From: Thalassomonas viridans
Lineage (GTDB): Bacteria > Pseudomonadota > Gammaproteobacteria > Enterobacterales > Alteromonadaceae
Direction: 5' to 3'
Assembly (NCBI RefSeq): GCF_000948985.2
Contig: NZ_CP059733.1
Span: 3,596,001 to 3,660,000 of the forward strand
DNA length: 64,000 bases
Shown here: one piece after another, positions 1-64,000 of the stretch
How the letters are laid out: each line of letters opens with the position of its first letter
How positions within the stretch are numbered: position 1 is the stretch's first letter
Program-made: the position numbers and the translations under genes
The notes under the pieces: model-generated
Database searches by the model: none
The model's input: only the letters and a program-made list of their open reading frames with translations
Told to the model about the DNA's origin: nothing

Positions 1-426
1 GAGCACATCACAGCCATACACGATGAGCTCAAAGCCGCCCTGAGCACACAAGAGCAAAAATTCACCGCCCGACTCGACAAGCTTCAGCAAAGCATGGAAC
101 AGCAATTCTCCCAAATGGACAAGCGAATCCGGCAGCTCGACAAAACCCATGATGATACCGAAGCCGGTTTACAAAAAAGCCTGGAAGGACTCGCATCCGA
201 GCATGAAATACTGGTCGCCAACACAGAGCAGGACTTTAAAAAGATGGACCAGTCCCTCAATGATGAAAGCGCCTCACTGACGCACAGCTTTAACGAAAAA
301 CTCGAACAGCTAGACGCTCACCTTGAAGAGGTCTCCAAAGAACTCAGCTCATCAAAAACTGACCGTAAAACCCTGGCGAAGCTGCTCGCAACCATGGCAA
401 CCAACCTAGAAGATGACCAGCTATAA
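1..426 (+). CDS. Coiled-coil protein, C-terminal part (5' end outside window)
   Basis: The reading frame is open from base 1, so only the last 141 residues are visible. The sequence is very rich in Glu, Gln, Lys, Asp, Leu and Ser with heptad-like spacing and no Cys, typical of a long soluble coiled coil; no enzymatic motif is visible. Its TAA stop overlaps the ATG of the next gene by one base (TAATG), which indicates translational coupling with the OmpA-like membrane protein. It is therefore the first visible member of an operon that continues with a Ras-like GTPase and a c-di-GMP enzyme. A structural or scaffolding role is an inference. The family was not recognised. Confidence 0.75.
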   Translation, partial: EHITAIHDELKAALSTQEQKFTARLDKLQQSMEQQFSQMDKRIRQLDKTHDDTEAGLQKSLEGLASEHEILVANTEQDFKKMDQSLNDESASLTHSFNEKLEQLDAHLEEVSKELSSSKTDRKTLAKLLATMATNLEDDQL

Positions 427-2201
427 TGCCCAAAAGTACTTCAGCAGAACACGTTGAATCACGGCAGGACATAGAACAAATAAGAAGGCTGATACTGGGA
501 AAGGAAAACCGCCTGGTCAGGGAGACCATCAAAGAGGAAGCCCGCAATACCGTGACCGGCGCCCTGACCGAGGCATTACACGACAGGCAAAACCAGGACG
601 GCTCCATCGACAAGGTTTTGCAGCCCCTGGTGGAAGATTCTGTCGAAAAATCTGTCACCCACAACCGTGAACGCCTGGTCAGCTCGTTATACCCTTTAGT
701 CGGCAGTTTGGTAAGAAAGTCTGTCACTGCCTTTTTGGCCGATTTTATGGAAAAAACCAACCAGCTGATTGAAAACAGCCTGACCATCAAGGGCCTGAAA
801 TGGCGCATAAAAGCAAAGCAGGCCGGGGTCAGTTTTGCCCAATACGCGGCTTCACAGACTTTTGTTTATCGCGTCGAACACATCCTGCTTATTCACAGGG
901 AAACCGGCTTGCTGCTCAACTCGGTTGATTTAAGCCATAAAGGCAAAAGCGACCCGGCCCTGATTTCTGCCATGCTGACGGCAATTAATGATTTTGTCGG
1001 CGATTCGTTTCTAGCCGGCGAAGACGGCCTCAAAGAAGAATTACAGGCCGTCAGCACAGACAATTTTAACCTGTTAATCAAACCCGGCCCCAGCGCTTTG
1101 GTGGTTGCCGCGGTGATCGGCAGCCCGCCGCAAAAAGTCAGTGATCAGCTGCAGCTGACGTTGGAAGAGATTCACCGTTTATATATCAATGAACTTAACG
1201 ATTTTGACGGCGATAACCAGACTTTTAAAAACTCCGCCAACCTGCTGCGCGACTGTTTATTGTCAGAGCAGAAAAACACCGAGGAAAGCGGCAAAAAAAT
1301 CCCCTGGCCAGCCTGGACTTTGCTGATACTCGCACTGATATACGGCGGCTATCAGACCATGCTCTGGTTTAACAACAATCAGCTGGAGGGCAAGATCAAA
1401 CAACTGGCCCATCAGCCGGGCATCATCATCAAACAGCTGGAAGTATATGGTAACAACAGAATTAAACTCGACATCCTGCGGGATCCTGATGCTATAACCA
1501 TCTCCGGCTGGTTTCAGGAACACGGTTTAGCCGTTAACCGCCTTAATATCAGCGAGCACCGTTATCATTCCCTTGACCCGGAAATCATACACATGCGCGC
1601 ACGTCAGATACTTGCCCGGTATCCAGGCATAGCCTCCACCTGGCAAAACAACAGGCTTACCCTGTCAGGCGCCTTAGATATCATCGAAATGGAAAAATTG
1701 CGCAATAAGCTGTCAATCGCCGGATTTGCCGAACCAATGAATCTCAGCACCGCACAATTGCAATTAACCCCGGCTTTTGCACCGGCGACAGATACGGCAA
1801 CAGAAAATAAAATCAAACAACAGGTCTTTAACACCCTGGTGGGGCAAATATCCTCCATCCAGCTTGACTTTGCCGTGGCAAGTGAGGCCATCACACCGAA
1901 AATGCACTTGGCTTTGCAACGCATCTATCGGGATATCTCCCGGTTAACCCCCCTGGCGGAAACACTTGAATTAAGCTTCGGGCTGCTCATTATCGGCAGC
2001 AGCGATAATACCGGCAATAAAGCTGCTAACCGGGCATTGAGTCTTCAAAGGGCTGAGAATACCGCGCAGGCCTTGCAGCAATTGGGGTTGAGCAAAGACA
2101 AGATGTATGTCACCGGCCTGGGACAGCTTGATATCGCCCAGGTAGCAGATACCGCAAGAAAAGTGATGTTTAACGTGATCTTTATTGATAAATCACAATG
2201 A
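426..2201 (+). CDS. Membrane-anchored OmpA-like C-terminal domain protein
   Basis: 591 aa. The first ~290 residues are predicted cytoplasmic, helical and highly charged. A single transmembrane segment follows at about residues 293-313 (starts IPWPAWTLLILALIYGG). Residues ~320-450 look like BON/secretin-type alpha-beta repeats, and ~470-591 resemble a degenerate OmpA/MotB peptidoglycan-binding domain (GSSDNTGN, ANRALSLQRAENTAQAL, VTGLGQ). The topology suggests a link between the cytoplasm and the cell wall. It starts on the overlap with the upstream coiled-coil gene and lies ahead of a Ras-like GTPase and a GGDEF-EAL gene, so it may be the envelope anchor of a GTPase-controlled complex. Domain calls rest on motifs read by eye; the partnership is inferred from gene order. 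Confidence 0.75.
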   Translation: MPKSTSAEHVESRQDIEQIRRLILGKENRLVRETIKEEARNTVTGALTEALHDRQNQDGSIDKVLQPLVEDSVEKSVTHNRERLVSSLYPLVGSLVRKSVTAFLADFMEKTNQLIENSLTIKGLKWRIKAKQAGVSFAQYAASQTFVYRVEHILLIHRETGLLLNSVDLSHKGKSDPALISAMLTAINDFVGDSFLAGEDGLKEELQAVSTDNFNLLIKPGPSALVVAAVIGSPPQKVSDQLQLTLEEIHRLYINELNDFDGDNQTFKNSANLLRDCLLSEQKNTEESGKKIPWPAWTLLILALIYGGYQTMLWFNNNQLEGKIKQLAHQPGIIIKQLEVYGNNRIKLDILRDPDAITISGWFQEHGLAVNRLNISEHRYHSLDPEIIHMRARQILARYPGIASTWQNNRLTLSGALDIIEMEKLRNKLSIAGFAEPMNLSTAQLQLTPAFAPATDTATENKIKQQVFNTLVGQISSIQLDFAVASEAITPKMHLALQRIYRDISRLTPLAETLELSFGLLIIGSSDNTGNKAANRALSLQRAENTAQALQQLGLSKDKMYVTGLGQLDIAQVADTARKVMFNVIFIDKSQ

Positions 2202-2301
2202 TTTATCTCAAAAAAGTAATCACGGCGAAAAATGCAACCGCATACGCTACACTTGGCATATACAGATAATAATAACAGGTTGGCACAACGGAGATGACGC
2301 T

Positions 2302-2817
2302 TTGATTCAGAAAAAAATCTGCCTGTTAGGCGCATCCAGCGTCGGCAAGACCAGTTTAGTCAGGCAATTCGTCGAGGGTATCTTCAGCGAAAAATACCTG
2401 ACCACCATAGGCGTTAAAGTCGATAAAAAAGTTGTCTCTTTAGCGCACGAACAAGTGCAGTTACTGCTGTGGGATATCGAAGGCAACGATCGTTATCATG
2501 TCTTTCAGGAGCGCTACCTGCGCGGCGCCGCAGCCTACATCATAGTGGTGGACCAAACCCGCGCCTCTTCCCTGCTCGAAGGCATAGATATACACACCCT
2601 CGCCCGCCAGGCCAGCGACTGCCCGGCGATACTGGCAATCAATAAAAATGACTTACAGGCCACCTGGCACTGGGATGACAGTGAAAATAAAAGCTATCAC
2701 AAGCTGTTCGACCTGCAATTTATCACCAGTGCAAAAACCGGAGAGCAGGTAGAAGCCATGTTTCTGGCAATAGCCGAGCTGCTGTACAGGAGTAAAAAAG
2801 ATGACGTCACCACTTAA
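2302..2817 (+). CDS. Ras/Rab-like small GTPase (TTG start)
   Basis: 171 aa from a TTG start at 2302, chosen because GGAG lies at 2290-2293 with 8-nt spacing and because the protein then begins right at the first beta strand. An in-frame ATG at 2185 would add 39 residues with no GTPase character and overlap the previous gene. All five G motifs are visible: P-loop GASSVGKTS (10-18), switch I Thr in TTIGV (34-38), WDIEG (57-61), NKND (114-117) and TSAK (142-145). The residue after the WDxxG glycine is Asn rather than the catalytic Gln of Ras, as in many bacterial Ras-like proteins, so intrinsic hydrolysis may be slow or need a partner. No lipidation Cys is present at the C-terminus. It overlaps the downstream GGDEF-EAL gene by 17 bases. 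The role is probably a molecular switch for its operon partners (inference). Confidence 0.88.
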   Translation: MIQKKICLLGASSVGKTSLVRQFVEGIFSEKYLTTIGVKVDKKVVSLAHEQVQLLLWDIEGNDRYHVFQERYLRGAAAYIIVVDQTRASSLLEGIDIHTLARQASDCPAILAINKNDLQATWHWDDSENKSYHKLFDLQFITSAKTGEQVEAMFLAIAELLYRSKKDDVTT

Positions 2818-4927
2818 CCATGTGCTCAATGCCCTGGACCAACTTGTCCTTGAAGTTATCGACAGCAAAACAGGCACGGTAAAGTTAATTGGCGGCGACA
2901 ACCTGTGGGTCGGTGATTTATTCCCCCAGTCACGCGGCCGGGATACCTTTGTTATCGACGATGAAACTCCCTTTTTACATGATTTTTTGCATGACGCCCG
3001 GCAAGTATGGCGCGAGCCACGCGATGCCCGGCTAAAATCCGGCTTTTGGACCGAAATTACCAAAAACAAATCGGAATTGCATTTAGAAGCCATAGCCATC
3101 AAAAAAGAGCAGCGAAACTTACTGGTGATCGCAAACCAACAGGAAGAATTCAAACTGCACCAGCATACCAAACAACTGGCCCGGGAATTATTGCTGTCCA
3201 ATGACCGCCTCTTTTTACAGAATGAATACCTGCACACCCGGTTGCTTTCTATTTTTAAACAGCCGTCTGAGCACAGCGCCCTGCCGGTAGCGCTCACCAA
3301 TATCATAGAAAATGCCGAATTCGCCGTGGTCATTGTCGATGATAACCTAACCACTATCGTTGAAAACTCGGCCGCCCAAAGCCTGTTCGAAGAAAATAAA
3401 CCCTTTCACAGCCAGCCGTCCAACCCCATAGAAATCATTCTGAAATTGATGAAAAATCAATTACCAGAGTACGACAGGATTTTATCAACCAAGTCGAACT
3501 GGAACGGCGAGTTATGCTGGATGTCTCCGCCGGCAACATTAAAATGGCTGAAAATATCTTTCTATCCGGTAAAAAATAAACTCAACAAACTGGAAAACTG
3601 GATAGTTTTTGCCAACGACATCAGCACCATTAAATATTTAGTACAACGCAATGAACAACTCGCGCTGCAGGATATGCTGACCGAATTGCCGAACCGCTTT
3701 TCCTTCTGGCAAACGCTCGAAAAGCACATAGCCTCGGCAACCCCTTTCTACCTGCTCTATGTCGATATCAATAACTTTCGGAGACACAACGAATTTTATG
3801 GTCACGACGAAGGCGATAAGCTGCTGGTAGAGTTCGGTAAACGCCTTAAAAATGAAATAAAAGCATCCGATTTTATTGCCAGGGTTGGCGGTGATGAATT
3901 TGCCATTATTTTAGCGAACCTGGACAACCAAAAGTCATGCGAAATAGCGATACAACGCATATTCAGCCATATCAAAAAGCCCTTTACCACCAGTAAAGCC
4001 GAAGATTTCAATATCAGTATCAGCATTGGCGCGGCCAGTTTTCCCCATGACGCCCAGACGGCAGAAGAGTTGATGAAGTTTGTTGATTTAAGCGCATATA
4101 ACGGCAAGAAAAGTAACAAAAACTCCCTGCAATTTTATTCCCAGTCGATGAAAGATGCTTCGCATCAGGCCATTCAGATCGAAAATGAACTGAGGCGCGC
4201 CATAGAAAATGATGAATTTGAATTGTTTCTACAGCCGATAGTCAACTTAGCCAACAACAAGATTGAAAAAGCCGAGGCCCTGATCCGCTGGAATCATCCT
4301 AAAAAAGGCATGGTCGGGCCGGACAAGTTCATACCCGTTGCAGAAAAAAGCGAATTGATTATTGCCATTGGCGAATGGGTCATCAGCAGGGCCTGCCAAC
4401 TGGTCAAGCAAATAAATGAACTCGGCTACCGCATCAAAATTTCCATGAACCTGTCTTCAGCCCAGGTAACCGACAGGAATTTATTCTCCTACCTGCACAC
4501 CTGTGTCAATAATTACCAGGTAGACCCCTATCTGCTGGAGCTGGAAGTAACTGAAGGCGTACTGGTTGACGATTATTCCGTTGCCAATAAATTATTGAGC
4601 AAAGTCAGAACCATAGGTATGAGTGTCTCTGTTGACGATTTTGGCACCGGGTATAGCTCGTTAAGTTACCTGAAACAGTTGCCCCTGGATTTCATCAAAA
4701 TTGACCGCTCTTTTATCAAAGACATTGTCAGCGACGATAATGACAAAGCCATAGTACGGGCGGTTATTGCCATGGCGCATAACCTCAACCTATGCGTGAT
4801 CGCCGAAGGCGTAGAAACAGAAGAGCAACTGAATTTCCTTACCGACAATTCATGTAATTCTGTTCAGGGCTACTTGTTCAGCCGCCCGGTGAAATTTACC
4901 GACTTCATCGAATTGCTGCAGCATTAA
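2801..4927 (+). CDS. PAS-GGDEF-EAL cyclic-di-GMP turnover protein
   Basis: 708 aa with a good ribosome-binding site (AGGAG at 2788-2792). The N-terminal ~160 residues are of unknown type and end in a helical linker. A PAS-like fold spans about 165-285. The GGDEF domain (~290-450) keeps RVGGDEF at 361-367. The EAL domain (~460-708) keeps EAL at 492-494, the NLSS motif, the DDFGTGYSS loop at 612-620 and AEGVET near the end, so both halves look catalytically competent for making and degrading c-di-GMP. No transmembrane helix is seen, so it is probably cytosolic. As the last gene of the operon it overlaps the GTPase gene, suggesting that GTPase state and c-di-GMP output are coupled. That coupling is inferred. 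Confidence 0.9.
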   Translation: MTSPLNHVLNALDQLVLEVIDSKTGTVKLIGGDNLWVGDLFPQSRGRDTFVIDDETPFLHDFLHDARQVWREPRDARLKSGFWTEITKNKSELHLEAIAIKKEQRNLLVIANQQEEFKLHQHTKQLARELLLSNDRLFLQNEYLHTRLLSIFKQPSEHSALPVALTNIIENAEFAVVIVDDNLTTIVENSAAQSLFEENKPFHSQPSNPIEIILKLMKNQLPEYDRILSTKSNWNGELCWMSPPATLKWLKISFYPVKNKLNKLENWIVFANDISTIKYLVQRNEQLALQDMLTELPNRFSFWQTLEKHIASATPFYLLYVDINNFRRHNEFYGHDEGDKLLVEFGKRLKNEIKASDFIARVGGDEFAIILANLDNQKSCEIAIQRIFSHIKKPFTTSKAEDFNISISIGAASFPHDAQTAEELMKFVDLSAYNGKKSNKNSLQFYSQSMKDASHQAIQIENELRRAIENDEFELFLQPIVNLANNKIEKAEALIRWNHPKKGMVGPDKFIPVAEKSELIIAIGEWVISRACQLVKQINELGYRIKISMNLSSAQVTDRNLFSYLHTCVNNYQVDPYLLELEVTEGVLVDDYSVANKLLSKVRTIGMSVSVDDFGTGYSSLSYLKQLPLDFIKIDRSFIKDIVSDDNDKAIVRAVIAMAHNLNLCVIAEGVETEEQLNFLTDNSCNSVQGYLFSRPVKFTDFIELLQH

Positions 4928-4932
4928 CAAAA

Positions 4933-4960
4933 CCACCGCTCCCGGCAAGGGAGTCGGTGA
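4933..4960 (+). terminator. Terminator hairpin after the GGDEF-EAL gene
   Basis: A GC-rich stem, CACCGCTCCC paired with GGGAGtCGGTG (one bulged T), is followed by a short CTTTT run. It lies in the 59-bp gap between two convergent genes and may serve both. Confidence 0.55.
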
Positions 4961-4986
4961 CTTTTAACCCGCTGCTTTCACTAGGG

Positions 4987-7104
4987 CTAATCAAATTTCA
5001 GCATTACCGGAACGTCAACCAGGCGATCAAGCCCTAAATAAGCAGGCTGCCGGCTTTGAATATTAAAAAATTCAGGCTGTGGCGACCGGCTGTAAGCGTT
5101 CTGCCATTCTATCAGGGCAAAATCATCAATATTTATCCGGGCCTTTTCACCGCTTGGCAATAGCAGTTCAGCCAATACCCGGTAACTTCTGTAACCGATA
5201 CGGGGCGAATTAAACTCCAGCTCAACATGTTGCCAGTTGGCATCGGCGGCTAAATCAACGCTGCCGATCAAATGCTTTTTGCCCTTGTTGAAGGCATCAA
5301 ACAGTTTCTGGGATCTTTTCCTGCCCTGCCAGTAAAAGTTCACCTTAACCGCTTCGCTGGTTTGAAATTTGGCGGTAACCGTCATGGCGCTACTGGGCTT
5401 GTAAACCCGGCGGAAACTCTGCATGCCAAAAAAGCTCGGTCTTGACCCACTAAGCTCAAGCGATAAACTTTTATTGCCGCTGGCGCCAAAGTCGTTCACC
5501 GACATATGTTCACGCTCAAACAACCAGCCCCGCTCCGGGCTGCTGAAAGTATCAAAGCTTTCAAAGTCGCTGCCGTTGATTAAGTTAGTCCCCAAACGGT
5601 AACGCACGTCCTGATCCGGCAAGGCAACGGCGGTTAGCTCCTGTTGCCAGGGCAAGTGATACAGGCTCGCCACCCGGGTATTTTTGTCAAACGCCAGCGG
5701 TTGCATTTCAACCGCGCTATCTAGCCGCTTGCCCATGCCTGCATAACCTTGGTTATCCCGGGTTATCACCCCATGCCCGCCTGACCGGCCAATAAAGGTG
5801 TTACGGATTTCTGACAACTCCTTGAGGCGTTTCATCACGGTATAGCGGTGCATGCCGGTGGCAGGTGTCGGCTTGTAGCCTTTAACATAAAGCGGCACAA
5901 TCTCTGCCCGGTGAAACTTACCGTCATCAAGCCAGACATAAAGAATAAAGCTGTGCTGGGTGGCACTGAAATTCTGATCAAAAATAAAGTTGCCCATAGA
6001 ATAGGCAATCAGTTTATTGTTATACAACTCCAGCCCCTGGCTGACATGGGGATGGTGGGCGATAGCAATGGCGGCTCCAACGTCCAGCGACGATTTCAGC
6101 CGCTGCTCGGTGACCCCGGTAGGGCCGTCGGCGTATTCCAGGCTGCCGTGATATTGCACTAGGGTTACCCGGTTTTGTTCAACCTCACCGGCAACCGAGC
6201 TTAAAATATTTGCCATAGAACCATAGGCCGCGCCGCCATGCTCATGGTTAGCGGTTTGCGTAGGCTTGGCGCTGCCTTCCCAGCCGACATAGCCCAGCAT
6301 GGAAAAATCCTTGTTGTTAATTTTCTGCCGGTAAGCCTTTAATGCCGCCTTTTCATTAATACCGGCGCCGGAATAACCGAGCTCGCTTTGTTCCAGAAAG
6401 GCCAGGGTTGAATTCAGGCCGGACTCTTTGTAGTCATAAGTGTGGTTATTGCCCAGCGACACGTAATCAATGCCCGCCCAGGTTAAGGCATCAAGTATTT
6501 CCGGCTGAGAGTAAAAAGTTACCGACTTAGACGCCCGCTCTCCAGGGGTTTTATCGGCAACCTGGGTTTCAAGATTAACCGCGGCATAATCGGCAATGCT
6601 CATATAAGGCTTGATATGTTCGACAATGGCCCGGCTGTCGGCCAGTTTATGCTCCGGACGGATCAACACTTCGTCGCCAAAATAAGGCTTATAATAACGC
6701 CGCCCCATCATCACATCACCGCCAAATGCCAGCATTACCCGGTTTTTAGCCCGGGAAACCAGGCTGATATCATTAAGCAGGGAAGCAGAGTTATGCGCCA
6801 GTTCATAATGGCTAAAGGTTTGCACTAAAGGAAAATAACCGGGATGCGAAAACCTGAGCTGATAGGTATCGGCTGCGGCAGGTTTTAGTTCAAAGCCACC
6901 ATCATTATCACTTATGTCCCGCGTTTCCAGCACTTCAACTTTTACGCCGCTAACCGCCCTGCCTTGTTCGTCAACTATACTGCCTGTTAAGTTAAACTCA
7001 GCCTGTTCCTCACTCCCGGCATTGGCAACACAGTTAACACTCAGCCCCAAAGGCAAAGCCAGTAAACATGCTCTAAGAAAATATCGCATTTTTATTCCCG
7101 TCAT
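4987..7104 (-). CDS. CapA-family secreted protein with carboxypeptidase-regulatory-like N-domain
   Basis: 705 aa. A signal peptide (LRACLLALPLGLSVNCVANA) precedes a CarboxypepD_reg-like beta-sandwich (~38-100). A PGA_cap/CapA metallophosphoesterase-like domain (~122-400) shows GGDVMMGR at 128-135, VNLE, GNNHTYDY at 218-225, HHPHV at 350-354 and GNFIFD at 371-376, the full motif set of the family. A C-terminal ~250-residue region looks like a carbohydrate-binding beta-sandwich. CapA proteins act in poly-gamma-glutamate capsule synthesis or transport, but many CapA-domain proteins in marine bacteria are uncharacterised and no pgs/cap partner genes are nearby. An exopolymer-related function is thus only a family inference. 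A second possible start is the ATG at 7089, which leaves a compact signal peptide. Confidence 0.82.
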   Translation of the reverse strand: MTGIKMRYFLRACLLALPLGLSVNCVANAGSEEQAEFNLTGSIVDEQGRAVSGVKVEVLETRDISDNDGGFELKPAAADTYQLRFSHPGYFPLVQTFSHYELAHNSASLLNDISLVSRAKNRVMLAFGGDVMMGRRYYKPYFGDEVLIRPEHKLADSRAIVEHIKPYMSIADYAAVNLETQVADKTPGERASKSVTFYSQPEILDALTWAGIDYVSLGNNHTYDYKESGLNSTLAFLEQSELGYSGAGINEKAALKAYRQKINNKDFSMLGYVGWEGSAKPTQTANHEHGGAAYGSMANILSSVAGEVEQNRVTLVQYHGSLEYADGPTGVTEQRLKSSLDVGAAIAIAHHPHVSQGLELYNNKLIAYSMGNFIFDQNFSATQHSFILYVWLDDGKFHRAEIVPLYVKGYKPTPATGMHRYTVMKRLKELSEIRNTFIGRSGGHGVITRDNQGYAGMGKRLDSAVEMQPLAFDKNTRVASLYHLPWQQELTAVALPDQDVRYRLGTNLINGSDFESFDTFSSPERGWLFEREHMSVNDFGASGNKSLSLELSGSRPSFFGMQSFRRVYKPSSAMTVTAKFQTSEAVKVNFYWQGRKRSQKLFDAFNKGKKHLIGSVDLAADANWQHVELEFNSPRIGYRSYRVLAELLLPSGEKARINIDDFALIEWQNAYSRSPQPEFFNIQSRQPAYLGLDRLVDVPVMLKFD

Positions 7105-7345
7105 TTATTTTTTGCTGTCAGTATATCGTTTTTATTTCCCCCGCTTTTATTCCTATCGCTCGGCAAACCATAACTTAAAGGCATAGGAGCTTGGATACCA
7201 TCAACTCAGGCTAGTACCGATATCCCCGGTCTACGGTGAAAAAATGCCCTTTGCCCTGTTAATACAACTTGCAAGAAATTGTATACAGTATAAAATCAAA
7301 CATATTGGTTAACATAATAATAACAAGACTTTTAGGGAGGAGCGT

Positions 7346-7774
7346 ATGACCAGTGCCGAGCAATTATTACGATTTAATGAGTCCATTCGGACTGAACCGG
7401 TATTGCCATTCACTATTGCTCCTGTCAAACCAGCAGATAAACTCACCGCCAAAGAGCTTTTCTTCATTCATAAGCTGGATAAGATCACCGGCGAACACCA
7501 TCATGATCTGCTGTTCAACAGCACCACTGCTGCAAAATTACTTGCCACCAGCAATCGCCAGCTACACCGCAAACTATCGGAACTGTTCGGAAAAAACTTT
7601 ACCCAGTACCTGTGCCACTACCGCCTGGCCCGCGCCTTGCCGCTGTTAAAAACCGGTTTGCAAGTCGTGCTGATCTGCGAAATGGTCGGTTTCTCCTCGG
7701 CCTCCTATTTTGCCAAATGCTTTAAAAAAGCCTATGCCCTGACCCCGAAACAATTCCAGCAGGGCAAGCACTAA
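7346..7774 (+). CDS. Short AraC-type DNA-binding regulator
   Basis: 142 aa with a strong ribosome-binding site (GGGAGGAG at 7335-7342). Residues ~50-140 form an AraC/XylS double helix-turn-helix domain: a first helix pair around LLATSNRQLHRKLSELFG, then the typical RLARALPLL and MVGFSSASYFAKCFKK segments and the TPKQF ending. There is no ligand-binding cupin; the N-terminal 50 residues are short and uncharacterised. The HTH resembles the output domain of hybrid two-component sensors, so this may be a detached output module or a partner of a receptor elsewhere. It lies between the divergent CapA gene and the two Cys-rich mini-protein genes, which are candidate targets. Confidence 0.85.
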   Translation: MTSAEQLLRFNESIRTEPVLPFTIAPVKPADKLTAKELFFIHKLDKITGEHHHDLLFNSTTAAKLLATSNRQLHRKLSELFGKNFTQYLCHYRLARALPLLKTGLQVVLICEMVGFSSASYFAKCFKKAYALTPKQFQQGKH

Positions 7775-7907
7775 AAATGTCCAACCTGTTATATTTTTTG
7801 GCGAACCTGTTTTAACGCCGGTTAAAAAAACTCAGTAGACTGATTGGGTCTGCATGGTACTAAAGCCAAACGCAGACCTTCATTATCAGTAACGAGAAGG
7901 ATTGAAA

Positions 7908-8102
7908 ATGGGATCTTCAACAATAAGAAAAACATTATTGGCACTCAGCCTGGGACTGGGCTTAAGCGGCCTGGCGTCAACCACGGCCATTGCCGGCCCG
8001 GGTGAAAGAGAGTGCCAGACACTTGAGCTCAGATGCCTCAAAGGCGATGCCGCAGCCTGCGACACACATGACCGCTTATGCTGGCGCTGGGGTCCGCGCT
8101 AA
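7908..8102 (+). CDS. Secreted four-cysteine mini-protein, copy 1
   Basis: 64 aa starting at ATG 7908 (GAAGG 7 nt upstream); a TTG two codons earlier is less likely. A signal peptide ends at about AIAG, leaving a ~35-residue mature peptide. The mature part has Cys spaced C-x6-C-x7-C-x6-C with Gly-Asp between the second and third Cys (LKGDAAAC). The next gene encodes a paralogue with the same spacing. The GD...AC pattern is reminiscent of half a Sel1-like repeat. Function is unknown; a disulfide-stabilised periplasmic or secreted peptide is the likely form. Confidence 0.7.
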   Translation: MGSSTIRKTLLALSLGLGLSGLASTTAIAGPGERECQTLELRCLKGDAAACDTHDRLCWRWGPR

Positions 8103-8170
8103 CCCCAAAAGCCGAGTCTTACGACTCAATTTTTATTATAACTATTAACAAGAACAAAAAAGGAGTTCTC

Positions 8171-8356
8171 ATGAAATCATCACATGTCAAAAAAATACTG
8201 CTGGCACTTAGCCTCGGCGTTGGCCTGAACGGCTTTGTCTCTGTCACTGCCACAGCAGGACCCGCCCTGGAGTGTCATCAGCTGGAAGATCTTTGCCGCA
8301 TGGGCGATCGCAATGCCTGTTACCAGCTTGAACGCTACTGTCGTATCGCTCCCTAG
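8171..8356 (+). CDS. Secreted four-cysteine mini-protein, copy 2
   Basis: 61 aa from ATG 8171 with AGGAG directly upstream (8161-8165). An in-frame alternative start at 8078 would overlap copy 1 and has no ribosome-binding site. It has the same architecture as the gene 68 bp upstream: KKILLALSLGVGLNGF signal-peptide core, then mature Cys spaced C-x6-C-x7-C-x6-C with GDRNAC. The signal peptides are also alike (LLALSLG.GL.G), so this is a tandem duplication with divergence of the mature peptide outside the Cys frame. Function unknown. Confidence 0.7.
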   Translation: MKSSHVKKILLALSLGVGLNGFVSVTATAGPALECHQLEDLCRMGDRNACYQLERYCRIAP

Positions 8357-8386
8357 AAAAAATAGTTAAAAGAACTGTCATAGGCC

Positions 8387-8414
8387 TGTGCATCTGTGTT
8401 CATACAGATGCACA
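8387..8414. terminator. Hairpin between convergent genes
   Basis: Perfect 11-bp stem TGTGCATCTGT / ACAGATGCACA with a 6-nt loop between the mini-protein gene and the convergent cytochrome gene. There is no clear U-tract, so use as a bidirectional terminator is only likely. Confidence 0.45.
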
Positions 8415-8546
8415 CTTAACCAGCTAAAACATAAAAAAACACAGGGCTTTCCGGACGACCCCCCATCGTTTTAGATTATTTTCAGACTTCATTAACCCCT
8501 GGTTTAAATCGCAATAAAGCATGTCTTAGCATAGAGTTAGCGATAA

Positions 8547-9197
8547 TTACTGCGTTTTCCGATAAACACCAAAATGCACAAAGTCATGCTCGGTGCTTTT
8601 ACCGGGCCGGACTTTTCTCGGCACCTCATGTTTTACCGGCGGCAGCGACATTAAATAGGCGGCGATTGCCACGGCATCTTCGTCGGTTATTTTCGCGTAC
8701 GCCGGCCAGGGCATTACAGACAGGGTATGCTGGCCGTACTGGTTAACCCCAGTGCGCAGCATTTCAATAATATCGCTCTCGTTCCAAAGCCCTATGCCGG
8801 TTTCCGGGTCAGATGTCAGGTTACCGGGAAAAACCACACCGGGATTGCTTTGCGTCAGAGGATCGGAAAAGGCAATCCCGGTACGGGAACCCGCCAGCAA
8901 ACGCCTGAGGTTGGGAGTTCCAACAAGTGCACCGTCGGTATGGCAGGTACTGCACCCCAGCAGCTCAACCATATACTTGCCATGTTTGACCTGTTCTTTG
9001 GAATAATAACGCTCCGTCAGCACCACAGGTTCAGGGGCCGAGAGCATAGTTGTAGGTTCGAGTAACTCATAGTCGGGTTTGTCGGTGCCTGTGCTGGTAC
9101 AAGATACAACCAGGCAAAACAGCATAAAAAGAAACAGATCTGCGACAATTCTGCCACTCGACATTTGAGGGGGAGCGATGGTAACCCTGGAATTCAT
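8547..9197 (-). CDS. Mono-haem c-type cytochrome, probable lipoprotein
   Basis: 216 aa from ATG 9197, chosen because GGAG lies 7 nt upstream; in-frame ATGs at 9224 and 9209 lack this. A hydrophobic stretch ends in LVVSC, a lipobox-like site, so the protein is probably anchored at the membrane facing the periplasm. One haem-binding CSTCH motif follows, and the distal Met ligand is probably in SVMPWPAYAKI before the C-terminal helix (DEDAVAIAAYLMSLPP), as in cytochromes of gluconate/alcohol dehydrogenase type. No dehydrogenase partner gene is adjacent, so the electron donor is unknown. Confidence 0.82.
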   Translation of the reverse strand: MNSRVTIAPPQMSSGRIVADLFLFMLFCLVVSCTSTGTDKPDYELLEPTTMLSAPEPVVLTERYYSKEQVKHGKYMVELLGCSTCHTDGALVGTPNLRRLLAGSRTGIAFSDPLTQSNPGVVFPGNLTSDPETGIGLWNESDIIEMLRTGVNQYGQHTLSVMPWPAYAKITDEDAVAIAAYLMSLPPVKHEVPRKVRPGKSTEHDFVHFGVYRKTQ

Positions 9198-9439
9198 GGT
9201 TATCTCCATTACCGGTAAAATCATCTTGATAGAATAAACCTAGTGGTGAAAACCTTCTTGTTCAAACCCCGCTGGAAAATTAAGTCTGATTTTTATTACT
9301 TAGTTGTTTTATATCAAATTTACCTGTCAATTGAACTGTGCAGCAATATTCCCCGGGAGACACTCTAAGAATCCCGGCTATAGGCATGCAAAGTCATTAT
9401 CGCATGCCTGAAACTTGCATTATCCGAAAAACAGGCTGA

Positions 9440-10615
9440 TTAATTCCGGATAATATGATGATTATTTTGCTCATCCCTGAGTACGTCGTTATTCAGGTAA
9501 TGAATAAACCTGGCCGCACCATACTGGTTAGGTGAACCGTCGTTGATCATGATATTGCCCCAAACCAAATTAGCTCCGTCCGTTAAGCGTACATAACTGC
9601 GGATCCCTTCCTGGGCCGAATCAATAATAGTGTTGTTGATATATTGGTGCGGCAGTCCCGCCTGCCCCATGGGCGTGTCCGGTGCAGGACGATTGTCGGC
9701 AAAAATACCGTAACTGCCCGCATTTAAGATGGTATTGTTTTTAATGCGAATGTCCTGCCCTATGGCAATCACGCCGTTGCCTGAACCTGTGTCGATAACA
9801 TTGTTTTCCAAAGCAACATGGTCGCCGCCAATCTGAATGCCGTTGTTCTGGTAGGCGGCAAAAGGATCCTGCCCGTATAGCGATACCCGGTTATCACTGA
9901 TAAGAGTATCCTGAGTTAATGAATTGGCCTGAATACCTTCTGCCGCGGTATTTTGCACTAAGTTATGCTGCACGCGCAGCCCCTGCAAATCGTGGGGATA
10001 AACCCTCTGCTCTACACCGTCGCAAACCAGGGTGCGATAAGCGCCGGTATAACCTAAATACATGCCCTCACCGCCCTCGGTATTATGGATCCAGTTATGG
10101 TGAATATTCAGGTTCGCCAAAGTGTAATTACCGGCATGGGTATCTGGTTCACAAGTAGGATCTGTTTTTGCCATGATACCGGCAAAGTCAGCGCGGTATA
10201 TTTCAATATTATTCACCTCAATATCGGACGAGCGCCGCTCAATCCCTAAAGTGCCGCCAAGACGAATACCATAATAATTATTAGCATCACCTGTGCCCGA
10301 CAACTTGAGATGGCTCGACTGCTGAACGGTAATGGCATAATGGTACGGGGTTGTTTCCACCACTCCGCCACAATTTTTAACCACAACAGGTTCGGCTTCC
10401 GTGCCATGGATATTGATTAACTTCATCGGCCCGCGCTCACCGGCGGCCAGGCATAAGGTTTGTCCGGGCAAAATCCCCTGCTCTGCGCCGTCAAAGGCGT
10501 AATGGGATGAAGGCAAGGTAAAATCACAACCGCACTCTTCACTGGCCATTGCCCCGCCCGCAAGCAAACTTGAAGTTACCAGCAAATTTATGCACTTAAC
10601 TTTATGTTTCATCAT
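9440..10615 (-). CDS. Secreted right-handed parallel beta-helix protein
   Basis: 391 aa with a signal peptide ending near GGAMA. From ~residue 80 to 370 the sequence is a run of PbH1-type coils, recognisable by repeated short strands with Asn ladders (NNIEIYRADFAGI, HHNWIHNT, NNVIDTGSGNGVI, NNTILNAGSYGIF, NNTIIDSAQEGI). This is the fold of pectate lyases, mannuronan epimerases and NosD-like proteins. No catalytic signature of a specific polysaccharide lyase could be identified, so only a surface or secreted carbohydrate-related role is suggested. It is divergent from the MBL-fold gene and shares with it an intergenic region carrying a perfect palindrome (10774-10796). Confidence 0.78.
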   Translation of the reverse strand: MMKHKVKCINLLVTSSLLAGGAMASEECGCDFTLPSSHYAFDGAEQGILPGQTLCLAAGERGPMKLINIHGTEAEPVVVKNCGGVVETTPYHYAITVQQSSHLKLSGTGDANNYYGIRLGGTLGIERRSSDIEVNNIEIYRADFAGIMAKTDPTCEPDTHAGNYTLANLNIHHNWIHNTEGGEGMYLGYTGAYRTLVCDGVEQRVYPHDLQGLRVQHNLVQNTAAEGIQANSLTQDTLISDNRVSLYGQDPFAAYQNNGIQIGGDHVALENNVIDTGSGNGVIAIGQDIRIKNNTILNAGSYGIFADNRPAPDTPMGQAGLPHQYINNTIIDSAQEGIRSYVRLTDGANLVWGNIMINDGSPNQYGAARFIHYLNNDVLRDEQNNHHIIRN

Positions 10616-10773
10616 GATCTTCCTTTAAATAACATTCTTTTAAATGGTATTTTCACCCGGACATTGCTGGCCAATGCAAAAATACTGCTTCTCTGACATT
10701 TAACAGCATAATTAAAACAGGCGGGCATACCAGCCCCCATCCGGGGAGGATAAATAAGGCATTGGGCAAAGCT

Positions 10774-10796
10774 ATAATTCTCATTTTGAGAATTAT
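10774..10796. promoter_or_regulatory. Perfect palindrome in the divergent intergenic region (operator candidate)
   Basis: ATAATTCTCA and TGAGAATTAT form a perfect 10-bp inverted repeat around a TTT spacer, in the 270-bp gap between the divergent beta-helix and MBL-fold genes and 90 bp before the latter. No U-tract follows, so it looks like a regulator-binding site rather than a terminator. The AT-rich GAGAAT elements recall Fur half-sites, but the arrangement is not the classical Fur box. Confidence 0.45.
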
Positions 10797-10885
10797 CAAT
10801 TCCCCAAACAGCTGTTTATTGCCTTAAATTCTGTCAATAAACTTCTCCCCGTTAATTCATCTAGTGATTTTCAAACGGAGAAATC

Positions 10886-11926
10886 ATGAAAAAAATCCTT
10901 ACGGCTACACTGGTTACCTTGTCATTGGCAGCCTGTGACAACGATAACCACCCCAGCCCAACTATTATAATCGCCCCTGTAGAGAGCCACGATTATTTGC
11001 CTGTTCCCGCCAGTGCCTTTGGGCCGGCCTTAAACGAACAGGGCTACTATGTTGCTGAAATCAGGGACGGTATTTACTGGGTAACCGAAGGCGTATATCA
11101 GGCGATGTTCATCACCACAGGCGAAGGGGTAATTGTTGTTGATGCCCCGCCAACCTTAGGGAAAAAACTGTTATCTGCCATTGCGGAGGTAACAGAAGAA
11201 ACCATCTCCCACGTGATATACAGCCATAGTCACGCTGACCATATAGGTGCGGCTTCGGTATTCCCGGACACTGCAACAGTTATTGCCCATGAAGAAACGG
11301 CAAAGCGAATTGAACGCAGCCAAAACCAGGCGATCGGCGACCCCTATTCTTTCGGCATGTTTTTAGGAGGCTCTGACGTCCCTCTTCCAGCCATTACCTT
11401 TACCGAAGAATATGAACTGACCATAGGCAATAAAACCCTACAGCTGATTAACGCTCAGGACGGCCATGCTCCCGGCAATATTTTTATCAATATACCCGAG
11501 CAAAAAGTATTAATGGTGGTCGACATCATTTATCCCGAATGGACGCCTTTTGGAGAAATGGCGCAATCAGAAAACATGCCCGCTTACCTGCATGCCCATG
11601 AGCTGTTGCTTAACTATGACTTTGACACCCTGGTATCCGGACACCTGGGCCAGTTGGGAACCCGGGAAGATGTAGAGAAACAGCTGGCCTATCTGCGTGA
11701 TATTACAGACAACGCAGCCACAGCCCTGCAAACAACAGACTTTAACGCAATTGCCACAGAATACGGGCAGGATAATCCCTGGCTCCTCTTTGAAAAATAC
11801 CTGGATAGCGTGGCAGACACCTGTAATGAAATAACACTGGACACCTGGGCGGAACAGCTGGCTGCTGCTGATGTTTTCACTAAAAGCCACTGCGCTAAAA
11901 TGGTTGAAAGTTTACGAATTGATTAA
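10886..11926 (+). CDS. MBL-fold metallo-hydrolase lipoprotein
   Basis: 346 aa with ribosome-binding site CGGAG just upstream. A lipoprotein signal ends at LAAC (Cys17). The metallo-beta-lactamase fold shows the zinc motif HSHADH at 114-119, the conserved Asp in VIVVDAPPT, a further His in DGHAPGN, the metal-bridging Asp in MVVDIIYP and a His in SGHLGQLG, so metal binding looks intact. The family includes hydrolases of lactones, thioesters and beta-lactams; the substrate cannot be read from sequence. It is probably anchored at the outer or inner membrane facing the periplasm. Confidence 0.85.
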   Translation: MKKILTATLVTLSLAACDNDNHPSPTIIIAPVESHDYLPVPASAFGPALNEQGYYVAEIRDGIYWVTEGVYQAMFITTGEGVIVVDAPPTLGKKLLSAIAEVTEETISHVIYSHSHADHIGAASVFPDTATVIAHEETAKRIERSQNQAIGDPYSFGMFLGGSDVPLPAITFTEEYELTIGNKTLQLINAQDGHAPGNIFINIPEQKVLMVVDIIYPEWTPFGEMAQSENMPAYLHAHELLLNYDFDTLVSGHLGQLGTREDVEKQLAYLRDITDNAATALQTTDFNAIATEYGQDNPWLLFEKYLDSVADTCNEITLDTWAEQLAAADVFTKSHCAKMVESLRID

Positions 11927-12376
11927 CGCCAAAACGGAAATAATTGCCCGGACAAGGCCTGTATTTAACAACGCTTATTGTTAAGTCCATGAAGGGCAAT
12001 TCCTTATTTCGCTACTTTCACAACTTTCTCTACCGAAGAGAAAATAGAGAAGTTACAGAAGTAGCAAAGCACAATCAAACGTGAGCGGTTTTAGCAGAGG
12101 TTACAATATAAAAGAGACGGGCAAATCCCCCCGTGCGATATACTTTAGTAGTACATACCGGCTTTTATCGCCTCAGGGACTTTCATTCCCTTACTTCATC
12201 AGGTTATTATCCGTGCGCCTGTACTTAGCGCTTTTCCGCAGTCATACCAGCCAGCATCATTACAGGCATTCAAACATTACTTTTAAAATTCCTTAAGAAC
12301 CAACCCGTAAACACCTGTTTATGGGCTAAGTCGTAGTAAACGGAATATTACACTTAACAGTGAAGGAATAAATATC
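11927..12376. other. 450-bp intergenic region with inverted repeats
   Basis: No supported gene; a 71-codon ORF at 12081-12296 lacks a ribosome-binding site and protein-like character. It holds an imperfect long hairpin at 12011-12065 (GCTACTT/AAGTAGC outer stem, AACTTTCTCTA/TAGAGAAGTT inner stem) and a near-perfect palindrome at 12304-12325 (CCCGTAAACA cc TGTTTATGGG), 50 bp before the next gene. Confidence 0.5.
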
Positions 12377-14272
12377 ATGCAAAAACATCCCCTGATGGAC
12401 AAGGCAGAATCAAGCCTGCGCTCAGGCCTTACCAGTGATAGAAGCCCCGCTAGATCCAGGCTTAAGAAATCGAGACGGAGAAAAAACGCCAGAGTAACCA
12501 ATGATAAGTACCCTCACCTGGTCAGCGACCTTTACGCTGTCTCTCATTTTGACCCCCTGGCAACAGATCAAACCATATACGGGCCATCTTCCGGTCATCT
12601 CAGCGTCAGCAAAACTATTGACCTTAACGATCACGAAATTGTTAACGGCGGGCCGGTGAACATTATGACCTTTGCAACCGACAGCCCGGAATATATGTGG
12701 CAAGTCGGTACCGACAGAGTCAGTTATGTAAAAGTGGCTGACTGGACAGTAGATTCGCATGTTGATGCGCTATCAGAAGCTTCCGGTAAGTTTGAGCCGC
12801 TAACCAAAAGTAACTTCGATAATTTCATAGAAAGTGCAGACCAGGCTGGCGCTACAAATGCTGATATGATGGCCGTTATTCTGGAAACAAACTTCAACAA
12901 TTATGCCGAACGTTTTGGCAACGGGTTATATGCCGTTGTCAGCGCCGCCAATATTTTGTACGTGCAATACGGCACCAATATTAACGCCTACCATGTTGTT
13001 GACAATGACAACAAAAAATCAATACAACTATGCGGCCAGCTACCAAATGCAATTGATGCTATTTTAGCCGTAACCGACACCCCAAATGAAGGAGCCCGTT
13101 TTATAGGTTTGTCTATGGCTTCTACCGGACAAATCGTTGCTACCCTCAATATCGGTATAGCCGTTATCGATCCCACGCAGATACTTTACCCTAACAAAGA
13201 GCCAAGAAGTACAGGCGGCATTTCTTTCGCCCCGTTCGAAACCTCACAGAACCCTCTTTTTGACTCAAACAATGAAGATCCCGATAACTATCACACCTAT
13301 GAAAGCATTACCAACTCCGTCAGCATCGACGAAGACGACGGCATTTATGTTGCCAGCACGGTATACTCACAGGATGGTAACAGCAGCCTCGGCTTTATCC
13401 GCAAGCTGGTGCTCGATAATGATAACCTCATTATTGATGACGGCGAGGATAATACCCGGGATATGGGCGCCTGGACCGCCAGCTATGAGACTTCATTACA
13501 CGAAGACCCGCCGGCAATAAAAACAGGTAGAGGCTCCGGCTCAACCCCCGCGCTGATGCAGGTTGGCGACGAACTGCTGGTGGTGATAACAGATGGCGCC
13601 AAGCAAATGAATATTGCCGCTTTCTGGGCATTACCAACCGACGCCGAACTCGAAAGCGAAGGCTATGCGGGCCGCGAAGCAGGAAAACGAGCCGTGACAT
13701 GCGGTTTAAGCAATCCGACAAGCCGCTGGATACAATCGGAACAATCTGTCGTAGTTCATGACCGTTACGCCTTTGTGGTCAATAACCTCTCTGAGGGTCT
13801 CAATGACCTGCCCCCCGACGCTTTACACCAAAAATCAAACAGCCTGCTACAGGTATGCCTGGTTGGCCCTTCGTTCGAAGCCCCAACAGGCGCAGAAAAG
13901 CTGATGTGGAATGAAACCACCACAACAGATTATCCCGGTTATCAAGCGGGAGACCCGGAAAAAAGAACAGGCGAATGGTCAAGCATATGGACCCGGGATG
14001 ACGTGGCATCAACCAGTATGGTGCCGATCTACAGCGGCCGCAGCAACCGGGTATTCATCAGCGGCTGGGAAGGCGGACTGTACGGCGAACCGGGAGCCGG
14101 TTGGGTATTGCGGGGCCTGGACTGGCGAGACGGCGAACCCGGTGATGACTATGTTCTCAACTTCGGCAGCTCTATGCTGGGTAACGGCGCTTATTCTCTA
14201 TCGCAATTCCTGTCCGACGGTTCGCTGGTATTAAATTCCATTGTCGGCCCTATTAAAGTTACCGATACCTGA
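12377..14272 (+). CDS. Unknown 631-aa protein, probable beta-propeller-like
   Basis: Starts at ATG 12377 with AAGGAA upstream. The first ~40 residues are strongly basic (RSRLKKSRRRKNAR) and contain no signal peptide or twin-arginine motif followed by a hydrophobic core. The rest is beta-rich and acidic with recurring segments such as NGLYAVVSAANILYVQYG, DDGIYVASTVYS and YAFVVNNLSEG, compatible with a propeller fold of repeated sheets. No catalytic motif or known domain was recognised. It ends before a probable terminator hairpin (14307-14329). The missing export signal is odd for a protein of this composition among secreted neighbours. Confidence 0.7.
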   Translation: MQKHPLMDKAESSLRSGLTSDRSPARSRLKKSRRRKNARVTNDKYPHLVSDLYAVSHFDPLATDQTIYGPSSGHLSVSKTIDLNDHEIVNGGPVNIMTFATDSPEYMWQVGTDRVSYVKVADWTVDSHVDALSEASGKFEPLTKSNFDNFIESADQAGATNADMMAVILETNFNNYAERFGNGLYAVVSAANILYVQYGTNINAYHVVDNDNKKSIQLCGQLPNAIDAILAVTDTPNEGARFIGLSMASTGQIVATLNIGIAVIDPTQILYPNKEPRSTGGISFAPFETSQNPLFDSNNEDPDNYHTYESITNSVSIDEDDGIYVASTVYSQDGNSSLGFIRKLVLDNDNLIIDDGEDNTRDMGAWTASYETSLHEDPPAIKTGRGSGSTPALMQVGDELLVVITDGAKQMNIAAFWALPTDAELESEGYAGREAGKRAVTCGLSNPTSRWIQSEQSVVVHDRYAFVVNNLSEGLNDLPPDALHQKSNSLLQVCLVGPSFEAPTGAEKLMWNETTTTDYPGYQAGDPEKRTGEWSSIWTRDDVASTSMVPIYSGRSNRVFISGWEGGLYGEPGAGWVLRGLDWRDGEPGDDYVLNFGSSMLGNGAYSLSQFLSDGSLVLNSIVGPIKVTDT

Positions 14273-14306
14273 TTTAGTTACGCTAAATACCAGGTGCATT
14301 AAAAGT

Positions 14307-14329
14307 ATTCAGGGCAAACTGTCCTGAAT
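14307..14329 (+). terminator. Hairpin after the 631-aa gene
   Basis: 10-bp stem ATTCAGGGCA / TGTCCTGAAT (one G-U pair) with loop AAC, 35 bp after the stop codon. The T-rich tail is weak (GCTTTC). Confidence 0.5.
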
Positions 14330-14962
14330 GCTTTCATGAGAATTTTGGCTACTCAAGAATGGAAAAAGCTAAAAAACACTATCCATACCCCTGCCCGCGT
14401 ACAAGCTTAGTGTTCCCGGCAAAGTCAGACAGTTAGATTTATATTTCATTTTATTCCCTTAAGATTGCCTTTCACCCGGTCAAATTAACCCAAAAAGCTT
14501 AATCTCCGGCGTTCAACTGAATAATAGAAGCAGGCAGGTAAACCAGTCCCTAACCAAGGGAGATTATAGATAAAAAGGGCCATAGGCAATTGCCACTCAG
14601 GTACGCTTATTTTCAACGATATTTACGCCTCAGATGATGATTTTAACTTTTTATTTTTCATAGCGTTAAAAACAGCTGTACAGCAAACAATACAGTATCA
14701 ACAATTCACACCAAAACTAAATACAGTTTCAGCAGGATTTATCCGGTGTTTTGTACTATTACTAAGGGGATCATTTCGATTTCACCAACAACCAACGGAG
14801 GTATTTTCTTTTCATTCACAACTTTACATTCACGACTAAAGCGAATAAACAGCAATGGCTTAACCGGCCAGGCACAGATTAACAACGAGGCGCTGCCTCC
14901 GAGTGTAGCACCACTCAGAGACAGCTGACCACAACAGATACAAACATAGAGGAGTATCTATC
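14330..14962. other. 633-bp intergenic region
   Basis: AT-rich with no supported gene; a 60-codon ORF at 14746-14928 is low-complexity in character and lacks a ribosome-binding site. It presumably contains the promoter of the two-gene unit starting at 14963, but no clear -35/-10 pair was identified. Confidence 0.4.
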
Positions 14963-15154
14963 ATGGCTAAACCTTATGATATGCCAGAGTTTCACTCGGT
15001 TAAAGTTTCTTTAACAGAAAATATACCTGCTCCGCCCCCAACCCCGCAATATCCGCCGGAAACTACTGCAATAAGGGCAATAAATGCAACTTCTGACGGC
15101 TTTACCGGTTGCTACATGCAGTTAACTATCAAAGGAGGACAGGCTCATGTCTGA
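14963..15154 (+). CDS. Small proline-rich protein of unknown function
   Basis: 63 aa with a good ribosome-binding site (GAGGAG at 14950-14955). It contains a Pro-rich centre (PAPPPTPQYPPE) and ends in a short segment with a single Cys (GFTGCYMQLTIKGG). There is no signal peptide. The coding sequence runs into the ribosome-binding site and start of the next gene (8-bp overlap), so the two are coupled. Not recognised; a small precursor-like or adaptor protein is possible. Confidence 0.6.
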   Translation: MAKPYDMPEFHSVKVSLTENIPAPPPTPQYPPETTAIRAINATSDGFTGCYMQLTIKGGQAHV

Positions 15155-15428
15155 ATCAAACGAACTTCCCCTTGATGATGCTGCCGGCAGAAAGCAGATG
15201 TCGGGTGAATTTCTCGACCTATGCGACGATTTTATCAAATTCAGTGAAGAATGCGCCTTTCTCTTCGATGCCTTCACCGCGGTTACCCGCGAACCCGAAT
15301 GCATCACAGAAGACACCAGTGAAGGTATCCGCCATATTAACTTTTGGCTGAAGTATCAGGTCATCGGCTACCGGGAGAAAATAGACAGGCAGCGGATGTT
15401 CTGGACTGCGTTTAACCGTAAGCTGTGA
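15147..15428 (+). CDS. Small helical protein of unknown function
   Basis: 93 aa preceded by a very strong ribosome-binding site (AAAGGAGGA at 15131-15139) lying inside the end of the previous gene. The sequence is acidic and helical with three Cys (LCDDF, EECAF, EPECI) and aromatic residues near the C-terminus. No signal peptide or membrane segment. It is followed by a perfect 15-bp hairpin. Function unknown; the tight coupling suggests it acts with the 63-aa product. Confidence 0.65.
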   Translation: MSESNELPLDDAAGRKQMSGEFLDLCDDFIKFSEECAFLFDAFTAVTREPECITEDTSEGIRHINFWLKYQVIGYREKIDRQRMFWTAFNRKL

Positions 15429-15454
15429 TTGTTAAATAAGGCTTACATGAAAAA

Positions 15455-15494
15455 GAACCGGGTAAGTTAACAACGCTGGTAACTTACCCGGTTC
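15455..15494. terminator. Perfect 15-bp hairpin after the micro-operon
   Basis: GAACCGGGTAAGTTA (15455-15469) pairs perfectly with TAACTTACCCGGTTC (15480-15494), loop 10 nt. It lies 27 bp after the stop codon. A TTTTT run occurs 10 bp further on, so intrinsic termination is likely but not textbook. Confidence 0.55.
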
Positions 15495-15581
15495 TCAATA
15501 AACAATTTTTACGGTTAGTGTTCCGTTGATTTGTCCGACTATGCCCTCTGCCTTTTCCAACTATGTTTGCGTACCTATACT

Positions 15582-15656
15582 CGCAAGATGCTGCTGCATG
15601 AGTTAGGTATCCACTGAAACTCACACATTTTCACGCTATTGCCAGGGTCAACACTA
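15582..15656 (-). pseudogene. Relic of a paralogue of the beta-gamma-crystallin protein gene (20330-21796)
   Basis: On the minus strand this stretch translates to DPGNSVKMCEFQWIPNSCSS, closely matching DGPGNSVKMSEFPAVPNSCSS of the protein encoded at 20330-21796. At the DNA level, 15591-15645 is plainly similar to 20634-20690 (both contain GCTGCTGCATGAGTTAGGTA and TTTTCACGCTATTGCC). Frame is lost on both sides. This is a short fragment of a former second copy in the same orientation, 5 kb away. Flanking gene parts are gone. Confidence 0.75.
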
Positions 15657-15689
15657 GCCAGCAATGGTTATTCCTGCCGTGACCAAAGC

Positions 15690-15718
15690 AAAAAGTCCGG
15701 CTCTTTCGAATCGGACTT
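15690..15718 (-). terminator. Rho-independent terminator of the LysR gene
   Basis: On the minus strand AAGTCCG and CGGACTT form a stem that runs straight into a T run (ACTTTTTGC), 47 bp after the LysR stop codon. Confidence 0.7.
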
Positions 15719-15764
15719 CTGACGTGTAAGGGCAAACTCAAGGCATGCTTAAATAGAATTTCCC

Positions 15765-16655
15765 CTAAACAGGACTCATATACTGTGAGAATAGTTTGAC
15801 GACTTCTTTGACTGCGGGCATCAGCAAAGTCTCTGGCTTAGCCAAACAATTACAGTGCCACTGAACTTCGAGAGGAAACTCAACTTTAACCAAAGTGCCA
15901 TTGTCTATTTCTGTTTGAAACAAAGATTCCGGGCCAATGGTGATATAGTCGGAATTAGCGACAACGGTTTTAGCCATAGCATAGTTTTCGCACATGATAT
16001 CAGGTTTAATTTCTCCGGCTTTTTTGAAATTTTTGATCTTATCCCCCATTTTCTTAGGCATGCTAGGAGAGACAAAGCGATAATGTTTCAAGTCCTCAAG
16101 GGTAACTTTAGCCTGTTTAGCAATAACATGACCGGTACGAACAACCATCACTAGTTTTTCCGTCGCCTCTAATACGACAACAAAATCTTCAGGAACCTCT
16201 TCAGCCAGAAAAGGACCAATGGCTAAATCTATTTGACTTGTTTTAAGTTGATTAACCAATACATCATCTGATTCCGTAGCAAACAAAACCTTAAATTGAT
16301 AATTGCTTTCAGCAAAATCGAGCAACACCTTAGGTAAAAAGAGTTGCTCTACTATTGGCCCCACACCTATACGGATCTGACCGCCGACCATATTAGCCAT
16401 GAGTTCGAGCTGGCGTTCAATAATATGCAATTGCGTTATTAAACCTTCACCTTCTCTGAGTAAGAACCTGGCAGCTTCCGTCGCTACCATTCCCACACTC
16501 TGTCGATCGAACAGCGCCATTTTTATCTTGTGTTCCAGGCGACTGATTTTTTTGCTCAATGTCGGTTGCGACATATGCAAGACTTCGGCTGCACGATTAA
16601 TACTGCCTACTTCGGTGACAACTTTGACCAGGTGTATGTCGGAAATATCGATCAT
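15765..16655 (-). CDS. LysR-family transcriptional regulator
   Basis: 296 aa from ATG 16655, chosen for its AAGGAA ribosome-binding site 6 nt upstream and because the protein then begins at the helix-turn-helix, as usual for the family. An upstream in-frame ATG at 16733 would add 26 non-conserved residues. The winged HTH spans ~1-60 (GSINRAAEVLHMSQPTLSKKISRLE), followed by a periplasmic-binding-protein-like effector domain (~90-290). The length is normal. There is no divergent target gene; the upstream neighbourhood is non-coding with a MITE-like element. Effector unknown. Confidence 0.9.
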   Translation of the reverse strand: MIDISDIHLVKVVTEVGSINRAAEVLHMSQPTLSKKISRLEHKIKMALFDRQSVGMVATEAARFLLREGEGLITQLHIIERQLELMANMVGGQIRIGVGPIVEQLFLPKVLLDFAESNYQFKVLFATESDDVLVNQLKTSQIDLAIGPFLAEEVPEDFVVVLEATEKLVMVVRTGHVIAKQAKVTLEDLKHYRFVSPSMPKKMGDKIKNFKKAGEIKPDIMCENYAMAKTVVANSDYITIGPESLFQTEIDNGTLVKVEFPLEVQWHCNCLAKPETLLMPAVKEVVKLFSQYMSPV

Positions 16656-16904
16656 GTTTAATTCCTTAGGTGAAGCCCGTTTACTGTGCAATAAATTCGA
16701 AGTTGCCTGACCTGGCTGCACTAACCCGAACACTCAGTTTCATATAAAATACAAACGGTAATTAAGCGTTCAGAATGACTTAAAAAATTAGGGCGAAATA
16801 TATCACAAACCGCGAAGAATTAGGGCATAAAAATCAACCACTTTATACACTTAGGCAGCCAGTGGCATTATAGCCGGAACCAGAACTCCAAAAAGCTTTT
16901 CTTA

Positions 16905-17076
16905 GGGCCTGTTTATCTTTGGAGGGGATAGAGATTTTTGAGCGGTTTTTTCCTGTGCCTAGTAGAAAGTCAAGACAGAAAAATGGACGTGTAGTTGTTC
17001 TACATGACATTTTTCTAACGCCGATAGGAGGAAAAACAGCCAAAAAGATCATTCACGGCCAAAGATAAACAGGCTC
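16905..17076. mobile_element. MITE-like element, copy 1 (172 bp)
   Basis: Terminal inverted repeats of 18 bp with one mismatch (GGGCCTGTTTATCTTTGG at the left end; the complement at the right end reads GAGCCTGTTTATCTTTGG). The innermost 16 bp are perfect (16907-16922 and 17059-17074). TA dinucleotides flank both ends (16903-16904, 17077-17078), the signature of Tc1/mariner-IS630-type insertion. No transposase is inside. A shorter relative lies at 52886-52990. A 69-codon minus-strand ORF crossing it is not considered real. Confidence 0.75.
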
Positions 17077-17113
17077 TAGTATCAGCGCAAGTTATTTTCT
17101 CTAAGCCAAAACA

Positions 17114-17141
17114 ACAAACCCCGGTAAAAACCAGGGTTTGT
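17114..17141 (-). terminator. Terminator of the PI-PLC-like gene
   Basis: On the minus strand the stem ACAAACCC-GGT / ACC-GGGTTTGT (one internal mismatch, AT-rich 4-nt loop) is followed by TTGTTTTGG, 20 bp after the stop codon. Confidence 0.6.
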
Positions 17142-17161
17142 CAGTACGCTAGACTTAGCCG

Positions 17162-19336
17162 CTATAGCGAGCAATCCTTGTTAAAGAAATACCGCACTTC
17201 GTAATCTTCACACCGCTCGCCGCCATTATCGGCAATTTTACAAACAAATCCGTTATTGATATCGGGATCGCCAAAGATGTCGCCGGTAAGACTTGAGTCA
17301 AGCTTGGTGCCAACAACCCGGGCAAAGTAACCAACAACATCGGAATATTTGCAGCTAGCCGATAGATGTCCGCGATTTATAAGGGAAGTTACTTCTTCCC
17401 CGTCCGCTGTACCGCCGGGATTATCGGTATCAAGCCAACCGGTATCGTAATACTCCTCTGCCATAATAATATCGCCATCAAGCGTATATATACCCAGTGA
17501 TTTAATTACATCGCCGTGGGTGCCATGAAAGCCAAACAAACCGCCATCGCCTGCACCAGCTACATGTGCAGTTCCGGAACATTTACCTATTTCCACTGCG
17601 TTACCTTTGTTGGTATAGGCCAATAGCCGGGTGATTCTATCTTCAGAATCATCGTAACAGTAAGATATACCGTGAAGGTATTCACCACTTTGGGTATTCA
17701 GGGTCAAGCTATCGGAACTGCCGCCTTTGCCATTTTTTCCATAAAATTCACACAACTCGTTAGTGTCGGCCGTAGCGGGTGAAATAGTTTGTGTAAACCC
17801 GTAGCAAACCTCAATGGAGTCGAGATATCCACTACTGCCGGCAGTAAGTGCTACCGATTTCACATTGATATTATTAACCAGCAGTTTCCTATGGAGGATA
17901 TTAATGGCATCAAATGCATCGCCGCCCTCTGTAAAACCCTTGGCTTCAACCTTGGCAACTGCCTTGGTTTTATAGTCGTTGGCATTTTGGTTCGAAAGCC
18001 AAATGCCATCGATAACTTTAAAGTAATTTACCCATGCCGAGCCGGATTCAACCTTCTCCCGCAGCTCTGCATTTTCTCTGGCATTATAAGGCATAGCAAA
18101 AGTGTACCCTTCGCCTTTTGACTCACAAACTTCAAAGCCGTTTTCCCAGGCTCCTTTGTCACCCGCAAGTAACCACTGTCTATCTTCATTAACACAAACA
18201 TATTGCTTACTGGTTGAACAGTCCGCGGAAAAAATGCGACCATCTTCAACATAGGCGCACCCCTTGGTATCTGTAAGGGGTTCGCTATTCCATGACCAGA
18301 CATAATCTTTAATTTGTATCGCATAGGCAAGATCGATCAGCGGCGTATCAATGTCGGTATCATTGGCTTCTACCAGTGCTGCTTCCAAAATCTGCGCGCC
18401 ACATTCCGCTATCTCTTGTACGGATGCTCCCGATAGCCAAATCTTATCGGCGGTGTATTCATGGCTAGAATCCAGTGCCACATTTAAATTTCCCAGCTCA
18501 TAATTTTCTGAGAATGTATCACAGCTACTCGCTTTTCCTTGTTCATAGGCTTGGCTTGCCTTATGCCCCCCGGCAGCATCGAGCTTATCCGCTCCTATCC
18601 ATACCCATTCCCGATAATCAGCTTTCCCATGGTAATTACAAAGGTCTTTGTCTCTTGGGATTTGCGTGATGACAATAAGATTTTTTCCGGCTGCAAGAAC
18701 ATCCTCCTTGGTGAGCGACTGTACCGGTAAGGACGCACATTCATCATGACCATAACCCCAATCTTCCGGTTTAAAAACAATATCGCCAACTTTGTTCTCT
18801 ATTTTATCGGCAACCCGCTCACGAAAGTCTTTACCATTATGCGGATACTTGGAGTCATACACTTCCAACTTAAGCATGATCACGTCATGGGGGTTATCTT
18901 CAATGTAACTCTCAATTTGCTCTAATCCACTAGTAAAGGGTTTGGCATCAGCATTACAAATTGCCCATTCTTTAGCCCCTAAGTGACACATCATCACAGA
19001 AGAGAAGTCAGTAGATTCCGGATAAACATCAAATTCCATCAGCCGAATACCCCGCTCCATGAGTTTTTTGGGCTCATACCACTGATTTACATCATTGTAG
19101 TCGCCATCCCATTGCTTGGAAGCATAAGCATTGTGGGCACCTGCCCATAGTGTTTTTGAAAGAGGCGCTTTAGCATCGATAGTGCCCTGCAACTTTAGGC
19201 GTGTTACCTGCTCATCGCCCGTGTTAACTTCCGACACTGCCGGCGCTGCAACCCCACCTAAAAAAACAGCACCTATTAATACGCTAGCCAGATTGCCAAT
19301 TTTTCCCGGTACTAAACTACCAATATATTTGTTCAT
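17162..19336 (-). CDS. Secreted PI-PLC-X-like protein with C-type-lectin-like and jacalin-like domains
   Basis: 724 aa. A signal peptide-like N-terminus (SVLIGAVFLGGVAAPAVSE) is followed by a PI-PLC X-type TIM barrel (~55-340) with WAGAHNAY carrying the first catalytic His (68), EFDVYP (101-106) and the second His in MMCHLG (118). Residues ~345-465 resemble a C-type-lectin-like fold (WSWNSEP, GCAYV, paired Cys, WENGFEVC). Residues ~490-640 look like one or two jacalin-type beta-prism repeats (DSIEVCYG, GEYLHGISYCYD, GDVIKSLGIYT). Many Cys suggest disulfides after export. A phosphodiesterase acting on membrane lipids or GPI-type glycans and targeted by two lectin modules is the family-based reading; substrate and host are unknown. 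Confidence 0.78.
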   Translation of the reverse strand: MNKYIGSLVPGKIGNLASVLIGAVFLGGVAAPAVSEVNTGDEQVTRLKLQGTIDAKAPLSKTLWAGAHNAYASKQWDGDYNDVNQWYEPKKLMERGIRLMEFDVYPESTDFSSVMMCHLGAKEWAICNADAKPFTSGLEQIESYIEDNPHDVIMLKLEVYDSKYPHNGKDFRERVADKIENKVGDIVFKPEDWGYGHDECASLPVQSLTKEDVLAAGKNLIVITQIPRDKDLCNYHGKADYREWVWIGADKLDAAGGHKASQAYEQGKASSCDTFSENYELGNLNVALDSSHEYTADKIWLSGASVQEIAECGAQILEAALVEANDTDIDTPLIDLAYAIQIKDYVWSWNSEPLTDTKGCAYVEDGRIFSADCSTSKQYVCVNEDRQWLLAGDKGAWENGFEVCESKGEGYTFAMPYNARENAELREKVESGSAWVNYFKVIDGIWLSNQNANDYKTKAVAKVEAKGFTEGGDAFDAINILHRKLLVNNINVKSVALTAGSSGYLDSIEVCYGFTQTISPATADTNELCEFYGKNGKGGSSDSLTLNTQSGEYLHGISYCYDDSEDRITRLLAYTNKGNAVEIGKCSGTAHVAGAGDGGLFGFHGTHGDVIKSLGIYTLDGDIIMAEEYYDTGWLDTDNPGGTADGEEVTSLINRGHLSASCKYSDVVGYFARVVGTKLDSSLTGDIFGDPDINNGFVCKIADNGGERCEDYEVRYFFNKDCSL

Positions 19337-20329
19337 TTATTCTTTAATTCCTATACGTCATTTTTCAAAGCTTAAGGCGATCCCTGTCTTTCGTTCTTTC
19401 GGTTATCAACCTGATAAGACTCCACCGAGAGCGGCTTATCTTTTGAATCCTCATCAGCCAGATTTGCTTCAAATTCAAAGCTTTTCGACAGCTGCCATCA
19501 CCCCCTGTTACCTCATGCCACGTCCCGTGGCATATCAGCATGCAGACGATACACAAACGCATCTGTTGTTAGAATTGAAAGTTTTTTCTACCCCTGCGAA
19601 ACGATTTTCATACCCCCCATGCTCCGGAGCTCCAGACACTTCATCATAAATAACAATTGTCGTGGCACTTTTACGACCTGAAATTTGTTGTTCGGTACTA
19701 AATGGTTTATCTTTTTTGTACAAAAGATCAGTAGCTAGGCTTCGCCTTCCAGAGTGACTTGAAACTCATTAATATAAGCCCATTTGCGCATCATTTTGCG
19801 GATGTGATCCTGAAGGATATTTAGGCGCTATAAGCTCCGTCTTTTGGCTCAAAATAAGAAGGGAGAATAGTTTAAGATTTTCACCGTTATCAATTCGGTG
19901 ATTCAGATAGCTTTTTATAGCAATCTAGAGAAAACTATCTTTCTCATCGCTATGTAGCTCCAAAGTGTTTTGAAATAACTTAGCTGAATTCAATTCGCCT
20001 GATTAAGTGTGCTTACCCAGACGCATACTTTTCTACCGCCTCTTTTGCTTCTTTAATACAAATTTGGAGATCCCAAAATTGAATTATCAAAAGACTGACA
20101 CTTGCATGTATTAACTTTGAATATCCAAATATTCTCCTTTAGCAAACCTTTACCATCTCACCCATAGGGCGAGTAAGATAGGAAAAGTGGCAATGGTTAC
20201 GGGACTATAGCCAACTCTTCCTCTATAGCTACACCTAATCACAGACTGCTCACAATCAGCTCTGGCACCAAACCTTAACAATAAATAAGGTTGGAGCAAC
20301 CCGGGAAGATTAGGTGTTATCAGTTTTTA
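19337..20329. other. 993-bp intergenic region with degraded coding-like pieces
   Basis: No convincing gene. Minus-strand fragments that look protein-like but are too short and unsupported include 19535-19723 (62 codons, TTG start) and a ~30-codon stretch ending at 19735. They may be relics of lost genes. A small hairpin ATGCCACG/CGTGGCAT lies near 19517-19535. The region separates two secreted-protein genes on the same strand. Confidence 0.4.
20231..20317 (-). terminator. Branched RNA structure after the beta-gamma-crystallin gene
   Basis: ACACCTAATC (20231-20240) pairs perfectly with GATTAGGTGT (20308-20317), enclosing a second hairpin AACCTTA/TAAGGTT (20271-20277, 20286-20292). It begins 13 bp after the stop codon on the minus strand. 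It may act as terminator or 3' stabiliser; no strong U-tract is visible. Confidence 0.4.
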
Positions 20330-21796
20330 TCAGTAATTAAACCTAAATGACGACACCTTGTCGTTAAAGCCTTGAGATTTAAGGTTTAACTCCCGAAGAT
20401 AACCCGTCCCGGTCAGGAGTTTCGTTTTCCCCCGATAATCCGAATCTTCATATAACGTGGCCGAATACCCCGCCGGCAGGCAATACCTCACATATGAGCT
20501 TTTATCACCAAAACCATCGATATTTCTAAAATCGCCGTAATCCCTTAACGAGCGGTCCGGGTAGTCGATAACCACGGAGCGGCCTTTATCCGAACCAGTA
20601 TTTTCAAACAGCTCGACAAAGCTTTCACTGGCGCTGCTGCATGAGTTAGGTACCGCCGGAAACTCGCTCATTTTCACGCTATTGCCGGGGCCATCATTGT
20701 CGTGCTCTGCACTGTAAAAAATCAGTTCGCCATCAGAATCAACATATACGCCGCCCGCCGCCTGGAAATTGCAGTTTGCCGGACCATAGTCGTCGCAGGT
20801 AAAAACTTTGGAAGCGGCTTTACGCAAGCCGAAATGCGTACCGTCTGTGCTCGTAACCTCAAAGAGATCAAGCCGGTCGTTGCCAAAGGTAAAATTGTCG
20901 TTATAGTTGGCTACCAGATAAACACTGCCGTCGCACTGGACCACAAAATTATAGCTCTGGTAATTGCCAAACCCTCCCCCGACACTTCCGGGCTCAAAAC
21001 CATTATTGCCGTATTTCCAGCTTGAAAGTTGACTAAAGGTGGCAACAGTATTGAAGTTGGCCAGCGCCGTGGCATCCGTCAGGTAAAAGTCCAGCTGCTC
21101 GCCGGTTTCCACCATCACAATAAAGCGCCCGTCCGCCCTTTTCACCAGCGCTACGGTACCGGCATTCCTGCTTGCCCTTTGTATCGTATGCGGCATTTGT
21201 ACGGGCACCGCCGGATTATCAATATTATAAAACAACACCTCACTTTGCAGGTTGGACGAGTCAGAGGAAACAATGCTTTCTACCGCCACGGCAAGCGTAT
21301 TACCCCATACCTGCATACCGCCGGCATGATCATATTTAGTGCCCGTCTGGCCGCTGTAGGTACGGACATACTGGTTCACTTTATCTGCCCAATACGGTGC
21401 AGTATCCTTGATGTCGCTATAACTCAACCTGTTCGAGCGAAAACGCAGCCCGTCCCCGTCTCTCGAACTCATATTAACCACGGCAATACCGCCATAGTTA
21501 CTGCTGTCTTTACTGCGGGACACGTACATATATTTGTCCTGACCAACACGGTGAACTCGCTGGACACCTTGCCAATGGTGCGTCAGCGACACGTCCGGTG
21601 CCACGCCCATGCGAAATCCCATGTCATCGCCATTCTTCCTTAACCGCTGGAAACTGTTTTCAACATTACCAACACATCTGTTGGCATTAGCATCCGAGTT
21701 ATACGACACCCATCCTTTAAAAGAGGCCGCCAGCCCACTCAAACTAACACCCAGCGCCAGCACACCAGCTAAGGCCATTTTTTGACATCTAACCAT
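20330..21796 (-). CDS. Secreted protein with C-terminal beta-gamma-crystallin domain
   Basis: 488 aa from ATG 21796, preceded by GGAAG; the upstream in-frame ATG at 21832 would put 12 residues before the signal peptide (MALAGVLALGVSLSGLAAS). Residues ~40-390 form a beta-rich domain with propeller-like segments (QGVQRVHRVG, GGMQVWGNTLAVAVES, DGSVYLVANY, DGELIFYSAEHD). The last ~90 residues hold two Greek-key beta-gamma-crystallin-type motifs (VELFENTGSDKGRSV, ATLYEDSDYRGKTKLL, GFNDKVSSFRF), a fold that commonly binds calcium in microbial proteins. A fragment of a paralogue survives at 15582-15656. Function unknown; extracellular calcium-stabilised protein is the inference. Confidence 0.75.
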   Translation of the reverse strand: MVRCQKMALAGVLALGVSLSGLAASFKGWVSYNSDANANRCVGNVENSFQRLRKNGDDMGFRMGVAPDVSLTHHWQGVQRVHRVGQDKYMYVSRSKDSSNYGGIAVVNMSSRDGDGLRFRSNRLSYSDIKDTAPYWADKVNQYVRTYSGQTGTKYDHAGGMQVWGNTLAVAVESIVSSDSSNLQSEVLFYNIDNPAVPVQMPHTIQRASRNAGTVALVKRADGRFIVMVETGEQLDFYLTDATALANFNTVATFSQLSSWKYGNNGFEPGSVGGGFGNYQSYNFVVQCDGSVYLVANYNDNFTFGNDRLDLFEVTSTDGTHFGLRKAASKVFTCDDYGPANCNFQAAGGVYVDSDGELIFYSAEHDNDGPGNSVKMSEFPAVPNSCSSASESFVELFENTGSDKGRSVVIDYPDRSLRDYGDFRNIDGFGDKSSYVRYCLPAGYSATLYEDSDYRGKTKLLTGTGYLRELNLKSQGFNDKVSSFRFNY

Positions 21797-22184
21797 TTTT
21801 ATTCTTCCTATATTAAAAATGTAAACACGCAAACAGGCTCATGGCATCCGGCTCTAAAGCCGAATGGCACATAAAACTTTATTTACGGGTATTCCTTTAT
21901 CGGGCAGGCAATTAAGGCTGGAAAGTATTTTACCGGGTTCTATCTAACAATGTTATCCTCGGATCTGCTACCAACATACCTCAGCCAAAACCCTATTCAC
22001 CAAGGTTTGGTGGTTTTCAACCACATAAGACACTGCTATTGTTAAAAATATTTCTGTTTTATTTCTGATTAAACCGGCAAAGATAAAATATTTTCCATTC
22101 GCAGCTAAGCTCTCATGGCTGACCTAACCTCTACTTTACACTTCGGTTAAAAATCGAGGAACTAGACAAAATACAATTAACCAA

Positions 22185-22213
22185 TTGATTTTAATTAATA
22201 TAAATATTAACAT
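22185..22213 (+). promoter_or_regulatory. Putative promoter of the retron
   Basis: TTGATT at 22185-22190 and TAACAT at 22208-22213 are spaced by 17 bp. Transcription would start around 22220-22221, exactly at the first base of the a1 repeat. The hexamers are only fair matches; the fit to the RNA 5' end is the main support. Confidence 0.5.
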
Positions 22214-22220
22214 TCTGCTC

Positions 22221-22349
22221 GGTTTATGGGCAGGTTTTGGATCGCGCTTCGCGATCAGTGAAAAAAATGTCCGAAAGGATTGCCTTTTAGGAGACGATTT
22301 ATACGGTTCCTAATGTTCCCTCAGGAGTGCATAAGAGTGCCCATAAACC
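22221..22349 (+). ncRNA. Retron msr-msd non-coding RNA
   Basis: The a1 repeat GGTTTATGGGCA (22221-22232) is perfectly complementary to a2 TGCCCATAAACC (22338-22349), the pairing that defines retron RNAs. After a1 comes a G (22233), the expected position of the branching guanosine. Inside lie an msr-like stem GATCGCG-CTT-CGCGATC (22240-22256), a small TCC-GAAA-GGA hairpin (22270-22279) and an msd-like hairpin with arms 22287-22296 and 22304-22313 (TTAGGAGACG paired to CGGTTCCTAA with one mismatch and one G-U, loop ATTTATA). The RNA ends 20 nt before the reverse transcriptase ATG. The exact msr/msd border and msDNA length cannot be fixed from sequence alone. Confidence 0.82.
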
Positions 22350-22369
22350 CCTTTAATAAATGGAAGTAT

Positions 22370-24217
22370 ATGCGAAAACTCAATTCCCTAGCCCAAATCA
22401 CTACAAAAGCTGAATTAGCTGCATTATTAGGAATAAAAACATCATTTCTTACTCATTGTTTATATGTTATTAAGCCTGCTAATCAATATACTCAGTTTAA
22501 AATAGCTAAAAAAAATGGGGGAGAGAGAACGATAAACGCCCCCACCAACAGATTAAAGTCTATTCAATCTGCTCTCTCACATTTATTATTAGACTGTCTA
22601 GATGAATTAAATAGGAAAAAATATCCTGCGTCAGAACTAGCTAAGTCAAGCGCTCAACATTCACATATATTAAAAGTGAAGTGCTCAAATACTAAAACAA
22701 AGCAACCTTCTTTATCACATGGATTTGAAAGAAAACGCTCTATAATAACCAATGCGATGATGCATACAAATAAAAAAAATGTATTAAACATTGATCTTAA
22801 AGAATTTTTTAACAGCTTTAATTTTGGTCGAGTTAGGGGCTTTTTTATTAAAAATGATAACTTTAAACTCGATCCACATATAGCAACAGTTATTGCTCAA
22901 ATAGCTTGTTACAACAATGAGTTACCGCAAGGTAGCCCTTGCTCGCCTGTTATTACTAATTTAATAACCCACTCTTTAGATATCAGACTCGCATTACTTG
23001 CTCAAAAACACTCTTGCACATATACAAGATATGCTGATGACATTACATTTTCGACCAGAGAGAGTATTTTCCCACCACAAATCATGCGTGAAGAAAATGG
23101 ACAGTTTATTGCTGGAAAGAAATTACGTTCTGAGATCAGGCGTTCCGGTTTTTCAATTAACAATAAAAAGACTCGAATTCAACTTAAAGACTCAAGACAA
23201 GATGTTACAGGACTGGTTGTAAATCAAAAACCAAATACAAAAAAAGAATATTGGCGTATAGCCAGGGCACAATGTAATAACCTATTTAATACAGGAGCTT
23301 TCACGAAAACAGTGAACGGTGAAACAATCAAGGGCAACGTAAGGGAATTAGAGGGGCAATTAAATTTCATTGACCAGCTAGACCACTACAATCGTCTTCG
23401 CCAAAAATCCCCTCTCAACCCCAAATACCATTTAAAAAAGGATGAAATAATAAAACAGAAGAAAGCTAAGCAAAGAAGTTATTTATTTAGTGGACGTGAA
23501 AAAACATTCAGTCAATTTCTTTTTTATCAATTCTTTTACGCAAGCGACAAACCAACGATACTAACGGAGGGTAAAACAGATAATGTTTACCTAAAAACAG
23601 CAATAAACATACTTGCTGCGAATTTTCCTGATTTAGCAAAGACCAAGACTGTCACTACTCCATACGAGTTACTATTACGCTTTGTAGAGTACTCAGAAAG
23701 GACTAAATTTTTATTAGAACTTCATGGGGGTACTGACTATTTAAAGCATTTCATAATGGGTTATGAATCCAAACTAAAACGATATAAAGCTCCAAAACCT
23801 AAACACCCAGTGATAATCGTGATTGATAACGATACTGGACCACAAGGTTTATTACACTATGTTGCCAATATATCTTCAGCCATTATTTCACCTAATTCAC
23901 TGATATTAAAACAAGATTACAGAAAAGCTGATTTTATCCATATATTTCATAACCTCTATATAGTCTTAACCCCACGTGGGGCCGGTAATACTCATACGGA
24001 TATAGAATACTTTTTTAAAGATATTGATCGACTAAGAACATATAAAGGCAAGTGTTTTAACACAGTAGCCAATCGAGACGAAGAAAGGGATTTAAGTAAG
24101 GATGCATTTGCTAAACAAATTATTAAAGCACAAAAAAAAGTTGTAGATTTTAGTAACTTGAAACCATTACTAGAGCGTTTTGTTATGGTTATTAAGCACT
24201 ACAGCACCATAAATTAG
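22370..24217 (+). CDS. Retron reverse transcriptase fused to a TOPRIM domain
   Basis: 615 aa from ATG 22370 (GGAAG at 22362-22366); an upstream TTG at 22280 lies inside the msr-msd RNA and is rejected. The RT domain (~1-320) carries the retron-specific NAMMH at 128-132, the catalytic YADD at 221-224, PQGSPCSP before it and the VTG triplet at 279-281, which separates it from group II intron and DGR enzymes. Residues ~395-560 form a TOPRIM-like fold with conserved Glu400 in LTEGKTD and the DxD motif D486-N-D488 in VIDNDTG. RT-TOPRIM fusions are known from retron Ec67, an anti-phage retron in which TOPRIM is the presumed toxic effector and the RT makes branched msDNA. The gene is clearly more AT-rich than its neighbours, consistent with horizontal transfer. 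Confidence 0.9.
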   Translation: MRKLNSLAQITTKAELAALLGIKTSFLTHCLYVIKPANQYTQFKIAKKNGGERTINAPTNRLKSIQSALSHLLLDCLDELNRKKYPASELAKSSAQHSHILKVKCSNTKTKQPSLSHGFERKRSIITNAMMHTNKKNVLNIDLKEFFNSFNFGRVRGFFIKNDNFKLDPHIATVIAQIACYNNELPQGSPCSPVITNLITHSLDIRLALLAQKHSCTYTRYADDITFSTRESIFPPQIMREENGQFIAGKKLRSEIRRSGFSINNKKTRIQLKDSRQDVTGLVVNQKPNTKKEYWRIARAQCNNLFNTGAFTKTVNGETIKGNVRELEGQLNFIDQLDHYNRLRQKSPLNPKYHLKKDEIIKQKKAKQRSYLFSGREKTFSQFLFYQFFYASDKPTILTEGKTDNVYLKTAINILAANFPDLAKTKTVTTPYELLLRFVEYSERTKFLLELHGGTDYLKHFIMGYESKLKRYKAPKPKHPVIIVIDNDTGPQGLLHYVANISSAIISPNSLILKQDYRKADFIHIFHNLYIVLTPRGAGNTHTDIEYFFKDIDRLRTYKGKCFNTVANRDEERDLSKDAFAKQIIKAQKKVVDFSNLKPLLERFVMVIKHYSTIN

Positions 24218-24490
24218 TACTCTTTTAGATCTCTACAACCACACTTCTGGTCTGGTTCTATACAAACGAATATAGTTAACTTATAGATATCTATTTATGA
24301 CTACGTATTTAAAAGCGATAACAACAAAATTAACCAGTGGTAGAGGATTTGATTTCAAAAATAGTTGGAACATGGCTTGCCACTTATATGCTTTATTCAT
24401 CCCACTTTCTATTGTTAATAATTAACAAAATATTCCCTAAAAAATAACCCTCAAGTACCGGTACCCCACCAGAAAACAATAGGAGCTTCC

Positions 24491-25435
24491 ATGAAAATAC
24501 CATCTAGATTCGACGAAATATTAGAAACAGTTATTAAAAGTTTTGGCATAGCATCACGATTGGGCATTGTTTTAGGGGGATTGGCTTTATTAAGTTATTG
24601 CTATCAAATAGGTTACTTTCCTGAAGGAATATCTGCTGGGGATACTATAGCTTTAATATTTGTTTCAATTGCATTTGCCGTTTTATATATCATATTCTCT
24701 GCCTCTTTATATGCACTGGGCATCAGTTTGTATCCTCTTTGGATTTTACTGAACAAATTATTTTTATTCATCGCGAAAATACGAAATAAAAAAATTACAC
24801 CGGTAGAGTACCTAAAACCTGATCCTTCATTCATTGGTTTTTCATTAGTTGGTATCTTATTCGTATTTTTAGTTGGGTTATCTGAAAAGAGTATTGTAAT
24901 TACAATGGTAATCTGCTGCTGGATGTTGGCAATTTCCGCAGCAAACAGAAAAAAGATAGCGACTCAAATATCTGATATAGAATTAACACTCTCTTCTAAT
25001 ATTTTAAATGTAAGCGAGCACCAAAAAACAGAGCTTAAAAAGAATAAAGCCCTACTAAAAAAGATGAAAATTCAACAAACTACCTTTGCTTTATTAATAC
25101 CGCTATTCTTAGGCGGTATGTCAGAAAAAATAGTAAACGGTTCACTTAACATATTATCTCTAAAAGCTCCCAGCGTTACCATTCATGTAAAAAAACCTCA
25201 TAGTAATTTATTAGAAAACTTAGGACTAAAACCGGTAGAAAAAAGTATAGGTCCAGATTACAAAACATTTAAAGGCATTGATATTTTATTAAGAGGAATA
25301 GGTAAAAATACAGTGGTGGCTCCTTTCCCACTAACACCCAAATTCAATATTGCGATCCCAAATGAAAACATCATCATCCAAAAGAAAAGATTATCTGAGA
25401 ATAAAAATAATAAAAGCCATCCAACAGAAAAGTAA
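24491..25435 (+). CDS. Multi-spanning membrane protein downstream of the retron
   Basis: 314 aa, ATG 24491 with AGGAGC at 24481-24486. Hydrophobic segments at about residues 20-42, 48-72, 75-97, 110-128, 130-150 and 195-213 predict five to six transmembrane helices. A short charged helix (~155-192, NVSEHQKTELKKNKALLKKMK) lies between the last two, and the soluble C-terminal ~100 residues are basic. No known domain recognised. The gene has the same AT-rich composition and orientation as the RT and follows it after 273 bp with no obvious terminator. It could be a retron accessory or membrane effector, but it could also be an unrelated cargo gene. Confidence 0.65.
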   Translation: MKIPSRFDEILETVIKSFGIASRLGIVLGGLALLSYCYQIGYFPEGISAGDTIALIFVSIAFAVLYIIFSASLYALGISLYPLWILLNKLFLFIAKIRNKKITPVEYLKPDPSFIGFSLVGILFVFLVGLSEKSIVITMVICCWMLAISAANRKKIATQISDIELTLSSNILNVSEHQKTELKKNKALLKKMKIQQTTFALLIPLFLGGMSEKIVNGSLNILSLKAPSVTIHVKKPHSNLLENLGLKPVEKSIGPDYKTFKGIDILLRGIGKNTVVAPFPLTPKFNIAIPNENIIIQKKRLSENKNNKSHPTEK

Positions 25436-25750
25436 GATTATGTATAAGATTTTAAGGCATATTGATAGTATTACTCAGACAAAAGCTCTAACGTTCTAAA
25501 GTTGCAGCTTAACTTCCTTCATTCTTTTCTAGCCCCTCCAAAAAAGTTCGGATGGAACAAGCTTCCTAACCAACTTTTAACTAAGCAATTTCAAAATATA
25601 AATCAAAATTCCTTATTGCGTCCCATCTCAGCAGCAGCGATAATCTACGCCATTACTACAGTGGTTATTATTTAAAAATAAGCCGCACTGGTCGATCATT
25701 TAGCTCCTTTTATTGCGAAGTGATCCCTTAAAAAGAATTAAAAAAACTAT
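25436..25750. other. 315-bp intergenic region
   Basis: AT-rich; nothing supported is seen. It forms the right edge of the retron island before the chromosomal gene sbcB. No clear flanking direct repeat was found. Confidence 0.4.
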
Positions 25751-27190
25751 ATGACATACGACTCAAATACCCCTTCCATCTTGTGGCATGACTATGAAAC
25801 CTGGGGGGTGTCGCCAAAATACGATAAGCCTTCACAGTTCGCCGGAATCCGTACCGACTTAGATCTCAATATCATTTCCGAACCCGAGGTCTTTTATTGC
25901 CAGCCACCGCAGGATTATCTGCCGCAACCAGAAGCCTGTCTGGTCACCGGCATCACACCGCAAAAAGCCCAGCGTGAAGGTTTAACCGAGGCGGAGTTTG
26001 CCAGCCGTATTCATGCCATGTTCAGCCAGCCCAACACCTGTGTTGCCGGATATAACAACATTCGCTTTGACGACGAGGTTACGCGTTACATGTTTTACCG
26101 TAACTTTTACGACCCCTACGCCCGCGAATGGCAGCACGGCAACAGCCGCTGGGACATTATCGACATGGTTCGCGCCTGTTACGCGTTACGTCCCGACGGC
26201 ATAAACTGGCCTACCAACGACGAAGGCAAGGTCAGTTTCCGCCTGGAATTGCTGACCCAGGCCAACGGCATCAGCCATGAGGCGGCCCACGATGCCATGA
26301 GTGATGTTTATGCCACCATTGCCATGGCAAAACTGATTAAAGAAAAGCAGCCCAAGCTCTACGATTTTATTTTTAATTTAAAAAATAAACGCCAGGTGGC
26401 GGAGCTGATTGACGTTTATAATATGACGCCTGTCGTGCATACCTCCAGCCGGATATCGTCCGAGCATGGCTGCACCAGCTGGTTTGCCCCGGTGAGTTAT
26501 CACCCTACCAATAAAAATGCGGTAATTGCGGTGGATCTGGCCCAAGACCCCGAGCCGTTATTGAGCCTGACCAGCGAAGAAATCAAAGCGCGTTTATACA
26601 CCCGCCGCCAGGATTTGGCCGAAGGCGAATTACCTATCCCGGTAAAACTGATTCATACCAATAAGTGCCCTATTGTCGCCCCGGCAAAAACCTTATTGCC
26701 GGAAAACGCCGCCAGACTGAACATTCCGCGCGAACAGTGCCTGGCGAACCTGAAAAAGCTCAAAGCACATGATGCCCTGCGGGATAAACTCAGCGACGTC
26801 TTTATGCCGGATTACGACAGCGAAGAAACCCCGGATGCCGAACATGCCCTCTACGGCGGCGAGTTTTTCTCCGCCAGCGACAAGGCGCAGATGGAAGTAT
26901 TGCATGCCATGCCCGTAGAGCAGCTGGCGGGACATGACTTCCAGTTCCAGGACCCCCGCCTGCCTACTCTGCTGTTCAGGTACCGCGCCCGCAATTTCCC
27001 GTTAACCTTAACCAGCGAAGAATTGCAGAAATGGCAGCAGTACAGCAGCAATAAACTGCAATACGGCGGCCAGGGCATTTTAAGCCTGGACGAGTACATG
27101 ATGAAGCTGGAAAACCTGGCTATGGAACATGAAAACAACACGGAAAAGATGGCTGTGTTAAAGGCCCTGTTCCAATACGTGCAGAGCTGA
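25751..27190 (+). CDS. sbcB: Exodeoxyribonuclease I
   Basis: 479 aa, normal for ExoI. It degrades single-stranded DNA 3' to 5' and acts in recombination and mismatch repair. The DEDDh exonuclease domain shows DYETWG (catalytic D14, E16), GYNNIRFDDEV and HDAMSDVYATIAMA with the catalytic His and Asp. The SH3-like and helical C-terminal domains specific to ExoI follow (YGGEFFSASDK, PTLLFRYRARN). Ribosome-binding site weak. Its immediate upstream neighbour is the retron island. Confidence 0.95.
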   Translation: MTYDSNTPSILWHDYETWGVSPKYDKPSQFAGIRTDLDLNIISEPEVFYCQPPQDYLPQPEACLVTGITPQKAQREGLTEAEFASRIHAMFSQPNTCVAGYNNIRFDDEVTRYMFYRNFYDPYAREWQHGNSRWDIIDMVRACYALRPDGINWPTNDEGKVSFRLELLTQANGISHEAAHDAMSDVYATIAMAKLIKEKQPKLYDFIFNLKNKRQVAELIDVYNMTPVVHTSSRISSEHGCTSWFAPVSYHPTNKNAVIAVDLAQDPEPLLSLTSEEIKARLYTRRQDLAEGELPIPVKLIHTNKCPIVAPAKTLLPENAARLNIPREQCLANLKKLKAHDALRDKLSDVFMPDYDSEETPDAEHALYGGEFFSASDKAQMEVLHAMPVEQLAGHDFQFQDPRLPTLLFRYRARNFPLTLTSEELQKWQQYSSNKLQYGGQGILSLDEYMMKLENLAMEHENNTEKMAVLKALFQYVQS

Positions 27191-27323
27191 TAACAAAGCC
27201 GAGTACAATACAGTACGGCGGAAATAAGTTACAAGAATAAGCAATGGCCCGGCTTTATTGCAAGAGCAGCAAACCCGGGCCTGAACCCTTTCACAATTTA
27301 GTCTTAGCAAGGATTTATAAAGA

Positions 27324-28190
27324 ATGAAAAAAGTCGCTTTTATCGGTTTAGGCGTCATGGGTTATCCTATGGCAGGCCACCTGCAGCAGGCCGGTCATCA
27401 GGTTACCGTTTATAACCGCACTCAGGCCAAAGCTGAGCAATGGGTACAGGAATACCAGGGACAAATGGCCCTAACCCCTAAGCTGGCCGCAGAAGGCGCC
27501 GATATCGTCTTTGTCTGTGTCGGGAACGACGACGACCTCCGCTCTGTGGTTGTCGGTGAAAACGGTGCTTTTTCAGGCATGGCTCAGGGAACTTTGTTGG
27601 TAGACCACACCACGGCTTCTGCCGATGTCGCCCGCCAGCTGGCCAAACAGGCAAAACAGTCCGGTTTTAGCTTTCTCGATGCCCCGGTTTCCGGCGGCGA
27701 AGCGGGTGCGGTTAACGGCCAGCTAACCATTATGGTCGGCGGCGACGAAGCTGACTTTAATCAGGTAAAAGCGGTCATGGACGCCTACGCCAAATTCAGC
27801 AAACTGCTTGGCCCGGTAGGCAGCGGCCAGCTGGCAAAAATGATGAATCAAATCTGCATCGCCGGTGTTGTTCAGGGGCTGGCCGAGGCGATACATTTTG
27901 GCACTAATGCCGGTTTGGATGTCGAAGCCGTGGTTGAAGTGATCAGCCAAGGGGCCGCCGGTTCCTGGCAGATGGATAACCGCCATAAAACCATGATCAA
28001 AGGGGAATACGACTTCGGCTTTGCCGTCGACTGGATGCGCAAAGACCTCGCCATCGCCCTGGACGAAGCCCGCAAAAACGGCTCTACCCTGCCGCTGACG
28101 GCGCTGGTGGATCAATTCTATGCCGACGTGCAGCAAAGCGGCGGCAACCGCTGGGATACCTCAAGCCTGCTGACCCGGTTACAGAAATAA
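27324..28190 (+). CDS. NAD(P)-dependent beta-hydroxyacid dehydrogenase (HIBADH/GarR family)
   Basis: 288 aa with an AAGGA ribosome-binding site. The Rossmann motif GLGVMGYPMAGHL is at the N-terminus, the substrate motif DAPVSGGEAGA follows mid-protein, and the catalytic Lys lies in GQLAKMMNQI. The family covers 3-hydroxyisobutyrate dehydrogenase, tartronate-semialdehyde reductase and related enzymes; the exact substrate cannot be assigned. Stand-alone between sbcB and a convergent gene, with no valine-degradation genes near. Confidence 0.88.
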   Translation: MKKVAFIGLGVMGYPMAGHLQQAGHQVTVYNRTQAKAEQWVQEYQGQMALTPKLAAEGADIVFVCVGNDDDLRSVVVGENGAFSGMAQGTLLVDHTTASADVARQLAKQAKQSGFSFLDAPVSGGEAGAVNGQLTIMVGGDEADFNQVKAVMDAYAKFSKLLGPVGSGQLAKMMNQICIAGVVQGLAEAIHFGTNAGLDVEAVVEVISQGAAGSWQMDNRHKTMIKGEYDFGFAVDWMRKDLAIALDEARKNGSTLPLTALVDQFYADVQQSGGNRWDTSSLLTRLQK

Positions 28191-28206
28191 GCCCGGCTGT
28201 AAAGCT

Positions 28207-28231
28207 GCGGACGTTCAACAGCGGCGTCCGC
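28207..28231. terminator. Hairpin between convergent genes
   Basis: GCGGACG / CGTCCGC 7-bp GC-rich stem with an 11-nt loop, in the 80-bp gap between the dehydrogenase and the convergent membrane protein gene. Weak U-tracts. Confidence 0.35.
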
Positions 28232-28270
28232 CACATCAGCCCACACCCGTTACTGTTGTTTACCTGCCAT

Positions 28271-28945
28271 TTATTCAGGCCCTTTTTTGGCCAAAGCCGA
28301 CACCGCATCCGTTTTATCCTGTCCGCGGCAATGATTATACTCCTGCGCCCGGTTGGCATACGACAGACAAAAATCAAACTCCCCCTGCGAGGCCAGTTGC
28401 TCGCCGTTGTAAAAGGCAAAAATACTTTTTGACGCTACCTGCTCCGGCTGGCTGTTGCTACAGGCCATCATAGCCGCCAGCTTACATTCCTGCATCGAGT
28501 GTACCGTTTGCGCCTGCACGCAACTGAGCGTATCTTCACAGGGCTGAAAACTGATATTTTCTATACCGACACAAGGGGTATGCCGGTACTGCACCAGGCA
28601 TTCCGCCGGCTCCTCTGCTTCTTCCATGTTCATCATGGTAATGCTGGGGCGCATTTGCGGAATATCTTCGGGGGAGTCTCTTTTTTCTTCAAGGTAGGAC
28701 AATACCGCCACGCCTATTTCTTCATCCTTGATCAGCTTGGTGTTGATCATAAAAGCCAGGGTTTCCAGGCGCTCGGAGGCAACCTCCGACTCCAGTGCTT
28801 TCATCAGCAGATCGGAATTGAGTTTCTGATCCGCCAGCTGTTTGTCCCAATAGCCCTTAATCAGCCCGCCGCCTATGGTTCCCATCAGGGCAATTAAACC
28901 GGTAATGAGTATGGTGCTAATGGTGGATTTCGGCTCGTCAGACAT
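28271..28945 (-). CDS. Membrane-anchored protein of unknown function with Cys-rich C-terminal region
   Basis: 224 aa from ATG 28945 with GGGAGG just upstream; a TTG four codons earlier overlaps that site and is less likely. An N-terminal transmembrane helix (~8-28, ISTILITGLIALMGTIGGG) is followed by a charged helical stretch (~30-90), an acidic linker and a C-terminal ~110-residue region with eight Cys. The Cys suggest a periplasmic, disulfide-bonded domain. Not recognised. Confidence 0.7.
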   Translation of the reverse strand: MSDEPKSTISTILITGLIALMGTIGGGLIKGYWDKQLADQKLNSDLLMKALESEVASERLETLAFMINTKLIKDEEIGVAVLSYLEEKRDSPEDIPQMRPSITMMNMEEAEEPAECLVQYRHTPCVGIENISFQPCEDTLSCVQAQTVHSMQECKLAAMMACSNSQPEQVASKSIFAFYNGEQLASQGEFDFCLSYANRAQEYNHCRGQDKTDAVSALAKKGPE

Positions 28946-29291
28946 AAATCCTCCCAACCTTACCCGGCTGAGAAAGCGCCATAAAGGTTAAAGCACACAT
29001 GCCCGAAAGCCGATGTAGGAAAGCTGAGTCTGGTTTCACGATTCATTCCCTGAGTTGCTTTATCTATGATGTCTTTCCGTGAATATTGCACAAGTGTAGC
29101 CGAGAATTTTTAAAGGACATATCCGCATGAGATCAACCGGAAAAAGTCCCCAAAAAAACAGGGTTTTCTCTCACCTGAAAAAAAGCAAAACAGAAGTGTG
29201 ATTTAAATATTTGCTCCTATCCTTAAAAAACTATTCTTTCCGCGCTCCTGCCTTGCGCATTTTTTTAGCTCTCATACTTAAGGAAAAGAAG
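28946..29291. other. 346-bp intergenic region before the giant gene
   Basis: Contains a possible 24-aa leader ORF at 29127-29201 (ATG with AAGGA upstream) rich in Lys and Ser, of uncertain reality. No clear promoter hexamers identified. Confidence 0.35.
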
Positions 29292-32200
29292 ATGAGTCTA
29301 CTTAATTTTTATTTTTCGGATCACAGTAACGAAGTAGTCAGCCGCGGCAGTAACCATTCAGTATTAGGCATCACCAACGGCCATTACAGCCAGGGGGCCA
29401 TCCAGTACCGCCACCCGGGCACCAATGCCGTATGCAGCGATAATATCCGCTATATCGAACCCGTTCAGGAAAGCAACGGCTGGGGCGGCAATGCCGCCGG
29501 GGCCACCACACTGGATCACATCCCCAACCTGGACAACTTTACTATGTCCTGCTGGGCAGACGCCAAAACCTTAGGCTTCTGGACCATCCCCTTTCTGCTC
29601 AAACAAAATAACCAGTGGCGCTTTAGCATAGACTATGAAACCACCTCCAATAATACCCTGTATGTCTATATCAGCTACTACTCCCCCCAGGGCGGCTACC
29701 ACTGGACCTATACCAGCTTTGCCCTGCCCGATAACAACTGGCATTACCTCACCGTCACCAAAACCCGGGATGACGCGCTGCGCTTTTATGTTAACGGCGA
29801 GCTGAAAGTCACCAAAACTACGGCCACGGGTGAATACACCCTGCTTAACGATGCACCGGTGGAAATGGGTTTCCGCTCGGATCAGCAAGATAATTTCCAT
29901 AACCCAGGCGCCCGCTTGGGCAACCTGCGCTTTGACACCAGCGCCGCCACCGCCGAGCAAATCCGGGCGCAGATGCTGGAAGATCTGGAGCTGCTGAAAA
30001 ATCCCCATGTACTGGATGTTAAACAGGACAGCTTTACCAACAACAATGCCGCCGTTGTCTCCAATTACCCGGCACACCCGCAGATCCCGCTGGAAAATAC
30101 TCTAAACAACTTCACCCCGAGAATCGAAAGGATCGCCGGCACCGACTTTCACTACCTTGAAGCCGAACTGAACGGCAACGGCAATTATGTACAGATCGAC
30201 CGTAACCTGAAGTTCACCGAAACCGACAGCCTGGACTACCTCAGCGTCGCCGCCTGGGTACGGGTACCCACCAATTTGCCCGCCATCAACGGCGACAACG
30301 AAGAAGAGATCATCGTCTCCTTTGACCGCAGCGAATATTTCCGCCTGTCCGTCAATGCCCCCTTCGGTACGGAAACCGGCGCTATCCTGTTTGCCACCGC
30401 GGCCCAGGTCAACGACGCCCGGGACATCCACGATCAAAGCCCCTCCGCCGGCCATAATATCAATGACGGCCAGTGGCACTTTATTACCGCAGTCTACGAC
30501 GGCGACAACCACACCAAGAAGATCTACCTGGACGGGTTATTGATCGATACCGCCGAGGGGGTGCACAGCAATCATGGCAGCTTAGGAACTGGTGTCGACA
30601 GGGTCGGTTTTATCGGCGCAGGCAGCGAAGACGACGGCAGCGGCGCTATTCATCTCGGGCCGACAAGTTCCAATTATATTAATATCGGTCGGGTGATTAT
30701 CCGCCGGGATCTGCTTTCCCCGGCGCAAATCAAGGCGCTGATGGCGCAAAGACCGGGCAGCCGTCCCGCCGAGCGGGATTTCTGGCTCGATTATCATTTA
30801 GACCACCTCAGTGACGAGCGGGTACTGGACAGCTCGGGACACCAGCACGACGCAGTATTTTCAGGCTTCCAGCGACAAAGCGAGCGCATCGGCGGCAGGA
30901 ACTTTCCCTACCTGCAAAATATCAGCGGGCAAAACAGCTACCTGGATATCGTCGATAACTTCACCCTGTCTCGGGATTTGAACTATGAATCTTTCGCCTT
31001 CTCCCTGTGGCTGAAACTGCCGCAAACCTTAAGTTCGGATCAAATCCTGGTCTCCATGGACAACAGCCAGTTTATGCAGGCCTGGGTGGATCAGGCCAGC
31101 AATACCCTGCGCTTTAACCTGGTACATAACGGCGGCACGATACAACTGAGCGGCAGCACCGCCATTAACGACAACCAGTGGCATTTCGTGACCTTCAATC
31201 TCGACTGCCCCACCCGGCAGCTCAATATCATGCTAGACGGCACAGTGGAAGCCGCCGAGTTCTTTGAAAACATCGACCGCCCGGGGGGCATAGACGCCAA
31301 CGCCAGGGTAAAAGTCGGCAGCCAGAGCAACCTGTTGATGGGGGAAAACGCCCTTTATTTCGACGGCGACATCGGCCCCGTCCGCTTCGAACGTTATGCG
31401 CTTGAGCTGTCGGAGCATAACGCCTGGCGTAAAAAAGACCGGCCGGTCACCCAGGGCAACGGCCTGGTGTTTAAACTGACCCGGTTCGAAAAATCCACCA
31501 GCCAGGTCAATACCCTGCTGGACGAGTCCGGCAACGACAACCACGCCAGGTTTGTGGAAATGGACATCAATACCGACGACGATCTGCACTACCTGGTGGC
31601 CGGCGGCGCCCAGCCCCAGGTGATGTTGCCCGCCCCTTTGGTGCAGGATCAAAGCGCCGGCATCAGCCAGCTCTCTTTCGCCTGCTGGCTACAGGTGCCG
31701 GAAGGTATGGACAGCGCCAGCGTCATCCTCTCCTTCGGCAAAAACCACTACTACGAACTCGGCATTACCGACCAGGGCAAGGCCAGCCTGATCACCCAGG
31801 GACACCAGGTAATCGACCCCAACGAAGTCGACAGCCAGTTCCTCAATACCCTGGAAAGCGGCCTGGCCATCAACGACGGCCAGTGGCACCACATCTGCGC
31901 CATTTATGACGGCGTCGGCGGCTTTAAACGCCTGTATATCGACGGCCACCTGGACCGGGAAATTGCCGATCCCCACGAAGGCGCCCTCGGCTCCGGCACC
32001 ACCCGTTACGGCATCATAGGCGCCCCCAGCTATTCCGAGTCTTTTGCCGACAATCCCCTGCCCGCCGATGCCCACCTCTTGTCCCGCGAAGCGGACGACA
32101 TCGTGCGCATCGGGCCGCTCTACCTGTACAACTCGGCGCTGGACAACGTCAGCATAGAGCAGCTGGTGAACCAGGACAATTCCTACCTGCTCAACCGCCT

Positions 32201-35200
32201 CACCAAAACCTACAACCTGGACAACGGCTACTATACCCAGGTACGTATGGTGCAGCATGAAAACCAGCTGGTATTGCTGGCCCAGGCCAGCGACGGCAGG
32301 TACTATTACGGTGCAGTGGCACCGCAAATCGTCAGCAACAGCGAGCGCAACCAGCGGGCGGCCGAGCAGCTAAGGAGCGGCACCCAGGACAACAGCCAGG
32401 TGCGCACCGACGTTTCCTACTGGCCGGCGGCCCTGAAACAGCTGCTTTTCCCCACCGAACTCAGCCAGGTGGGCTACAGCATAGTGGACAATTACGTCTT
32501 TGAAGACCAGCCGGAAGACCCCCGCGAAGACAACTACAGCATGACGGTCTTTAACCGCTCCACCGGCATTCTCGGCGAAAACCAGCCGTTTAGGTTGCTC
32601 TCCGACGGCGAATACCTGATCTTATGCCGCCAGGCCAAATCCAAAGACGACGCCAGCGTGCCCAGGCGCAACAACAAGGCCATAGTGGACAAAACCCTGC
32701 TGCTCGACCGTTTCGTGCTCACCGGCGATACCCTGACCCCTAAATTGGAATCCAGGTACCAGCGCAGCCGCAACAAGATCAGGCCCTTTAACAGCAAAGA
32801 CTCGAAAGATGTCCGCGATCTCAACGGGGAGTTCTTCTACGAACCCACCCACGAGCTGGCCTTTGTCGACGACCTCTATAACGGCCAGTTCGACGTTACC
32901 CTGGTGCCGACCTCCACCGGCTCCCAGTCCCGCTGGTCGATTATGGCGCTGGAGCATAAACGTAAACTGCTGCGCTACTTCAGCCTGCCCACCGCCAACG
33001 ACGGCCTGTTCGACACCAAAGGCAAAACCTACTACACCAGTCCGGACGTACAATACCGGGACAGCATTTACCAGGACAGGCCGGGCCTGGATCCCTTCAG
33101 CGGCGAGCCATTGATCCCGGTCCAGGGCAAACCCGGCTCGGCGGGCTACGCCCTGTCGCTGATTTCCGGCAGCTATTTACGCCTGGACAATCCCTGGTAT
33201 GAAGCCGCCAATACGGGTGCCAGCAACGGCAAACCGCAACAGTTCACCCTGTTGCTGAGGCTGAAATCCCAGCTGGTGCAAAGCGGCGACGGCCCCCGCT
33301 GGCTGCTCAGCTCCGACAGCCATACCGGCTTGTCGGTGTGGATAGCCAACAACAATATCCTGTATTTCGAATACGGCGGGATCCAGCGCAGTGTGCCTGC
33401 GGTGATCCCCGATGAAAACTGGCACCAGCTGACCTTTGTCTACCGCCAGGGGGAAATCATCATCTACCGCGACGGCGTCAGCCAGGCCCTGACGAGTAGC
33501 AGCGAAAGCAAACCGGCCCAGCCTTTTGCCAGCATAGATAGCGGCCTGTACCAGCTTGGCGGCGGCAGCCAGGATCTCGGCCAGGTGGACGATATCCAGT
33601 TATGGTCGCTGGCGCTGGAAAATGAAATCCTGTTCGATGCCGTCAATATAGTGCCCCAGCCCAATGCCCCCGGCCTGGTGGCTTACTACGGCATCAACGA
33701 AGGCGCCGGCGGTGAAGTGTATGATCACAGCAGTAAAAAACGTATCGCCAGCCTGACTCCGGGCAGCGCCAACGGCCAGTCCCTGACCACAAACGATCTG
33801 TGGCGGCGCTCGACCGCCAACCAGTTTGAGAGCACCGGTTTGGTACAGCGGCTGTATAAATTACACGATACTCCGGCCGCTGCCGATATCAATGACTACC
33901 TGGGCTTTGATCTCGAATATTACCAGGTGCAGGAAGACGGCATGAACGGCGACGGCGAACCCACCAATGTCCTCAGCGACCGCCGTATGATGCTCACCGC
34001 CGCCGTCGGTCAGAGCAACAGCACTAAACTTGCGGCGGTGGATTTTGCCGTCGATCTCGACGGCACCCTGGCAAACGTCGGCACCCGATTGGCGCTGCCG
34101 GCCTTAGATACCGGCGGCCAGGGCTTGCCTTTAGAGCGCCTGGCGGAGCTGGAAACCCAGGTAGAGGCGTTAAAGGCCAAATACGATGCCGCCGTCGGCT
34201 GGCTCAGGCAGAATAACTTCCTGCTGACGCTGGATGAAGGCAACACGCCGCTGGCCTTTGGCCGCGATGCCGCGCTTGAGCTCAACTTCAATTACCTGGT
34301 TAACCTGGATTACGATTTCAGCGACAACAATAACCTGGACTTAAGCGCGCTTATCCGGGATAACGAAACTTTCAATGCCGCCTATGAACAGGTTTTCCTG
34401 GTGGATCCCGACGACGGCAGCGGCAACCGCCTGGCCCCCAGCCTGGACGGCAGCCTGATGCCGCTGGATGCGGACCTGTCCGGCCTGTACCCAAACTTCA
34501 GCGCCGACGCCATGGGTAAACTCTTGTTTAACAATGAAGATGTTAATCAGCAGCAAAACTACCAAACCTTTTTGCTGCAATTAAGCGAGTTCCGCTGGGC
34601 ACGGGAAACCACCCGGCTGGCAGCGCAATATAACGGCGGCCAGCAGCAGATATTGTGGCCGAGCGGCGTTTTCCAGTATGTGAATGCGGCGGCAAGCCAC
34701 GGCGCCGGCCTCAACGTTGACCCCCACCTGCTGGTAACCGGCATCATGCTTAACCTGTATTTCGACTATGCCGTTAAGCTGCAGCAGCTCACCGATGCCA
34801 GGGAAAACTATAACAGCGAAAGCCAGTTTATGATGCCGATCGTCGCGGCGGACCAGCGGGGACTCACCGCCAAGGCGGGTTTCTTCAATGAAATACGGCC
34901 GCAAACCGCTCCCACCCTCAAGCGCAACAGCAGCGGCGGGGTCGAAGTCTTCTTTAAAGGCCGCAATAACAAGATGCTCAGCGCCTACTACGGCACCGCC
35001 ACCGGCCGCGCCATACACAGCCTGGCCACCAGCAACCAGGAAAAAACCTATATCCAGGCAAAATCCACCGAAACCGAATATAACCATACCCGCATCAGCA
35101 TCAGCGACGGCAGCACCGCCCAGCTGTGTAACCTCAATATCGTCAACAGCGCCCTGGGCTTGACGGAAACCTGGAGCGACGTGCCGAGATCGCCGGGCAA

Positions 35201-38200
35201 GTTTGCCACTGTGATCAACGGCAAGGCCTCCACCCTGACCGGCCTGGCGCTGGATCTGCAAACCTATGATTATACCAATGTGATCACCGAGGCCGATACC
35301 AACGGCCTGGAGCTGGGCAGCCGCCTGATCTATGTGGTGCCGGCATCGAGCATCTCCCCCGCCAACAACCTGCTGGAGAATGTCAGCAACGCCCTGCCGG
35401 ATGCGGTGTTTAAGGCCAACAGCTGGACCACGGACAAGGTGGATAAAGGGCTGAACTTTAACGGCAGCAACCACCTGCAGGCCACCGCAGACGAGCAAAG
35501 CCGAGTGCTGATCAACGCCCTGCAGGACATGACGCTGGAAGCCTGGTACCTGCCGCAGCTAACCGCCTCCCCCCAGACCTTAATGGCCTACCGGGACCCA
35601 CAAAACCGCCAGGCAGATATCCGCCTGAAACTGGTGCCGCAAAGCGATCCGCTGAAATATAAAATCAATTTCCAGCATGCCGGCAAACAGTTCCAGTCCC
35701 GCACCAGCTACGCCTTTAACAGCCTGGCCCATTATGCCGTGGTGATGAAAAAACAAGGTGGCCTGGAGCTGGCGCCGCGCGCCCGCAAGCTTACCGTTAA
35801 CGATACCAGCGGCACCTTCGCCTTAAAGGGAGATACTACCTTAGATCTCACCTTCTCCCTGGCCAATACCCGCAAGGATGTCGACCAGGTGCTGATGCAA
35901 AAAGGCAATAACTTCAAGGTGTTTGTCGATACCACCGGCAACCTGGCGCTGACCTTCCGCGACGAGGATGCCCACGAGTTCACCACTAAGTTGCCCACAG
36001 GCACGGTATTGCAAAACAATACCCGCTACCGGATTTTTGTCAGCATAGACCAGGCGGTGAACACCCGCGCCGCCCTTAACGACATTTACGCCAGCAGCAC
36101 CAATGTCGGCTCCGCCACGGATCTGACTTCCCTGATCCCCGACGGCACCAGCTTCAGGCTCAACAATTCCGACAACTACACCATAGACAACTTCGCCGTG
36201 CCCAGTCTGCCGGATACCAGCACAGACACCAGCAGCGGGGCCAACTCGCAATATATAGTGGCGGTGAACCTGGAAGTGTATAACCTGGATGCCGGCGATG
36301 ACGTACCTTCGCTGGCCCTGGACAGCCCGGACAAACATTACTGCGGCAATTTCCTCGACCAGCAGGATAACTCCGCCTTTGAGCTGATGACCAACCTCGG
36401 CAGCTCCCGCACCATCTACCAGGCCGCCTTCTGGTCGCTGCTTCGGGCCAAGGCGGATCAAAACACCCTGATTTCCGGCAGCGAAGAAGGCCTGACCGCC
36501 TGGTGGCCGTTCTCGGAAAATGCCGGCGGGGTGGCCGCCAACCGGCAAAACGATCAGCTGAGCCTGGACTTTTCCGGCGCCCGCGGCACACCGGCGGCCG
36601 GGTTTAACTGGCAGCTGGGCAGCGCCGACCAGGGCATCAACCTTTATGTCAACGGCAGGGAAAGTGAGCTGGACAGCGTGGCCGTCGACCATATCCCTGC
36701 CGGGGATGCAATAATCGGTCTGCAACTGGGATGTGACGCCAGCCAGAATAACCACTGTACCGGTCACCTGGGGGATCTGCGGCTATGGCGCTCGGTGCGC
36801 AGCTATGAACAGCTCATAGAAGCCGCCTTCTCCGCCACCCCGGGCAGCAGCCAGGACTTATTGCTGCATTACGACCTTAACCGCTCCGACGACAACCAGG
36901 TCTTTAACCAGGCGGCCAACGGCTTTGCCCTGAACATCATAGAGCCGAGCAACGCCGAAAATACCGATCTCGTGGTCAGTCAGTCGGTGGCGCCCGTGGG
37001 TTACAATGCTCCCTTTATCCGCAATGTCTTCCTCGATGCCAACTCCCCCATGCATATTGAGGTTAAAACCGACTCGCCGCTGGATGTCGCCTACTATGCC
37101 GTCGCCAACCAGGGTTCCACCGGGGTTGAAGGCGGCTTATACAAAGGGGCCTATGCCTATGTAGACAACGGCGAGCTGAAAATCTATACCGGCCAGCCGG
37201 TAGCCGAGCTTTACACCGAGTGGTTAAGTCAGGTACAGACAGATCCGCAGATCGTCGGCTTTATCGAAGGGGCGCCGCCGGTACCCGGGGAAAACCTGAC
37301 CGGCGGCGATTATAAGGGCGCCACGTCGGTGGCGGTCAGCACCAGTGAAAGCGACAGTTACAGCTGGGGCCGCAGCCGCTCCGACTCAGGCTCTGTCGGC
37401 ATCAACTTTGATTTCGGCATAGGACCGACCGTGGATGCCTCCAACAACTTCTCACCGCTGGGCTTTGGCCCGAGTCTGAAAGTGATCAAGGCCAAGTCCC
37501 GCTTCAACCTCGGCTTCAATGCTTCCTTCGGCGGCGGTTTCGACGCCAGCAAGAGCCTTTCCGCCAACTTGAGCCTGAGCCAGGAGCTGCAGCAAAGCCT
37601 CGGAGGCGAGCAGGAAAGAAAACAGAACTATTACCTGACGCCACAGCGGCGCTTCCAGCCGGATAACCTGGGCACGGCGCTGGTAGAATCACTGACCGCA
37701 GATCTGTTTGCCCTGAGGATAAAACGCAACAAGGCATTGGTGGGTTACAGCGTGGTGCCCAACGAAGATATTCCCCGGGACAGGAATATCATACATTTCC
37801 CCATCAACCCCAAATACACCAAACAGGGAACACTGGACGGCAAGCTCGGCTTTAGCAGCCAGGATTCGCAGTTTGTGCTGATCAAAGATCCCAACTATCC
37901 GCAGGCCGCCACCTACGGCGAATACAGCTACTTCAAACCCAAAGAGACCTACCGCCTGATCCAGGAGATCGACGATAACCAGGCGCAGATCCAGGAGAAG
38001 TATAACCAGTGGGATACCTGGAAGCTCAGGACCTTTGATTACAATCTGGGGGGCCTGCCGAGCCAGAACTCGGATGCCATTGTCGGCAGTTCGGATCAGG
38101 GCGAGCAGAACCGCCAGCAATACGAGCCGCCAAAACTGGCGTTTGCCGTCGATTTGTACAACCGCTATATCTGGACCGCAGAAGGCGGCATGTACAAGGA

Positions 38201-39029
38201 AACTTCCGGTTATACCGAGGAAGTGAAAAACTCCTATACCGGTAAGTTCAACTTCAAGTTCAGCGCCAAGGCCGGTTTTAAAACGGATATAGTGCTGACC
38301 GCCGTTGCTTTTGATATCGGGCTGGGCCTGAGCGTCGATGCCAGTTTGAACCTGTCCACCACTAAATCTAAAGGCAGCAAGGACGGTTTTAGCCTGTCCG
38401 CCAGCGTTTCCGGGGAGAAAGATCTGCAGCTTTACACCATCAACGAAGCCGAACGCAGCTTTTACGGCGCGACGGAGGTCGGCGATGCCGCTTATGATCT
38501 CGATAACGCCATCAGCACCCCGCATGGTGAATATACCCCGGGCACAGCCATCAACCGGCCCGGTAAAGTGGACGCCTATCGCTTCTATTCCTTCTTCCTG
38601 CAGCCGAAAGAAGCTTCCTTTGATTACCTGCGGGAAATGGTAATAGACCAGGCCTGGATCCGGGAAAGCAACGACCCAGGCGCGGCGGCCCTGCGCCAGG
38701 TGCTCAAACCCGGCGTGCCATTAAGGGAAAACGAGAAGTCCAAACCCTGGCGTATCATGCACCGGGTGTCTTATGTCAGCCGTATCCTGCCGCCGGCCAG
38801 CGGTACTTCTGGGGAAACCACCACGGAGCAGAAAGTCGGCAGCAAGTTCGGCAGTAACCACCAGCTGCTGAGATTGCTGGAACCCTATGTTTACGCCGAC
38901 GATCTCACCAGTGGTCAGCTAGATGCCAGGGTGCGTAATGCCGTCAACCTGTATCTGCCCGAGTTCAGCGACCACCAGAGCAAGCAATATATAGTCAACC
39001 TGTTTAAAGACTATTACGGACTGGCATAA
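29292..39029 (+). CDS. Giant LamG/concanavalin-A-like repeat protein (3245 aa)
   Basis: Start set at ATG 29292 (AAGGAAAAGAAG upstream); an in-frame start at 29211 lacks a ribosome-binding site. No signal peptide is visible at the chosen start. Residues ~1-1000 hold four LamG-like jellyroll modules with the recurring pattern INDGQWHxxxxxYDG...LYxDG (around 29.4-30.0, 30.1-30.7, 30.8-31.4 and 31.5-32.2 kb). Further modules follow near 33.2-33.7, 35.4-35.8 and 36.2-36.9 kb. Between and after them lie long unclassified regions. The C-terminal ~700 residues contain a Ser/Gly-rich stretch (SDSYSWGRSRSDSGSVG) and two amphipathic beta-like blocks (INFDFGIGPTVDAS, FKFSAKAGFKTDIVL) that could insert in membranes. 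The gene is noticeably GC-rich compared with its flanks. A secreted or surface adhesin, or a toxin-like protein, is possible; no function is established. Confidence 0.75.
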   Translation: MSLLNFYFSDHSNEVVSRGSNHSVLGITNGHYSQGAIQYRHPGTNAVCSDNIRYIEPVQESNGWGGNAAGATTLDHIPNLDNFTMSCWADAKTLGFWTIPFLLKQNNQWRFSIDYETTSNNTLYVYISYYSPQGGYHWTYTSFALPDNNWHYLTVTKTRDDALRFYVNGELKVTKTTATGEYTLLNDAPVEMGFRSDQQDNFHNPGARLGNLRFDTSAATAEQIRAQMLEDLELLKNPHVLDVKQDSFTNNNAAVVSNYPAHPQIPLENTLNNFTPRIERIAGTDFHYLEAELNGNGNYVQIDRNLKFTETDSLDYLSVAAWVRVPTNLPAINGDNEEEIIVSFDRSEYFRLSVNAPFGTETGAILFATAAQVNDARDIHDQSPSAGHNINDGQWHFITAVYDGDNHTKKIYLDGLLIDTAEGVHSNHGSLGTGVDRVGFIGAGSEDDGSGAIHLGPTSSNYINIGRVIIRRDLLSPAQIKALMAQRPGSRPAERDFWLDYHLDHLSDERVLDSSGHQHDAVFSGFQRQSERIGGRNFPYLQNISGQNSYLDIVDNFTLSRDLNYESFAFSLWLKLPQTLSSDQILVSMDNSQFMQAWVDQASNTLRFNLVHNGGTIQLSGSTAINDNQWHFVTFNLDCPTRQLNIMLDGTVEAAEFFENIDRPGGIDANARVKVGSQSNLLMGENALYFDGDIGPVRFERYALELSEHNAWRKKDRPVTQGNGLVFKLTRFEKSTSQVNTLLDESGNDNHARFVEMDINTDDDLHYLVAGGAQPQVMLPAPLVQDQSAGISQLSFACWLQVPEGMDSASVILSFGKNHYYELGITDQGKASLITQGHQVIDPNEVDSQFLNTLESGLAINDGQWHHICAIYDGVGGFKRLYIDGHLDREIADPHEGALGSGTTRYGIIGAPSYSESFADNPLPADAHLLSREADDIVRIGPLYLYNSALDNVSIEQLVNQDNSYLLNRLTKTYNLDNGYYTQVRMVQHENQLVLLAQASDGRYYYGAVAPQIVSNSERNQRAAEQLRSGTQDNSQVRTDVSYWPAALKQLLFPTELSQVGYSIVDNYVFEDQPEDPREDNYSMTVFNRSTGILGENQPFRLLSDGEYLILCRQAKSKDDASVPRRNNKAIVDKTLLLDRFVLTGDTLTPKLESRYQRSRNKIRPFNSKDSKDVRDLNGEFFYEPTHELAFVDDLYNGQFDVTLVPTSTGSQSRWSIMALEHKRKLLRYFSLPTANDGLFDTKGKTYYTSPDVQYRDSIYQDRPGLDPFSGEPLIPVQGKPGSAGYALSLISGSYLRLDNPWYEAANTGASNGKPQQFTLLLRLKSQLVQSGDGPRWLLSSDSHTGLSVWIANNNILYFEYGGIQRSVPAVIPDENWHQLTFVYRQGEIIIYRDGVSQALTSSSESKPAQPFASIDSGLYQLGGGSQDLGQVDDIQLWSLALENEILFDAVNIVPQPNAPGLVAYYGINEGAGGEVYDHSSKKRIASLTPGSANGQSLTTNDLWRRSTANQFESTGLVQRLYKLHDTPAAADINDYLGFDLEYYQVQEDGMNGDGEPTNVLSDRRMMLTAAVGQSNSTKLAAVDFAVDLDGTLANVGTRLALPALDTGGQGLPLERLAELETQVEALKAKYDAAVGWLRQNNFLLTLDEGNTPLAFGRDAALELNFNYLVNLDYDFSDNNNLDLSALIRDNETFNAAYEQVFLVDPDDGSGNRLAPSLDGSLMPLDADLSGLYPNFSADAMGKLLFNNEDVNQQQNYQTFLLQLSEFRWARETTRLAAQYNGGQQQILWPSGVFQYVNAAASHGAGLNVDPHLLVTGIMLNLYFDYAVKLQQLTDARENYNSESQFMMPIVAADQRGLTAKAGFFNEIRPQTAPTLKRNSSGGVEVFFKGRNNKMLSAYYGTATGRAIHSLATSNQEKTYIQAKSTETEYNHTRISISDGSTAQLCNLNIVNSALGLTETWSDVPRSPGKFATVINGKASTLTGLALDLQTYDYTNVITEADTNGLELGSRLIYVVPASSISPANNLLENVSNALPDAVFKANSWTTDKVDKGLNFNGSNHLQATADEQSRVLINALQDMTLEAWYLPQLTASPQTLMAYRDPQNRQADIRLKLVPQSDPLKYKINFQHAGKQFQSRTSYAFNSLAHYAVVMKKQGGLELAPRARKLTVNDTSGTFALKGDTTLDLTFSLANTRKDVDQVLMQKGNNFKVFVDTTGNLALTFRDEDAHEFTTKLPTGTVLQNNTRYRIFVSIDQAVNTRAALNDIYASSTNVGSATDLTSLIPDGTSFRLNNSDNYTIDNFAVPSLPDTSTDTSSGANSQYIVAVNLEVYNLDAGDDVPSLALDSPDKHYCGNFLDQQDNSAFELMTNLGSSRTIYQAAFWSLLRAKADQNTLISGSEEGLTAWWPFSENAGGVAANRQNDQLSLDFSGARGTPAAGFNWQLGSADQGINLYVNGRESELDSVAVDHIPAGDAIIGLQLGCDASQNNHCTGHLGDLRLWRSVRSYEQLIEAAFSATPGSSQDLLLHYDLNRSDDNQVFNQAANGFALNIIEPSNAENTDLVVSQSVAPVGYNAPFIRNVFLDANSPMHIEVKTDSPLDVAYYAVANQGSTGVEGGLYKGAYAYVDNGELKIYTGQPVAELYTEWLSQVQTDPQIVGFIEGAPPVPGENLTGGDYKGATSVAVSTSESDSYSWGRSRSDSGSVGINFDFGIGPTVDASNNFSPLGFGPSLKVIKAKSRFNLGFNASFGGGFDASKSLSANLSLSQELQQSLGGEQERKQNYYLTPQRRFQPDNLGTALVESLTADLFALRIKRNKALVGYSVVPNEDIPRDRNIIHFPINPKYTKQGTLDGKLGFSSQDSQFVLIKDPNYPQAATYGEYSYFKPKETYRLIQEIDDNQAQIQEKYNQWDTWKLRTFDYNLGGLPSQNSDAIVGSSDQGEQNRQQYEPPKLAFAVDLYNRYIWTAEGGMYKETSGYTEEVKNSYTGKFNFKFSAKAGFKTDIVLTAVAFDIGLGLSVDASLNLSTTKSKGSKDGFSLSASVSGEKDLQLYTINEAERSFYGATEVGDAAYDLDNAISTPHGEYTPGTAINRPGKVDAYRFYSFFLQPKEASFDYLREMVIDQAWIRESNDPGAAALRQVLKPGVPLRENEKSKPWRIMHRVSYVSRILPPASGTSGETTTEQKVGSKFGSNHQLLRLLEPYVYADDLTSGQLDARVRNAVNLYLPEFSDHQSKQYIVNLFKDYYGLA

Positions 39030-39061
39030 CCGGGCAACAACGGTTAACCTGCCCTAAACCC

Positions 39062-39093
39062 AAGGCCCTTAACTTACTGAAGTTAAGGGCCTT
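39062..39093. terminator. Terminator after the giant gene
   Basis: Perfect 14-bp stem AAGGCCCTTAACTT / AAGTTAAGGGCCTT with loop ACTG, 33 bp after the stop; a short T/C-rich tail follows. Confidence 0.65.
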
Positions 39094-39217
39094 ATCCATT
39101 CTTCCCGTCACAGTGAATATGTTGCCTTTACCCTCTGAAAAACAACAGCAGCGAATTAGATTGCGCACAACTCAATTTCACACTATTATTAATTATTATT
39201 TACCTTTAGGAAAGAAA

Positions 39218-39700
39218 ATGAGCCAAAGTATCTATGATTTCAGCGCCGAGGACTATAAAGGCGAATCGGTTGAATTAAAAGACTACCAGGGCAAGGTGAT
39301 GCTGATTGTCAATACCGCCAGCGCCTGTGGTTTCACCCCGCAATATAAGGGATTGCAGGAGTTATATGCCAAACACCAGGAGCAGGGATTTGAAGTGCTC
39401 GCTTTCCCCTGCAACCAGTTCCGCGAGCAGGAAAAAGGCGATAACGCCGAAATAAAACAGTTCTGCGATCTGCACTTTAATATCAAGTTCCCGCTATTCA
39501 GCAAAATCGATGTCAACGGCGATAACGCCCACCCGCTGTTCAACTTCCTCAAAGACCAGGCGCCGGGGATTTTCGGCAGCAAGGGCATCAAATGGAACTT
39601 CACCAAGTTTCTTATCAACAAAGAAGGCAAAGTCATCAAGCGTTATGCCCCGGCCACCAAGCCGCAGGCGATCGAAGCAGATATTGAAAAGCTGCTATGA
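39218..39700 (+). CDS. Glutathione peroxidase family protein (peroxide reductase)
   Basis: 160 aa from ATG 39218 with TTAGGAAAG upstream; the longer in-frame start at 39113 overlaps the terminator region and adds non-family residues. The redox Cys is in NTASACGFTPQYKGL. The conserved FPCNQF supplies a second Cys and Gln, and KWNFTKFL the Trp-Asn of the catalytic tetrad. It is a thioredoxin-fold Cys-type GPx, like BtuE, which reduces hydroperoxides with thioredoxin or glutathione in the cytoplasm. Its stop overlaps the start of an OhrR-type repressor gene, so peroxide-inducible expression is likely. Confidence 0.92.
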   Translation: MSQSIYDFSAEDYKGESVELKDYQGKVMLIVNTASACGFTPQYKGLQELYAKHQEQGFEVLAFPCNQFREQEKGDNAEIKQFCDLHFNIKFPLFSKIDVNGDNAHPLFNFLKDQAPGIFGSKGIKWNFTKFLINKEGKVIKRYAPATKPQAIEADIEKLL

Positions 39701-40131
39701 GCGACAACCTGCAACTGGAAAAGCAGCTGTGTTTTCGCCTCTACAGTGTTAACAAGGCCATGAACCGCCTGTATGCCCCGCTGCTGAAAGAACTTGGCCT
39801 GACCTACCCCCAGTACCTGGTGATGCTGGCCCTGTGGGATAAAAGCAAGCCGGTCACGGTAAAGCAGCTGGGGGAGCTGCTGGATCTGGACTCTGGCACC
39901 CTTTCCCCCTTGCTAAAGCGCATGGAGAAACAGGAGCTGCTTACCCGCAGCCGCAGCGAAGCCGACGAACGCAGCGTTGAAGTCTCCCTCAGCGCCCACG
40001 GCAAGAATATCCGTGCCAAGGCCAAACTGATCCCGGCAAAGATGTTTGCCAAAACCGGCCTGCCCATGGATGAGTTTCTGACATTAAACAATAAGCTGGA
40101 TAAGCTTTTGGCGAGTATTAACGGCGATTAA
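39697..40131 (+). CDS. ohrR: MarR/OhrR-type organic-peroxide-sensing repressor
   Basis: 144 aa, starting on a 4-bp ATGA overlap with the peroxidase gene. The winged-helix MarR fold includes the OhrR hallmark N-terminal Cys (LEKQLCFRLYS, Cys12), the TYPQYLVMLALWD helix, the recognition segment LDSGTLSPLLKRME and the wing RSRSEADERSVEVSLS. OhrR proteins release DNA when the sensing Cys is oxidised by organic hydroperoxides. Co-transcription with a peroxidase rather than Ohr is a sensible variant. The direct target is probably its own operon, but no operator was identified. Confidence 0.87.
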   Translation: MSDNLQLEKQLCFRLYSVNKAMNRLYAPLLKELGLTYPQYLVMLALWDKSKPVTVKQLGELLDLDSGTLSPLLKRMEKQELLTRSRSEADERSVEVSLSAHGKNIRAKAKLIPAKMFAKTGLPMDEFLTLNNKLDKLLASINGD

Positions 40132-40211
40132 TCCCTTCCTGCCCGGCTAAACGGCTCCTAACAAAGGAACTTAACCGGGCGATAGCCTCACAGCAGTTAA
40201 CAGTACCTCTG

Positions 40212-41585
40212 TTAAAAAAGCGTATTATGCAGCTGTTCCACTACGGTATTGGCATCTTCTTCCGGCACTAAAAAGCACAGGTTATTGTCGCTGGCGCCGT
40301 GGCAGATCATACGGATATTAAAATCATTGATCTTATCGAAGATATTGCTGCCCAAGCCTTTAGCGGCGTGCAGCCCGTTTCCTATCACCGCCACCAGGGA
40401 CAGGCCGTGTTCTACCGAGACTTCACACAACTGCTCCAGCTCCGCCACCACGGTGCTGGTGAGCAGCGCCTGGGTGGTGCCGGTAGGGTTGTCAAAGGTA
40501 AGCGCCACGCTGATCTCACTGGTGGTGATCAAATCGACACTGAGCTCGTGTTTCGTCAAAATGGTAAAAACCTTAGCCAGAAAACCGCTGGCATGGAGCA
40601 TGGCCGGGCTTTTCACCGTCACCAGGGTTTGTTCTTTTCTCAGCGCTATCGAGCGGTAGGTAGGACTGGATTCCACCTGCTGCTTGATTAGGGTGCCGCC
40701 TTTTTCCGGTTCTTTGCTGGAACCGACAAACACCGGAATATTCCGCCGCATTGCCGGGATCAGGGTGGCGGGATGCAGGATTTTTGCGCCAAAGGTAGCC
40801 ATTTCCGCCGCCTCGCCAAAACTAATTTCCTTGATGGCCCGCGCCTGATCGGTAATGCGCGGATCGGTAGTGAATATTCCCACCACATCGGTCCAAATCG
40901 CCAGGTTGTCGCCGTCAAGGGCTTCTGCAAGCAAGGCCGCACTGTAATCCGAACCGCCCCGGCCTAAGGTGGTGGCATGGCCCAGACTGTCGCTACCGAT
41001 AAAGCCCTGGGTCACTATCACCCGATCCGTCAGCTCTGGCGCCAGCAGCTCCCGACAATTGTGCCTGAGCCCGGCCAAATCCACGACGGCCTTGCCGTAC
41101 AGGCTGTTGGTTTTCATCACCCGGCGTACATCGAAACAGCCGGCGGCAACGCCTAAAGACTGCAATACTCTGGTAAAAAGCAAAGAGCTGAACTGCTCGC
41201 CGAAAGACAAAATCGCATCCGCCGTCTGGGCTTTATAGTCATCCGCCTGTTGCCCCACCAGCAGCTCCAGTTCGGCGATCAGGGCCTGCAAGGTTTCATC
41301 GAGCCCGGCCTCCTCCGGCAACTGCCGCCGGATATTAAACTGGATTTGCGAAATAGCTGCAATGATCTGCTGCCGCTCCTCCTGGCCGACATTTTCCTGG
41401 CTCAGGCGCACCAGATGGTTGGTCACACCGGCGCTGGCGGACACCACCACCAGTTTGTTGGCGGGATCGCTTTTAACAATATTGGCACACCGCAGCATCG
41501 CCTGGTAGTCGGCAACACTGGTGCCGCCGAATTTTGCGACCGTTAAAGGATTTTCCCGGTTTGAAGCATAAGCAGTTAGCGACAT
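40212..41585 (-). CDS. lysC: Lysine-sensitive aspartate kinase III
   Basis: 457 aa from ATG 41585 (the protein then starts MSLTAYASNR before AKFGGTSVA); an upstream in-frame start at 41612 adds nine residues. The amino-acid kinase domain has KFGGTSVA, TLGRGGSDYSA and WTDVVGIFTTDPR; two ACT domains follow (~305-450) with the LysC-type arrangement (VTVKSPAMLHASGFLAKVF, SLVAVIGNG). It phosphorylates aspartate, the first step to lysine, threonine and methionine. A lysine riboswitch lies in its leader, confirming the lysine-specific isoenzyme. Confidence 0.94.
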   Translation of the reverse strand: MSLTAYASNRENPLTVAKFGGTSVADYQAMLRCANIVKSDPANKLVVVSASAGVTNHLVRLSQENVGQEERQQIIAAISQIQFNIRRQLPEEAGLDETLQALIAELELLVGQQADDYKAQTADAILSFGEQFSSLLFTRVLQSLGVAAGCFDVRRVMKTNSLYGKAVVDLAGLRHNCRELLAPELTDRVIVTQGFIGSDSLGHATTLGRGGSDYSAALLAEALDGDNLAIWTDVVGIFTTDPRITDQARAIKEISFGEAAEMATFGAKILHPATLIPAMRRNIPVFVGSSKEPEKGGTLIKQQVESSPTYRSIALRKEQTLVTVKSPAMLHASGFLAKVFTILTKHELSVDLITTSEISVALTFDNPTGTTQALLTSTVVAELEQLCEVSVEHGLSLVAVIGNGLHAAKGLGSNIFDKINDFNIRMICHGASDNNLCFLVPEEDANTVVEQLHNTLF

Positions 41586-41706
41586 GAGACCCCCGCATAA
41601 ACAAGGTTGCAAAGATTACGGCTGACAGATCTACTATAGGTGATAAAAGGCTTGATAATTAAAGACTTAGCAAAAGAAAACATATAACTTCTCCCTAACA
41701 GGCACT

Positions 41707-41782
41707 GGCCTGAAAACATTAAGGAAGAGCGTGACTGAGCAGATAAGCATTCATTAAGACATGTGACCTTACATTTTCAGCC
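41707..41782 (-). promoter_or_regulatory. Expression-platform hairpin of the lysine riboswitch
   Basis: GGCCTGAAAACATTAAGG (41707-41724) is largely complementary to CCTTACATTTTCAGCC (41767-41782), giving a long imperfect stem. Its right arm overlaps the 3' strand of the aptamer P1 helix by two bases, so the two structures would compete. No U-tract follows on the minus strand, which argues against a simple intrinsic terminator. Confidence 0.5.
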
Positions 41783-41988
41783 AGAAGCTCTCCACCGAAT
41801 GACAACTTATTCCCGGATAAAATCCCGGTGATGTTGCCGATAACGAGTGACAGTCCCAGGGATTCAACCCTGGCGACCGAGCACGATTGACCACAAGCAA
41901 TAGCGCTCTCGGCGTTAGTCCCCCTCAATAACCGTCACGGGAAAAGTGGTTCCTCGTGTTATCTACCTGGCTAACGCGCCTCTTCTGG
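41781..41988 (-). ncRNA. Lysine riboswitch (L box) aptamer upstream of lysC
   Basis: Read on the minus strand, P1 is CCAGAAG (41988-41982) with CTTCTGG (41787-41781). The core carries AGAGGCGCG right after P1, the GCCAGGTAGATAAC segment, GAGGGGGACTAACGCCGAGAG, the CAGGGTTGAATCCCTGGG hairpin loop and GGTGGAGAGCTTCTGG closing P1. These match the E. coli lysC aptamer element by element. The RNA lies ~200 nt before the lysC start. A 69-codon ORF within it (41719-41928) is an artefact. Confidence 0.93.
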
Positions 41989-42178
41989 TGCTGTCGATTT
42001 ACTGGCCTGACGCCGTAAAGCAAACAGCCGGGCCATTACAGCCTATTTTGCCCTTAATTGCAATAGCCTTTTAGACGTCTATGTAATTTTATTTCAAAAT
42101 AACAGAAAGCTTATGATTGGCAGGGAAAAAATTGCTATAGTGACAGGATTGATTTATTACCTGACTTTCGAACCCGAG

Positions 42179-42940
42179 ATGGATTTATTTCTGCTGAAAA
42201 AAGTGATCGGCCTGCTGCTGATGCCGGTCAGCCTTATTTTATTACTGCTGTTTGCCAGCCTGATCTTTTATAAAATCAAGCCCGGTTTCAGCTTCAAATG
42301 CCTGGCTCTGGGCTGCGTGCTCCTGCTACTATCCAGCCTGCCGCCGGTTGCCGGCAAACTTATGGCGCCGATTGAAGCGCAATACGAGCCTTTTACCTTA
42401 TCCGGCAAACCTGTCGACTACATTGTTATTTTGGGCTGCAGTCACACCAATGACGACGCCCTGCCCGCCATCGCCCAGCTGGAATATTGCTCGTTGCAAC
42501 GCCTGGCCGAAGCGATCCGCATATACAGGCTACACCCGGAAGCGACCCTGATCACAACCGGCAGCGCCGTTAGCACAGGCGCCGCCAATGCCGAAAAGGT
42601 CAGGCAGGCCGCCATCAGTTTAGGCATACCCGAGCATAAGATCATCAATGAAAACAATGCCCGGGACACCGAAGAAGAAGCCGAACTGATTGCCCCCAGG
42701 GTACGGGGCAAACATATGGTGCTGGTGACCAATGCCGATCATCTGCCCAGGGCCATGGGTTACTTCCAGGCCCAGGGCATAGCCCCAACCCCGGCGCCGG
42801 CAGCTTTTTGGGTGAAAGGACAGCAACTGAAGAAAGAGTGGGATTATTACTTCCCCCATGCCAAAACCCTGGTGCAAACCACCCGGGCCTGGTACGAGTA
42901 TCTGGGCCAGTTGGCCTTATGGTTTAAGTCTCTGCTCTAA
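42179..42940 (+). CDS. elyC: YdcF/DUF218 envelope biogenesis protein, ElyC-like
   Basis: 253 aa from ATG 42179; this start aligns with E. coli ElyC (LKKVIGLLLMP), whereas an in-frame start at 42113 adds 22 residues. Two N-terminal membrane helices (~5-25 and ~35-55) precede a periplasmic DUF218 domain with the motifs VDYIVILGCS, ATLITTGSAVSTG, NARDTEEEAELI and VLVTNADHLPRAMGYF. ElyC in E. coli supports peptidoglycan assembly, probably through lipid-carrier metabolism. Ribosome-binding site weak. Confidence 0.82.
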   Translation: MDLFLLKKVIGLLLMPVSLILLLLFASLIFYKIKPGFSFKCLALGCVLLLLSSLPPVAGKLMAPIEAQYEPFTLSGKPVDYIVILGCSHTNDDALPAIAQLEYCSLQRLAEAIRIYRLHPEATLITTGSAVSTGAANAEKVRQAAISLGIPEHKIINENNARDTEEEAELIAPRVRGKHMVLVTNADHLPRAMGYFQAQGIAPTPAPAAFWVKGQQLKKEWDYYFPHAKTLVQTTRAWYEYLGQLALWFKSLL

Positions 42941-42959
42941 AGAAAGTAACCAAATGCTT

Positions 42960-42980
42960 AAAGGCGGTTACTCCGCCTTT
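42960..42980 (+). terminator. Terminator after elyC
   Basis: AAAGGCGG / CCGCCTTT stem with a 5-nt loop followed by ATTTATT, 19 bp after the stop codon; may also serve the convergent NIF3-family gene. Confidence 0.65.
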
Positions 42981-43012
42981 ATTTATTCCCCCCGGCAACT
43001 ACTCCCCGGTAA

Positions 43013-43771
43013 CTATACCGGGTTGTTGATATCGACAAACTCCACCGATAAATCCGTACTTGCCGCTAAGTAAGCCGCCAGGGCCTTGGCGCCGTAACGC
43101 TCAGTGGCATGGTGACCGGCGGCAAAGAAATGAATATCCATTTCATGGGCAACATGGGTGGTTTGCTCCGAGGCTTCGCCGGTAATAAAGGCGTCTATGC
43201 CCTGCTCGGCCGCCAGATCGATATAACTTTGACCGCCGCCGGTACACCAGGCCACGGTGCGTATAGGTTTATCCGACGGCGGCGCTATATGCAGGCACTG
43301 GCGGTTTAAAGTTTCGCTGATGCGGTTTGACAGCGCTTCCCCGCTGATATCACCGGCAAACTCCCCCTGCATTGCCACGCTAAGCGGGTTACCCAGCTCC
43401 AGCGGCCCTGTGGTTTCAATCGCCAGCAGTTTTGCCAATTGTGCGTTATTACCCAGTTCGGGATGGATATCGAGCGGCAGATGGTAGGCAAATAAATTAA
43501 TATTATGATCCAGCAGCGCCTTAATACGTTCGTATTTCATACCGCGGATCACATAAGATTCGTTTTTCCAGAAGAAACCGTGGTGCACCACCAGGGCATC
43601 CGCCTGCTGCGCTATGGCCTGGTCGATAAGCGCCTTGCTGGCGGTAACACCGGTAATGACCTTTTTTATCTCGTTAGTGCCCTGTATCTGTAAACCGTTA
43701 GGGCAAAAGTCTTTAATCTGTTCCGGTTTTAACAGCTGGTTCAGCTGCTGCTCAAGTTCATTACGTAGCAT
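43013..43771 (-). CDS. NIF3-like dinuclear metal centre protein (YbgI family)
   Basis: 252 aa, normal length for bacterial YbgI. The metal ligands are visible in ALVVHHGFFW, AYHLPLDIH and AAGHHATERYG, and FCPNGLQIQG marks the N-terminus. The fold resembles GTP cyclohydrolase I type 2, but the physiological role of YbgI is unsettled. Ribosome-binding site weak. Monocistronic between a convergent elyC and the TonB receptor gene. Confidence 0.9.
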   Translation of the reverse strand: MLRNELEQQLNQLLKPEQIKDFCPNGLQIQGTNEIKKVITGVTASKALIDQAIAQQADALVVHHGFFWKNESYVIRGMKYERIKALLDHNINLFAYHLPLDIHPELGNNAQLAKLLAIETTGPLELGNPLSVAMQGEFAGDISGEALSNRISETLNRQCLHIAPPSDKPIRTVAWCTGGGQSYIDLAAEQGIDAFITGEASEQTTHVAHEMDIHFFAAGHHATERYGAKALAAYLAASTDLSVEFVDINNPV

Positions 43772-44237
43772 ATAAAAGTTATCTTTTTAAAAGTTCCAGG
43801 ATATAACGGGAATAATAAGGCATCTGTATCGGGCACGGCAATAACACAGCAAAAAATAACCTTTGCCGGGGCAATAACTGAGACAGGGTGGTTTGAACTG
43901 GAGAGAAATCAGCCGGAAGTTGCACTCTTTTTAAACGTCTCCAGCAAGCATCCGAAAAAGTTCCCATTTGTTTTATAACAAAATGTTTCCCGTTATGCGC
44001 TTTTACTTCGTTTTTTATTTCTTATTTTTCAGCAGGATAGCAACATGTATTGACAAAACAGGCAAAAGAAGCCGTAAAAACGGTAAATTTATTGCCGATT
44101 CTTTCGTTGCCAAATGAGCCGTTTTTCGCTAAAACTTGGGCCGGTAAAATGACTTTTAGAACAAGATGTTAAAAGAGTGTTACCTTGACTGGAAACTTTC
44201 AGGGTAAAAAATAATAACAAAGTAAAAGGGAACGGAA
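43772..44237. other. 466-bp intergenic region before the TonB receptor gene
   Basis: No supported gene; a 62-codon minus-strand ORF at 43779-43967 lacks a ribosome-binding site. It should contain divergent promoters. No Fur box was recognised, which weakly argues against an iron-siderophore role for the receptor. Confidence 0.4.
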
Positions 44238-46835
44238 ATGGAAAAAACCAAGTTATTTACGAAAAGAAAGTCTCTCGCCTTAGGTATTGCAAGTGCCTTA
44301 CTTGCCCTGCCAAGCTATCAGACGGTTGCCGCGGAAAACGAAGATGGCGTTGAACGCATCGAAGTGACCGGTTCACGGATCAAACGTACTGATATCGAAG
44401 GCCCCTCCCCGGTACAGTCCATCAGCAAAGACGACATTGCCAATATGGGTTATGACAACCTCCAGCAGTTGCTTGAGCGTATGCCGGTGGCCGGTAGCGG
44501 TACTTTCTCAACCCGGGGCAACAGCCAGGACTCCACCGCAAACGGCGGCGCTGCCGTCAGTTTACGTGGTTTAGGCCCGGATGCCACCTTGGTACTGATC
44601 AACGGCCGCCGCGCCTCCATCAGTGCTTTTGCCGAGAGCATTACCAACTCATTTGTCGATATCAACTCGATTCCGGTGTCCGCCATCGAGCGTATCGATA
44701 TTTTAAAAGACGGTGCTTCCGCTATCTACGGCTCTGACGCCGTTGCCGGTGTGGTGAACATCATACTGAAAAAAGATATCGAAGGCATTGAAGTTAATAT
44801 GGGCATCGGGGCAACCGAAGGCCCTAACTACGAAGAGCAGACCGCCAGTCTGGTTTGGGGTACGGCCACCGACAACGGCCATGCCTCCATTATCGTGGAC
44901 TATTTCAGAAACTCGGAGCTGGGCGGCGATGAAATGGGCCGTTTTGGCACCGCCAACCAGTCGCCATACGGCGGTATGGATTTCCGCTCATCCCGCGGCT
45001 ATCCGGGTTACTTTTATGTTGACGGCGTAAAAACCATAGATCCCGACTGCCCCGCAGACAGAGCCACCGAATCAGGCAGCTGTTTATTTGACTATGGCCC
45101 CTATACCTTAACCATACCGGCTGCCGAGCGTATCGGCGCCATTGCCCAGTTCGACTATACCTTCGGCAATGATGTTACCGCCTTTACCGAGATCGCGATC
45201 CAGCATAATACTTCCGAAGCCGGCGGTGCGCCGACTCCCCTTGATGAAGATGCCCAGTTAACCGTACCGGGCGATCACCCCAACAACCCGTTCGGACAAG
45301 ACATTGAAATCGGCCGTTACCGTACCGTAGATGCCGGTCCGCGCCGCTGGGATATCGAGTCGGATACCTTAAGAATCGTCGCCGGTTTACGCGGCGAGAT
45401 CAATGACTGGGAATGGGAAACCTCAGTACAGAAAGGCCGCAGCAAATCACTGCAAACCGGTAACCGCAACCAGGGTTGGGTACGTGTCGACTTCCTGCAG
45501 CAGGAAATCGATGCCGGTAACTATAACCCGTTTGGCGGGGTGACCAACCCGGATGAAGTGATCGACCGCATCACCACCAGTTTGGTCAGACGCGGCGACT
45601 CCCACCTGACCGCCTTTGATGCCCACATTACCGGCGAAGCCTTCACCTTTAACGACGATCCTGTGATGATGGCTGCCGGTATCGAATACCGTGATGAAGA
45701 CGTTAAAGATATTCCCGATGACCAGTTCCAGCGTGGCCTGATTTTCGGTACCGAATCGGTTTCCGCCCAGGCAAGCCGGGATCAGTGGGCAGCCTATGTG
45801 GAATTCTCAATTCCGCTGACCGAGCAGCTTGAATTGCAATTGGCCGGCCGTTACGACGATTACAGCGATTTTGGCGACACTACCAACCCTAAAGTGGCCA
45901 TCCGCTGGAACCCGCATGACGATGTTACCGTGCGCGCCTCCTGGGCCGAAGGCTTCCGTGCACCGTCACTGGCGCAAATCGGCTTAGGGCCGTCTGAAGA
46001 AAGTAGTTTCTTTGTAGATACCTACCGTTGTGAAGCCGACGGCATCGACTGTGAAGCCCTGGATTACAATACCGAATTTGCCGGTAACAAAGATCTGGAA
46101 GCGGAAGAATCCGAGTCCTGGAACGTCGGTGTTATCTGGGCGCCGAGCCAGGAATTCAGCTTAGGTGTCGATGTCTGGAGCATAGAGCAGGACAACAAAA
46201 TCGATGAGGCCAACTTTGGCGACATCTATAACGCCGAGTGTGGTAACCAGAACAGCACTATCTGTGTGCGTCATGCACCGACCGGCGACGATACCTTTGG
46301 TGTTATCGACGTAGTAAAAAGCTCCTTTGTCAACGTTACTTCCCAGGAAGCACAAGGTATAGATTTCTCTGCCAGCTATAACCTGGGCCTGGATAATTAC
46401 GGCGATGTCAGATTCAACCTTGAGTGGGCCTACCTGGACAAGTTTGAAAAAGACAATATGGACTATACCGGCGAATATAACTATCCGGAGCACCGCTGGA
46501 TTGCCAGCACCAACTGGAGCAAAGACCAGTTCTCTGCCAATATCAACATCAGCTATACCGGCGAGTTTGAAGATACCCCGGATATCGACTTTGACGGCAC
46601 CCTGGATTTTGAAGACAACAAGTCGCGTATGGTTGACTCGCAAATTCTGGTAGACGTACAGGGCAGCTATGATGTCACCGACGGCCTGAGCCTGACTCTG
46701 GGTATCAACAACCTGTTTGATGAAGAGCCGCCGTTCGCCATCGGGGATGGCAACAACGACCTGTACGGTTATGCCCAGGGTATTCACAACCCGAGAGGCC
46801 GCTACATGTACAGTAAAGTGACCTTCCGCTTCTAA
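44238..46835 (+). CDS. TonB-dependent outer-membrane receptor
   Basis: 865 aa. A signal peptide (ALGIASALLALPSYQTVAAE) precedes a TonB-box-like segment and plug domain (~45-165: IEVTGSRIKRTDIEGPSPV, LRGLGPDATLVLINGRR, IERIDILKDGASAIYGSDA, GVVNIILKK). A 22-strand barrel follows with family features such as ASWAEGFRAPSLAQI and a C-terminal YSKVTFRF with terminal Phe for BAM recognition. The RIKRTDIEGPSPV style is typical of Alteromonadales receptors for peptides or carbohydrates rather than siderophores. No degradation genes are adjacent, so the ligand is unknown. Confidence 0.92.
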   Translation: MEKTKLFTKRKSLALGIASALLALPSYQTVAAENEDGVERIEVTGSRIKRTDIEGPSPVQSISKDDIANMGYDNLQQLLERMPVAGSGTFSTRGNSQDSTANGGAAVSLRGLGPDATLVLINGRRASISAFAESITNSFVDINSIPVSAIERIDILKDGASAIYGSDAVAGVVNIILKKDIEGIEVNMGIGATEGPNYEEQTASLVWGTATDNGHASIIVDYFRNSELGGDEMGRFGTANQSPYGGMDFRSSRGYPGYFYVDGVKTIDPDCPADRATESGSCLFDYGPYTLTIPAAERIGAIAQFDYTFGNDVTAFTEIAIQHNTSEAGGAPTPLDEDAQLTVPGDHPNNPFGQDIEIGRYRTVDAGPRRWDIESDTLRIVAGLRGEINDWEWETSVQKGRSKSLQTGNRNQGWVRVDFLQQEIDAGNYNPFGGVTNPDEVIDRITTSLVRRGDSHLTAFDAHITGEAFTFNDDPVMMAAGIEYRDEDVKDIPDDQFQRGLIFGTESVSAQASRDQWAAYVEFSIPLTEQLELQLAGRYDDYSDFGDTTNPKVAIRWNPHDDVTVRASWAEGFRAPSLAQIGLGPSEESSFFVDTYRCEADGIDCEALDYNTEFAGNKDLEAEESESWNVGVIWAPSQEFSLGVDVWSIEQDNKIDEANFGDIYNAECGNQNSTICVRHAPTGDDTFGVIDVVKSSFVNVTSQEAQGIDFSASYNLGLDNYGDVRFNLEWAYLDKFEKDNMDYTGEYNYPEHRWIASTNWSKDQFSANINISYTGEFEDTPDIDFDGTLDFEDNKSRMVDSQILVDVQGSYDVTDGLSLTLGINNLFDEEPPFAIGDGNNDLYGYAQGIHNPRGRYMYSKVTFRF

Positions 46836-46889
46836 AGCTGGTTTTTCCGGCCATGCCGGGAATACAATAACCAAGAGAAGACCACAGAA

Positions 46890-46914
46890 AAAGCCGCTGA
46901 TGCGGCTTTTTTTA
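46890..46914 (+). terminator. Rho-independent terminator after the TonB receptor gene
   Basis: AAAGCCGC-TGAT-GCGGCTTT stem-loop running into TTTTTTT, 55 bp after the stop codon. Confidence 0.85.
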
Positions 46915-46974
46915 TTTCCTGATGTTATCTCTCGAATCAGGAGATAAAAAACGGCTATTTTACCCGAATTGGCA

Positions 46975-47790
46975 TTATTTATTTCTCTGCTTAGGCAAGC
47001 GTGAATTTAACAGGTTGGAATTCATCGTAGATACCTTCACCGGCTGGAAACTCGGCCTGAGTTGCCATTTAGGTTTGATGGGCGTAAGCGGCAGCACCCT
47101 TTTCTTGGCAATGATCACATAGACCGAGCCCAAACTGGTAAGGTAATTATCGGCAAAACGCTGCCAGTAACCGCGGATCTTGCCCGGTTTGAGGTTTGTT
47201 GCCAGCGAATGGTGCAGGCACCTTTGATCGGCGATAATTTCATAGCCCATCAAATGCAGCCAGTCTTTCACCCGCATCGGCGAGAAAAACCTTTCGTTCC
47301 ACGGGTTTTTATTTTTCCGGTAAGGAATAAGCTTATTGAGCCCAGCCAGGCTGAAGGGATTGAAACCTGTGATCACCAGGTAACCGTTTGGCATTAATAC
47401 CCGGTTGGCTTCCCTGACCACATGGTGGGGATCGAGTGAAAACTCCAGCGCATGGCTGAGCACGCAGACATCGACGCTTTGTTTTAACAGCGGCAAATCA
47501 TCGATATCGGCAATAATGTCCCTCTGCCCGTCCCTGCCGTCGCTCAGCTCATCTTCCGCACCGGCCTGCGGCCTGCTCTGCTGGCTCAGGGTGATATGTT
47601 GCGGGATTGGCGAATCGTCGCAGCTGATGGCGCCGCTTAACGCCCCGATTTTTAACAGGTAATAACCGAAAAACTTAGGCCACCAGGGAGCCAGCTGCTC
47701 ATTGATGGCGCTCAGGATCAGCTCACCGTTGGGCAGAGACTGCCAGGATTTGGGATAATGGGGTTGTCTAAACGCTAAAGCCGGTTTCAT
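46975..47790 (-). CDS. Class I SAM-dependent methyltransferase, YafS-like
   Basis: 271 aa from ATG 47790 (a TTG three codons upstream is less likely; neither has a strong ribosome-binding site). The Rossmann-like methyltransferase core shows DIDDLPLLKQSVDVCVLSHALEF and EANRVLMPNGYLVITGFNPFS, matching the Methyltransf_11 pattern. The usual glycine-rich motif I is not obvious, as in YafS. The gene is divergent from gloB, the same neighbourhood as yafS-gloB in E. coli. The substrate is unknown. Confidence 0.82.
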   Translation of the reverse strand: MKPALAFRQPHYPKSWQSLPNGELILSAINEQLAPWWPKFFGYYLLKIGALSGAISCDDSPIPQHITLSQQSRPQAGAEDELSDGRDGQRDIIADIDDLPLLKQSVDVCVLSHALEFSLDPHHVVREANRVLMPNGYLVITGFNPFSLAGLNKLIPYRKNKNPWNERFFSPMRVKDWLHLMGYEIIADQRCLHHSLATNLKPGKIRGYWQRFADNYLTSLGSVYVIIAKKRVLPLTPIKPKWQLRPSFQPVKVSTMNSNLLNSRLPKQRNK

Positions 47791-47851
47791 TAAGTTCAAA
47801 TATGCGTAAATATCGGTATAATTTACGCCAAACTCCCTTTAAGGATCTGTT

Positions 47852-48697
47852 ATGACTGAAAATAACACTAAAGTTGATGCAGAAAGCACAGCAAGTGCCA
47901 AGCCCGGCATTTCCCCTGCGATCACAGGAATAAAAGCCTTTACTGATAACTATATCTGGTCGATCGCCTCAAATGCAAGTAATGAAATCGCTTTGGTCGA
48001 TCCCGGCGATGCCAGGGTATGTATTGAATTTATAGAAAAAAATGAGCTGCAGCTGACCAGTATTTTGATCACCCACCATCATCACGACCATGTCGGCGGT
48101 ATTAAGGCCCTGGTGAACTATTGCCGGCAGCAGGGCTGGCCGTTAACCGTCTATGGCCCCGCCAGGGAAAAGCTTCCCCATTGTGATGTCAGGCTGGCAG
48201 AAGGCGATACCGTAGATCTTAAGGCCCAGGGGCTGATATTAAAGGTAATGGATGTTCCCGGCCATACCGCAGGCCATATTGCCTATACCGACGGGCAGGT
48301 ATTATTTTGCGGCGATACCTTGTTCTCCGGCGGCTGCGGCCGTTTGTTCGAAGGCTCTCCCGCCCAGATGCTGGCTTCGCTGCAAAAGCTTGCGGCACTG
48401 CCTCACCATACCCGGGTTTATTGTACCCATGAATATACCAGTGCCAATCTGGAGTTTGCTTTAACCATAGAACCGGATAACACAGAACTGCGTGCCTACC
48501 GGGAGCAGACACGGCAGCTAAGGGAGCAGGACAAAGCCACTTTACCCAGCTCTATCGGTCTGGAGAAAGCAATCAATCCATTCCTGCGCTGCCACCAGGC
48601 GAATATACAGGAAAACGTCGTGCCGGAGCACAGCCCGGGGGAGAACCTGACCCTGGCGGCCTTTACCCGGGTGAGACAGCAAAAAGACAACTTTTAA
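47852..48697 (+). CDS. gloB: Hydroxyacylglutathione hydrolase (glyoxalase II)
   Basis: 281 aa with an AAGGA ribosome-binding site. MBL-fold with THHHHDHVGG for the two metals, VPGHTAGHIAY, FCGDTLFSGGCGRLFEG and YCTHEYTSANL, all diagnostic of GloB. It hydrolyses S-lactoylglutathione to lactate and glutathione in methylglyoxal detoxification. About 20 extra N-terminal residues compared with E. coli GloB. Confidence 0.94.
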   Translation: MTENNTKVDAESTASAKPGISPAITGIKAFTDNYIWSIASNASNEIALVDPGDARVCIEFIEKNELQLTSILITHHHHDHVGGIKALVNYCRQQGWPLTVYGPAREKLPHCDVRLAEGDTVDLKAQGLILKVMDVPGHTAGHIAYTDGQVLFCGDTLFSGGCGRLFEGSPAQMLASLQKLAALPHHTRVYCTHEYTSANLEFALTIEPDNTELRAYREQTRQLREQDKATLPSSIGLEKAINPFLRCHQANIQENVVPEHSPGENLTLAAFTRVRQQKDNF

Positions 48698-48765
48698 TTG
48701 CTGCTGTTTTAGCCGATACCGGCGGCATAATCACTGCTTATCCGCCGTCATTGTCCAAAATACAG

Positions 48766-48789
48766 AAAGAGGTGCATCAGCACCTCTTT
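48766..48789. terminator. Bidirectional terminator hairpin
   Basis: Perfect 10-bp stem AAAGAGGTGC / GCACCTCTTT with loop ATCA between convergent gloB and the small secreted protein gene. Confidence 0.65.
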
Positions 48790-48837
48790 ACTCAATAAAA
48801 CCGGACTAGAAAGACCGGCTTAGCAAGTACCATCAGC

Positions 48838-49509
48838 TTACAGACACTGAGGCATCACCAGATCATCTGCCGAGACCATTACCGCCTCTTTATCTTCCTC
48901 GCCAACCTTTCTGACGGCATATTCAGTGGCGTCATTTGAGCCGCAGTTACCCGCGCCCGAATGGGCATAAATATAGACACGGCTGGTTGTCGTCGCCGTT
49001 GCGCCTGAACTGTCGGTTACTTCAAGCTTGATATTGGCGTAATAGCCGCTGTCGAAGTTATCCATAGAGAAAGTTGAAGAGGAGCTCTTATAGGCGCCAT
49101 TGACCCACCATTTATAACCGGTCAGGCTTTCACCTTCATTGGCATCGGAATTACTTGTGACCCGAACGATATTGTGGCCTATATTGTTTTGATAGTTCTG
49201 GCTGACAGAAATACCGGCACTGATCACTGTGGTACATTCTTCAACATTTACCAACTGGGTACCGGCATAAGGTACCTGGGCGGTACAGCTGTAAATACCT
49301 TCGTAAATCCTTACCGAGCTGGTGAAGCTGGTACCGACATAATCATTAATGGTTACCCATTGACCGTTTGAGTAGGCGCTACAGCTTGCCCAGCCCGAAT
49401 ACACAGGTACTGAGACTTGCTTAGTGGTACACACTTCGTCGGCATAGGCGCCGGCAGCAGGTAACAATAACATTAAGGCAGTTGAAGAAATTTTCTTAAG
49501 TAAATTCAT
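48838..49509 (-). CDS. Small secreted protein with a PKD-like beta-sandwich
   Basis: 223 aa with a clear signal peptide (STALMLLLPAAGAYA) and an AAGGAAAG ribosome-binding site. The N-terminal ~80 mature residues carry Cys pairs and Trp (SGWASCSAYSNGQWV). Residues ~95-185 read as a PKD/Ig-like fold (SDANEGESLTGYKWWVNG, YYANIKLEVTDSSGATATT). The C-terminus has two more Cys. Not recognised beyond the fold; extracellular or periplasmic. Confidence 0.72.
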   Translation of the reverse strand: MNLLKKISSTALMLLLPAAGAYADEVCTTKQVSVPVYSGWASCSAYSNGQWVTINDYVGTSFTSSVRIYEGIYSCTAQVPYAGTQLVNVEECTTVISAGISVSQNYQNNIGHNIVRVTSNSDANEGESLTGYKWWVNGAYKSSSSTFSMDNFDSGYYANIKLEVTDSSGATATTTSRVYIYAHSGAGNCGSNDATEYAVRKVGEEDKEAVMVSADDLVMPQCL

Positions 49510-49722
49510 TATCTTTCCTTTTATTCTTTTAATTTACACCCGCATTCAATCGCGAGTTAAAAATATGTTAAAATATAAACAAAAAATACTCAACAAAATT
49601 ACATTAAATTAACACTTTGTTTCATTCCGTTAAAATGAAACAAGCCGATACGCCGACTATGACTTGAATATCGCCCGTAAATAAGTAAAACTTGCCCTTA
49701 CGAATAAAAAAACAGAATCTCC

Positions 49723-51354
49723 ATGAAATATTTATTACTCTCACTCCCCGCTTCCTTATTGCTGCTTGGCTGTCAAAATACGCCATTTTCCCCAGAGCAG
49801 GAGCTCCCGGAAGCCGTCAATACCGAATTAGCCGCCAATATCGCCAGCCCGGTGGAAATCAGCCAGGCATTGCTGGCGGATGAAGCCGTGGATGTTATCC
49901 ATCCGGTGGCGGATGTCGACATTACCCTGTCTGAAAATGACACCCATGTTTCAGACGATATCTGGCAGCGTATCCGGGACAAACTCACTTTTGAAGTGCC
50001 GGAAAACAGACGTGTCGTCGCCCAGCGCAACTGGTATGCCAAACACCCCAAGTATCTCGACCGGGTAGCCAAACGTGCCGAACCTTTTATCTTCTATATT
50101 CTGCAGGAATTGGAAGCTAACGATATGCCGATGGAAATCGCGCTGCTGCCGATAGTTGAAAGCGCCTTTGATCCCTTCGCCTATTCCCACGGCCGGGCAT
50201 CGGGCATGTGGCAGTTTGTCCCCGGCACCGGCACCCGTTTCGGCATGAAGCAGAACTGGTGGTATGACGGACGCCGCGACGTGGTTGCCTCCACCAAAGG
50301 CGCCATCAGCTACCTGAAATACCTGCATAAGTACTTTGACGGCGACTGGCTGCTGGCCCTGGCCGCCTATAATTCCGGTGAAGGCCGGGTAAAACGCGCG
50401 GTGAAAAATAATGCTCGCAAGAACAAAAAAACCGATTTCTGGTCGCTGGATTTACCGAAGGAAACCCGTGCTTATGTGCCTAAATTACTGGCACTGGCTG
50501 ATCTGGTAAAACGGCCGGAAAATTTTAATATCAAACTTTACGAAATTGAGAACAAGGCGGTGATCTCCCAGGTAGATATCGGCTCCCAGCTGGATCTGGC
50601 AAAAGCCGCCAGCCTGGCCGGCTTAACCCTGGCAGAGCTGCAGCGCCTGAACCCGGGCTTTAACCGCTGGGCAACGGATCCGGACGGCCCCCACTACCTG
50701 TTATTGCCTAAGCATAAAGAGCCGGACTTTACCGCCGGCTTAAACAAGCTCAGCGAGCAGGACAGGCTGGCCTGGCAACGCTATAAGATTAGATCCGGCG
50801 ACAGCCTGATCAAAATAGCGAAAAAGTTCCATACCACGCCGGCATTAATCAAGCAGGTCAATAATGTCAAAGGCAGCCGCATCCGCGCCGGCAAGCACCT
50901 GCTGATCCCTGTTGCCGCCACCTCTCTGGACCACTATATCTTATCCCAGGATCAGCGCCTGGCCAGCACCCAGAACAAAAAACAGGCGGGAGTTAAAACC
51001 ATACATACCGTCAGATCCGGCGATACTCTGTGGGATATCAGCCAAAGCTATAAGGTAACCAGCCGCAATATCGCCAAATGGAACGGCATAGCGCCGCGCG
51101 ATACCATAAAGCCCGGCCAGCAACTGGTGATCTGGCAAAATGCCAAAACCGCCAGCGCCAAAAGCCCGGCAGAGCAGGCGATTATGCGCAACATTACCTA
51201 TAAGGTACGCCGCGGCGATTCTTTTGCCCGTATTGCCGATAAATTTAATGTGACCATCAAGGACATTGAGCGCTGGAACAGCCTCAGCCGCAAAAAATAC
51301 CTGCAGCCGGGACAAATTTTAAAACTCTCGGTAGATGTGACCAACAACATCTAG
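49723..51354 (+). CDS. mltD: Membrane-bound lytic murein transglycosylase D
   Basis: 543 aa lipoprotein (lipobox LLLLGC, Cys17). The SLT domain (~110-260) has the catalytic Glu146 in LLPIVESAFDP, then GRASGMWQFVPGTG and ALAAYNSGEGRV. Three C-terminal LysM repeats follow (beginning YKIRSGDSLIKIAKKF, HTVRSGDTLWDISQSY and YKVRRGDSFARIADKF). It cleaves glycan strands to give 1,6-anhydro-muropeptides at the outer membrane. Proximity to gloB is conserved in gammaproteobacteria. The ribosome-binding site is weak. Confidence 0.95.
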   Translation: MKYLLLSLPASLLLLGCQNTPFSPEQELPEAVNTELAANIASPVEISQALLADEAVDVIHPVADVDITLSENDTHVSDDIWQRIRDKLTFEVPENRRVVAQRNWYAKHPKYLDRVAKRAEPFIFYILQELEANDMPMEIALLPIVESAFDPFAYSHGRASGMWQFVPGTGTRFGMKQNWWYDGRRDVVASTKGAISYLKYLHKYFDGDWLLALAAYNSGEGRVKRAVKNNARKNKKTDFWSLDLPKETRAYVPKLLALADLVKRPENFNIKLYEIENKAVISQVDIGSQLDLAKAASLAGLTLAELQRLNPGFNRWATDPDGPHYLLLPKHKEPDFTAGLNKLSEQDRLAWQRYKIRSGDSLIKIAKKFHTTPALIKQVNNVKGSRIRAGKHLLIPVAATSLDHYILSQDQRLASTQNKKQAGVKTIHTVRSGDTLWDISQSYKVTSRNIAKWNGIAPRDTIKPGQQLVIWQNAKTASAKSPAEQAIMRNITYKVRRGDSFARIADKFNVTIKDIERWNSLSRKKYLQPGQILKLSVDVTNNI

Positions 51355-51377
51355 GCAGATATTCTCCTCCGGCTATA

Positions 51378-51408
51378 AAAGCGGATGCCAACAGCATCCG
51401 CTTTTTTT
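51378..51408 (+). terminator. Rho-independent terminator after mltD
   Basis: 11-bp stem AAAGCGGATGC / GCATCCGCTTT with loop CAACA, followed by a T run, 23 bp after the stop codon. Confidence 0.87.
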
Positions 51409-51560
51409 ATGCCCAGGACGGGCGGTATATGGCGGTGATAGGGATATCAAGGAGCCATAATGCCCAGGAGCGGCGGTAAATAACGGTGACAGGAATATCA
51501 AGGAACTATAATGCCCCCGGAGGATATAACAGTGACAGAGATATCAAAGCGCTGCAGGAT
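51409..51560. repeat. 51-bp imperfect tandem repeat, about 2.9 units
   Basis: Units begin at 51409, 51460 and 51511, each with ATGCCC and sharing GGCGGTAwAT..CGGTGA, GATATCAAGGA and CTATA/CCATA elements; the third is degenerate. They are non-coding, with in-frame stops, and lie between the mltD terminator and the end of the convergent gene. Confidence 0.75.
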
Positions 51561-51616
51561 ACAACAGCGGCAGGAAGAGCAAAGCCCCCGCCCTGCTCTT
51601 TACCGGAAGGAAAAAC

Positions 51617-52837
51617 TCAAATACCGGTCAGGGCGGCGCTGATCATCGCCTTCACCTGAGTGGCGATCTTTTTGGTTTGCTCCGCCTGGTAACCGGAAAT
51701 CTTAGGAGTGTGGATATGACCGACCGCAAGCAGCGGGGCGTATTGCTCCCGCAATAACAAGCTGCGGTAGGACACTTCATTAGACAGGTAACCGCCGCCA
51801 GAGCCCTCCACCGACACATGCCCCTGCAAAACCGACAGCGACCTGGCGGTAATACTGCCGGCCATCGTCCTTACCTTGCGGTTGTCGTTTACGGCATAGC
51901 TGCCGGCTACCGCCTGCATTGCAGCAGCGGGTAAACTGAACTCTATAAACTCGGGCCCTTTCAACGGCTTCTCCCCCAACATAGGCAAAAGGGGCGCCGA
52001 AGCACTGGCGCCGGTGTAGACATTAAGATTATCCGGCGCCGAAGCGCTGCGGCGCAGCCCGGGAAAACGTTCCAGATCGAACTGCTCCCGCCCCATAGAG
52101 ACAGTAACCAGCATATCAATCTGCTTGTCCTTGAAATACGGAGTCAACAGTGTCTCCACCATGCCCTGGTCAAAATCATGAAAACGTACCGGTAAGATCA
52201 GGCTTTCAATTTCGGCACTGCTGCCGTCAAAGGACAGGGATAAGCCGTCAAGGGCCAGGGCTATTGCCCCCGAGGGATTTGACTGGGTTATCTGACGATC
52301 AAGGAAAAAAGGATCAAAGCCGGTGATCAGCACCTTTTTTTTCGCTTTACGGTTAAACTTGATGTCTTGCTGGCCGCGGGATAACAGTTCAAACTGCCAC
52401 AGCAGTTTTTCCTGTTGCGACGCCAGCAGTGAAGCAAAGGCAGGCGCCTGCCGGATGGCTTTGGTCATTTTTAATCTTGCCCAATACAGCACCCGGTCAT
52501 CATAATCATCTTGTTGGGCAAAAGCGGTGACCGCATCCCGCCACAACCCGCTGCCGTGGCGGATCACTAATTGGGTCAAAGCCGTCAGGTTGCGTGCCCG
52601 GGACAGCTGGTCGCTAAATAACGCAATCCTGGGCTCCAGGCCTTGGGTTAATCCCGGCATGGCCGTCATGGCCTTGGGCAAACGTAATTCTTCCGTACTC
52701 AGCCGGCTATTGGCTTTGGCAGGCACCATAGGCTTATCCTGGGCAAAGGCCGCTGAACCGCTACCGGACCACAAGGAGTTTGACATTAAAGGGCAAAGCA
52801 GCAACGCGGCTGTCAGCAAATATTTTTTATTATTCAT
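51617..52837 (-). CDS. Secreted pyroglutamyl-peptidase-I-like protein with Cys-to-Ser at the active site
   Basis: 406 aa with a signal peptide (TAALLLCPLMSN, cleavage near AFAQ). Residues 50-160 are a helical N-terminal extension. From ~168 on, the fold of peptidase family C15 is recognisable: VLITGFDPFF (169-178), SNPSGAIALAL, SMGREQFDLER with the catalytic-type Glu256, GGGYLSNEVSY (348-357) and VGHIHTP (372-378). In true enzymes the GGGYLSNE position reads xGTYVCN, so the nucleophile Cys is Ser352 here. Either activity is lost or changed to a Ser nucleophile. The family is normally cytosolic, so the export signal is also unusual. Confidence 0.75.
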   Translation of the reverse strand: MNNKKYLLTAALLLCPLMSNSLWSGSGSAAFAQDKPMVPAKANSRLSTEELRLPKAMTAMPGLTQGLEPRIALFSDQLSRARNLTALTQLVIRHGSGLWRDAVTAFAQQDDYDDRVLYWARLKMTKAIRQAPAFASLLASQQEKLLWQFELLSRGQQDIKFNRKAKKKVLITGFDPFFLDRQITQSNPSGAIALALDGLSLSFDGSSAEIESLILPVRFHDFDQGMVETLLTPYFKDKQIDMLVTVSMGREQFDLERFPGLRRSASAPDNLNVYTGASASAPLLPMLGEKPLKGPEFIEFSLPAAAMQAVAGSYAVNDNRKVRTMAGSITARSLSVLQGHVSVEGSGGGYLSNEVSYRSLLLREQYAPLLAVGHIHTPKISGYQAEQTKKIATQVKAMISAALTGI

Positions 52838-52885
52838 AGTAACACATCCTGCATATTCATCTGTTAAAGCCTGCCCTTGTCACCT

Positions 52886-52990
52886 GGGCTTGTTTACCTT
52901 TGAAGGGATTAAAAATTTTAAAGCGGCTCTTGCCCCTGTCAAGACAGAATAAGCCAAAAAGCTCATTCACGGCCAAAGATAAACAGGGCC
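52886..52990. mobile_element. MITE-like element, copy 2 (shortened)
   Basis: Shares the left end (GGGCTTGTTTACCTTTGA against GGGCCTGTTTATCTTTGG) and the right end (a 16-bp CCAAAGATAAACAGGG tip) plus internal AAGCGG, CAAGACAGAA and AGCCAAAAAG.TCATTCACGG with the element at 16905-17076, but lacks ~60 bp of its centre. It ends 7 bp from the stop codon of the ABC transporter gene. No clear TA duplication remains. Confidence 0.7.
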
Positions 52991-52996
52991 GAACTA

Positions 52997-54778
52997 TTAT
53001 GGTTGCGATTGCTGTATTTGCCACATTTTCTGGTAATGACCGTTTTGTGCCAGCAGCTGGTTATGTTGCCCCTGCTCCACCACTTTGCCTTTATTCATCA
53101 CAATAATATGATCGGCATCGACTATGGTAGATAACCTGTGGGCAATCACCACGCTGGTACGTTCACGTGCCACTTCTTTAATCGCGGTTAAAATGGCCTG
53201 CTCTGAGTGGCTGTCTAGCGAAGACGTCGCCTCGTCAAACACCAGGATCGCCGGATCTTTTAAAATCGTACGGGCAATCGCCACCCGCTGCTTTTCGCCG
53301 CCGGACAATTTTAATCCCCGCTCTCCCACCATAGTGTCGACTCCTTCAGGCAGGGAGGCAACAAAGTGGCCAAGGTGCGCCAGCTCTATGGCCTTATGGA
53401 CATCCGCTTCGCTTGCTTCGGGGTTACCGTAACGGACGTTTTCAAATAAAGAGTCGTTAAACAATACCGTATCTTGCGGCACTATACCGATATTATGGCG
53501 CAGGGAGTGCTGGGTCACCCCACTGATATCCTGGCCGTCAATGGCAATGGCGCCGCTGTCGACATCATAAAAACGGAACAGCATCTTAACCAAAGTAGAT
53601 TTGCCCGAACCGCTCTCGCCGACAATCGCGACTTTCTGTCCCGCCCCCACAGAAAAAGACACATTTTGCAGGATGGGCCGCTTGCTGTCATAAGCAAAAC
53701 AGATATCTTTAAGCTCAATCTGGCCGCCGTTCATCTCCAGCTGGCCGGCACCGGTTTTATCCTGCACTTTAGGCGCTTTTTTCAATAAGCCGAACATATG
53801 CTCGATATTGGCCAGAGAGCCTTTAATTTCACGGTAGACAAAGCCGAGAAAATTGAGCGGGATAAAAAGCTGCATCATAAAGGCGGTGATCAAGACAAAA
53901 TCCCCTAAAGTCATTTGCCCGTAGGTAACCTGGTAGGCAGATAACGCCAGCATGGCCGTCATCGACAGGGAAATAATCAGCCCCTGGCCGCCGTTTAAGA
54001 CGAATAAGGATAAACGGTTCTGCGCCCTGGCCTTCTCCCATATCGCCAGCTGCTTATCATAAGCCCTGGCTTCATACTCTTCGTTGGTAAAGTACTTGAC
54101 GGTTTCAAAATTAATCAAACTGTCTATCGCCCGGGTATTGCTGGAGGAGTCCGCCTTATTGGCAGCGCGGATATAACGGGTACGCCGCTCGGTAGCCAGC
54201 ACAGAAAAGGCGATATAGCAGAAAATAGAAGCCAGGGTGATCAGGGCAAACCAAATGCCGTAATTAACCAGCAAAATAGAAACCACCATCAGGATCTCTA
54301 TCAGGGTCGGCACTATATTAAACACCATAAACCTTAATAAAAAACTGATGCCAGAAGTGCCGCGGTCTATATCCCGGGACAGGCCGCCGGTTTGCCGGCT
54401 CAGGTGAAAGTCGAGATCCAGGCGGTGCAGGTGACGGAAAACCTGCAAGCCGATACGGCGCATCGCCCGCTCGGTCACCCGGCCAAACAGGGTATCGCGC
54501 ACTTCGGCAAACAGCACCACGGAAAAACGCACCAAACCATAAGCCGCCACCAGGGCAAAAGGCACCAGGTAAACCCGGTTGTCCTGATTGTTGTCCAGGG
54601 TATCCACTATGTCCTTAAGCACAAAAGGCAAGTAAACACTGGCCAGTTTGGTCAGCACCAGGCAGGCAATGGCTAAACTTATTCTCACTTTAAATTCAAG
54701 CAGGTAAGGCCAAAGCATTTTAACCACGCCCCAGTTCATTTTGGTAACATCCTGTTCCGGATACTGGCTAGTGCGCAT
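52997..54778 (-). CDS. ABC exporter, Atm1/ABCB7-type half-transporter
   Basis: 593 aa with an N-terminal six-helix membrane domain (~25-320) containing the Atm1-type stretch ERAMRRIGLQVFRHLHRLDL and LSRQTGGLSRDIDRG. The nucleotide-binding domain (~350-590) has Walker A GESGSGKST, Q-loop, signature LSGGEKQR, Walker B ILVFDEATSSLD and H-loop IAHRLSTI, all intact. Atm1-type exporters move glutathione-linked compounds or metal-thiol adducts; substrate here unknown. It functions as a homodimer in the inner membrane. Confidence 0.9.
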   Translation of the reverse strand: MRTSQYPEQDVTKMNWGVVKMLWPYLLEFKVRISLAIACLVLTKLASVYLPFVLKDIVDTLDNNQDNRVYLVPFALVAAYGLVRFSVVLFAEVRDTLFGRVTERAMRRIGLQVFRHLHRLDLDFHLSRQTGGLSRDIDRGTSGISFLLRFMVFNIVPTLIEILMVVSILLVNYGIWFALITLASIFCYIAFSVLATERRTRYIRAANKADSSSNTRAIDSLINFETVKYFTNEEYEARAYDKQLAIWEKARAQNRLSLFVLNGGQGLIISLSMTAMLALSAYQVTYGQMTLGDFVLITAFMMQLFIPLNFLGFVYREIKGSLANIEHMFGLLKKAPKVQDKTGAGQLEMNGGQIELKDICFAYDSKRPILQNVSFSVGAGQKVAIVGESGSGKSTLVKMLFRFYDVDSGAIAIDGQDISGVTQHSLRHNIGIVPQDTVLFNDSLFENVRYGNPEASEADVHKAIELAHLGHFVASLPEGVDTMVGERGLKLSGGEKQRVAIARTILKDPAILVFDEATSSLDSHSEQAILTAIKEVARERTSVVIAHRLSTIVDADHIIVMNKGKVVEQGQHNQLLAQNGHYQKMWQIQQSQP

Positions 54779-55080
54779 AGATAAATAAACTCATAAAAAA
54801 CAGAAAATTGCCGCGATGTTTTTTCAGGAATCCGGTTGACGCGACGCTAATATGCCGGCTTATAGGGTTCAGCATAAACAGCCGTGGCCACTTTTTAACA
54901 ATCACGGCTGACAGGGAAATCATAGAAGCCTGTTAAAGGGAAGTCTAGCTTTATCTGTATTTATCAGGTACTTAGTTTAAGACATTTTAGCAACATAGCT
55001 AACGGCGAATCACTGCAGCTAAGATAAGAGCAAAGGGGAAGAAATCAACCCGCAGGCTGATTTTCTAACCGCTTTAAGCC
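54779..55080. other. 302-bp intergenic region
   Basis: Contains a hairpin CAGCCGTG / CACGGCTG (54879-54886, 54903-54910) with no U-tract. No gene seen. It should carry the promoter of the ABC exporter. Confidence 0.4.
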
Positions 55081-55680
55081 CTATACGCTCTGCTCAAGCT
55101 GCTCACCGGCAGTAGTCCAGGCCTTTTCTGCTGCCTCTTCGCCCATGTTCAGCCCTTCGGCATAAATAAAGTCGACGTCACTGATCCCCATCAGGCCATA
55201 AATCCCCTTGATAAAACCGGTTTGGGTATCCATAGGCGTGCCCTGATACATGCCGCCACGGGCTGCAAGCACCACCACCTTGGTATCTTTAACCAGTCCC
55301 TGCGGGCCGTTTTCGGTGTAACTGAAAGTTTTGCCGGCGCGGGCAATCCGATCGATATACGCCTTAAAGGTAGAAGGCACTCCAAGGTTATACATGGGCA
55401 TACCTATCACTATGATGTCGTGGGCCATCAACTCTGCTATCAGGTCATCCGATAATTTCGCCAATTGCTGCTGTTGTGGCGTTTGCTGCTGTGGCGGCGT
55501 CATCCAGGCCTGCATCTCCTCGGCACTTAAATGGGGGAGTTGATCGTCATTTAAATCCCGCACCGAAACCTCATCCTGTAAGCCCGATGATTTGCGGACC
55601 TGCAGGTACATTTGGGTAAATTTATTTGAATTACTGTTATCGCCATTCAGGCCCGTATTTAATACTAAAATCTTAGACAT
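55081..55680 (-). CDS. azoR: FMN-dependent NADH-azoreductase
   Basis: 199 aa with a strong GAGGAG ribosome-binding site. Flavodoxin-like fold with the FMN phosphate loop region (LNTGLNGDNSNSNKF), the MPMYNLGVPSTFKAYIDRI motif and ARGGMYQGTP, diagnostic of AzoR. It reduces quinones and azo compounds with NADH as a cytosolic dimer. A Gln-rich insert (PPQQQTPQQQQLAK) lies around residue 63-75. Confidence 0.93.
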   Translation of the reverse strand: MSKILVLNTGLNGDNSNSNKFTQMYLQVRKSSGLQDEVSVRDLNDDQLPHLSAEEMQAWMTPPQQQTPQQQQLAKLSDDLIAELMAHDIIVIGMPMYNLGVPSTFKAYIDRIARAGKTFSYTENGPQGLVKDTKVVVLAARGGMYQGTPMDTQTGFIKGIYGLMGISDVDFIYAEGLNMGEEAAEKAWTTAGEQLEQSV

Positions 55681-55973
55681 GTGCTACTCCTCAAGTTGGT
55701 GAAGCCATTTTATCTGTCGATTATTAAGATTAAAAATACAAAAAAACGGAGGTAACATTCTACTTATCAGAACAGTTAGAGTGATAACCTGATATCCCCC
55801 GGCTCTTTTATGCCAGCCGTGGAAAGTGAATGTTAGCCATTGATATACATGCAAATAACTTTATTTGTGGATTTCTCGTATCTTGAGATTAATTGCGTAT
55901 AATAATAACTGACTCGGGCTATGGCCATGACGGCCCTGGCCGGAGAGTAATACTGAGCCAAAAGAAACCGCTT

Positions 55974-56516
55974 ATGCCTAAAATGCTAGCCACCTTAATC
56001 GATCGTTGTTTGTTTACGGTGTTTTTTATTCTGGGATTGCAAGTGCCGGAGTTCATGCAGCAGTATACACAAAGGTTATCCGGCCATCTGCATGAAGCCC
56101 ACTACCAGCTGGAACAATTCCAGGCCATCGCCGACAACCAGTTCCAGGGGAATTTACTGGCACTGATCAAACGCTACCAAAGCAATAATGATGATGTTTT
56201 CCAGCAAACGGGACAAATGATTGAAAACCTCATGTTGCGTATCGAAGGTTTTAACCAGAACCTGACGAACCTGCAACAGGGAGATTACCTCAACCGCTTA
56301 TATTATTTTATTACCCAACTCGACTCTCAGCTGGCCGCAGCCACGCTGGAGCAATATCAGCTGGCAATCCCCGTTGATATAAATGCCCTGACAACCGGGG
56401 TCACGTTTGCAATAATTTTACTGTTACTGGGCAGTTTATTCTCATTTTTGATTAAGGGCTTGATACGCCGTTTTTCCACCAACAATCAAATCATCACACG
56501 GGGTCCGTTGCCTTAA
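55974..56516 (+). CDS. DUF2937 family inner-membrane protein
   Basis: About 180 aa from ATG 55974 (or 177 from 55983); a longer in-frame start at 55893 precedes the family-like N-terminus. An N-terminal hydrophobic helix (LFTVFFILGLQVPEFMQQY) and a C-terminal membrane helix (ALTTGVTFAIILLLLGSLFSFLI) flank a helical periplasmic loop (QRLSGHLHEAHYQLEQFQ, AIADNQFQGNLLALIKRY). The pattern matches DUF2937, an uncharacterised proteobacterial family. No partner gene suggests its role. Confidence 0.75.
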   Translation: MPKMLATLIDRCLFTVFFILGLQVPEFMQQYTQRLSGHLHEAHYQLEQFQAIADNQFQGNLLALIKRYQSNNDDVFQQTGQMIENLMLRIEGFNQNLTNLQQGDYLNRLYYFITQLDSQLAAATLEQYQLAIPVDINALTTGVTFAIILLLLGSLFSFLIKGLIRRFSTNNQIITRGPLP

Positions 56517-56642
56517 ACTGATCCGTTCTGTTTAATTTAACCTTCCCTATTAAAACTGTCACCGAAATAGCACTGTCGCCGCAGCACAGTGCCCACTTGG
56601 GTCATATCAATGGCAACAGAAATAAGCTCCCTTATAACGTAA

Positions 56643-56665
56643 TAAAGGCCGCAATGCGGCCTTTA
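56643..56665 (-). terminator. Terminator hairpin after ihfA
   Basis: TAAAGGCCGC-AAT-GCGGCCTTTA, a 10-bp stem, between convergent ihfA and the DUF2937 gene. It is followed on the minus strand by ATTACG. Confidence 0.65.
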
Positions 56666-56689
56666 TCAGGATATCCTTATCAAAGTCTG

Positions 56690-56715
56690 CGTGACAACAC
56701 TTAACTGTTGTCACG
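56690..56715 (-). terminator. Second hairpin just after ihfA
   Basis: CGTGACAACA / TGTTGTCACG, a perfect 10-bp stem with a 6-nt loop, 11 bp after the ihfA stop and without a U-tract. It may be a pause or 3'-protection element ahead of the stronger hairpin at 56643-56665. Confidence 0.45.
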
Positions 56716-56725
56716 TGAAAATCAG

Positions 56726-57022
56726 TTAACTATCCTGATTTCCCGCTTCTACGCGACTTTTTAATTTTTGTCCCGGTCTGAAGGTCACCACCTTACGGGC
56801 GGAAATAGGAATGTCTTCACCGGTTTTCGGGTTACGCCCTGGACGTTCACTTTTCTCACGAAGATCAAAGTTACCAAATCCGGAAAGTTTAACCTGTTCG
56901 CCGCTTTCTAAGGTTCCACGTATTTCTTCAAAGAATACTTCAACCATTTCTTTGGCGTCGCGCTTACTTAACCCGACTTTTTCAAATAAATGTTCTGCTA
57001 CTTCTGCTTTGGTCAGCGCCAT
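56726..57022 (-). CDS. ihfA: Integration host factor alpha subunit
   Basis: 98 aa, the standard size. The HU/IHF fold is complete, with the DNA-intercalating beta-arm segment ([13 protein letters not shown]) and IHF-alpha-type N-terminus [19 protein letters not shown]. It pairs with IhfB to bend DNA. It starts 3 bp after the pheT stop, with its ribosome-binding site GAGGG inside pheT, so it is translationally linked to pheST as in E. coli. Confidence 0.97.
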
Positions 57023-57025
57023 TGC

Positions 57026-59434
57026 TTAATCCCTCAGTGATGCATTTAGTTCAACTTTTAACGTATCAACCACGCGATTAACGACTTCGTTAATATCTTT
57101 CTCTTCAAGAGTCTTGTCATGATCTTGTAGTACCATGGCAATCGCTAGGCTCTTAAAGCCGGGTTCTATACCCTTGCCCTGATATACATCGAACAAGTTT
57201 AGATCAACTAAATAATTTCCGCCAACCTTTTCAATAAGTTGTAACACTTTATTAGCATTTATTTTCTCTTCAACCACCACGGCAATGTCACGTCGGTTAG
57301 ACGGGAAGCGAGATAAATCGCGCGCCTCAGGTAGTTTTTGAGTTAATACTTCAGACAATAATAATTCGAACATTAATGTCCGGCCATTAAGTCCTAATTT
57401 CCTTTCTAATTCAGGATGTAAGGTGCCGACATGACCGACCAGCACACCATTTTTATAAATCGCCGCCGTCTGCCCCGGATGCAAAGCGTCAATTTCCGCT
57501 TGGGAAAATTCATAGGCGCCGGCATCAGCAGTCAATGACAACAGGGCTTCAACATCCCCTTTGATATCGTAGAAATCAGAGGCGGCTTTTTCCATTTGCC
57601 AATGCTCGTCAAAACGCTGACCGGAAATGACACCGGCAAGCATCTGCTCCTGGCGTACGCCGTTTTCAACACTCTCGTCCGGGATAAAACGTAAGCCGGT
57701 TTCAAACAAGCGAACGCGGTTTTGCTGACGGTTCTGGTTATAAGACATCGCCTGTAACAGACCTGTCCACATGCTAAGGCGCATCACCGACATTTCCGAG
57801 GAAATCGGGTGCGGCAAGGTCATCACGTCCTGTCCAGGATGTAGCAGCTCCTGGACTTTAGGATCGACAAAGCTGTAGGTAATGGCTTCCTGGTAACCGC
57901 GGTTTACCAAGGTATTGCGCAGTTTCGACAGCGACAGCTCGGCTTCGCGGTGCGCAGGCATGGTCAGCTTGGCGGTCGGTGAAACATTCGGGATATTGTT
58001 GTAACCGAAAATACGCGCCACTTCTTCGATCAAATCCACTTCAATGGCGATATCAAAACGGTATGCAGGCACAACTACCTGCCAGCTGTCCTGGTTAAAG
58101 TCAACGGTAAAGCCCAGACGCTGTAAAATTTCCGTAACAGTGCTGTCTTCGATATGGAAACCGATGCGGCCATCAAGTTTCTCACGGCGCAGGCTCACGG
58201 TTTTTTCCGCCGGAATATGCGCGTCATGTTTGGCTTCGATCACGGGACCTGCCTGGCCGCCGACAATCTCCAGCAATAACGCCGTGGCACGCTCCATCGC
58301 CTGGTGCTGCAACTGGGGATCAACACCGCGCTCGTAACGGTGAGAAGCATCGGTATGCAGACCGTACTGGCGGGCCTTGCCTAAAATGGCCAGAGGCGCG
58401 AAAAAGGCACTTTCTAAAAAGATATCCGTGCTTTGTGCGGTAACGCCAGAATGCAGGCCACCGAAAATACCGGCCATCGCCAGGGCTTTGCTCTCGCCGT
58501 TATTCTCACTGGTACCAGTATCTGCTATCACCAGGGTATCGCTTGACAAGGTAACTTCATTTTCATCCAGCAATACCAGCTTTTCGCCTTCTTTGGCGAA
58601 ACGCACATCGATACCGCCGTCAATTTTCGCCAGATCAAAAGCGTGCATCGGATGGCCTAACTCAAGCAACACATAGTTAGTGACATCAACCACAGGGTCG
58701 ATGGAGCGTACGCCACAGCGACGTAATTTTTCGACCAGCCATAAAGGCGATACCGCATTAACATTAATGCCCTTGATCACACGGCCTAAATAACGCGGGC
58801 AGGCTTCGCCGGCAGTAATAGTGATCTCGCGCTTGTCATCTATGCTCGGGGAAACTGCAGGCGTTTCCACTTCATTAACCGCCAGGGAGTTTAAGACACC
58901 GACTTCACGGGCCAGACCTTTAATGCCTAAGCAGTCGCCGCGGTTGGCGGTTAAATCCACATCGATAGTCACATCGTCCAGGTCCAGGTATTCACGGACG
59001 CAGGTGCCGACAGGGGCATCCAGCGGCAGTTCAATAATGCCGTCTGAGCTTTCCGCCAGGCCAAGCTCGGATTCAGAGCACAGCATGCCAAAAGAAGGCT
59101 GACCGCGTAATTTCGCTTTTTTGATCTTAAAATTGCCCGGCAATACCGCGCCAACCGTAGCGACAGCCACCTTTAGTCCCAGGCGACAGTTGCTGGCGCC
59201 ACAGACGATATCCACGATTTCATCGCCTAAGTTAACTTTGGTTACCTGCAACTTGTCGGCATCCGGATGCTGACCACATTCAACGACTTCGCCAACTTTT
59301 ACACCGGTAAATTCACCGGCAACCGGGTCGGCACCGTCAACTTCCAGGCCCGCCATGGTGATTTGGTGGGTTAATTCTTCAGATGAAATGGCAGGATTAA
59401 CCCATTCACGTAACCAGGATTCACTAAATTTCAT
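57026..59434 (-). CDS. pheT: Phenylalanyl-tRNA synthetase beta subunit
   Basis: 802 aa, close to the E. coli length. Domains in order: EMAP-like tRNA-binding (~40-150, [24 protein letters not shown]), B3/B4 editing domain (~210-390), B5 domain (~400-480) and the C-terminal FDX-ACB domain (~705-800, [14 protein letters not shown]). It forms the alpha2-beta2 enzyme that charges tRNA-Phe. It lies 11 bp after pheS. Confidence 0.97.
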
Positions 59435-59445
59435 TGTTGGCTTTC

Positions 59446-60507
<1,062 letters not shown>

Positions 60508-60644
60508 TCAATAGAGAAAGTAGGTAAAATATTGGCTTTTCAGTAAAATTTTTATCTAAACGCCAAAAATCGGTTATTTGCCGCTATCAGGGCAGAAATT
60601 AAGCCCCAAGGAGGGAAAAGGAGTTTGTTTCAGGGAAGGTAAAT

Positions 60645-60683
60645 AAAAACAGCAACTGCCCGGCTAGTGCCCGGCAGTTGCTG
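60645..60683 (-). terminator. Rho-independent terminator of purC
   Basis: On the minus strand CAGCAACTGCC and GGCAGTTGCTG form an 11-bp stem running directly into TTTTTATTT, 20 bp after the purC stop codon. Confidence 0.88.
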
Positions 60684-60702
60684 CTGTCAATTCTGCGCCG
60701 AA

Positions 60703-61806
60703 TTAATCGACCAACTGATATCGGTCACGCAAGATTGCAATGATTTCAGCTTTGGGATTATCGGATAAAGTGATTTTTTCTCCGGTAATTTTTTCCGCGA
60801 TAGAAGTATAGGTATTTGACACCTCCATCAGCACAGACTCAGGCAGCTCATTGTCCCGTGCCAGAGCTTCACGTTCCGCCATACGGTCTTTATTGAGCAG
60901 GATATCCGGATCCGGGAAATGGTTAAGCAGCAGCTGGCGGAAACCTTCTTTGGAGTTTTCCACGACTTTGCCGTTGCGGTATTGCTCGCCGTCCCAGATG
61001 CGGGAGGAGTCCGGCGTACCCACTTCGTCCATATAGATAAGCTTGTCGTTACCGTCTTTGTCTTTGACATAGCCAAACTCAAACTTGGTATCAACAAAGA
61101 TCTGATCCAGTTTCGCCAGAGCATCGGTAATGACATCAAAACCTTCCGTCAGTAACTTCTCGTACAAGGCAATATCGTCCAGCGACTTAAAATTAAAGTC
61201 CAGGTAATTGTCTTCGATGTTCTTACGGGTAATATTGACGTCATCAACTGCCGGCACGCCCGGGATACCTTCCAGAATACCTTTCGTTGACGGGGTTTGC
61301 AGCAGCTTGGACAGTTTGCTGTCTTTTTCCAGGCCTTCGGGCAATTCAATGCCGCAGAACTCGCGCTCGCCTTTGGTGTAGGCGCGCCACATGGAGCCGG
61401 TGATATATTGACGACAGATGGCTTCTATCATCACAGGTTTTGCTTTTTGCACGATCCAGACAAAAGGATGGGGAATATCCAGGATATGGCTGTCTGCCAG
61501 GCCGTGTTCTTTAAACAGCTTAAACCAGTGGTTGGAGATGGCATTGAGGGCCGCGCCTTTGCCGGGCACGCCTTTCATCCCGCCCTCGCCTTTCCAGATG
61601 CAATCAAAGGCGGAGATACGGTCGCTGATCACCATGATCGCCAGCGGTGTATCTTCAGGGACATCATAGCCCTTTTCTTTAATCAACCGCCGGCTGTCGC
61701 CGGCCGTCAACCAGTAGACCGAACGCACCTTACCGCTGTGTACCGGGCTGTCTGTACGGATTGGTAAATCATTGTTTACCGCTAACACCTTATCACCAAG
61801 ACTCAT
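60703..61806 (-). CDS. purC: Phosphoribosylaminoimidazole-succinocarboxamide synthase, long form
   Basis: 367 aa with GAAGGA upstream. It joins CAIR and aspartate in purine synthesis. SAICAR-synthetase motifs: GKVRSVYWL near the start, [54 protein letters not shown]. It is ~130 residues longer than E. coli PurC (237 aa), with insertions after the N-terminal strand and a C-terminal helical extension, so it belongs to the larger eukaryote-like form. It sits between rplT and pheS in a block that in E. coli contains no purine gene. Confidence 0.93.
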
Positions 61807-61945
61807 GAATTTTGTCCTTCACGTTAAGTATCAAAGTTAATAGTAGCGGATAATATTTGCTGCCGGCCCCGGCAAAAAACCAGGGTAAATATTATGCGCT
61901 ACTATGCTCTTTAAGCCGAGCGATAACCGGGTGATCAGGATAAAA

Positions 61946-61969
61946 TAAAGGACGCCGAAGCGTCCTTTA
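61946..61969 (-). terminator. Terminator of the thrS-infC-rpmI-rplT unit
   Basis: TAAAGGACGC / GCGTCCTTTA stem with loop CGAA (plus-strand reading) 21 bp after the rplT stop; on the minus strand it is followed by TTTTATCC. Confidence 0.8.
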
Positions 61970-61989
61970 CCTAAGTCTCAGTTTCTCTC

Positions 61990-62346
61990 TTAAGCCAAAG
62001 AAGCTTGCGCTTTTTCAACCAGGAAAGAGAAGGCTGCTTTATCGTATACTGCGATGTCAGCCAGGATCTTACGGTCGATTTCAATAGAAGCCTTTTTCAG
62101 GCCATTAATGAAACGGCTGTAAGATAAACCATTTTGACGGGCTGCTGCATTAATACGAGCAATCCAAAGTTGACGGAACTGACGCTTACGTTGACGACGG
62201 TCACGGTAGGCGTACTGGCCAGCTTTAGTTACAGCTTGAAAAGCAACGCGATAAACGCGACTACGGGCACCGTAGTAACCTTTAGCTTGCTTAAGAACTT
62301 TTTTATGACGCGCGCGTGCGACTACACCACGTTTTACTCTTGCCAT
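61990..62346 (-). CDS. rplT: 50S ribosomal protein L20
   Basis: 118 aa, the standard size. N-terminal basic extension ([30 protein letters not shown]) that threads 23S rRNA, followed by the globular domain. L20 is also the translational repressor of rpmI-rplT in E. coli. It lies 15 bp after rpmI. Confidence 0.98.
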
Positions 62347-62361
62347 TTTCTATCTCTCCTA

Positions 62362-62556
62362 TTAACCGTGACGTAAAAGTTTTTTAACTGACTTGATGTC
62401 AGAAGCAGCGATTTGACACTTAGCACGTAAGTGACGCTTAACTTTAGTACGACGCTTAGTCAGGATATGACGAAGACCCGCTTGTTTGAATTTGTAGCCG
62501 GAAGCTGTCTTTTTAAAGCGCTTTGCAGCACCTTTATTGGTTTTCATTTTAGGCAT
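62362..62556 (-). CDS. rpmI: 50S ribosomal protein L35
   Basis: 64 aa from ATG 62556 ([17 protein letters not shown]); an in-frame start at 62628 would add 24 residues and is wrong for L35. The C-terminal KKLLRHG is typical. The 173-bp gap to infC is where E. coli carries the L20-binding translational operator; this was not folded here. Confidence 0.98.
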
Positions 62557-62729
62557 GTTAAATAACTCCGCATTGTTATGCCAAATATTAAGCAGTAGAG
62601 GCGAAGATGCTTGCAGGCATGTAAACATACGCTGCGATCTTACTTGCAGGCCCGTACTACCGGTTCATAGTGATAATAGTGGTGAGCCGGCATCAATAAA
62701 TTAATCCCGGCTACTTTTCAGACCAGTTA

Positions 62730-63278
62730 TTATCCTTTTTTAGGGGCTAAGACCATCACCATCTGGCGACCTTCCGCCTTGCGGGGGAAGAACTCCACTA
62801 CGGTCAACTCTTCCAGGTCGTTTTTAACGCGACTCAGAAGTTCTAACCCCAGTTCCTGGTGTGCCATTTCACGGCCGCGGAAACGTAATGTTACTTTGAC
62901 CTTGTCGCCACCTTCTAAAAAGCGCCTCAGGTTGCGTAGTTTGACCTGATAGTCGCCTTCATCTGTGCCAGGACGGAATTTAATTTCCTTAACCTGGATT
63001 TGTTTCTGCTTTTTACGTTGTTCTTTCTGCTCTTTACTCTTTTCGTAAAGAAACTTACCGTAATCCATTACGCGACAAACAGGAGGCTTAGCCGTCGGGC
63101 TAATTTCAACGAGATCGACACCCGCTTTTTCAGCTTCATCCATGGCTTCGTTTAATGACACGATCCCCACGGGCTCGCCATCCAGACCAATTAAACGTAC
63201 TTCTTCTGCTGTAATTAACTCATTTAAACGATGTGCCGGCTCTTTCTGTCCGCCTCGTTGACCACCTTTAATAGCCAT
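62730..63278 (-). CDS. infC: Translation initiation factor IF-3 (AUU start likely)
   Basis: 182 aa from ATG 63278, or 180 aa from the AUU codon at 63272. GGAGGA is only 2 nt from the ATG but 8 nt from ATT, and ATT-AAA-GGT matches the autoregulated E. coli infC start. The N-domain ([19 protein letters not shown]), linker ([23 protein letters not shown]) and C-domain ([19 protein letters not shown]) are all conserved. IF-3 keeps subunits apart and rejects non-canonical starts, so an AUU start gives feedback control. Confidence 0.95.
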
Positions 63279-63332
63279 GTTCCTCCAAAGAACTTTGTAC
63301 CAAATCTAAAAAAATGTTTGGATTAAAAAAAA

Positions 63333-64000
63333 TTATGCCCGTGTATTAACTTCTTCCGTTAATTTTGCGATAAACGCATCAACAGACATTTTACCTAAAT
63401 CTTCTCCACCCCGGGTGCGTACCGCAATTTCGCCGTTGGCCATTTCTTGATCGCCAACCACCAACAAATACGGCACACGCTTCAAAGTGTGCTCGCGGAT
63501 TTTAAAGCCTATTTTCTCATTTCTCAAGTCTAGTTTTGCTCTAAATCCATTTTCTTTCAGTTTTTTAACAACTTTTTCGCAATACTCGCCCTGTTTATCG
63601 GTAATGTTCATCACAGTGGCCTGCACCGGCGACAACCAGGTGGGGAATTTTCCTGTGTATTCTTCGATCAAAATACCGATAAAACGCTCTAACGACCCTA
63701 AAATCGCCCTGTGGATCATCACAGGCGTATAACGTTCGTTGTCTTCACCGACATAGGTAGCGCCTAAACGTTCAGGTAAGGCAAAGTCAAGCTGTACCGT
63801 ACCGCACTGCCAGGCACGTCCTAAACAGTCCATCAGGGTGAACTCGATTTTAGGTCCGTAGAAGGCTCCTTCTCCCGGCAGGTATTCAAAGTCGATATTG
63901 GAGTCGGTCAATACCTGGGCCAGGCCCAGCTCCGCCTTGTCCCAGATCTCATCGCTGCCGATGCGCTTTTCCGGACGGGTGGAAAGCTTCACCACTATCT
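63333..64000 (-). CDS. thrS: Threonyl-tRNA synthetase, C-terminal part (5' end outside window)
   Basis: The frame is open to the window end; about 222 C-terminal residues are visible. Catalytic motif 3 ([32 protein letters not shown]) and the anticodon-binding domain ([34 protein letters not shown]) match ThrRS closely. It lies 54 bp upstream of infC, as in E. coli. Confidence 0.97.

What the first reader, a model, noticed from the sequence alone, without database searches (positions are those of the whole stretch)
22185..24217. Complete retron with an RT-TOPRIM fusion
Seen: a perfect 12-bp a1/a2 inverted repeat enclosing a 129-nt structured region, then an RT with the retron-specific NAxxH and VTG motifs, YADD, and a C-terminal TOPRIM-like domain with Glu400 and DxD 486-488. 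Known: RT-TOPRIM occurs in retron Ec67, and retrons act as anti-phage abortive-infection systems. The RNA here is short and its hairpins are unlike any I can recall, so a new msDNA is plausible.
Basis: partly seen in the sequence, partly recalled or inferred. Interest (0 to 1): 0.92.

Follow-up and report, generated by a model that had tools for sequence, protein, structure and literature searches.

The report
A type I-C (Ec67-like) retron
This is an intact anti-phage retron of the well-known Ec67 kind, one gene joining a reverse transcriptase to a Toprim nuclease plus its small template RNA, so it is an ordinary new member of a described family rather than something new.

Summary
A perfect 12-bp a1/a2 repeat (22221-22232 / 22338-22349) brackets a structured RNA just upstream of an intact 615-aa RT-Toprim gene (22370-24217) with NAxxH, VTG, YADD, E400 and D486/D488. 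It is a type I-C (Ec67/Retron-Eco2) retron: NCBIfam retron_Ec67_fus 757 bits (cut-off 450), PADLOC RT-Toprim_I-C 742 bits, solved Ec67 protein E=1e-140. The RNA is not unusual: 129 nt from a1 to a2, as in an Ec67-like locus, with predicted branch G22233, stem-loop 22240-22256 and msd 22269-22336 (msDNA 68 nt; Eco2 67). A covariance model from 45 close relatives found the RNA in 24 of 24 held-out I-C loci tested and 0 of 10 other RT loci. The locus is an AT-rich insertion next to sbcB, not found in three congeners. Most probable function: Eco2-like abortive defence by an msDNA-restrained Toprim RNase (inferred). New member of a known kind. Side lead: the next gene (24491-25435) belongs to a rare membrane-protein family whose relatives often lie beside other defence genes, but none of 95 other I-C loci holds it.

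The parts
22185..22213 (+). promoter-like sequence TTGATT-17-TAACAT, 7 nt before a1
   Evidence: Read from the sequence. A lenient search without shuffle control finds similar boxes in 46 of 60 non-identical upstream sequences, window included; the stricter consensus scan did not list it and found fewer sites than shuffles. Weak.
22221..22232 (+). a1 arm of the retron RNA
22233..22233 (+). predicted branching G (Eco2 rG15), source of the 2',5' bond
   Evidence: Same base in the window and the 44 relatives of A2; position by the Eco2 numbering of PMC12405507
22240..22256 (+). msr stem-loop: 7 bp with CUU triloop (stem of the Eco2 RSL)
   Evidence: (I9), 50: 98.7% of cells paired, 2 of 7 pairs with changes on both sides
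22257..22268 (+). linker (end of Eco2 RSL and ssRb) that ends in the U before the template
   Evidence: Homology to Eco2 up to rU51
22269..22336 (+). msd template; predicted msDNA of 68 nt, minus-strand sense, 5' TCTTATGCA ... CGGAC 3'
   Evidence: Homology mapping. Identity of 44 relatives to the window: 88% at 22269-22284, 40% at 22285-22326, 77% at 22327-22336
22338..22349 (+). a2 arm
22370..24217 (+). RT-Toprim fusion protein, 615 aa (RT about 1-370, Toprim about 390-615)
24491..25435 (+). neighbouring membrane protein of a rare family; same AT-rich insertion, not a conserved part of I-C retrons

Best explanation
A complete type I-C retron of the Ec67/Retron-Eco2 family, acquired with a short AT-rich insertion next to sbcB. 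The RNA is transcribed with the RT-Toprim gene; a1 pairs with a2; the RT primes from the 2'-OH of G22233 and copies 22336 back to 22269 into a 68-nt msDNA that stays bound to the RT-Toprim protein and keeps the Toprim nuclease off. A phage activity that damages or captures the msDNA (DenB is the suspected trigger of Eco2) frees the Toprim RNase, which stops phage growth at the cost of the cell. Shown here: genes, motifs, conserved RNA architecture, place among RTs, patchy presence. Inferred from Eco2: msDNA synthesis, inhibition, trigger, RNase activity, defence.
For: NCBIfam retron_Ec67_fus 757 bits against cut-off 450, next family 278. PADLOC RT-Toprim_I-C 742 bits over 1-613, next type 328. 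Ec67 PDB chains E=1.2e-140, both domains. RT tree: smallest well-supported set holding the window has 8 rows, the other 7 all I-C, SH-aLRT 96. a1/a2 100% paired in 43 distinct rows, 6 of 12 pairs with changes on both sides; covariation score 0.141 against 0.087 in shuffles (0 of 500 as high) and at most 0.040 when partners are slid. Model R1 hits 24 of 24 held-out I-C loci tested, just upstream of the RT, and 0 of 10 loci with other RTs. Toprim residues conserved. Low G+C and gap in homology to three congeners; RT and RNA not found in them. Mechanism of Eco2: PMC12405507, Results and Discussion read.
Against: No msDNA or phage data. Residues of the Eco2 trimer loop are changed (D331/R332/Y333 to K352/Y353/H354; R332A abolished Eco2 defence), S513 is D544 and H281 is N303, so oligomer and metal site may differ. 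The paper's catalytic K562 could not be mapped. The number of pair types is not above shuffles (226 of 500 as high), and the shuffle test does not allow for relatedness. RNAalifold did not recover the 4-bp hairpin at 22269-22280 that I put in the model. The I-C label needs 2 changes on the tree: L085 and the type XI row are unresolved near the root, and outgroup branches are long. No Rfam family matches the RNA. No structure model could be made.
Confidence: 0.88

Rival explanations
1. Retron plus helper: the membrane protein 24491-25435 is a working second component here, for example a membrane anchor or executor, so that the system is a two-gene variant of type I-C.
For: Same strand, 273 bp downstream, same AT-rich stretch; distant relatives lie near or directly after other defence genes.
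Against: None of 95 other loci with RT-Toprim relatives holds it by a profile search (83 of the 94 with a placed RT have at least 1.2 kb downstream). Eco2 was studied as RNA plus RT-Toprim alone (PMC12405507). The 273-bp gap suggests separate expression.
Confidence: 0.08
2. Inactive relic: a silent retron carried by the insertion.
For: No expression data. A relative in the same family (G024) is interrupted.
Against: Full-length ORF, RT and metal-A residues kept, RNA arms perfectly paired.
Confidence: 0.05
3. Not a retron but another defence RT (DRT-like) with a fused nuclease.
For: RT with a fused effector next to a small RNA.
Against: NAxxH and VTG motifs, retron family scores, RNA covariation and tree; the only DRT model listed by NCBIfam scores 34 bits, below its cut-off of 390. 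PADLOC showed the best 25 of 45 families, all retron RTs.
Confidence: 0.01

Closest known systems
Retron-Eco2 (Ec67), type I-C
   Same: RT-Toprim fusion, YADD/NAxxH/VTG, E-D-DxD-E Toprim site, a1/a2 pairing, branch G, 7-bp stem with triloop, msd of nearly equal length (68 against 67 nt)
   Different: About 41% identical overall to Ec67-like copies (L110, L111, L121); about 25 extra residues within 81-113; S513 to D544; trimer loop R332 to Y353; msd middle unlike in sequence
Close I-C relatives (Colwellia MAG P0002, Thalassotalea P0003, Shewanella baltica plasmid pSBP2_mcr4, Undibacterium, Rheinheimera)
   Same: 67-82% protein identity; same RNA layout where checked (S. baltica, Undibacterium, Rheinheimera)
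   Different: None of the loci that I could see shares the window's neighbour genes; msd middle diverged
RT-TIR (type XII) and RT-protease (type XI) retrons
   Same: RT domain fused to an effector; next-best PADLOC families
   Different: Other effector domain; 328 and 321 bits against 742

Membership tests
Type I-C retron (Ec67/Eco2) | RT with retron motifs NAxxH, VTG, YADD | tested here: met
Type I-C retron (Ec67/Eco2) | RT fused to Toprim in one gene, full-length family match | tested here: met
   757 bits, cut-off 450, residues 4-611; 742 bits, 1-613. Pfam itself lists only RVT_1
Type I-C retron (Ec67/Eco2) | Toprim metal residues E, D, DxD, E kept | tested here: met
   E400, D404, D486, D488, E546; Eco2 S513 is D544, D in 24 of 24 rows of A1
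Type I-C retron (Ec67/Eco2) | Catalytic lysine (K562 in the paper) | tested here: inconclusive
   Residue 562 of the Ec67-like protein I used is D; K589 of the window is K in 22 and R in 2 of 24 rows
Type I-C retron (Ec67/Eco2) | Adjacent RNA with paired a1/a2, branch G and msr stem-loop | tested here: met
Type I-C retron (Ec67/Eco2) | RT falls among I-C RTs in a tree | tested here: met
   8-row set, 96; the I-C rows were labelled by how they were fetched, only L121 and L126 of them also by PADLOC
Type I-C retron (Ec67/Eco2) | Trimer-interface residues D331/R332/Y333 (a feature of Eco2 itself, not a defining one of the type) | tested here: not met
   K352/Y353/H354; Y at the R332 column in 23 of 24 rows
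Type I-C retron (Ec67/Eco2) | Makes msDNA | not testable with these tools
   needs total DNA from the strain or a clone
Type I-C retron (Ec67/Eco2) | Stops phages; Toprim acts as RNase | not testable with these tools
   needs plaque and RNase assays

The most novel reading that the evidence does not exclude
The gene after the retron (24491-25435) belongs to a rare family of membrane proteins without a domain model in the libraries tried (4-6 hydrophobic segments and a C-terminal part with a G-x-G ... (V/I)P motif) that many unrelated defence systems carry as a portable partner: here an I-C retron, elsewhere McrBC, SIR2-STAND, a PifA-like KAP NTPase, a PtuA-like ATPase with a methylase, or restriction genes. 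It may give such systems a common membrane-directed sensor or executor.
Probability: 0.1. Interest if true: 0.6.

Novelty: new member of a known kind. Interest (0 to 1): 0.22.

Why it matters
As a retron it adds one more intact I-C system, with a clear msDNA prediction, from a branch whose Eco2 trimer-loop residues are replaced. That branch could show which parts of the Eco2 mechanism are general. The locus also led to a small membrane-protein family that recurs beside different defence genes, which is testable.

Tried and rejected
Rfam at gathering and at permissive threshold: no retron family; the six permissive hits are eukaryotic RNAs. Stability of the predicted msDNA as a distinguishing mark: weak here (z -0.49) and just as weak for the Ec67-like copy (z -0.37), both folded with 8 nt beyond the msd, so no difference. 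Direct repeats around the insertion: 6 families of 14-18 nt, all imperfect. Second copies in the genome: one RNA, one RT-Toprim; the other RT hits are weak. Neighbour genes shared by I-C loci: the largest cluster spans 8 loci, 6 of them look-alike viral contigs, smaller ones 3-7 loci; no cluster includes the window's neighbours. Other defence genes in the window: 10 further ORFs scanned with PADLOC, not all ORFs; one (52997-54778) scores 120 bits to mad3, not followed. Relatives of 24491-25435 left out of the context count: H54 (opposite an annotated ORF) and H55 (OmpA family protein), the 49-residue stop-containing hit in G832, H44, H47, H48 and H51 (not opened), and L173-L175 (not examined for cargo). 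A search for a known PifA partner gave no relevant PifB paper in its listing; searches for a retron membrane partner and for PD-Lambda-5 gave nothing on this family in their listings. That is not proof that the family is unpublished. Papers: PMC12405507, Results and Discussion read; PMC11555353, PMC12548924 and PMC8934634, passages; all others, search listings only. 'Hahella' with 'retron' gave two papers, listing only. The host's name was not established.

Full report
OBSERVATION. The repeat GGTTTATGGGCA / TGCCCATAAACC is perfect; 129 nt is its length with both arms. The protein begins at ATG 22370, 20 nt after a2. The protein has N128AMMH132, YADD 221-224, VTG 279-281, E400 and D486/D488.

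FAMILY. NCBIfam gives retron_Ec67_fus at 757 bits against a cut-off of 450. PADLOC gives RT-Toprim_I-C at 742 bits over nearly the whole length; the next type, RT-TIR XII, has 328. The only PDB sequences matched over both domains are Ec67 proteins. Pfam lists only RVT_1. A protein search gave 5485 relatives at E <= 1e-30 among the 7999 candidates scored (a cap); the nearest of the 120 listed are 82% (Colwellia MAG) and 76% (Thalassotalea) identical. In a quick tree of 52 RT domains the window lies among I-C rows; the smallest well-supported set holding it has 8 rows, the other 7 all I-C (96). The I-C label as a whole needs two changes because L085 (Streptococcus) and the single type XI row are unresolved near the root, and several outgroup branches are long. 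The 18 outgroup rows were typed by PADLOC; the 33 I-C rows were labelled by how they were fetched, two of them also by PADLOC.

RNA. Of the 93 loci fetched with relatives (76, 17) I took 62. An open search for the best inverted repeat was followed by a stricter one shaped on it (12 nt ending in A and followed by G, at least 11 of 12 pairs, bounded spacing), which found a1/a2 upstream of the RT in 61 of 62. It missed L085, where the covariance model later found a longer RNA at 34 bits. Forty-five RNAs of the close clade, window included, were aligned (A2). On the 43 distinct rows all a1/a2 cells pair and 6 of 12 pairs show changes on both sides. The stem-loop pairs in 98.7% of cells, 2 of 7 pairs changed on both sides. 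A 4-bp hairpin at the template's start pairs in 94.8% of cells without compensatory changes. Percentage paired, number of covarying pairs and covariation score exceed all 500 shuffles; the number of further pair types does not (226 of 500 as high). The shuffles do not allow for relatedness; the slid controls, which do, give a covariation score of 0.002-0.040 against 0.141. RNAalifold on its own recovers a1/a2 and the stem-loop, adds four pairs inside a1/a2, and does not recover the 4-bp hairpin. Model R1, built from A2, was run on 24 I-C loci not used to build it: 24 of 24 score (30-126 bits) just upstream of the RT. Some of the 24 are look-alikes (L110 with L113, L111 with L112). Two weak antisense hits (20 bits) mirror the palindromic ends. 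In 59 genomes of relatives, with strict filters, it hits only the window's genome and G024, whose RT is 54% identical to the window's.

MAP TO ECO2. Counting the Ec67-like locus L111 in the published Eco2 numbering (PMC12405507) puts G15 directly after a1, G20-U42 on the stem-loop with loop A30-A31-U32, U51 before the template and G52 as its first base. It gives a 67-nt msd whose DNA begins with T and ends CTGCC, all as published. The same columns in the window give branch G22233, stem 22240-22256, msd 22269-22336 and a 68-nt msDNA. Identity of the 44 relatives to the window is 88% at the template's start, 77% at its end and 40% in the middle. Predicted folding of the msDNA is weak in both the window and L111.

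MECHANISM. In Eco2 the msDNA-bearing complex is a self-inhibited trimer, the Toprim domain is an RNase, and four sequenced escaper phages carried denB mutations; direct activation by DenB was not assayed (Results and Discussion read). Another group reports Eco2 and Eco7 acting on T5-like phages that had lost a region with tRNA genes (PMC11555353, passages). The window keeps E400, D404, D486, D488 and E546. It differs at S513 (D544; D in 24 of 24 rows), H281 (N303), R332 (Y353; Y in 23 of 24 rows) and neighbours. The paper reports that R332A abolished defence and partly impaired the trimer, so oligomer details may differ in this branch. The paper's K562 did not map onto a lysine in my Ec67-like sequence.

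CONTEXT. The retron and the following gene lie in a stretch of 32-37% G+C inside DNA of about 41-60% (1-kb steps). Compared with stretches of three congeners, homology stops near 10.6 kb and resumes at 25,588-25,607, just before sbcB, which all four genomes keep. The three congeners lack the I-C RT, the RNA and the membrane gene; their RT hits are weak or none. RT-Toprim relatives also occur on plasmids and in viral contigs.

THE NEIGHBOUR 24491-25435. It has no match in Pfam, NCBIfam or PADLOC. A single-sequence search of 5.8 billion proteins listed one relative besides itself. A profile search listed 17 proteins, the two included, from a capped set of candidates that did not show the plasmid relatives used in the profile, so 17 is a lower bound. 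Ten contexts were examined, window included: (1) this retron; (2) A. baumannii plasmid record L158, after an AAA and a McrC gene; (3) A. baumannii L163 and L165, after an NA37 gene and two ORFs without a match; (4) viral contigs L171, L172 and L176, after a PtuA/OLD-like ATPase and a PD-Lambda-5_B-like methylase; (5) L177, after a restriction specificity gene; (6) Pantoea plasmid, after a SIR2-STAND gene; (7) Vibrio plasmid, after a PD-(D/E)XK gene with no PADLOC match; (8) genome G249, after a KAP NTPase scoring 294 bits for PifA; (9) genome G700, beside a ComM-like ORF, with a DUF2971 gene of weak PDC-S31 score on the other side; (10) genome G867, no defence gene recognised by eye, not scanned. 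So 8 of 10 show a known or candidate defence or restriction gene close by, two of them (7, 9) weakly; contexts 3 and 10 do not. L165, L171, L172, L176 and L177 share the same left ORF, so contexts 3 to 5 are at least partly one prophage hotspot with this gene as a border and changing cargo. No control with other membrane genes was made. None of 95 other I-C loci holds the gene. I therefore do not count it as part of the retron.

VERDICT. A complete, probably working type I-C retron; new only as a member. Interest is low for the retron itself; the neighbour family is the lead worth following.

Noticed in passing
window 24491-25435: Rare membrane-protein family without a match in the domain libraries tried; relatives lie beside McrBC, SIR2-STAND, PifA-like KAP, PtuA-like plus methylase, PD-(D/E)XK and restriction genes.
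   Followed up: partly
L165, L171-L174, L176, L177 (Acinetobacter phage and IMG/VR contigs): One prophage hotspot: the same left ORF in these loci, the membrane gene as right border, changing defence-like cargo between (cargo seen in L165, L171, L172, L176, L177).
   Followed up: partly
L003 and L016 (genome G024): A related RT-Toprim in the same family as the window's host is interrupted by about 1 kb near residue 498; its RNA still scores 67 bits.
   Followed up: partly
L054 532-3204: Copy in a Bathymodiolus symbiont spans about 840 bases more than its protein needs, so perhaps interrupted.
   Followed up: no
window 10.6-25.6 kb: Variable region beside sbcB; three congeners carry other DNA between the same flanks.
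   Followed up: partly
window 41777-41992 (-): Lysine riboswitch, 86 bits.
   Followed up: no
window 17162-19336 (-): 724-aa protein with Jacalin-like lectin and Mucin2 WxxW regions.
   Followed up: no
window 29211-39029 (+): ORF of 3272 aa, by eye with several repeated lectin-like segments (no domain search made).
   Followed up: no
window 10886-11926 (+): Metallo-hydrolase with weak scores to metallo-beta-lactamase models, all far below their cut-offs.
   Followed up: no
window 52997-54778 (-): 593-aa ORF scoring 120 bits to the PADLOC model mad3, best stretch 487-581; may be only a shared signalling domain.
   Followed up: no
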